Shown piece after piece: positions 1-25,186 of a stretch of 25,186 bases of DNA. The translations under genes and the position numbers were made by a program. A model generated the notes under the pieces. The model saw only the letters and a list, made by a program, of their open reading frames with translations, was not told where the DNA came from and ran no database searches. Location: IMG/VR virus record IMGVR_UViG_3300037587_000312, positions 96,552 to 121,737 of that record; one strand, written 5' to 3'. Each line of letters starts with the position of its first letter. Position 1 is the first letter of the stretch. The DNA is from a virus.

Positions 1-231
1 TTCACCTGTTGGTAAGTATCTCACCTCTTTCATTGTCGCGCTCTCGAATTCGACGTGCTTTCTGAGACCAACGTCATAATATCGCTTGGAAATAGTGACA
101 TTTGTTAGAGGATCTGGGTATGCCTCACGAGCCTCCTTAGTAATAACCCCTATCAATGTCTCTTTGCAACCAATACCCTTACCCACACCCTTGCGACCAT
201 CGTGCATTAAATAGAACTTGAAGTTTTTCAT
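1..231 (-). CDS. Hypothetical phage protein, 3' part outside window
   Basis: An open frame of 77 codons starts at ATG 231 and runs off the left edge without a stop. The visible protein begins MKNFKFYLMHDGRKGV and is mixed and fairly basic, with no motif I recognise and no membrane segment. Its start overlaps the stop of the CCA-adding enzyme gene as ATGA, so the two are probably translationally coupled at the end of the same minus-strand operon. No function can be assigned. The gene is likely real because of the overlap geometry and the uninterrupted frame, but its length and C-terminus are unknown. Confidence 0.7.
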   Translation of the reverse strand, partial: MKNFKFYLMHDGRKGVGKGIGCKETLIGVITKEAREAYPDPLTNVTISKRYYDVGLRKHVEFESATMKEVRYLPTGE

Positions 232-1298
232 TTCAATACCTCCTCAATCCGTTTGATACGTTCTTCGCGCATCTTATCACCAATGTCCTTACCTGTAAAG
301 CCCTGATCAATAAACTGTTGAGCCTTCACTGATTTAGCTGCCTGTAGTGCGTTAGACCACCGCCAAAATAACGAGTGTGAAGTCTCGAAGTCTCTAATGA
401 TAACGTCAAGAACACTGAACAGTTCAAGCAACCTTGATGAGGATTCCTTAACCACATTAATATGAAGAAAGAACTCAAGCATAGTTTCTGGTTTAGTAGC
501 CGTGATAGCACCAATAGCAATACCAAGGTGACTAACAGCCTGCTTAAAGCGTGTAGGTGCCTTTATGGCCTCCCCAAGTGCTTCCCCAGTACCGAAGGGT
601 AGGTTCATACAGAAGATAGCCCACAGGAACTCAGGGGATACTCTCTTATTAACGGCGTTGGTTAGCTCATCCTGAATCTTATGGAAGATAGGTATGTCTA
701 TTGCGGATACCTCTGCAAGGATTCTAAGGAATCGCCAAGGTGCCTGCTCAGACAATGCCTTCTCTGTCTCTTTCCAGATACGCTCTGCTGATATTTTACG
801 TACCTGTGGGATAAGACGGTGCATAGTGTGTGCTGTTGCCCTGTCAATAGTCCACTCATCGCCTAGACGAGCAAGGAAACGAGCCACACGAAGGACACGC
901 AAAGGGTCTTCTTCAAATGCCTCAGATGTTGCACGTAGGATCTTATCCTTAATGTCCTGTTGACCACCAAACGGATCGATGACCTCACTAGTGTGCATAT
1001 CCATAGCCATAGAATTGATTGTAAGATCCCTACGCAGCAGATCCTCTTCAAGGGTGACATCCCTCACATCACACTCAAAATCAGTGTGGGAGCTTCCTGT
1101 AGAGATCTCCTTGCGTGCGAGAGCATACTCATCACCTGTTTCTGGATGAAGGAACACAGGGAAGTCCTTACCTACCTGTGTGAATCCTAGTGAGAGCATT
1201 TCCTCTACGGAAGAACCTACCACCACGAAATCCTTATCTTTAGGCTCTAGGCCAAGGAGGATGTCTCTCACGGCACCTCCCACTAGGAATGTTTTCAT
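228..1298 (-). CDS. cca: CCA tRNA nucleotidyltransferase (CCA-adding enzyme)
   Basis: This is a class II nucleotidyltransferase of the proteobacterial Cca type. It builds or repairs the 3'-CCA of tRNAs from CTP and ATP in the cytoplasm. The N-terminal GGAVRD (7-12) is followed by the metal-binding carboxylates D21 and D23 in KDKDFVVVG, then RRDLTINSMA (89-98), DPFGG (108-112) and EDPLRVLRVARF (130-141), all in the order expected for the family. At 356 residues it is shorter than E. coli Cca (about 412), and I see no HD phosphohydrolase signature in the C-terminal part, so it is probably a nucleotidyltransferase-only form. The start overlaps the preceding small membrane gene as ATGA. With the kinase/phosphatase and RNA ligase elsewhere in the window it could complete tRNA repair (inference). 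Confidence 0.95.
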   Translation of the reverse strand: MKTFLVGGAVRDILLGLEPKDKDFVVVGSSVEEMLSLGFTQVGKDFPVFLHPETGDEYALARKEISTGSSHTDFECDVRDVTLEEDLLRRDLTINSMAMDMHTSEVIDPFGGQQDIKDKILRATSEAFEEDPLRVLRVARFLARLGDEWTIDRATAHTMHRLIPQVRKISAERIWKETEKALSEQAPWRFLRILAEVSAIDIPIFHKIQDELTNAVNKRVSPEFLWAIFCMNLPFGTGEALGEAIKAPTRFKQAVSHLGIAIGAITATKPETMLEFFLHINVVKESSSRLLELFSVLDVIIRDFETSHSLFWRWSNALQAAKSVKAQQFIDQGFTGKDIGDKMREERIKRIEEVLK

Positions 1299-1447
1299 CA
1301 GTTTTTCCCTCTAATCTTTGAACAAATTGAATCAATGATCATACAGTCCCATACAACCAAAAGCAAGAAGAAATAGAAAGCTATTTGCCCACTGGGCAGC
1401 TCAATAAGATTTTGTGTTAACATGTATAGGAATGCAAGTATAAACAT
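1298..1447 (-). CDS. Small hydrophobic single-pass membrane protein
   Basis: This frame of 49 codons joins its neighbours by a TAATG overlap with the upstream stop and an ATGA overlap with the cca start. The protein begins MFILAFLYMLTQ, has a strongly hydrophobic stretch near residues 23-36 (AFYFFLLLVVW), and ends in a short basic tail (SKIRGKN). A signal-anchor inner-membrane mini-protein is the simplest reading. It has no recognisable family. The exact fit between two genes and the membrane-like composition support it as real. Confidence 0.65.
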   Translation of the reverse strand: MFILAFLYMLTQNLIELPSGQIAFYFFLLLVVWDCMIIDSICSKIRGKN

Positions 1448-1923
1448 TAGCTCATTAACCTCTTACTGTTGATTAGTTGAATAAGTTCAAGTTCCCACTT
1501 AGTGTAAATATATGAAGTGTCCTCTCGCGAGAGTACACTAGGGTTGACCATCTGCGAGTATGGATTAGCCTTCAAGTACTCTTTTACCCACTTCCCATAC
1601 ATATAGATCTTCTCAGGGAGAATGATACTGACATTGGTTACAGCTCCATTCAATGCCTCCTCTGATTCAGTGAAGAATTCCCAAGGGTAAGGATTTTCCT
1701 CTTCCGATAATAGATTGGTTATCTCAATCAGTTGTGCTTGCATACCACCATTCAGGAGAATTGTTGTCTTGTGGTTCTCCACCCATTCGTAGAGTATTGC
1801 TGCATCAGCCTCCATCACCTCATCCCAAGGGTAACTATTAAATAGTTCTGCTGTACAATGCTGACACTGGATACCTGCTTGGATACCCAATAGATACATA
1901 TTACCGAAACTATATAATCTCAT
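1447..1923 (-). CDS. Hypothetical phage protein
   Basis: A 158-residue protein beginning MRLYSFGNMYLLGIQAG. The N-terminal stretch with a CQHC pair (residues 20-23) followed by TAELF looks like a conserved soluble phage protein, but I cannot name a characterised family. The middle is acidic (LLSEEENPYPWEF) and the C-terminus is predicted helical. There is no signal peptide or membrane segment. The start overlaps the preceding CxC protein by 4 nt and the stop forms a TAATG with the small membrane gene, so it belongs to the same operon. Function unknown. Confidence 0.8.
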   Translation of the reverse strand: MRLYSFGNMYLLGIQAGIQCQHCTAELFNSYPWDEVMEADAAILYEWVENHKTTILLNGGMQAQLIEITNLLSEEENPYPWEFFTESEEALNGAVTNVSIILPEKIYMYGKWVKEYLKANPYSQMVNPSVLSREDTSYIYTKWELELIQLINSKRLMS

Positions 1924-2267
1924 TTGTAACTCCTTATGACTCTTTTCTCAATTATTTGCATATGTATGTCACAATGACAATCCAACATTTGCCACCCTAA
2001 ATCTTTATCACATTGTCCACAGTAGAAAGGTATCCCCCAGTTATCACAGCAACCCCAACCTTGTTGGAATTCTGGTACTCTACAGGAAACAATGTTTTCA
2101 GGGTTTACAGCGAAGATTCTATCATCTGCCCAAGTTTTGAACCGGAGGAAACTTCCTTTGGTGACAAAGTGTTGTCCGTCATGGTAACCATCACGATCAA
2201 AACCCCATTTCTTTGTGGGATAAAGCCCAGTAGTGATAGTATTACCACAGGTGCATTTAAGTTTCAT
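1920..2267 (-). CDS. Cysteine-rich putative zinc-binding protein
   Basis: A 115-residue protein with a CxC pair at the N-terminus (KLKCTCGN, C4/C6), a CC pair (GWGCCDNWG), a CxxC knuckle (YCGQCDKDLGW) and a CxC (DCHCDIH). This is consistent with one or two structural zinc sites. It could be a small nucleic-acid or protein-binding factor. I see no catalytic motif and recognise no named family. The start lies inside the 3' end of the CYTH gene (11-nt overlap), with a GAGG about 10 nt upstream of the ATG. It is probably translated together with its neighbours. Confidence 0.8.
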   Translation of the reverse strand: MKLKCTCGNTITTGLYPTKKWGFDRDGYHDGQHFVTKGSFLRFKTWADDRIFAVNPENIVSCRVPEFQQGWGCCDNWGIPFYCGQCDKDLGWQMLDCHCDIHMQIIEKRVIRSYK

Positions 2268-2745
2268 CTTTATTTGCCCTCGTTAATTGAAAATTTGAGT
2301 ACTTCTTGATCCCCGTTAACTCTCGGTCTATCCATTTAGGTAGTTCCACAGAAAGAACCTTCTCACGATCCTCGTGTTCAAACTCTGCGGTGATCAATCC
2401 AGTCAGAGCCTCAGTATACACATCAACATCCCAAATGTCACCTGAATTATTAACTTTAAACCGTACCTTCTGAAGTTTGTGCTCACATCGTTCAAGAAGT
2501 TCTATTGCATCTTGATGAGGTATCTCATATTCATACTCATCTACTTCAAAATCTTCGTAATCTTCCTTTGTACATTTGACAGTGAGGAAACCTTTACCGC
2601 TATATGTACGTACACGCACCATAGCTCCCTCAGAGGAGGCTAGATACCCTTGGTTGATCAGATAACTCTGGGATGCACGGAATATCTTATTTAGACCCAG
2701 TTGTGGTAGGATTACCAGAAATTTACGCTCTAATTCCTTAGCCAT
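2257..2745 (-). CDS. CYTH-domain triphosphate tunnel phosphohydrolase
   Basis: The N-terminus carries the CYTH signature ExExK as E4-L-E6-R-K8, followed by alternating charged beta strands (VRVRTYSGKGFLTVKCTK, then DEYEYEIP and RFKVNNSGDIWDVDVY). This is the pattern of triphosphate tunnel enzymes that hydrolyse inorganic triphosphate or nucleotide triphosphates, or bind adenylate-type ligands. The 162-residue length suits a single-domain CYTH protein, and no CHAD domain follows. The substrate cannot be read from the sequence. Thiamine triphosphate, tripolyphosphate, RNA 5'-triphosphate or a signalling nucleotide are all possible. It sits between small phage genes with tight spacing, so it is part of the operon. 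Family assignment is firm; the role is open. Confidence 0.9.
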   Translation of the reverse strand: MAKELERKFLVILPQLGLNKIFRASQSYLINQGYLASSEGAMVRVRTYSGKGFLTVKCTKEDYEDFEVDEYEYEIPHQDAIELLERCEHKLQKVRFKVNNSGDIWDVDVYTEALTGLITAEFEHEDREKVLSVELPKWIDRELTGIKKYSNFQLTRANKDET

Positions 2746-3012
2746 TTAATCCTCCCTATACATTCTTGTGTTGAATTCATAATTGGATTGTTGTTTTAGT
2801 GTCAAGGGAAAATTATCCTCTCGGAAATCACAATCTTTCAATGCGAATTCCTTAATTATCTCATCTTCCATGCACCAAGCAACCAAAAGCCACTGCATTT
2901 CGGTGTGATACCGGGTAACACCCCACCGGAGAGAGATAGGTTTGATCTCCCGCTCCCGTGTATTACCTTTCCAGTTGGTATATTGTACCTTTAAAACTTC
3001 ATTCGTCATCAT
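2746..3012 (-). CDS. WYL-like domain small protein
   Basis: This 88-residue protein contains the run KVQYTNWKGNTREREIKPIS, then RWGVTRYHTEMQWLLVAW and EFALKDC. It matches the single-domain WYL-like family common in bacteria and phages (pattern YxNWxGExxxRxIxPxSIxFGxTxxHPExQWLLxA). WYL domains are beta-barrel ligand-sensing modules, often found in transcription regulators and reported to bind nucleic acids or nucleotides. No DNA-binding helix-turn-helix is fused here. It directly abuts the CYTH gene. Its role in this phage is unknown, but regulation or nucleotide sensing is a fair guess. Confidence 0.75.
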   Translation of the reverse strand: MMTNEVLKVQYTNWKGNTREREIKPISLRWGVTRYHTEMQWLLVAWCMEDEIIKEFALKDCDFREDNFPLTLKQQSNYEFNTRMYRED

Positions 3013-3196
3013 AATGCTCCACCCAACATTTTTCTACCCCCTCTATTGTCTTTTCTAATGATGCTGCATATCTACTAACCCTTTGAAAGATACGTCTGTC
3101 CTCAAAACCATGTTCACTAGTAGGGTTATTATTAGCTAAGGGTTTAATCTCCCCGTAATCCCCATCTTCATGCTCAAAACAAAGTTTATACGGCAT
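2999..3196 (-). CDS. Hypothetical small phage protein
   Basis: A 65-residue soluble protein beginning MPYKLCFEHEDGDYGE, with an acidic C-terminus (VEHYDDE). Its start overlaps the stop of the 34-residue protein upstream as ATGA, and its 3' end overlaps the WYL-like gene by 14 nt. That spacing is the main evidence that it is real. No known motif is visible. Confidence 0.65.
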   Translation of the reverse strand: MPYKLCFEHEDGDYGEIKPLANNNPTSEHGFEDRRIFQRVSRYAASLEKTIEGVEKCWVEHYDDE

Positions 3197-3300
3197 CAGA
3201 AGGTTACCCTAAGCTCATAATAACCCCCGTGGTCAATAACCCGTGTAAAACTGATACACGTATTCATCGCTTTTAAAATCCATTCAGGTGTATCTTTCAT
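3196..3300 (-). CDS. 34-residue mini-protein
   Basis: The longest open frame here extends to 3384, but that upstream part is out-of-frame with the neighbouring real gene. ATG 3300 is preceded by a clear GGAGG seven bases upstream, so I place the start there. The product begins MKDTPEWILKAMNT and ends YYELRVTF, and resembles a small amphipathic protein. Its stop forms ATGA with the next gene. It lies one base after the stop of the 73-residue upstream gene. Function unknown. Confidence 0.6.
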   Translation of the reverse strand: MKDTPEWILKAMNTCISFTRVIDHGGYYELRVTF

Positions 3301-3301
3301 A

Positions 3302-3523
3302 TTAGACCTCCCTAACCACGTAAGTAAAGATAATATCCTGATGGTAGGAAAGACCTTCGTGAGTCCACTCCTCATTACCATCATCGTCGTGTCTTACGTA
3401 ACGTTCCAAGTAACCCTCTACCCACTTATAGGTCTCAGACCAGAGCCTTCCACGATACTCCCAGTAAGCAATAAATTGTCCTTCAGTTGGACGGGTCTTT
3501 GTTACTCTCATATTATTCTCCAT
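3302..3523 (-). CDS. Hypothetical small phage protein
   Basis: A 73-residue protein beginning MENNMRVTKTRPTEG with alternating polar and aromatic residues (FIAYWEYRGRLWSETYKWVEGYLER) that suggest a small beta-rich fold. It overlaps the 3' end of the radical SAM gene by 11 nt. The second Met (residue 5) is an alternative start just after that stop. No family recognised. Its position behind the radical SAM gene could mean a partner protein, but nothing in the sequence shows this. Confidence 0.7.
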   Translation of the reverse strand: MENNMRVTKTRPTEGQFIAYWEYRGRLWSETYKWVEGYLERYVRHDDDGNEEWTHEGLSYHQDIIFTYVVREV

Positions 3524-4502
3524 AGATAGTCTTCACAGCTTTGTTGTTATAATCACGACAAACATCTAAGCAGTTACCTTTGCAGATAGGGTCACAGTGT
3601 GTGTCATGAGTCTTATCCCAAGCAATACGTTCTTCCCGCATGTTTGGACCAACCTCACCAATGGGTGTTCCTTGCTCTCGCATATAGATTACACAAGGGT
3701 AATGCTCTTGTCCAGCGATCACAGAATCATCATAGACCAGAGGACATTTGGTTGTGTCACCTTCATCCAACCCACGGACAGTTTTACCTTCCATGAAATT
3801 CTGGATACGGTACGCTAGAATCGGATGCTGAGCCAAAAGATCCTTATCAACTGCACTCAGTTCTGGAAGAGCCTGATTCCATTGTGCAGAAGGAATAACT
3901 CGGATATCACTTACACCTAGTCCGTTAGCGAATTCAACAATCTTCATGAATCCTTCAATATTCTCAGGAGTGAATACAACACCAACAGTAACATAAGTCA
4001 ATTGGGAGATGATACGGATATTCCGCACAACTTTATCCCAAGCACCCATGATATTACCAGCCATCATATCGCCCGTGGCCGCATCAGCTGCATCCAGTGA
4101 GATAGAGAAGTCATTACAGCCAGCCTCAACTAGTCGCTCATATAATTCTGTCTTGTTGGAACCATTTGTGGAGATAGCAATACGCTCGATACCTTTTGAC
4201 TTGGCATAGGCGACAATCTCAACAATATTCTTATGGTAAGTTGGCTCTCCACCAGAGAATCGGATATTTTTCAGAGGTTGACCCTCACACCAGTAATCAA
4301 TATTGCGCTTGATCTCTTCCAAGGTCAATTCCTTACGCTTACGATCACCGAATACACGGTCGGTAAGTCCACGGCAATACTCACACTTGAAATTGCAGTA
4401 GTCGTTGATGATCATCTCACAACGCTTCATCTGAGAGTCCATAGATACGTTCTCAGCCCGAGAATCTGTCAATGTGTAAAATCCGATATCTTCCAGTTTC
4501 AT
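3513..4502 (-). CDS. Radical SAM enzyme with SPASM-like C-terminal cysteines
   Basis: The CX3CX2C cluster motif is C36-N-F-K-C40-E-Y-C43, followed by the SAM-binding FSGGEP (82-87) and the strand motif IAISTNGS (108-115). This identifies a radical SAM enzyme of the MoaA/PqqE-like type. The C-terminal region holds further cysteines (C253, C270, C303, C307, C311, C315; the last four are spaced every four residues), consistent with a SPASM or twitch-type auxiliary Fe-S cluster. Such enzymes usually modify peptides, proteins or small molecules. The substrate is unknown and no precursor-peptide gene is obvious. At 329 residues the length is normal. A clear AGGAG lies seven bases before ATG 4502. 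The next upstream gene is an AP2/HNH endonuclease, so the enzyme's original neighbour may lie beyond it. Confidence 0.9.
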   Translation of the reverse strand: MKLEDIGFYTLTDSRAENVSMDSQMKRCEMIINDYCNFKCEYCRGLTDRVFGDRKRKELTLEEIKRNIDYWCEGQPLKNIRFSGGEPTYHKNIVEIVAYAKSKGIERIAISTNGSNKTELYERLVEAGCNDFSISLDAADAATGDMMAGNIMGAWDKVVRNIRIISQLTYVTVGVVFTPENIEGFMKIVEFANGLGVSDIRVIPSAQWNQALPELSAVDKDLLAQHPILAYRIQNFMEGKTVRGLDEGDTTKCPLVYDDSVIAGQEHYPCVIYMREQGTPIGEVGPNMREERIAWDKTHDTHCDPICKGNCLDVCRDYNNKAVKTIYGE

Positions 4503-4515
4503 TTTATTTCTCCTC

Positions 4516-5271
4516 TTAATTTGGATAGGGTATAACTACCCAATTCATAAGTGTATTGTAGACTTCGATAGAGATCTCTCCCTTATTATAACAATCTTTG
4601 GCAACAGTCTTGATATATTTTTCTTTAACCTTTTTATAGGCAGCGAATGCCTGTTCGGGAGAGCTATATGTACCTATGTAGTTTTGGCCCCCACCTTCCC
4701 CTACTTTCGCCTTAAACTTGTTCCTAGACTCAGACACACCTACAGGGTATTTACCCCTAGCCTTATTCCTGCTGGAAAGAAGTGCGTTAATCCGATGGGG
4801 TATGAATTCGCAGGTCGCTTCAGAATACACCATTGAACCCGGCTGGCGCAAATCCTTATCAACGTGAAAACCCTCGATATAATTATCCTCGTACCACCTA
4901 GCATATATCTGAAAATTGTACCATTCCTCACAAACCGTAACACCTCTGCCACCGTAGCGGTGATAGCGGTCATCAGTAATATCGTAACATCTTTCTAGCA
5001 TTCTTTTCCAAACAGCATACGCAGGTTTTTTCTTACAATCAATACTACTGGTGTAAATACCCTCCCCAAAATACCCCACTCCCTGTATGGAGGGTACATA
5101 AGGGTCTTTCACCCCACCTTTACGGAGGCTTCCTGCACCTGTCACGGTTACATACCCTGTATTGGTGAATTCAACGACCACTTTGTAACTATCTATATAC
5201 TCAAGAACCCTACAATCACCATAATTATTAGTTTCAAAAACATCTCCAATCTTAATCCGTAATTTAACCAT
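4516..5271 (-). CDS. Putative homing endonuclease, HNH-like with AP2 domain
   Basis: This 251-residue protein has the layout of phage HNH/AP2 endonuclease-like genes. The N-terminal beta-rich segment (GDVFETNNYGDCRVLEY) is followed by the nuclease-like block WKRMLERCYD, YGGRGVTVCEEW and EGFHVDKD, and near residues 178-218 by an AP2-type DNA-binding module (GVSESRNKFKAKV, then YIGTYSSPEQAFAAYK). The classical H-N-H residues are only partly evident, so catalytic activity is uncertain. It lies between the radical SAM gene and a small hypothetical gene without disrupting either, as expected for a free-standing mobile endonuclease. AGGAG lies 9-10 bases before the ATG. Confidence 0.8.
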   Translation of the reverse strand: MVKLRIKIGDVFETNNYGDCRVLEYIDSYKVVVEFTNTGYVTVTGAGSLRKGGVKDPYVPSIQGVGYFGEGIYTSSIDCKKKPAYAVWKRMLERCYDITDDRYHRYGGRGVTVCEEWYNFQIYARWYEDNYIEGFHVDKDLRQPGSMVYSEATCEFIPHRINALLSSRNKARGKYPVGVSESRNKFKAKVGEGGGQNYIGTYSSPEQAFAAYKKVKEKYIKTVAKDCYNKGEISIEVYNTLMNWVVIPYPN

Positions 5272-5291
5272 ACCTCACTGCTCCTGCCGTA

Positions 5292-5486
5292 CTAATACAT
5301 CAAAAACCATCCTACGAAATAACTGATTTGCTTATCTTCATTCATGATACTGAGTTTCGGATCTTCTGTCAACCGTTTATACGCCTTTTTCATATTCGGG
5401 CGTGTAACTTTCTTCAAACCCCGTTGATCCCTGCGGTTGGTTGTCTTCTGGTGAATGAGATCAGAGAAATATTCAAATTCCATCAT
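5292..5486 (-). CDS. Hypothetical basic small protein
   Basis: A 64-residue protein starting MMEFEYFSDLIHQ, rich in Lys/Arg in the middle (TTNRRDQRGLKK, RPNMKKAYKR) and ending in a hydrophobic tail (YFVGWFLMY). The frame can be opened further upstream to 5507, but AGGA lies about 8-10 bases before ATG 5486 and that ATG overlaps the stop of the MazG-like gene, so I favour 5486. The second ATG (5483) is equally possible. No family recognised. Confidence 0.65.
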   Translation of the reverse strand: MMEFEYFSDLIHQKTTNRRDQRGLKKVTRPNMKKAYKRLTEDPKLSIMNEDKQISYFVGWFLMY

Positions 5487-5767
5487 GTGTTCTTTCCTTC
5501 GTACCAAAATTCAAGTTTTTTAAGCTTCCTTTTCTTAGCTTCATATAGCTTATGACTACAAAGTATTCCTTGGTCTACAAGAATATCAACTATTGCAAGA
5601 AAATCCCCCACCTCTTGCTCGAGTTCAGAGCGGTTGGTGTGTTCCCTTCCTTTATCTGGGTGATATGATCCAATCCCAAACCGTTGTATCTTACAACAGA
5701 TCTGAGCTACTTCGCAAGCCTCCTCTGTGAGGAGGGTTATGTTAGTGTTTAGATTATTAAATTTCAT
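5483..5767 (-). CDS. MazG-like nucleotide pyrophosphohydrolase
   Basis: A 94-residue all-helical protein with the MazG/dUTPase-like metal-binding signature: EExxE at 15-19 (LLTEEACEVAQ) and ExxD at 52-55 (LEQEVGDFLAIVDIL). Family members hydrolyse NTPs or dNTPs to the monophosphate plus pyrophosphate, or degrade signalling nucleotides. Short versions such as this act as dimers or tetramers. In phages they adjust nucleotide pools or (p)ppGpp-linked host responses, but the substrate here is unknown. Start and stop both overlap neighbours by a few bases (10 nt upstream, ATGATG downstream). Confidence 0.85.
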   Translation of the reverse strand: MKFNNLNTNITLLTEEACEVAQICCKIQRFGIGSYHPDKGREHTNRSELEQEVGDFLAIVDILVDQGILCSHKLYEAKKRKLKKLEFWYEGKNT

Positions 5768-5990
5768 CCCCTAGTTCCTTCTGCATACGGGCTAGACAGT
5801 CATTGTGAATTATCATCTTTTTACCGCTCTGCAATCTCAGTGCTGTAGTAAAACTATCATCTAGTTCAAAACCACAGTGATCACAACGGGTTTGTGATAT
5901 TACCCAAGTTTCTACTATAGTTTTATCTGTAATAGGCTCAGAGAGTATCTCAAACTCTTGCTTTACGACACGTTTAAAATAAGCTTTCAT
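5757..5990 (-). CDS. Small zinc-knuckle protein
   Basis: A 77-residue protein with a CxxC (RCDHCGFEL, near residues 36-39) and a later HxxC-type pair (IIHNDCLARM), a plausible CCHC or CCCC zinc-binding arrangement. It begins MKAYFKRVVKQEFE. No enzymatic motif is visible. It is embedded in a run of overlapping small genes (4 nt with the upstream gene, 11 nt with the MazG-like gene). Function unknown. Confidence 0.7.
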   Translation of the reverse strand: MKAYFKRVVKQEFEILSEPITDKTIVETWVISQTRCDHCGFELDDSFTTALRLQSGKKMIIHNDCLARMQKELGDEI

Positions 5991-6190
5991 CGTTCAAACA
6001 CCATACTAAGAGATGTTTTGCCCATAGACAAAATACTATAAATCTCCCTATTAAGTGGATATCTCTTGAACTCTCTTTCGAGATGTTCTTGACATTCCTC
6101 CATACTCATTAGAGTAGTATCCTGAACCCAGACCTCCTCCTCTTTTCGGATTACCATTCCGACTTCAATCTCAAAATTAAGCTCCATCAT
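5987..6190 (-). CDS. Hypothetical small acidic protein
   Basis: A 67-residue soluble protein beginning MMELNFEIEVGMVIRKEEE. Its first ATG overlaps the stop of the RlmN-like gene and its own stop overlaps the zinc-knuckle gene. A helical, Glu-rich middle (SMEECQEHLEREFKRY) is visible and there is no recognisable motif. The overlap pattern supports it as a genuine operon member. Confidence 0.65.
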   Translation of the reverse strand: MMELNFEIEVGMVIRKEEEVWVQDTTLMSMEECQEHLEREFKRYPLNREIYSILSMGKTSLSMVFER

Positions 6191-7017
6191 TCAATCTCCG
6201 TAAACATACCACATGATGCTGATTCCTTTTTCCCCTTACTAACCTGCCACTTAATGCCAACACCACCTCGCTGGAATAACTTATAAAGTGTATTCAACTG
6301 AGGGATAGAAGGTCTTTCGTAAACACTTTCAGGGTGTGGATTAAACTCAAGCATCCTGATTGAACAGCCTGTTTCCTTTGCAACTCTTAAGACAGATAGT
6401 GCATCTGTTAGAGAGTCATTCAACCCTTTGATGGGGGTATAATGAATAAACTTATCCCCTTCCCAACAGTTCATCGCAAAAATCTGATTCTCTATATCAC
6501 CGCCACGGGGGATTATAAGATCTCTCTGGAACGGGTTGCCACTGTGGAGAGAATAGAAGATCCGTACAGGTGCATCCTTAATCCGGCGGTTGATTGACCC
6601 AAGTTTACCCTCATCAGGAACAATAGTAGAGATATCTACTTCAATAACCATTAGGTAAGCCGTAATCATGTTCGTTGCTAGGATTGTTTGGGCTGTATCA
6701 ATTAACGGGTCACCCATGCCCATCCAGCACAGCTTGAACCGATCTTTACGAGACACGAATGTACATTCATCAATAGCTTCGTCTACATTAGCCGCTATAT
6801 CTCGAGCACTCAGCTTCTTGAAAGGCATTTCCATTTCAGTCAAGTGGCAGAATACACATTTCTTAGGACAACCCACAGAACTTGAGATGAAGATACTGGT
6901 TACAGTTTCATCCCGCTCACAGTAGTTACCCTGCTCATCGCGGAAAGCTGAGCGTACTTGTTTGATTACAGTTTCAGACCCATCATCATGAATCTTCTTG
7001 AATATTTTGTCGCTCAT
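6187..7017 (-). CDS. RlmN-like radical SAM protein (rRNA/tRNA C2-adenosine methyltransferase family)
   Basis: The order of motifs follows RlmN/Cfr: SSSVGCPKKCVFCH with the cluster cysteines C50, C54 and C57, then GMGDPL, STIVPDEGKL, SLHSGNPFQRDLIIP, and a C-terminal SCGMF whose C269 aligns with the methyl-accepting Cys355 of E. coli RlmN. RlmN methylates A2503 of 23S rRNA and A37 of some tRNAs. The position matching E. coli Cys118 (seven residues before the first cluster Cys) is F43, so the second catalytic cysteine appears absent. At 276 residues it is shorter than RlmN (about 384) and lacks most of the N-terminal RNA-binding domain. A changed substrate or chemistry is likely. The start overlaps the upstream gene by about 30 nt. 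Confidence 0.85.
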   Translation of the reverse strand: MSDKIFKKIHDDGSETVIKQVRSAFRDEQGNYCERDETVTSIFISSSVGCPKKCVFCHLTEMEMPFKKLSARDIAANVDEAIDECTFVSRKDRFKLCWMGMGDPLIDTAQTILATNMITAYLMVIEVDISTIVPDEGKLGSINRRIKDAPVRIFYSLHSGNPFQRDLIIPRGGDIENQIFAMNCWEGDKFIHYTPIKGLNDSLTDALSVLRVAKETGCSIRMLEFNPHPESVYERPSIPQLNTLYKLFQRGGVGIKWQVSKGKKESASCGMFTEIE

Positions 7018-7192
7018 ATTCTTCCCCCAGTGATTTGAAATAATTATCAGTACACTCAGTTAACCACCCGTCATTTGCCTTCCAAGTACTCGCGTAAAAT
7101 TCCCTTACTATATCCTCTAAAGAGGGTTCAGGGCCATATTTTTCTTCAGTTACCTGAGGCTCAATTTTCTTCAATCTATTAAGATCCACCAT
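6986..7192 (-). CDS. Hypothetical small phage protein
   Basis: The frame opens at 7210, but GGGAG sits eight bases before ATG 7192, so I place the start there (MVDLNRLKKIEPQ, 68 residues). The protein is mostly helical and acidic at the C-terminus (LGEEYERQNIQEDS). It overlaps the HNH gene by 14 nt on one side and the RlmN-like gene by about 32 nt on the other. No family recognised. Confidence 0.65.
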   Translation of the reverse strand: MVDLNRLKKIEPQVTEEKYGPEPSLEDIVREFYASTWKANDGWLTECTDNYFKSLGEEYERQNIQEDS

Positions 7193-7823
7193 AAAATTTC
7201 TCCCATTCATATAAATTCTTAAATTTGCTGTAGTATTTCTCCCCGTCTAGGAGCAAATGCCATTTTGTCCAATCTTGTTGGATATTAACACAGGTTTGTT
7301 TGGCTTGCAACACCTCTGCTCTCTGAATAAGCTCTTTGTGGTACTGGTGATTCGGGAACATCTCACAGTAGAGGTAAGCTGTCCCAAAGAAAGGGTCCAG
7401 TTTAGCCTCTTTAAGGATTCGCATACCTCGCTCAACGATAATCTTAGCGTTAGCTCGGCTCACACCCTGTTTGGTTCCCATAAGAGCCTTAAGCCTCCCT
7501 GAATGGATGAAGCTATGACAAGCATGGCAGAGAGGTACTATCTCCTTGATCCTCATGGACCCTTCTTCATAATCTATGGAATAGTCCTCATGAGCCTCTA
7601 GGTGTTGCTTAAAGAGTGCATCATTTTTATGTGTTCCACAAGCCATACAACGGAAATTATTATCTTCATAAGCTTTCTTGCGAGTCTTGTCCCACCAATA
7701 TTTACCCTTAACTTCTCGGGGAGCTAACCCATGTAGAGGTTTAGGTAAATTTGGATGGGTCAACAGTTCCGGCCTAACAATTTTTGGTGGAAGAACTTGA
7801 ATTTTAGGTTTACTTGGTTTCAT
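7179..7823 (-). CDS. HNH-type endonuclease-like protein
   Basis: The 214-residue protein has a treble-clef zinc arrangement. C59-M-A-C62 is followed by QHLEAHEDYSIDY (H74, H78) and PLCHACHSFIHSGR (C99, C102, H103, H107). This is the CxxC...H...CxxC...H pattern of phage HNH nucleases. The C-terminal half (residues 110-214) is helical and has no further known domain. It may be a homing enzyme or a phage nuclease that degrades host DNA or processes phage DNA. Unlike the AP2 and NUMOD4 proteins in this window, it has no visible DNA-targeting module. The start overlaps the stop of the GHKL ATPase gene as ATGA. Confidence 0.75.
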   Translation of the reverse strand: MKPSKPKIQVLPPKIVRPELLTHPNLPKPLHGLAPREVKGKYWWDKTRKKAYEDNNFRCMACGTHKNDALFKQHLEAHEDYSIDYEEGSMRIKEIVPLCHACHSFIHSGRLKALMGTKQGVSRANAKIIVERGMRILKEAKLDPFFGTAYLYCEMFPNHQYHKELIQRAEVLQAKQTCVNIQQDWTKWHLLLDGEKYYSKFKNLYEWEKFYGGS

Positions 7824-8956
7824 ATATCTCTCTCTTCAAGTTCTTTAATCATTGACTTAATATCCTGTACAGCACGGCTACGCATATGCTTCTTATTCTT
7901 TATTAAGAATGCTGCAAGCATTTCTTTTACAGGGACTAGTTTTACTGATACTAATTTCTCTAGTTGTTTATTATCAAACAGTTGAAAGAAAGCTTTAGTA
8001 ATTGTTATAGGCTTCAAGCCAGCAGCAATCGCCCGACCAGTGATAACTTTGATTTTACCAACATTCCAATCTTTATTGATCGGATAGGCATCCTTCCCAT
8101 ATTTATCATAGAACCGCTTAATAGAACCTTCTGAAATCTCCTTAGATATCTCAGAAGGTTCTGAATCATAGTAGCCGCCACTGGACCCAATGTTCACATA
8201 ATCATTTACATCAGGACATTCCTCCGATGCCAGATCCATGAGCAGTTCATACTCACCGGCTCGGTTGAGAAGTGAAGTAGCTTCATATCCGATAGTGAAA
8301 GCACTGACTGTCTGACGATCACGATCCAGATTTACAATATCAGGCGCAAAGTTGTAGCTGAAGGCATAGTCCTTTCCTCCGACAGGTTCAAGTCTGCAAA
8401 CAAATAATCCACCAACGTACACACTAGGGGTATTATCTTCAAAAGCATAAGATTCCCCGTCATCGGCTACAATACAGAGAGAATCCTTTATAAGGGTACG
8501 GTTTTGTACCGTATCAATATCTTCACGAGACAACCCATGAATAGTAAACCGGACAGTCTCAAATTCATCAGAGAACGCATCATCAGTAATTCCAATAGTC
8601 AGGCACTCAGCCTCTAATTGAGGGTGTGGCTTCATAAAAGGAATCCATCGTTGAGATCCATTCTTGATAGTAACCCCAATATTCTGACGAGCCAATACCA
8701 ACAAGGCTAATTTATAACCCTCTCCGAATTTACCTCTCATATCAGGGTTATCTGCTTTAGATGTATTACCTAATAGGAGGCTATCCTTCTCCATCACACC
8801 TTTGTGACTCTCGATGCTGATACTACCAGTCTCGTAGCTAATATCAACACTATAATCCCCTTGATCCATAGCATTCTGGATGATCTCTCGGATAGCCTCC
8901 CAAGTCCCCCAGTGTGAAATGTAATTCCGAGATAGTGGTAATGCAATGTATTCCAT
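7820..8956 (-). CDS. GHKL-family ATPase (HSP90/histidine-kinase fold)
   Basis: The N-terminal 100 residues contain the Bergerat-fold signatures: the N-box AIREIIQNAMDQ (E24, N28, D31) and the glycine-rich lid GKFGEGYKLALLVLAR (75-90). The usual DxGxG box is degenerate (around SHKGVM). A transducer-like middle follows (NLDRDRQTV near residues 213-221), then a Lys-rich C-terminus. GHKL proteins couple ATP binding to clamp closure (MutL, MORC, HSP90, GyrB). The 378-residue length with no kinase phosphoacceptor domain argues against a histidine kinase. The function in phage is unknown. It is the first gene after the hairpin/promoter element at 8973-9031, with AAGGAG before its ATG, so it likely heads its own transcription unit. 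Confidence 0.85.
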   Translation of the reverse strand: MEYIALPLSRNYISHWGTWEAIREIIQNAMDQGDYSVDISYETGSISIESHKGVMEKDSLLLGNTSKADNPDMRGKFGEGYKLALLVLARQNIGVTIKNGSQRWIPFMKPHPQLEAECLTIGITDDAFSDEFETVRFTIHGLSREDIDTVQNRTLIKDSLCIVADDGESYAFEDNTPSVYVGGLFVCRLEPVGGKDYAFSYNFAPDIVNLDRDRQTVSAFTIGYEATSLLNRAGEYELLMDLASEECPDVNDYVNIGSSGGYYDSEPSEISKEISEGSIKRFYDKYGKDAYPINKDWNVGKIKVITGRAIAAGLKPITITKAFFQLFDNKQLEKLVSVKLVPVKEMLAAFLIKNKKHMRSRAVQDIKSMIKELEERDI

Positions 8957-8972
8957 AATGTTCTCCTTAAAC

Positions 8973-9031
8973 TAAAAAGCCGTTGTTTCAAAGTATGTGT
9001 GTAGAATACTCGAAACAACGGCTCTTGTCTA
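8973..9031 (-). promoter_or_regulatory. Terminator hairpin overlapping a sigma70-like promoter
   Basis: An inverted repeat of 12 bp (8978-8989 and 9012-9023, AGCCGTTGTTTC/GAAACAACGGCT) is extended by an inner AGTAT/ATACT stem. In the minus direction it is followed by a T run (8974-8978). It lies directly after the NAMPT-like gene, so it reads as an intrinsic terminator. The same bases contain TAGACA (9026-9031), a 17-bp spacer and TATTCT (9003-9008), a promoter-like pair firing toward the GHKL gene. The -10 lies at the hairpin apex. Terminator: strong; promoter: plausible, supported by the second copy at 19817-19869. Confidence 0.75.
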
Positions 9032-9044
9032 TAACTTATTTATC

Positions 9045-10598
9045 TTATTCTCCTCGTTGTGAGCGCAGGCGAATCTCAGCCCAAGGTGTTTCTCTCACCA
9101 TCTTACTATCTCGGGCGATAATTGCAAGCTCACCAGTAAGAGCCTCCTCCTCAGTCTGGTTCTCCCACAACCGATACTCTGAACCTTCGCGGCTAACCCG
9201 TAGCAGACCACAAGCAGACTTCTTAGCACCTAGTGCAGTCTTAGGATTCTTCTGCATCGAGACACCTTCACCATTAACAATACTGTGTGTACCTTTAATA
9301 GCAATGCTAAATGAGTCACGAGATGCATCCTTAAGGAATCCCCAAGATCCAGTTCCCATCAGCACGTTTGAAACACACCACCCCTGAGAGACCATAGTCT
9401 CATAGATATTCCACTGCATCTGTGGAGTGATTGCCTCTCCATAAATCAGACCAACTTTAGGATTCAGAATCCGCAGACCTTCATCATTAGTGGTTCCACC
9501 GAAAGTATCCCACAACAACCACAATGCACCCTTACGTTCTGCTGCTGATGCACCATCTGGATCACCACAGATAACCTCAAGAGGTGTCTTAGGTGAAGAG
9601 TCAGGACGGAATACAGCCTTACACAGACCAAAAGAGTCAGGTTGACGAGCAAGGATTTCATCCTTAACCATTGGCAGACCTGTCTCCATCAAACCGAAGA
9701 AATCTTCACTGTCAGCTACATAACTGACAATACCTGTTGGGTAGAGATTAGTATAAACATCTCGTAGTGATTCTACTTCAGCCTGAAGAGGGAATTCATT
9801 GTATCCCAAATTCTTCCGGTAGTAAGCAATCCGTTGAGTTGCAGTGGCATGCTCAAAAGCGTTTACACTCACACCGAGACATTCTTTGTCGCTATCCCCG
9901 TTGTAGTACTCTTCAATACCATCAATCGCCCAAAGGGTATCAGTTCCAATACCAAACAACAAGTGAGCCATAGCGGAGATCATTGAATCCTCCTGTCCAC
10001 GGTGCCCACGACCAGCGAAACAGTGATTTGCAATAGCCAACCATTCAGTAGGAGCGCCACATTTCTCTGCCCAGAACTTACTAGTCTTAAAGTACTGCTC
10101 TGTTACAGTTGCAGCGTTAGCCATAGGCCAATACATACAGGATAGAAATGTCTCACAGTAATTGGTTACCCAATAAAACTCTGGAACAGTATTCCGTACA
10201 GTGAAAACAGGGATACCCATATTTACCTTACAGCCTTCCGGCAAAGCGCGAACTTCAACTGGAAGATATTGCAAGTCATGCAAAGCAGCCATAGCTGCGA
10301 TCTGCTCGTCACCGTGATCTGGCCCAAGATAGTTCTTAACTCGACGAGTGAACTTCTTCATAACCTTCTCTTTCGGTAGAGAAAAGAATGTATCTTCCCA
10401 TTGTTGGAATAGGATCTTTGTTACCATCTCAATACCAAAGTTAACCATCTTACCATCATAATGCTCACGCAATACGTTAGCTAGTCGATCACTTCGTGGC
10501 GTGGCATTAGCTGAAACAGATTCAGTGCCGTTGATATACTGGGAAATGTGGCCCAGTTTATAACCATCTACAATTACATTTTGTGGGATATTTTTCAT
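9045..10598 (-). CDS. NAMPT-like transferase, probable nicotinamide ADP-ribose transferase (Namat) of NARP1
   Basis: The 517-residue protein is a clear nicotinamide phosphoribosyltransferase homologue. Landmarks are DGYKLGH (11-17), GRGHRG (196-201), GTDT (218-221), the catalytic-His region VNAFEHATAT (H250), VADSED, FRPDSS and GGTTNDEGLRILNPKVGLIYGE. Canonical NAMPT/NadV makes NMN from nicotinamide and PRPP. In the published NARP1 pathway a close homologue, Namat, instead joins nicotinamide to ADP-ribose pyrophosphate to give NAD+ directly. A Prs-like gene lies three genes upstream and no NMN adenylyltransferase is in this window, which fits Namat, but sequence alone cannot exclude NadV. The frame opens at 10616. 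AGGAG seven bases before ATG 10598 sets the start. The gene ends at a strong hairpin. Confidence 0.92.
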   Translation of the reverse strand: MKNIPQNVIVDGYKLGHISQYINGTESVSANATPRSDRLANVLREHYDGKMVNFGIEMVTKILFQQWEDTFFSLPKEKVMKKFTRRVKNYLGPDHGDEQIAAMAALHDLQYLPVEVRALPEGCKVNMGIPVFTVRNTVPEFYWVTNYCETFLSCMYWPMANAATVTEQYFKTSKFWAEKCGAPTEWLAIANHCFAGRGHRGQEDSMISAMAHLLFGIGTDTLWAIDGIEEYYNGDSDKECLGVSVNAFEHATATQRIAYYRKNLGYNEFPLQAEVESLRDVYTNLYPTGIVSYVADSEDFFGLMETGLPMVKDEILARQPDSFGLCKAVFRPDSSPKTPLEVICGDPDGASAAERKGALWLLWDTFGGTTNDEGLRILNPKVGLIYGEAITPQMQWNIYETMVSQGWCVSNVLMGTGSWGFLKDASRDSFSIAIKGTHSIVNGEGVSMQKNPKTALGAKKSACGLLRVSREGSEYRLWENQTEEEALTGELAIIARDSKMVRETPWAEIRLRSQRGE

Positions 10599-10599
10599 T

Positions 10600-10932
10600 T
10601 TATTTCTCCTTCTCATCAGTATTATCTAGTGTAACTCGTAATTCATTCAGCCGTGTATGTACTTCCTTCAATTTACCCTGAAGTATTGCTTTTGCATACT
10701 CCGCAACCTCGAGACCAACATAGCACCCAGACATATCAATACCTTGTCCTGATCCATCACTGTGTTTGTGGACATGACTATAGTATCCGATATTAAAGTT
10801 TTCAAACCCTCCACTGTCAGGACGGTCATTAGTAATTTCATGGATTGTTTTATCAGCCTCTACTAAAGCTTTCTCGAGCCGACTTTTTAATTTGAACAGG
10901 AATTCCACTTCTGCAAAATCACTTTGTAACAT
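10600..10932 (-). CDS. Hypothetical helical protein in NAD operon
   Basis: A 110-residue protein beginning MLQSDFAEVEFLFKLK. Two long predicted helices (residues 5-33 and 73-100) flank a Gly/His-rich middle (YYSHVHKHSDGSGQG). No family recognised. It sits between the macro-domain gene (stop/start overlap at 10932) and the NAMPT-like gene (one base apart), so it is co-transcribed with the NAD genes. Whether it takes part in that pathway is unknown. A small adaptor or an unrelated passenger are both possible. Confidence 0.75.
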   Translation of the reverse strand: MLQSDFAEVEFLFKLKSRLEKALVEADKTIHEITNDRPDSGGFENFNIGYYSHVHKHSDGSGQGIDMSGCYVGLEVAEYAKAILQGKLKEVHTRLNELRVTLDNTDEKEK

Positions 10933-11459
10933 TAGGTATCTCCTTGGAGTGAATACATACGATCCTTTGCTGGGATCTCGTTTGGTTTCAGTACGTAAAT
11001 AGTAACGTCATACCCTTTGTCTGTCAACTCTTCTTTGATGATATTCTCGATAATATTCCAATCGCCGCCAGCGAGCTTAGACCCTATTTTAGGGAGACCG
11101 ATTGTTGCAGCAGTCTTGAAATTTCCGAAGCCCATTCTCAAGGAGGATCGGAGAGCATCATAATCAAGATCCATCCGCCCTTCTTTTCTACCCCACCAAG
11201 CGTACTGAGAATATAGGTTCAACACATGGATGCCACCCTCTGGATAAAAGGCATGATACCCGTATGAAAATCCTCCGAGTTTCTCTTTATCCCCTTTTAC
11301 AGTCGCTTGGTCTGCCTCCCAAGCTTCAGGGAACTCCTTAGCGATCAAAGGTGCAATACCACTCTTCATTACATTAAAGCAGTTGCATCCATGACCAATG
11401 ACATCAACTTCCCCATCAAGTGCAGCTTGGATCAGGCTCTTTACTTTATACTTTGACAT
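10932..11459 (-). CDS. Macro-domain protein (ADP-ribose / ADPR-1''-phosphate binding or hydrolysing)
   Basis: The 175-residue protein shows the macro-domain order: VDVIGHGCNCFNVMKSGIA (adenosine and distal-ribose binding loop), FPEAWEAD, GGIHVLNLYSQYAW, and TIGLPKIGSKLAGGDW with IGSKLAGGD as the second binding loop. The GCNCFNVMxSGIA sequence resembles Poa1p-like ADP-ribose-1''-phosphate phosphatases. Placement between the Prs-like and NAMPT-like genes suggests it handles ADP-ribose or a derivative that feeds the pathway (inference). Deinococcus RNA-repair operons also include a macro protein, so a repair role is an alternative. The frame opens at 11510, but TAGGAGGAAAT before ATG 11459 fixes the start. 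Confidence 0.9.
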   Translation of the reverse strand: MSKYKVKSLIQAALDGEVDVIGHGCNCFNVMKSGIAPLIAKEFPEAWEADQATVKGDKEKLGGFSYGYHAFYPEGGIHVLNLYSQYAWWGRKEGRMDLDYDALRSSLRMGFGNFKTAATIGLPKIGSKLAGGDWNIIENIIKEELTDKGYDVTIYVLKPNEIPAKDRMYSLQGDT

Positions 11460-12036
11460 ATTTCCTCCTAAACTTATGACCACAATGGGATTTTCTTTTC
11501 CCGTGAACAACAGCCGATACTAATCTAAAATCGAACCCTTTCTCAGCCATTTCTTTGTTCCCATGTAAAGAGTATAGGTAATTCCCCTCCATATCAAGAA
11601 CTTCTACAGGTGACTCATACCTAGCTGAATCTTTTCCTATCTTGATAACCTTAAGGCCAATACTTATGGCATGCGTTTGATTTTCACTATTGGTACACCA
11701 TTCTAGATTAGAGATATAATTATTTTCCTTATCCCCATCGATATGATTAACCTGCTCTTTTCCTTTAGGATTCGCTATGAATGTCTGGGCGACTAACCTG
11801 TGAACCTTCCTTGTAACAGATTTACGGTTTAATCTCAACCTAATCCTCACATAACCATACTTATCCACTTGTGGTGAAAGCATGTGTCCTTTCAAGACCC
11901 TATCAGGCTTATTATCTGAGTATTGAATAACCCTAGTCACAGATCTTACTGACCCATAAGTAGAAACTTCATAGGCTCCTTGGAATTCCTCAATCGGCAA
12001 CCATACCTCAGACTTTGATGTAGTTAACTCTGTCAC
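11446..12036 (-). CDS. HNH homing endonuclease with NUMOD4 domain
   Basis: The protein starts with a NUMOD4 motif (EVWLPIEEFQGAYEVSTYG), then the HNH core VHRLVAQTFIANP, VNHIDGDKENNY and SNLEWCT, and a C-terminal NUMOD1-like DNA-binding tail. This is the I-HmuI/phage homing endonuclease layout. I prefer GTG 12036, preceded by GAGGAG four bases upstream. ATG 12057 in the same frame adds seven residues but has no clear ribosome binding site. The gene overlaps the last ~29 bp of the Prs-like gene and about 14 bp of the macro-domain gene, an insertion between two functional partners. It probably spreads by cutting alleles lacking it. Confidence 0.88.
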   Translation of the reverse strand: MTELTTSKSEVWLPIEEFQGAYEVSTYGSVRSVTRVIQYSDNKPDRVLKGHMLSPQVDKYGYVRIRLRLNRKSVTRKVHRLVAQTFIANPKGKEQVNHIDGDKENNYISNLEWCTNSENQTHAISIGLKVIKIGKDSARYESPVEVLDMEGNYLYSLHGNKEMAEKGFDFRLVSAVVHGKRKSHCGHKFRRKYVKV

Positions 12037-12850
12037 GCAACTCCTCTGGAACTTCATCTTGGTCTATAAAACAGTTAGCAACATAAAGTTCATCAATTTT
12101 TCCCATTAAGGAATCAAAACCATCAGGAAGAATGGCGTGGGTTACGTATAGAATAACCTTAGCCGCACCTTTCTCCCGAAGCTTGTCTGAAAGGAACATA
12201 AATGTACCCCCTTTGTCAGCAATATCATCTACAATAACACACACCTTACCAGACACATCACCATAAACTTCAGTCCCTGTGATCTTCCCTGTAGCCGCAT
12301 TACGAACTTTATCAGCTCGAACTACCTCACACCCGCCATACATCCAAGCAAGATCGAGAGTCTTCTTATTAGCACCAGCATCGGGTGATACCAGAACTGT
12401 ATTACCATCAAGGATAATATCTGAAAGATCCTGACAGGCGGGAATAATATTCTTTTGTGGACGATTCACACAATTATCCAGAAGAGCAACCCCTACATCG
12501 CTGTGACAGTCCCAGATTTGGACGCTATCAAACTTTAATCCGTTAATGAGGTCAGTGCATACCTTCAAGGCTAACGCCTCACCAGAGGCACATACGCGAT
12601 CCTGACGGGCATACGGAAGATAAGGCATAACAAGGTTAATTACCTTAGGGTTTCGATCACGGCGGATAGCATCTGTCAAAAGTAGCAATGTCATCAGATC
12701 ATCTGAATTACGTACATGGGCTTCGATACGACAAACCTCATTTCCGTAAATAGGTGCTTGTGATACTTTAACCTGTACTTCTCCTCCACTAAAATTAAAA
12801 ATCTTAACGGATGCCTCTTTCTCGTTGAAATATACCTTAAACTTTTCCAT
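12008..12850 (-). CDS. PRPP-synthetase-like kinase, probable ADP-ribose pyrophosphate synthetase (Adps) of NARP1
   Basis: Ribose-phosphate pyrophosphokinase family motifs are clear: MPYLPYARQDR (75-85, ATP binding), SPDAGANKK (155-163) and the PRPP-type loop VCVIVDDIADKGGT (203-216). It is 280 residues, shorter than bacterial Prs (about 315). The canonical flexible DLHxxQIQGFF segment is replaced by DCHSDVGVALLD (114-125), near the sugar site. Canonical Prs pyrophosphorylates ribose-5-phosphate. NARP1 Adps uses ADP-ribose. Its operon with a NAMPT-like and a macro-domain gene favours Adps, but this is inference. ATG 12850 has AGGAG seven bases upstream; ATG 12856 overlaps the upstream stop but is only one base from the AGGAG. 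Confidence 0.9.
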   Translation of the reverse strand: MEKFKVYFNEKEASVKIFNFSGGEVQVKVSQAPIYGNEVCRIEAHVRNSDDLMTLLLLTDAIRRDRNPKVINLVMPYLPYARQDRVCASGEALALKVCTDLINGLKFDSVQIWDCHSDVGVALLDNCVNRPQKNIIPACQDLSDIILDGNTVLVSPDAGANKKTLDLAWMYGGCEVVRADKVRNAATGKITGTEVYGDVSGKVCVIVDDIADKGGTFMFLSDKLREKGAAKVILYVTHAILPDGFDSLMGKIDELYVANCFIDQDEVPEELRDRVNYIKV

Positions 12851-12852
12851 TT

Positions 12853-13386
12853 TCATTCTCCTGATATTAATTTAGTAGCGGAAGCAGTAATCTCTTGTTT
12901 TAGGAACCTATAACGAACTTCGTTCAAATCAATCGGTGTGTAATCAGTTTGCTCCAAGCATATATTAAGATACCTAGGATCGTCAAGTACATGCCCGTGC
13001 GTGTGACCATGAATATTCTTCTTACCTCGCAGTTCATCCGTATGAATAGGTGCATGTGTGATCCAGAACTCCTTGTGCTTATACATAGAGTGGATCTCAA
13101 CAAAAACCTCCAGCATATCACTGATACTAGGTCTTGTTTTGTTATCCGTATCATGATTACCCAAGATTAACACTTTCCGCCCTAGAAGGCCAGCAATAAT
13201 CTCTAGGGATGCTGAGTCGAATGCAATATCACCACCAAAAATAATCTTATCACGCTTAGTCACAACACGGTTGTAATTATCCAAGATTATTTTTGTTCGA
13301 TGCTCAACAGTCTCAAAATCTGGCTGGAATTTAAGTATATTCTTATGACCAATGTGCCAGTCCGAGGTAAAATATAGATTAGCCAT
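12853..13386 (-). CDS. Calcineurin-like metallophosphoesterase
   Basis: All five metal-ligand blocks are present: SDWHIGH (D9, H11), GGDIAF (D53), GNHD (N77, H78), THAP (H111) and HGHTH (126-130). The 177-residue length fits the small single-domain phage/bacterial phosphoesterases whose substrates range from cyclic nucleotides to phosphodiesters and nucleotide phosphates. The substrate is unknown. The gene overlaps the start of the Prs-like gene, so it may be expressed with the NAD genes and could trim ADP-ribose derivatives, or may simply be a neighbour. No membrane segment or signal peptide. Confidence 0.9.
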   Translation of the reverse strand: MANLYFTSDWHIGHKNILKFQPDFETVEHRTKIILDNYNRVVTKRDKIIFGGDIAFDSASLEIIAGLLGRKVLILGNHDTDNKTRPSISDMLEVFVEIHSMYKHKEFWITHAPIHTDELRGKKNIHGHTHGHVLDDPRYLNICLEQTDYTPIDLNEVRYRFLKQEITASATKLISGE

Positions 13387-13726
13387 CTACTCCCCCATAT
13401 AATCTATTAGCTTCATCTGCATCTATCAGGTCTCGAGTCAACCTATTAATCTTAGCTAGATCAAAACGGTGAGCATCACCTCCGCAGACAAACACTGACC
13501 CAACACTACGATAGTGTGTAAATTCCTTAACCTCTGTACCGAATTTATCTTGACATATCTGTGCCGCTTGAAGTTGCTCTTTTTCTTTAGAACTGAGTCC
13601 ACTAAATCCCCAAATAAGGAGTCCAACAAACACAGGGACAATAATGGAGAGTATAATTCTATTAACTGGTTGATCTATACCAATAGAACTGAATGCATTA
13701 TCGATAAAAGTTTTGATCTTTTCCAT
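13379..13726 (-). CDS. Small inner-membrane protein
   Basis: The protein has one transmembrane helix near residues 23-43 (IILSIIVPVFVGLLIWGF). A short N-terminal amphipathic stretch precedes it, and a soluble domain of about 70 residues with two cysteines (QICQDKFG and VFVCGGDAHRF) follows. ATG 13726 lies seven bases from AGGAG and is preferred over ATG 13729, which lies four bases away. The soluble part could sit in the periplasm, where the cysteine pair might form a disulfide. It overlaps the phosphoesterase gene by 8 nt. No family recognised; superinfection exclusion or lysis-related roles are possible but unsupported. Confidence 0.75.
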   Translation of the reverse strand: MEKIKTFIDNAFSSIGIDQPVNRIILSIIVPVFVGLLIWGFSGLSSKEKEQLQAAQICQDKFGTEVKEFTHYRSVGSVFVCGGDAHRFDLAKINRLTRDLIDADEANRLYGGVDG

Positions 13727-13738
13727 CATATTTCTCCT

Positions 13739-13915
13739 CTATTTCGGACCCGTGTAAGCTGGGGCTGGGATTTTAATCATTGCTTGATAGAACCAATCAC
13801 CAGAACTTACAACCATACCTCCTTGAGGTGTCCAGCCTAGACGTATGTGGCGATTAACCTCAAATTCAAAATTCTCAATAACCCTATCCTTGATAGTCTT
13901 GTATTCAATCATCAT
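13739..13915 (-). CDS. DUF1737-like small protein
   Basis: This frame begins with two Met codons (MMIEYKTIKDRVIENFE) after AAGGAG and ends TAG 13 bp before the next gene. The 58-residue product has the pattern of the DUF1737 family: a helix with spaced hydrophobics, then GWTPQGGMVVSSGDWFYQAMIK. These short proteins occur widely in bacteria and phages and have no established function. The downstream gene's ribosome binding site follows its stop directly, so translation is probably coupled. Confidence 0.75.
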   Translation of the reverse strand: MMIEYKTIKDRVIENFEFEVNRHIRLGWTPQGGMVVSSGDWFYQAMIKIPAPAYTGPK

Positions 13916-13932
13916 CTTACTCCTTTATTTTG

Positions 13933-13995
13933 ATCCCGCAAAAGGGATTGAGCAAAGCTCAACAGCTGGGTGGCCATCTTGGTGGTGTCCACCCA
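13933..13995 (-). repeat. Three consecutive short inverted repeats at a gene end
   Basis: Reading the minus strand across the end of the 111-residue gene there are three stem-loops: TGGGTGG/CCACCCA (13967-13973 with 13989-13995), TTGAGC/GCTCAA (13948-13953 with 13957-13962, loop of three) and ATCCC/GGGAT (13933-13937 with 13944-13948). The stop codon lies in the middle stem. No T run follows, so a classical terminator is not supported. A structured RNA, translational-coupling or processing site is possible. Confidence 0.45.
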
Positions 13996-14294
13996 ATACC
14001 CTGTAAGGCTTGAGTATATAGCAACTCTTGGTCTCTTTCGTTTGCCCAAAGAGACCCTTTCTCTCTGGCTTCTTTAATAGCTTCAAGTAAAAGGAAGGTC
14101 TCTGCCTCATCGTTCGTTACAGCAAAAGATATATCAGCTCGAAGAGGTATCCCTGTTACAGGATCTACCAAGAAAACCTGATCTTGTTTAATGCTGTTCA
14201 TAATAGTTATCACTTTTACATCATCAATGATACCTGCACGGACATCTAAGACCTTACCTTTTGAACAATATAGTTTACCAAACCAATCAATCAT
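13959..14294 (-). CDS. Hypothetical phage protein
   Basis: The frame extends to 14348, but GAAGGAG five bases before ATG 14294 and an ATGA overlap with the upstream stop set the start at MIDWFGKLYCSKGK (111 residues). It is beta-rich at the N-terminus (VLDVRAGIIDDVKVITIMNS) with a helical acidic stretch (NDEAETFLLLEAIKEAREK), ending in a Pro/Trp-rich tail. No known family. The 3' end lies within three small hairpins. Confidence 0.7.
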   Translation of the reverse strand: MIDWFGKLYCSKGKVLDVRAGIIDDVKVITIMNSIKQDQVFLVDPVTGIPLRADISFAVTNDEAETFLLLEAIKEAREKGSLWANERDQELLYTQALQGIGWTPPRWPPSC

Positions 14295-14527
14295 TTCATC
14301 TCCTTCATTTGTTCCTCTGTTGGTAACAGGTGAGATGTATCTTCGCATACTCCATCCACAATTTCAAATGTTAATGGTAAACCTTGATACTCAAGGATCT
14401 GCCAGAGATGAGCATCCTTAACTTTCTCTATTGATCCACACCAACACGCCATAGGTTCATCAAAAGGATGGTCTAATAGTTCACCCATCCATTGGTTACC
14501 TTTAGTCTTTTTGATTTGTACTATCAC
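14291..14527 (-). CDS. Hypothetical small protein with GTG start
   Basis: A 78-residue protein whose start codon is GTG (14527), seven bases after GAGG. It reads MIVQIKKTKGNQWMGE and contains CWCGSIEKV (CxC near residues 28-30) and later an acidic helix (PTEEQMKEMK). It overlaps the upstream gene by 26 nt and the downstream start by 4 nt. No family recognised. Confidence 0.65.
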   Translation of the reverse strand: MIVQIKKTKGNQWMGELLDHPFDEPMACWCGSIEKVKDAHLWQILEYQGLPLTFEIVDGVCEDTSHLLPTEEQMKEMK

Positions 14528-14801
14528 GTTTATACCTCACTCTTCCCAATGCGTATCCGATTTCATTAGAGGAATACATCCCCTCCCAGAACCGAACATC
14601 ATGTACCTGTATACCACAGATCTGAGTCCACATCTTTTTAGCTTCAACAATGTAGATATATCCACTAGACCACTCGTGAACATATGGTCCCCATAATTCA
14701 GTAGCATTATATTCCTTGAGGACAGCGGGAAAATCCCGCTCGTCCTCTACTACAACCAGAAGCCTTTGGTCCTTTGGTGGGCTATACTCAGAAATCGACA
14801 T
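14502..14801 (-). CDS. Hypothetical phage protein
   Basis: A 99-residue protein beginning MSISEYSPPKDQRLLVVVED. Aromatic-rich beta segments (LWGPYVHEWSSGYIYIVEAKK) are visible and no known motif. Its start overlaps the 3' end of the Pnkp gene by 14 nt and has no strong ribosome binding site, so expression may depend on translation of pnkp. Function unknown. Confidence 0.7.
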   Translation of the reverse strand: MSISEYSPPKDQRLLVVVEDERDFPAVLKEYNATELWGPYVHEWSSGYIYIVEAKKMWTQICGIQVHDVRFWEGMYSSNEIGYALGRVRYKRDSTNQKD

Positions 14802-15705
14802 AAGGATCTGCTACTTGTATTACATTGACCCCTAGCAACCTCAGGTGATTTGAAACTTGCGGTCTATCATCGACCCAAGCACAGATATTGTACTTCTTCT
14901 CCATCTCCCAAAGCATACGCTCTTTGATGACGAAATCTTTCTCAAAGTTGCCCTCAGGACGGATGTAGAAATCATCATATAGAAGATCACCTGCATCAAG
15001 CCACTTTTTAGTTAGTTCCTCCGCAGAGCCATCACGACCTGTCGCGATAATGATCTCATAATCCTTAACTACGAAACCATCTAACATATCGCAAACTTCA
15101 CGACGATAATGGTCCTGATCAACCTTCATCCAATCAAAAGGTCCACGGTTATGCATTGTAGCGAGTGTTCCATCTACATCGAAGACGATTGCATCAGGGA
15201 GGCTGTCATTTTGGACATACTTACGAGCACCTTTGTACTCAAGCCATTGCTGATACTGACGATAGATAACCAAATGACCTACACCACCAAACCGTTGTGC
15301 ATCACGTTTCCACAGAGTGTTCAGATCAACTTCAAACTCTTTGAATTCTACTGAATAGCCCATTTCTGTCAGTTTCAGTACCATTGCGTTACGGTTCTTA
15401 GGATTAAGATTCGTTTCACAAATGATGATGTTCTGACCATTATCAAAAGCCTCTTGGATCTGACGATCCTGAATAACGGTTACTTTTTCCTCATTCTGAC
15501 GCTTGAATTTATAACGAGTCCAATCTTTTACGCCCTTGTTTTGAAGGATATCAGTGAAACGGATAACATCTCGCTCGATGACTACCCAAGGATTCTTATC
15601 AGTATCAATATCATTTAGTGGTTGGGTCCGAACGAACTCATCAACCCAAGTGTTTTTGCCGCATGCACTGCAGCCGATTGTCATAATTGCTTTTAGTTTA
15701 TTCAT
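14788..15705 (-). CDS. pseT: Polynucleotide 5'-kinase / 3'-phosphatase (T4 Pnkp-like)
   Basis: The 305-residue protein matches T4 polynucleotide kinase in length and domain order. The kinase P-loop is GCSACGKNTW (11-20, K17), with ERDVIRF (D46, R49) matching T4 D35/R38, and LWKRDAQRF as the lid arginine region. The C-terminal HAD phosphatase has DVDGT (D176, D178) and a distal DDRP (VDDRPQ). T4 Pnkp heals cut tRNAs by phosphorylating the 5'-OH and removing the 2',3'-cyclic phosphate, so that RNA ligase can seal them. The usual P-loop Ser after Lys is Asn18, a small change of unknown effect. GGAGG precedes the ATG. An RNA ligase gene lies 2 kb upstream. Confidence 0.95.
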   Translation of the reverse strand: MNKLKAIMTIGCSACGKNTWVDEFVRTQPLNDIDTDKNPWVVIERDVIRFTDILQNKGVKDWTRYKFKRQNEEKVTVIQDRQIQEAFDNGQNIIICETNLNPKNRNAMVLKLTEMGYSVEFKEFEVDLNTLWKRDAQRFGGVGHLVIYRQYQQWLEYKGARKYVQNDSLPDAIVFDVDGTLATMHNRGPFDWMKVDQDHYRREVCDMLDGFVVKDYEIIIATGRDGSAEELTKKWLDAGDLLYDDFYIRPEGNFEKDFVIKERMLWEMEKKYNICAWVDDRPQVSNHLRLLGVNVIQVADPYVDF

Positions 15706-15905
15706 TTAGCCTCCATAAATTTTTCACATGCCTCAATATATACTTCTGAAGCACCGTTGACCTGTTGTTCAAGGTACTCTTGGAATCCTTTTGAGACTTT
15801 ATTAGATCCCCAGTTATTGGCCACATAGTATTTCTTGTGGACACGGAGAATCACCTCTAGGGTTCTCTTATTTTCTTTTAATCTTATTAGCTTCTCGGAA
15901 TCCAT
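15702..15905 (-). CDS. Hypothetical helical protein
   Basis: The frame can begin at GTG 15917, but ATG 15905 overlaps the upstream stop (TAATG) with GGGA about seven bases before, giving MDSEKLIRLKENKRT (67 residues). The protein is helical, with a basic first half and an acidic last part (VYIEACEKFMEAK). The stop overlaps the Pnkp start. No family recognised. Confidence 0.65.
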   Translation of the reverse strand: MDSEKLIRLKENKRTLEVILRVHKKYYVANNWGSNKVSKGFQEYLEQQVNGASEVYIEACEKFMEAK

Positions 15906-16225
15906 TATTTTTCCCACTTAGGTTTAAATTCACGTACCGTTTTAGTAACCTTCCTCGCTCCAGATCCATCATGACCTGACCACTCAAACCCATATTTCTC
16001 ATGGTATTTGATCTTACCTCGTAAGGTTACAGGTTCGAAATCTAAATCATGAAATTTCATAGCTAACTCTATCATTCGTAGATAGAGATTATCAGGTGTT
16101 TCCTTATCCACTTTGAGTGTGATACGTCCACTACAAGGATTGATTGTAATTTTATTCCGTTTACTCTCAACCAAAAGAATATCTAGGTGACGATCCTCTT
16201 TAGGACAACATACTTGATTAACCAT
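15905..16225 (-). CDS. Hypothetical phage protein
   Basis: A 106-residue soluble protein beginning MVNQVCCPKEDRH, with a CC pair near the N-terminus, a beta-strand pattern (RITLKVDKETPDN) and a basic tail (KVTKTVREFKPKWEK). No recognised domain. It follows the zinc-ribbon mini-gene by two bases. The tail could contact nucleic acid, but nothing stronger can be said. Confidence 0.7.
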   Translation of the reverse strand: MVNQVCCPKEDRHLDILLVESKRNKITINPCSGRITLKVDKETPDNLYLRMIELAMKFHDLDFEPVTLRGKIKYHEKYGFEWSGHDGSGARKVTKTVREFKPKWEK

Positions 16226-16227
16226 GA

Positions 16228-16380
16228 TTAATTCCCCTTCATAAAAGTTTTACAGTTACAATTCTTGCAGACTCTGAGAAGACGATTTTTCTTATCGTTT
16301 CTCAGCTCCTGCTTCTTATTTACCGTTAAACAACGATAGCAGATGTACACTTTATCAGCTGGCTCCTTCCAAGTCAACAT
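16228..16380 (-). CDS. Zinc-ribbon mini-protein
   Basis: A 50-residue frame starting at ATG 16380 after AGAGGA and ending TAA just before the next start. It has two CxxC knuckles, ICYRCLTV (C14, C17) and VCKNCNCK (C38, C41), spaced about 21 residues apart by a basic linker (KKQELRNDKKNRLLR). A four-Cys zinc ribbon binding nucleic acid or protein is the natural reading. The gene begins inside the 3' end of the Tad2-like gene (26 bp overlap). Confidence 0.7.
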   Translation of the reverse strand: MLTWKEPADKVYICYRCLTVNKKQELRNDKKNRLLRVCKNCNCKTFMKGN

Positions 16381-16696
16381 TATTTATTTCCTCTTGAGCC
16401 TTGAGATAATTATGCCATTTACGCCCATTCCCGAGACCGTAATACCATGCTGGTTCACGTTTTCTCATCCAAGGATAATACCAACCATTCCAAATTTCGG
16501 GGTAGTTATCATACAAATCCCAATCTTCAGCTACAAGGTCAATATCCTTAGGATACCAGCCACCACTCCACCCGCTTCTATACGGGTTATAGCGACTGTC
16601 TTCCACATACCTGACGAACTGTTTTGGTGAATGCCAAGCTATGCGCCTAACAGGGTATCCTGCTATAGCGAGTAACATGGCCTCTTCATAGGTCAT
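16355..16696 (-). CDS. DUF2829 / Tad2-like protein (candidate Thoeris inhibitor)
   Basis: Residues 1-62 match the DUF2829 pattern: MTYEEAMLLAIAGYPVRRIAW (start of helix then KxxRxxW), a loop (KQFVRYVEDS), and the closing D-x-VAEDWDLYD. DUF2829 proteins include Tad2, an anti-Thoeris sponge that sequesters the signal 1''-3' gcADPR and other cyclic nucleotides. The remaining ~50 residues are very Trp/Tyr-rich and not typical of short Tad2. Sequestration of a nucleotide signal is inferred from the family. Residues of the binding pocket cannot be checked here. It overlaps the upstream gene as ATGA, with no clear ribosome binding site of its own. Confidence 0.75.
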   Translation of the reverse strand: MTYEEAMLLAIAGYPVRRIAWHSPKQFVRYVEDSRYNPYRSGWSGGWYPKDIDLVAEDWDLYDNYPEIWNGWYYPWMRKREPAWYYGLGNGRKWHNYLKAQEEINNVDLEGAS

Positions 16697-16920
16697 GAAG
16701 CATCTTCAATGTTTAAATTCATGCAAATGTCATGGTATGCTTTAGAAACGATCTCCAAGTTATCATTTGTCGTTGCTTTGAGACACGCCTCTGCACAAGC
16801 ATGGCGAGTGTCTCTATCCTGAATCTTGAGGAGTAAGCTTAAATCCTTAACATCCTTATCTGTGAAAGTTCCTCCGCGCCACTCGAAGAAATCCAGAGCC
16901 TTTTCTTTCATGGTTTTCAT
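16693..16920 (-). CDS. Hypothetical helical protein
   Basis: A 75-residue helical protein beginning MKTMKEKALDFFEWRGG after AAGGGG. It holds two cysteines (HACAEACLK, CxxxC) and ends NLNIEDAS, a tail nearly shared with the Tad2-like protein (NVDLEGAS) and the RNA ligase (NVDLEDAS). It is the first minus-strand gene below the plus-strand GIY-YIG gene. No convincing promoter was found upstream, so transcription may come from RNA ligase through the antisense of the endonuclease. Function unknown. Confidence 0.7.
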   Translation of the reverse strand: MKTMKEKALDFFEWRGGTFTDKDVKDLSLLLKIQDRDTRHACAEACLKATTNDNLEIVSKAYHDICMNLNIEDAS

Positions 16921-16969
16921 ATAATCCCCTTAATTCGTTGATCTGTGTCAAGCTTTTAGTCAATACTGG

Positions 16970-16997
16970 TTGCGGTATCGCGAATCTATGATATAAT
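16970..16997 (+). promoter_or_regulatory. Sigma70-like promoter for GIY-YIG gene
   Basis: On the plus strand TTGCGG (16970-16975) and a perfect TATAAT (16992-16997) are separated by 16 bp, and the predicted start is about 30 bp before ATG 17036. This is the only plus-strand gene in the window, so a private promoter is needed. The rest of 16921-17035 also carries the ribosome binding site of the divergent minus-strand gene. Confidence 0.6.
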
Positions 16998-17035
16998 GTC
17001 TAATTGACCTTTTAATTTTATTCCTGAGACTCCTC

Positions 17036-17704
17036 ATGTTCCATATTCTATACCAAACCACAAACCTAGTCAACAATAAACTCTATATTGGTGTTCATTC
17101 TACCGAAGATCTTGGGGATGGTTACCTTGGTTCAGGGGTTCATCTCCAACGTGCTGTGAAGTATTATGGCAGAGAGAACTTTGAACGTCAAGTACTTTGT
17201 TTCACTGATTCTGCCGAAGATGCTTATGAAATTGAGGAGCTTATTGTTGACCTAGAGTTCATATCCCGAAAAGATACTTATAACCTAGCTATTGGTGGTA
17301 TTGGAGGAGTGCCTTCCCAGTTTGTTTCTCAGGAAACTAGACAAAAGATGTCTGAGAGTAAGAAAGAATCCTATCAAGGGGAAAATCATCCGCGTTTTGG
17401 GACTAAACATACCCAAGAAACCAAAGATAGGATTTCCTTAACTAAGACAGGTGTAAAACTTTCAGAGGAGGTCATACAAAAGTTGAGTGAGCGTAATAGC
17501 GGTAGCGGAAACCCTAACTTTTCCGGTTACTGGTATACACCCCAAGGTACGTTCGATTCTTGCCTGAAAGCTGGGAAAGCGAATGGGGTTAACCGAAAAA
17601 CTATAGTTAATCGATGTAAACCAACCGAGCCAATCCAAAGACCCCTGAAGTTACGAGGTAGGGCTTGGAAAGAACTCGGTTGGTGGTTCGAACCTAAGGA
17701 TTAA
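17036..17704 (+). CDS. GIY-YIG homing endonuclease (Seg-like)
   Basis: The 222-residue protein has an N-terminal GIY-YIG nuclease core (YQTTNLVNNKLYIGVHST, with a variant of GIY, then GSG, YYGRENFERQV and EELIV with the catalytic Glu candidate). NUMOD3-like repeats follow (SQETRQKMSESKK and HTQETKDRISLTKTG), then a C-terminal DNA-binding tail. It resembles phage T4 Seg enzymes. It runs opposite to all other genes, overlaps the stop of the RNA ligase tail-to-tail by 4 bp, and has its own promoter. It is likely a mobile insertion between the RNA ligase and the next gene. The ribosome binding site is weak (GAGA). Confidence 0.88.
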   Translation: MFHILYQTTNLVNNKLYIGVHSTEDLGDGYLGSGVHLQRAVKYYGRENFERQVLCFTDSAEDAYEIEELIVDLEFISRKDTYNLAIGGIGGVPSQFVSQETRQKMSESKKESYQGENHPRFGTKHTQETKDRISLTKTGVKLSEEVIQKLSERNSGSGNPNFSGYWYTPQGTFDSCLKAGKANGVNRKTIVNRCKPTEPIQRPLKLRGRAWKELGWWFEPKD

Positions 17705-19029
17705 GAGGCATCTTCCAAATCCACGTTACTTTCTTTGTAGATGCCCTCTAATACGCGGAAACAATATGACTTACTTTTATAAAACTTAGGTGCCATTTTC
17801 TCACCATCCATTCGGATAACAATACCTTCGCTGATGTGACTTGGGTCAGTGAGATCCTCACACATCACATCTCGACGCTCAGTCAATTCATCAACCAGAG
17901 CAGCCAACTTCTCTTGGTCTCCATCATACACGATATCATCATGCACTCGGAAGGTAGACTCTAGACCACGGTCCTTAGCCCACTTGATAACCTGTGAAGG
18001 TGTCATTTCCCAAACAGTTCCATCCTCAAGTGCCTGAGTCACACGGTAAACGAAGAATCGGTTCTGACCTTCATTACATCCATAAGAATAAGTCATAGTT
18101 TCACCATACTTCTTAGTGAACTTCTTATCCTTCATCACATGAGTCCCATGAACACCCATGATAGGTGATCCATTAGCGAATCCTACGATCTCACCATAGA
18201 CAGTCACACCTTTGTCCATAAAAGGCTTCAGCACATTTAACCAATCAAAACGCCACTGTTCAGGACCATTGAATCCAGCCTTCTGCTCCTGACCTTCAAA
18301 TAGGACTACACGACGAGTACCAGCAACATACTGCCAAGACTTTAGGCTAGGCATACCACCAAAGTTCCACTTAAACTTCTCCCACCAAGACATATTATCA
18401 TAGTTCTTCTCAACCAAAGTGTGGCTGTATCGAGCTGAAGTGCCATGCAGTTTGCTGTGGAATGATAATACAGTTCCAACAGGGATAGTCTGCAAGTAAT
18501 ACTTAAACTGCTCAGTATCAACGTGACGAGCAAACAAAGGAGTTTCAACAGCCTTAAGTTGCTTCTTAGCTTGACCTTGTGCCATGGCATTCTTGGTCTT
18601 CTCAGAGACAAACTTCTGGCAGATCTCCTTACCGTCTAAACTGTCAAACTGGAAGCCTTCTACTAGCTTCTCCGTTGCGTCTTCACTGTGTAGGTAACTT
18701 TTCGCACCGATATAATCAAAGAAACTCAATGGGCAAAAATACCCTTCGCTCTTGACTTTGAGGAACGGTTGTGCTCGAACTCGACGGTTATTATCGAAGA
18801 AACCAGCCTTGGTCTCATCCTTATTCTTTTCTGACTTACGGAATAGGTTATTCTCGTGACAGAATTCTTCACTTAATTGCAGATCAGGTTGGAAAAATAC
18901 TCCGATATCACCCACAACAGTATCCTTGCCCACGATAACCGCTTCACCCAGTACGTAAGCGATGTGGATGCGATCTGCACCCTTAATGTCTTCAGTTCGT
19001 GCTACAACAGCTACGATTGCTTTATGCAT
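17701..19029 (-). CDS. RNA ligase, Rnl5 (Deinococcus DRB0094-type)
   Basis: The 442-residue protein has an N-terminal OB-like domain (residues 1-110: VARTEDIKGADRIHIA, VKSEGYFCPLSFF) followed by a nucleotidyltransferase domain. The motif I lysine K193 lies in KLHGTS, then YGEIVG (278-283), motif IV SEGIVIR (400-406) and motif V APKFYKSKSY (413-422). The N-terminal OB module and the KxHGTS motif point to the Rnl5 family, first known from Deinococcus radiodurans. The enzyme seals 3'-OH/5'-phosphate RNA ends with ATP, so it fits downstream of Pnkp healing. The start is ATG 19029, with GAGGAG eight bases upstream. The upstream extension to 19074 overlaps the previous gene and is unlikely. The C-terminus ends NVDLEDAS. 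Confidence 0.93.
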   Translation of the reverse strand: MHKAIVAVVARTEDIKGADRIHIAYVLGEAVIVGKDTVVGDIGVFFQPDLQLSEEFCHENNLFRKSEKNKDETKAGFFDNNRRVRAQPFLKVKSEGYFCPLSFFDYIGAKSYLHSEDATEKLVEGFQFDSLDGKEICQKFVSEKTKNAMAQGQAKKQLKAVETPLFARHVDTEQFKYYLQTIPVGTVLSFHSKLHGTSARYSHTLVEKNYDNMSWWEKFKWNFGGMPSLKSWQYVAGTRRVVLFEGQEQKAGFNGPEQWRFDWLNVLKPFMDKGVTVYGEIVGFANGSPIMGVHGTHVMKDKKFTKKYGETMTYSYGCNEGQNRFFVYRVTQALEDGTVWEMTPSQVIKWAKDRGLESTFRVHDDIVYDGDQEKLAALVDELTERRDVMCEDLTDPSHISEGIVIRMDGEKMAPKFYKSKSYCFRVLEGIYKESNVDLEDAS

Positions 19030-19331
19030 TATGTAATCTCCTCTAATATTCTTAATCGTTGTGCCAATACCCACATACCGCCTTGGGATTCAGGTCGTTT
19101 GTGATACTCAAAATCCTCCACCTCCACCTTGTACCATTTACGATCTTTCTCAGACAGGTGAGGGGCTTCAGGACGGAGAGTACAATGCCATCCCGGCCTA
19201 TGAGCATAACCTTTAGTTGGGATATCCTCAGCATCATACCAAACATTCAGTGACAGTCTCTGTCTACGGTTGATGAACAATGGCCCAATGCTACCGTCTT
19301 TCTTAACACTAAACAGTTTGTATCCTATCAC
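19029..19331 (-). CDS. Conserved hypothetical phage protein
   Basis: This 100-residue protein has the pattern MIGYKLFSVKKDGSIGPLFI, GYAHRPGWHCTLRPEAPHLS and KRPESQGGMWVLAQRLRIL. I recognise it as a widespread but uncharacterised phage/bacterial protein family. It is strongly conserved in character, soluble, with an HRPGWHC stretch that could bind a metal or ligand. It ends TAATG with the RNA ligase start. No role is known. Confidence 0.8.
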   Translation of the reverse strand: MIGYKLFSVKKDGSIGPLFINRRQRLSLNVWYDAEDIPTKGYAHRPGWHCTLRPEAPHLSEKDRKWYKVEVEDFEYHKRPESQGGMWVLAQRLRILEEIT

Positions 19332-19517
19332 TTATCTACCTCCAAAACAATGAGAATCAACACCCTCATTGAAGCCTTCACTCATACCATGTTGATAACC
19401 TTGGTCGTAACCTTCACTACGACCCTCCTCCAGACCCTCTTGGTAACCTTCATGGTGGCCTTGGTCTAAACCTTGTTGGTGCGCATTGTCTAAATCATCT
19501 TGTGTAAAGTTATTCAT
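19332..19517 (-). CDS. Deca-GxxxG repeat protein
   Basis: This 61-residue protein begins MNNFTQDDLDNAHQQG, then has a glycine every fourth residue from G16 to G52 (ten glycines), with mostly Glu/Gln/Asp between. Such GxxxG runs form tight helix-helix interfaces, as seen in FliH-like and Yae1/Lto1-like deca-GX3 proteins. The first ~20 residues match the next upstream gene's product (MNDFTQEDLDNAYRRGLDQ), so the pair arose by duplication. The function is unknown. Assembly through the Gly face is likely (inference). Confidence 0.75.
   Translation of the reverse strand: MNNFTQDDLDNAHQQGLDQGHHEGYQEGLEEGRSEGYDQGYQHGMSEGFNEGVDSHCFGGR
19355..19490 (-). repeat. Degenerate 12-bp coding repeats
   Basis: The segment encoding the GxxxG run consists of imperfect repeats of 12 bp, of the form GAAGGTTACCAA on the minus strand (four codons: Glu-Gly-Tyr-Gln or near variants). 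Their repetition explains the exact four-residue spacing of glycine and makes this locus likely to gain or lose units. Confidence 0.6.
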
Positions 19518-19798
19518 TTCTTATCCCCCATCCTCTTCAATTTACGTAACCACTTACTTTTCTCTGCTGTAAGTGAATCAATAGATGTTTTCATTCGGAT
19601 CATTTGATGCTGGGAGTCTTCCAGTTCATGAAGAGCATTCCTGAGATCTTTTTTAAGGATAGTGATCTCACGCCCATCCTGATTACGTTTCTGTTTGGAT
19701 TCTCTACTCAGCCTCTTTGATCTTTGGATTTTTACCTTCGCTTGGTCCAAACCCCGCCGGTATGCATTATCTAGATCCTCTTGTGTAAAGTCATTCAT
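19514..19798 (-). CDS. Small basic coiled-coil protein, paralogue of neighbour
   Basis: The frame opens at 19849, but AAGGGGAAGATT before ATG 19798 marks the start (MNDFTQEDLDNAYRR, 94 residues). The earlier Met lies inside the hairpin/promoter element. The N-terminus is homologous to the next gene's product. The rest is Lys/Arg-rich (KIQRSKRLSRESKQKR) with heptad-like hydrophobics (LRNALHELEDSQHQMIRMKTSIDSLTAEK), suggesting a coiled coil that may bind nucleic acid. It is the first gene after the promoter-hairpin at 19817-19869. Function unknown. Confidence 0.7.
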   Translation of the reverse strand: MNDFTQEDLDNAYRRGLDQAKVKIQRSKRLSRESKQKRNQDGREITILKKDLRNALHELEDSQHQMIRMKTSIDSLTAEKSKWLRKLKRMGDKK

Positions 19799-19816
19799 AA
19801 TCTTCCCCTTAAACGT

Positions 19817-19869
19817 AAAACCCTCGATTTCATGTACGTAAGAGTACACTTCCTCGAGGGTTCTGTCAA
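19817..19869 (-). promoter_or_regulatory. Terminator-like hairpin overlapping a sigma70-like promoter
   Basis: On the minus strand TTGACA (19864-19869, a perfect -35) is followed by a 17-bp spacer and TACTCT (19841-19846). The same bases form an inverted repeat: AACCCTCGA (19819-19827) with TCGAGGGTT (19854-19862), plus an inner TGTAC/GTACA stem around the -10, followed by a T run (TTTT at 19817-19820 in the minus direction). It follows the stop of the 80-residue gene and precedes AAGGGGA and ATG 19798. It has the same architecture as 8973-9031. Confidence 0.72.
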
Positions 19870-19878
19870 GCTTTAATT

Positions 19879-20121
19879 TTAAACATTTTCTGGTACATCA
19901 GGCACTTTCTTGTTGGGCCAAGCCTTGATAAGTTTCAGATGTTGTGACATCCGCTCAGCCACACCAAATGCGCCGCTCTCCTTACAACGAAGAATGTAAA
20001 ACTCTATAACCTCCTCCGTTAAGCAGTCTTGTCCTCGAAAAAGGACAACCGGCTCATCAATCGGGATTAACTCCAATCGATCCTGTACTCTTGCCGTGTA
20101 GTCACCTCTTGCGTGAATCAT
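19879..20121 (-). CDS. Conserved hypothetical phage protein
   Basis: This 80-residue protein begins MIHARGDYTARVQDRLELIP and continues IDEPVVLFRGQDCL. It looks like a known but uncharacterised phage protein family (pattern RDYTARxQDRLxLIPxDEPVxLxRAQD). AGGAG lies six bases before the ATG. It is the last gene before the hairpin/promoter element, so probably the end of a transcription unit. No function known. Confidence 0.7.
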   Translation of the reverse strand: MIHARGDYTARVQDRLELIPIDEPVVLFRGQDCLTEEVIEFYILRCKESGAFGVAERMSQHLKLIKAWPNKKVPDVPENV

Positions 20122-20130
20122 CTTTCTCTC

Positions 20131-20310
20131 CTAATCTAATGAAAACTCTTGTGGATAAATCTTTACTGCCTCTGGATAGGGAATCCACTTATTATTGTAC
20201 TGTATTCGAATCATCCTATCACAATCCACATAGTACATTGCTTTGCTGGCACAGATCTTCTTCATTGCCTTCCCCATCAATACTGGGTCGTTAAAATCGT
20301 ACTCAATCAT
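20131..20310 (-). CDS. Hypothetical small protein
   Basis: A frame of 59 codons from ATG 20310 to TAG 20131 begins MIEYDFNDPVLMGKAMKKIC and ends YPQEFSLD. It is basic in the middle (MKKICASKAMYY), has no transmembrane stretch, and overlaps the SLOG gene's stop by 8 bp. The gap it fills between two genes and its amino-acid composition support it. No family recognised. Confidence 0.65.
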   Translation of the reverse strand: MIEYDFNDPVLMGKAMKKICASKAMYYVDCDRMIRIQYNNKWIPYPEAVKIYPQEFSLD

Positions 20311-20890
20311 TCAATAGCCACTCCTGTATACGTTCTAAATCATCTGGATTATTTATATTAAACCGTGGGACATTGTGCTTCTTCCCTAATTCCCACGCTG
20401 TCGATGTTCCTCCTGAGATTGTGTCCTCCCCTGTCATAGGTGCCCAGCAGATTAGAAATTTACTTGGTGTTTGCAAGTCATCTCCCAATAACTGCAATAC
20501 ATTCCGAGCATGCATAGCTTTAGCACCCTTTCCACATCTTTCCCAAGCTGGGTGAATCTCTTCTGCCATTTTCCTAGCTTTAAATCCAACTTCCTTACTT
20601 CTACAAAAGGGTGTTCTGAAACACCCCCAATAATGATCTACATTATATTGGTTGAATCCGTCCCAAGGTAGATAAATACCCTCAGGACGCTTCAGCGCAT
20701 CTCCATAGTGGTGATGATAGTAGTATCGACAAACACCTTGCCAGAACGCATCATCTGCCCCATCAGCGGCTCCTGACCGTAGAATATAACCATCACCCTT
20801 TAGCTTGAATGCAATATCACTCAATATCTTTTGCATAGGCTCTGGTGTGAGCCTCGCACCTATACCAGTATAATATTTAGTAGTACTCAT
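20303..20890 (-). CDS. SLOG-superfamily (DprA/LOG-like) nucleotide-binding protein
   Basis: The 195-residue protein has the Rossmann-like SLOG pattern: YYTGIGARLTPEPM (start of the fold), YILRSGAADGADDAFWQG (the glycine-rich SGAADGAD loop), EGIYLPWDGF, AKAMHARNVLQLL and the closing SGGTSTAWELGKKHNVPRF. SLOG domains bind nucleotides or related ligands. The family includes DprA, LOG cytokinin enzymes and the ThsA sensor of Thoeris, which binds cyclic ADP-ribose isomers. Similar phage proteins are often annotated DprA-like, but no DNA-binding winged helix is present. The start is uncertain: ATG 20890 is preferred, and ATG 20899 or TTG 20911 are possible. Confidence 0.8.
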   Translation of the reverse strand: MSTTKYYTGIGARLTPEPMQKILSDIAFKLKGDGYILRSGAADGADDAFWQGVCRYYYHHHYGDALKRPEGIYLPWDGFNQYNVDHYWGCFRTPFCRSKEVGFKARKMAEEIHPAWERCGKGAKAMHARNVLQLLGDDLQTPSKFLICWAPMTGEDTISGGTSTAWELGKKHNVPRFNINNPDDLERIQEWLLND

Positions 20891-21146
20891 CTGGTTCATA
20901 GTCCTTATCAATATCCTCCACTAAGAGATCAAAAACTACTTCTTCCTCTCCCAGTAATCTTATGAGTTCCTCTTCTAAAATGTAATCATCTTCATCATCA
21001 ATCCACCACTCGAGTAATTGATAATCAAAGGAGTAGGAACTAGGATAACAATCCTCCATAGGTCCATATGAGTTACCCTTTTCGTAGTTGTAGTCATATT
21101 CGATTTCGATGCACCATCCACCGAAACAGACCTCTACCCTACTCAT
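20877..21146 (-). CDS. Very acidic small protein (possible DNA mimic)
   Basis: By hand count this 89-residue protein has 28 Asp/Glu against four Lys/Arg. It reads MSRVEVCFGGWCIEIEYDYN, then WWIDDEDDYILEEELIRLLG and ends EDIDKDYEPDEYY. Strong negative charge and aromatic content are typical of DNA-mimic inhibitors, but also of many phage orphan proteins. GGAGG before the ATG gives strong expression potential. It overlaps the ClpP-like gene's stop and the SLOG gene's start. No family recognised. Confidence 0.7.
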   Translation of the reverse strand: MSRVEVCFGGWCIEIEYDYNYEKGNSYGPMEDCYPSSYSFDYQLLEWWIDDEDDYILEEELIRLLGEEEVVFDLLVEDIDKDYEPDEYY

Positions 21147-21924
21147 CTATCGCCTCCAATACGCTTTTCTCAATCTTCTTACGTAAAGAGGTTGTACTGG
21201 CGTTCTTCTTATACGTAACTTCCATCAGGTCGAGGATTCGAAAACAAAGGCTACGTTCAGTCTCCCCTTCGATAACCGCCAATTCCAACTTTCCAGTTTC
21301 CTTGTCTACCGCCCCCAAAAGCTCATCTGTATCGAGTTCAACAATCTCAATAAAGGGTGATTCCTCCATCTCTGCCTCACGAGAATCAACCATCTTCTGA
21401 CAACGACTAAGAATCTCTTCAGCAGGGTAATAATAGATCTTCCCTTCGAGCATATCCTCAATCTCTTTGTCTGAGAGGAACCCCTTATAGGCATCTCTCA
21501 TGATGGTCTCTGCCCACTTAACATCGAAATCCATCTCTGCTTTTAGCTCATGACCTGATCCATAAAGACCCCCGTTGTAGTTATGGCACATAAATTTACA
21601 GTGATCTGAAACTTCGAACCCGTGGCTAGCCAAGAACATGAATGTGTAGGCTGATTGGCACTCACCCTCAACCGATCCTATAATTGTTCCCTTACACTCC
21701 TTGAAACAACGTAGGAATTGTATCATGGTGAAAGCATTACCACCGGGACCATTGTAATGGCACTTAAGTACATCATCCACATCCATATTACGGATCAGTT
21801 CAAATTCCTCTCTGTAATCCTCTGGGTTCCCTAAAGAACCATCAAAGTAAATCGCATACTTATTGATGATCTTAGACTGACCAAAAATTCTCTGTACTTT
21901 GAATAGATTCTCTGCTTGACTCAT
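21139..21924 (-). CDS. ClpP-like serine protease
   Basis: The protein has the ClpP/crotonase-like pattern GPGGNAFTMIQFL (59-71), the nucleophile region GECQSAYTFMFLAS (S91) and the His motif KFMCHNYNGGLYG (H114), spaced 23 residues apart as in ClpP (25 in E. coli). By eye, the position of the third triad residue (Asp171 in E. coli ClpP) falls on K162, so activity or triad composition is uncertain. At 261 residues it is longer than ClpP (about 200), with an extra C-terminal region of about 70 residues rich in Glu and Lys. Phage ClpP-like proteins are often prohead proteases, but no capsid gene is near. AGGAGG precedes the ATG. Confidence 0.8.
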   Translation of the reverse strand: MSQAENLFKVQRIFGQSKIINKYAIYFDGSLGNPEDYREEFELIRNMDVDDVLKCHYNGPGGNAFTMIQFLRCFKECKGTIIGSVEGECQSAYTFMFLASHGFEVSDHCKFMCHNYNGGLYGSGHELKAEMDFDVKWAETIMRDAYKGFLSDKEIEDMLEGKIYYYPAEEILSRCQKMVDSREAEMEESPFIEIVELDTDELLGAVDKETGKLELAVIEGETERSLCFRILDLMEVTYKKNASTTSLRKKIEKSVLEAIDE

Positions 21925-22094
21925 TGAATACCTCCTTCATAAATAAATTGTTCCAGTAGATTCAGGGACTCTTCAATCGTATCGCAAGCGAACCCTTTAC
22001 TCTCCCACCGACCATTTGTTTCATACCAACACCAACACGATGTTCCTTCTAAGCCTACCTTTCTATCTTTAATGAACTTAATATACTGTTCCAA
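21921..22094 (-). CDS. Hypothetical 57-residue protein with TTG start
   Basis: No ATG opens this frame. TTG 22094 lies seven bases after a perfect AGGAGG, and the frame runs 57 codons to a TGA that overlaps the ClpP-like ATG. The product starts MEQYIKFIKDRKVGLEG and carries CWCWYETNGRWESKGFAC (C20, C22, C37). The match of ribosome binding site, length and overlap makes it convincing. Possible small zinc site. Function unknown. Confidence 0.7.
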   Translation of the reverse strand: MEQYIKFIKDRKVGLEGTSCWCWYETNGRWESKGFACDTIEESLNLLEQFIYEGGIQ

Positions 22095-22151
22095 CTATTG
22101 TCCTCCTATAAGAGGGCATCCTTACCCCATTTGTAATCCTTTAAGTGTACA

Positions 22152-22751
22152 TTAACTGCACCGTGATCCTCCACAATCCAAGCAATTCATACAACCCTCT
22201 GAGAACACTAGTGTGCCTCCACATTCACTGCAAGAACTATCTTCAACCTTTTCACCGTCCTTAATATAACAAGCCAAGAATTTCTTGATCTGGAAAAGGA
22301 AACTGCCCACAAACACATCTTCCATCTTATCCAGCTCAGCTACAATATTCTTAATCAGGACACCATGACGAAGAAGAAGGCTAATAACTCTGGTGAGCTT
22401 ACTGACGTTACTCTCTGAATTTGTCTTTTCAAGAGTCCCATTAATATGCTTCTTAGCGATCTTCTTCTTCCTTGCCAGTTTAACCAACCGATCAACAGCA
22501 TCGCTAGTCTGAGCTGATTTATCTGAAGAGTTTGTATGGCAAAATAGTGCAAAAGGCTGCTCAGTTTCTTCGTGGTAAACAACCGTTAAATACCACTTCT
22601 TCCCTCCGGTTCTAAGCACTTTCATCCGTGCGGGAGAATCATCTGGCAATGTAACATCATCAGGGGTAATAACCTCCTCTGTCGGTGTTACATGGTTTGC
22701 ACCATCTTGAACTAACTCAAATCTCTCAATTTTACTATTAAAGCTAATCAT
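22152..22751 (-). CDS. nrdJb: Class II ribonucleotide reductase, C-terminal subunit (NrdJb)
   Basis: The 199-residue protein matches the TSCPD-like C-terminal part of adenosylcobalamin-dependent RNR, encoded as a separate gene as in Pseudomonas nrdJa/nrdJb. The middle has WYLTVVYHEETEQPFALF and FLFQIKKFLACYIKDG. The C-terminus has a zinc-like CSECGG (C174, C177) and EGCMNCLDCGGSRC (C187, C190, C193, C198). The C193/C198 pair, five apart, is the expected shuttle that rereduces the active-site disulfide of NrdJa using thioredoxin. It starts at TAATG with nrdJa, so the two subunits are coupled. Confidence 0.88.
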   Translation of the reverse strand: MISFNSKIERFELVQDGANHVTPTEEVITPDDVTLPDDSPARMKVLRTGGKKWYLTVVYHEETEQPFALFCHTNSSDKSAQTSDAVDRLVKLARKKKIAKKHINGTLEKTNSESNVSKLTRVISLLLRHGVLIKNIVAELDKMEDVFVGSFLFQIKKFLACYIKDGEKVEDSSCSECGGTLVFSEGCMNCLDCGGSRCS

Positions 22752-24748
22752 TAAAATTTCCCATAATAATTTTCCTTGTGTGCATCGAAAAGATTAGCCG
22801 CAGTATGCTCTTCTCCTTCATAATTCACCATATCGTTTCCTTTTAAGATATATTCTTCTCCATCTTCTAGAACGAAACGATATAATGTCTTCTCCAGATC
22901 CTCTTCTTTAACCAGAACACCTTGGAAGGCTTCAGGATTAAACCTGAAAGTGGTACAACCTTTCAATCCCTGTTCATAGGCATAAATATAAACATCCTTA
23001 AACTCTTCAAATTCTATATCAGATGGGACATTAATAGTCTTACTAATAGAGCTATCACACCATTTCTGTGCCACAGCTTGAATGTCTACATGAGCTTTCC
23101 AACTAACATTATCAGTTGTAGAGAAGCTATCTGGAACCTCTTCAGTCCCATATTTAAGCTTATAACGTAACATCTCATATGAGTATACTGGTACAGCTTC
23201 TTTAGACTTCTTACCCTCCTTAATTACGTTCCGTATGTAGTGATGAGCAAATGTAGGCTCGATACCATTAGAGGCATTGTTGTTAAGGGAGAGACTGATA
23301 GTACCTGTAGGGGCAATACTAGTCGCATGAGTAAATCTACTACCATATTCTGCAAATCCTTCTCCTAATTCAGGGCATTCTTTAATAAGTTGTTGGATAT
23401 ACTTACCGGAGATCCACCTCTCGAGGTTATCACCCTCCTCCAAGAGAGGTGCCATACCTTTCTCTTTGGCAAGTTCGATACCCTCTTTGAAGCCCTCAAT
23501 AGCCAGCATCTTCATGATATTCTCTGTGAACTCAATAGAGTCCTCACAACCGTATTCTAACCCCATCATTGATAGGGCTGACCCTAGTCCTAGGAATCCC
23601 ATACCATGACGACGCTTCGATGTGATAGCTTCAACTTGCTCTGGTAGGGGTAAACCATTCATCTCAACAACATTATCCAGCATACGTGTAAAGATGTGGA
23701 TAACCTCTGAGAATCCTTCCCAATCAAAATCTGCATTATCCTCAAACTCATTGGTAACAAACTTTGCTAGGTTAATCGAACCCAGAAGACAAGACCCATA
23801 AGGTGGGAGTGGTTGCTCTCCACACGGATTCGTTGCCCTAATTGTCTCGCAAAAGTAGTTGTTATTCAACTCATTTATTTGGTCAATAAGAAGAAATCCC
23901 GGTTCAGAGAAGTCATACGTAGACTTCATCATGATATCCCATAGTTCTCGTGCCTGCACGGTCTCATACACCTTGCAAAGGATCTTACCGTTCTCTACGA
24001 AATATCCCCGATCTTGGCAGTATTCCTCTTCCCAGAACATATTCTTCCAGATAGTCTCTGGAGCAAATCCAAAATCAATTTCCTGTTGTGATACAGGGAA
24101 AACTAATTGAAACTCACCATCATTAATCACAGCATCCATGAATTCATTGTCAATCAATAACGAGAGGTTAAATTGCCGTAGGCGACCATCCTCCCGCTTC
24201 GCTTGAATAAAATCACGCACATCTGGATGCCAGATAGCAAATGTCCCCATCTGAGCACCGCGCCTGCCACCAGCAGAACTCACCGTAAAGCAAGTCTTGT
24301 CAAAGATATCCATAAAGGTCAACGGACCAGAGGTATAGGCTCCGGCTCCTGCTACAAATGCACCTCTTGGGCGCAGAGTGGAGAATTCATACCCAATCCC
24401 ACAACCAGCCTTCAATGTCAACCCTGCCTCTAGATTAGCGTAGAGGATATCCTTCATACTATCACCAACGATCTTGGAAACTGTACAATTGATCGTTGCT
24501 GTTGCTGGTTTATATTTCTCAGCCCCTGCATTGGACATTATTCGACCAGCTGGGGTTGCTCCACGATCTAATGCATATTTGAACTGCTCTTCCCAGTAAC
24601 CTGACTCAGCCCTATTTTCAAAGGACGCCAGTGCTTTTGCTACCCTGTTATTCGTATCCTCAATTGTATTGTCTACTGGATTCCCCTGTTGATCTACCAA
24701 CCGATACTTCTTTTCCCAGATCTCTTGGGATGTCTCTTGCAGTTCCAT
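22751..24748 (-). CDS. nrdJa: Class II (B12-dependent) ribonucleotide reductase, catalytic subunit (NrdJa)
   Basis: The 665-residue protein carries the RNR active site NPCGEQPLPPYGSC (307-320): radical cysteine C309, catalytic N307 and E311, and C320, which with C88 (ATINCTVSK) forms the redox pair. C309 to C320 is 11 residues, matching C408/C419 of L. leichmannii RNR. KAGCGIGYEFSTLRPRG and SSAGGRRGAQMGT are class II markers. It reduces ribonucleotides using adenosylcobalamin and is oxygen-independent, so it works under aerobic and anaerobic conditions. The split into NrdJa/NrdJb is typical of some pseudomonads. AAGGAG precedes the ATG. It supplies dNTPs for phage replication. Confidence 0.97.
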   Translation of the reverse strand: MELQETSQEIWEKKYRLVDQQGNPVDNTIEDTNNRVAKALASFENRAESGYWEEQFKYALDRGATPAGRIMSNAGAEKYKPATATINCTVSKIVGDSMKDILYANLEAGLTLKAGCGIGYEFSTLRPRGAFVAGAGAYTSGPLTFMDIFDKTCFTVSSAGGRRGAQMGTFAIWHPDVRDFIQAKREDGRLRQFNLSLLIDNEFMDAVINDGEFQLVFPVSQQEIDFGFAPETIWKNMFWEEEYCQDRGYFVENGKILCKVYETVQARELWDIMMKSTYDFSEPGFLLIDQINELNNNYFCETIRATNPCGEQPLPPYGSCLLGSINLAKFVTNEFEDNADFDWEGFSEVIHIFTRMLDNVVEMNGLPLPEQVEAITSKRRHGMGFLGLGSALSMMGLEYGCEDSIEFTENIMKMLAIEGFKEGIELAKEKGMAPLLEEGDNLERWISGKYIQQLIKECPELGEGFAEYGSRFTHATSIAPTGTISLSLNNNASNGIEPTFAHHYIRNVIKEGKKSKEAVPVYSYEMLRYKLKYGTEEVPDSFSTTDNVSWKAHVDIQAVAQKWCDSSISKTINVPSDIEFEEFKDVYIYAYEQGLKGCTTFRFNPEAFQGVLVKEEDLEKTLYRFVLEDGEEYILKGNDMVNYEGEEHTAANLFDAHKENYYGKF

Positions 24749-24756
24749 ATTACTCC

Positions 24757-25113
24757 TTATCGTCTTGAATCTAACATATCTTCAGAACCACGGTACTTCT
24801 TCTTATTCTTTAAATCATCAAGAACTATCTCGATGTGAGTACCACACATTTCAACCCATTTCTGGTCACGCCTAATAAACCCAACATACCGATTTGTTGT
24901 AAAGATCTTGTTGGTAATGCCCCTGTGGGTATCATGTACCACTTGATATGGTTGGGATAAATCAAGTCCATTATTATACAATGTAATTTCTAATTCTTCT
25001 CGTGAAAGATTCTGACATCCCCCATCCTTACAGATATCCAATTGTGCGATATCCCCAGAAGAGATTGAGAAATTGTATTCATGTAATAGAACTTCTCCTG
25101 TAATCTCTGGCAT
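24757..25113 (-). CDS. Hypothetical protein upstream of nrdJa
   Basis: A 118-residue protein beginning MPEITGEVLLHEYNFSISSG, with a DICKDGGCQNL stretch and a basic C-terminus (KNKKKYRGSEDMLDSRR). No known domain. AAGGAG precedes its ATG, and its stop lies inside the nrdJa ribosome binding site, so it is expected to be co-transcribed with nrdJab. Function unknown. Confidence 0.7.
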   Translation of the reverse strand: MPEITGEVLLHEYNFSISSGDIAQLDICKDGGCQNLSREELEITLYNNGLDLSQPYQVVHDTHRGITNKIFTTNRYVGFIRRDQKWVEMCGTHIEIVLDDLKNKKKYRGSEDMLDSRR

Positions 25114-25186
25114 TGTTACTCCTTAATACGTCTACACGGGCAAAGTGAATATTGCCGTACCAACGGGGTACTTCATTATCATCATA
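25079..25186 (-). CDS. Possible 3' end of an upstream gene (frame uncertain)
   Basis: One minus-strand frame is open from the right edge to TGA at 25079 (35 codons; contains EVPRWYGNIHFARVDVL), overlapping the next gene by 35 bp. Another frame ends at TAG 25132, just before the next gene's ribosome binding site, which is also plausible. Only one can be the upstream gene's tail. I cannot choose firmly. Confidence 0.3.
   Translation of the reverse strand, partial: YDDNEVPRWYGNIHFARVDVLRSNNARDYRRSSIT

Follow-up and report, generated by a model that had tools for sequence, protein, structure and literature searches.

The window, a stretch of 25,186 nucleotides from a 121.7-kb phage contig, carries on its minus strand a run of genes that probably constitutes a NARP1-type operon for rebuilding NAD+, extended by a macro-domain accessory enzyme that would free ADP-ribose (ADPR). 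Genes for an Adps-like protein, an HNH endonuclease, a macro-domain protein, an orphan protein, and a Namat-like protein follow one another in this order, all with open and intact frames. Gene identity, gene order, the operon-like layout, the recurrence of the linkage in other phages, and the subgroup of the macro domain were computed directly. The order, as well as the motifs VDDIADKGGT, GCNCFNVM, and IGSKLAGGD, is as given in the original prediction, in which the two outer genes were called Prs-like and NAMPT-like. In the NARP1 pathway (Osterman 2024, as cited in PMC12774641) Adps converts ADPR and ATP to ADPR-pyrophosphate (ADPR-PP), and Namat combines the latter with nicotinamide to yield NAD+, activities that have been shown for homologues and are predicted for the proteins described here.

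The Adps-like protein (12008..12856, minus strand, 282 residues, ribosome-binding site AGGAGA) belongs to the Prs family, with phrog_619 as its best PHROG (E 1.5e-78) and an additional match to Pfam Pribosyltran_N, and is proposed to be an ADP-ribose pyrophosphate synthetase. It contains the loop DDIADKGGTF and retains His118 and Lys183/Arg185. The DLHxxQIQGFF segment, the absence of which had been pointed out in the original prediction, is indeed missing, the frame reading DCHSDVGVALLDN in its place, and it is likewise missing from relatives encoded next to Namat-type genes. A Prs partner with QIQGF is present in none of the 182 Namat-type loci that have both genes vs 17 of the 17 Nampt-type loci, a split that is partly a product of locus selection.

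The Namat-like gene (9045..10598, minus strand; phrog_448, 1.5e-147) lies on the same strand, 1.4 kb from its phrog_619 partner, and is proposed to encode a nicotinamide ADP-ribose transferase. Its ribosome-binding site favours a start at ATG 10598 (GAGAAGGAG) over the first ATG at 10616. The best solved relative is Namat of phage SpbetaL1 (9w5w/9w5x), with 9w5x also being the best fold match (5e-48), ahead of HdNadV and human NAMPT. Residues His256, Arg337, and Asp226, all invariant, align with the catalytic His, Arg306, and Asp215 of Namat. In the clamp loop, Arg44 aligns with Arg40 of SpbetaL1 Namat, one of the residues (Arg, Lys, or Tyr) characteristic of NARP1 at this position, which is occupied by Glu in HdNadV. 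The published motif of the clamp helix in Namat is GSX.X.X.TRD, with aromatic residues at positions 3 and 7; in the protein from the window this helix (GSWGFLKDASRD) is one residue longer, has Trp425 at position 3, and has no aromatic residue at position 7, features common to the whole clade to which it belongs. With the selectivity clamp changed in this clade, ADPR-PP is the predicted donor. The combination of a Nampt-type clamp (GxGG..) with a QIQGF-containing Prs, characteristic of canonical Nampt salvage (NARP2-like), is not found here. NARP1 is the best interpretation of the pair, as had been proposed in part from the missing DLHxxQIQGF segment. Compared to NARP1 of SpbetaL1 and other phages (PMC12774641), the window has the same families close together, the same catalytic residues, and an Adps without QIQGF, but differs in the clamp, as well as in having the macro, HNH, and orphan genes lie between those for the two enzymes.

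The macro gene (10932..11459, minus strand, 175 residues) starts at ATG 11459 (AGGAGGAAAT), preceded by AGGAGG, rather than at TTG 11510. Although it matches phrog_335 with 4.7e-53, the Pfam profile PF01661 does not detect it. A profile match to Poa1p (4.5e-22), a structure model with pLDDT of 89.5, and Foldseek matches to BT1257, TARG1, and Poa1p place its fold in the TARG1/Poa1p group. Because of the high variability of a diverse alignment of macro sequences (A6), scans were made with a closer sequence set. His23, Asn26, Met31, and Gly34 are conserved in the phage alignment. Poa1p, the yeast ADPR-1''-phosphate phosphatase (PDB 6lfq-6lfu), has a similar fold and shares His23, Asn26, and Gly34, at an overall identity of 17-18%, whereas its Ser30 and Phe152 are replaced by Val30 and Ala130. 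Because His23 is kept but these two residues are changed, the protein is not classed as a Poa1p-type ADPR-1''-phosphatase and could only be its functional analogue.

The recurrent and significant linkage of the macro gene to NARP1 supports a functional connection between the two. A phrog_335 macro gene is present in 25 of 50 Namat-bearing phage records, and in 16 of these 25 it lies within 5 kb of NARP1, vs 3.1 expected (P ~9e-10 if the records are independent); within 1 kb there are nine, vs 1.15 expected, and all 16 near genes are co-directional with NARP1. Among 127 Namat representatives, 31 have the macro gene within 5 kb, spread across 14 of the 50 clusters formed at 60% identity, and since 96 do not, the gene is optional. 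On the Namat tree its presence requires at least 16 changes, 13 of them demanded by well-supported branches, and three gene orders are seen, with the macro gene between Adps and Namat in about 10 lineages; its original description as inserted agrees with repeated entry and loss at several places. The comparison of Adps/Namat neighbourhoods that had been suggested reveals a link that is recurrent, though optional. In a search begun from macro sequences, 42 of 80 loci had Namat/Nampt or Adps/Prs genes no more than 10 kb away, all on the same strand. Single-protein searches of viral contigs with Namat, macro, and orphan sequences gave no matches, and alignments were needed instead.

Macro domains are common in phages, being matched in 2,799 of 50,697 records, and early accessory genes tend to cluster in general. 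Other genes found within 5 kb of NARP1 include ThyA (4 of 12), NADAR (3 of 9), and the phosphoesterase phrog_547 (7 of 15, 1.9 expected), yet the macro link is both tighter and commoner than any of these. RNA-repair kinases, used as a control (PNK, phrog_505), are also near NARP1 in several records, mostly of the PaP1-like group, which indicates that the gene clustering is in part general. RyR domains, sought in the 50 Namat-bearing records, occur in only two, both times far from NARP1.

NARP1 reverses many NAD+-destroying defences but requires free ADPR, which is not the product of all of them: RES-type enzymes yield ADPR-1''-phosphate, cyclising TIRs yield cADPR, and after the action of ADP-ribosyltransferases ADPR is bound to DNA or protein. 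The macro protein would release ADPR from derivatives in which the distal ribose is blocked, its candidate substrates being O-acetyl-ADPR, ADP-ribosylated macromolecules, and ADPR-1''-phosphate from RES-type NAD+ phosphorylases, a product made by the bacterial RES toxins NatT and MbcT (PMC11535050, PMC8883491). Such an action would both dispose of a product that is toxic or a dead end and supply Adps with its substrate. Given the link in many unrelated phages, the macro protein probably helps feed ADPR to the pathway. If so, a linked ADPR-freeing enzyme would broaden the range of defences that phages can reverse, and the recurrent linkage provides a ranked set of phage operons for direct testing.

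The same linkage could arise if the macro protein were an independent anti-defence enzyme, destroying an ADPR-based signal or stripping DNA or protein of ADP-ribose to counter DarT-like toxins, and found here through the clustering of anti-defence genes, with any feeding of NARP1 being incidental. The window does resemble an anti-defence cluster, containing on the strand of the operon (minus) a gene of the Tad2-like family of Thoeris anti-defence sponges (16355..16696; Pfam PF11195, 3.1e-7, over the cut-off), an RNA-repair polynucleotide kinase/phosphatase (PNKP, 14788..15705; HAD_PNKP, 5.8e-31), and an RNA ligase (17701..19074; PF09414, 1e-8), and a NADAR gene is present elsewhere in the same phage genome. 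Macro genes show links to Nampt, NADAR, and SIR2 genes as well, and in structure the macro protein is closely related to DarG and TARG1. This explanation, to which both the tightness and frequency of the link and the recurrent position of the gene directly between Adps and Namat are opposed, is possible, if rather unlikely. That the macro protein is a sponge or sensor which only binds ADPR derivatives is decidedly less probable: sequestration instead of cleavage is described for some RyDEP homologues of phages (PMC13232231), and the catalytic Lys/Asp of TARG1 are not evident by eye in the phage alignment, but His23, the active-site residue mutated in a Poa1p structure (H23A, 6lfs), is nearly invariant in the linked macro proteins.

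Two further alternatives concern the pathway itself. In canonical salvage, ribose-5-phosphate would be converted by the Prs-like protein to PRPP, from which the NAMPT-like protein would form NMN, with ADPR left unused. In favour of this are the divergent clamp helix, the weaker use of ADPR-PP by double mutants of SpbetaL1 Namat that carry Y396K (PMC12774641), and the ability of Namat itself to make NMN from PRPP. We consider it unlikely, as the Prs-like protein lacks QIQGF, the clamp Arg44 and the first aromatic Trp425 are retained, and the NAMPT-like protein is nearest to Namat by both fold and sequence. No NMN adenylyltransferase was found in the contig, a weak negative because the search with PF01467, which found none in nine records, also missed a likely one in the control record L186. 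By eye, the Nudix protein of L186 begins with an NMNAT-like motif. In the other alternative, the macro protein would recycle the ADPR phosphate that arises when RNA 2'-phosphates are removed in an NAD+-dependent manner, as by KptA or a sirtuin; the phosphoesterase would open the cyclic phosphate, and NARP1 would complete the cycle. An RNA ligase, PNKP, and a phosphoesterase are indeed encoded in the window. In yeast this by-product is a substrate of Poa1p (PMC8883491), and sirtuin-based RNA repair has been proposed for phages (PMC9503650). However, PNKP-type repair is independent of NAD+, and we rank this role as very improbable because no KptA or SIR2 domain is present among the 80 larger ORFs of the contig.

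The preferred reading, a macro protein that feeds NARP1, is plausible, as originally suggested, but not new. In the Pakpunavirus Pseudomonas phages Adele and PaP1 (L005) a phrog_335 macro gene also adjoins Adps-Namat, although it is located downstream of Namat, and ADPR feeding was printed as a guess for Adele in December 2025 (PMC12846349); that paper lists Poa1p-like His23, Asn26, and Gly33, whereas the macro protein of the window has Ser at 33 and Val at 30. In the NARP1 operon of mycobacteriophage DyoEdafos, the third enzyme, RyDEP, has been shown experimentally to yield linear ADPR (PMC13232231). It is likewise encoded inside the operon, but is an RyR-domain glycosidase of 2'/3'cADPR, unrelated to the macro domain, for which ADPR release is only predicted. 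New here are the linkage statistics, the recurrence, the divergent clamp, and the existence of a similar link in canonical Nampt operons.

These operons (Nampt, Nudix enzyme, NADAR, macro, SIR2, and Prs; L186) have a macro gene of the same family beside an NAD+ salvage gene but, unlike the window, a clamp reading GMGGKLLQ, a Prs with DLHADQIQGFF, and no Adps, so the macro gene is not specific to NARP1. Freed ADPR could in such phages re-enter via the Nudix enzyme and Prs. We can speculate, with considerable doubt, that one slot in the phage operons for rebuilding NAD+ is reserved for ADPR supply and can be filled interchangeably by a macro, NADAR, or RyR domain, serving both the Adps-Namat and Nudix-Prs-Nampt routes, that its macro version extends the pathway to defences leaving ADPR-1''-phosphate, such as RES, and that the tryptophan-clamp Namat clade is a variant that differs in its preferred donor.

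The remaining genes of the run are all on the minus strand. The NUMOD4-HNH homing endonuclease gene (11446..12057; Pfam NUMOD4, 4.6e-14, and HNH_3, 1e-10) overlaps the 3' end of the Adps gene by 50 nt, with the Adps C terminus retained, and an HNH gene is also found between Adps and Namat in loci L001, L003, and L008. The orphan gene (10600..10932, 110 residues, ribosome-binding site AAGGAGA), between macro and Namat, gave no hits when compared with Pfam, PHROGs, INPHARED (by tblastn), and viral contigs. A calcineurin-like phosphoesterase gene (12853..13386; phrog_547, 1.8e-55; Metallophos, 2.7e-5), a possible accessory, overlaps the start of the Adps gene by 4 nt and is part of the same gene run. 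Directly after Namat, a terminator-like hairpin (8970..9030, minus strand) is followed by TTTTT, with a fold energy of -25.9 kcal/mol (z -8.3) that was matched by none of 200 shuffles.

The window, 25 kb long, lies at the very end of a 121.7-kb phage contig, and its macro-domain gene belongs to a tight run of genes on the minus strand. The run starts with a phosphoesterase gene (phrog_547, 12853–13386), of a family enriched close to NARP1, and continues with the genes of the Adps-like protein (12008–12856, phrog_619 at 1.5e-78), a NUMOD4-HNH protein (11446–12057), the macro protein (phrog_335, 10932–11459), an orphan (10600–10932), and the Namat-like protein (9045–10598). The gene set and its order on one strand agree with the original prediction, although the starts of the macro and Namat-like genes had to be corrected. 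Good ribosome-binding sites are found upstream of the Adps, macro, orphan, and Namat genes, and a hairpin followed by T's ends the run (folding z-score −8.3). Directly past this terminator lies a gene for an HSP90/histidine-kinase-type ATPase-like protein (phrog_6077, 7820–8956). HNH genes are also located between Adps and Namat in three homologous loci (L001, L003, and L008), suggesting a recurrent homing site.

Sequence and structural models make it very probable that the Adps-like and Namat-like proteins form, as predicted, a NARP1 pair with a divergent clamp and a putative donor specificity. The active site of the Adps-like protein keeps the DxH and K/R residues, while the QIQGF segment of Prs is absent and the loop reads DDIADKGGTF, compared with the family norm DDICDGGRTF. 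The nearest relative of the Namat-like protein, in sequence (E about 7e-84) as well as in predicted fold, is SpbetaL1 Namat; in sequence, HdNadV (3.5e-74) and human NAMPT (1e-33) match less well. Among all loci fetched, a QIQGF Prs is present in none of the 182 that pair Namat-like with Adps-like proteins and in all 17 with a Nampt-type clamp, a split due partly to selection, since the first 160 loci were picked by similarity to Namat or Adps. The clamp helix of the Namat-like protein, GSWGFLKDASRD, is unusual: nearly all other Namats have GS[YF]T[YF]Q[YF].TRD, whereas here the first aromatic residue and the loop arginine are kept and the second aromatic residue is missing. The divergence runs through an entire clade (Vibrio 1.187.O, Aeromonas CC2, Pseudoalteromonas H101, L008, and L122), in which the helix GSW[GA]FL[KD]..SRD (window, L001, L002, L003, L008, L010, and L122) is one residue longer than the published motif and lacks its second aromatic residue. 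This tryptophan-clamp clade is new.

The macro gene is probably tied functionally to NAD+ rebuilding. In 50 records picked for Namat, 25 contain a phrog_335 gene, and the proposed comparison of neighborhoods bore out the association: 16 of the 25 lie within 5 kb of the Adps–Namat span, all on the NARP1 strand, whereas random placement along each record would put 3.1 there (P about 9e-10 on the assumption that records are independent), and nine of them are no more than 1 kb away, where 1.15 would be expected. The controls in these records, thymidylate synthase (4/12 within 5 kb, 1.0 expected), phosphoesterase phrog_547 (7/15, 1.9 expected), and NADAR (3/9, 0.7 expected), are linked more weakly, so that early genes cluster in general, yet the macro link is stronger. 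With relatedness allowed for by clustering and a tree, macro lies within 5 kb in 31 of 127 Namat representatives, which are spread over 14 of the 50 clusters formed at 60% identity, and the tree requires a minimum of 16 gains or losses, 13 of them forced by well-supported branches. In the nearest relative, L008, all that remains of macro is a 74-aa C-terminal remnant beside Adps (L008: 8102–8323), which points to gene loss. A search from the macro side placed Namat/Nampt or Adps/Prs within 10 kb, always on the same strand, in 42 of 80 loci (29/62 clusters at 90% identity, 14/43 at 60%), a figure biased upward because five of the six query sequences came from NARP1-linked loci. The position of macro varies: upstream of, between, or downstream of the two enzyme genes.

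The AlphaFold model of the macro protein (pLDDT 89.5) is nearest to the solved folds of BT1257, TARG1, Poa1p, the Streptomyces coelicolor macrodomain (5e3b), and the DarG macrodomains. Residues H23, N26, M31, and G34 are nearly invariant in the macro alignment, H23 being a residue mutated in structures of Poa1p, the yeast ADPR-1''-phosphate phosphatase. By analogy, the protein could act similarly, but it is not classed as Poa1p-type, since S30 and F152 of Poa1p are not conserved. We somewhat favor the supply of ADPR as its main role, the activity itself being putative. As a phosphatase, it would convert dead-end ADPR-1''-phosphate to ADPR, the substrate of Adps; this compound is the most economical, if doubtful, guess for the main substrate, and O-acetyl-ADPR, cADPR isomers, and ADP-ribosylated DNA or protein may serve instead. 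The occurrence of ADPR-1''-phosphate in bacteria was doubted in the paper on phage Adele (PMC12846349), but work on NatT showed that it does occur (PMC11535050), the RES-type toxins NatT and MbcT converting NAD+ to ADPR-1''-phosphate and nicotinamide (PMC11535050, PMC8883491).

A canonical Nampt with a QIQGF Prs is present in 17 macro loci, tying macro to phage NAD+ salvage in general; this parallel link is also new. In locus L186, a single run (4565–16058) encodes, in this order, a Nudix enzyme, SLOG, Nampt, NADAR, macro, HAD, SIR2, and a canonical Prs, and close copies of it are found in several other contigs. Known enzyme chemistry suggests that free ADPR could be used by both routes, directly by Adps or by the Nudix enzyme and Prs, and the presence of macro in both settings fits ADPR release. 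It is also compatible with a protein whose purpose is simply to clear an ADPR derivative.

NARP1 itself is already known. The release of ADPR by macro, originally taken for a third step not generally recognized, had in fact been printed as a guess for the neighboring macro protein of Adele (PMC12846349), and RyDEP is a proven case of a third enzyme that yields ADPR (PMC13232231). Macro, prs, and a NAMPT-like gene are listed next to one another in the paper on Barba19A (PMC6715854), and the macro domains of phages have been argued, in a survey of their NAD+-ADPr systems, to act against small ADPR derivatives (PMC9503650). The linkage statistics and the recurrence of macro across many lineages are new. 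A gene of the Tad2-like family of Thoeris anti-defense sponges (16355–16696) lies on the same minus strand, 3 kb upstream of NARP1, and a NADAR-domain gene is found elsewhere in the parent contig (G000:C1:56695–57093).
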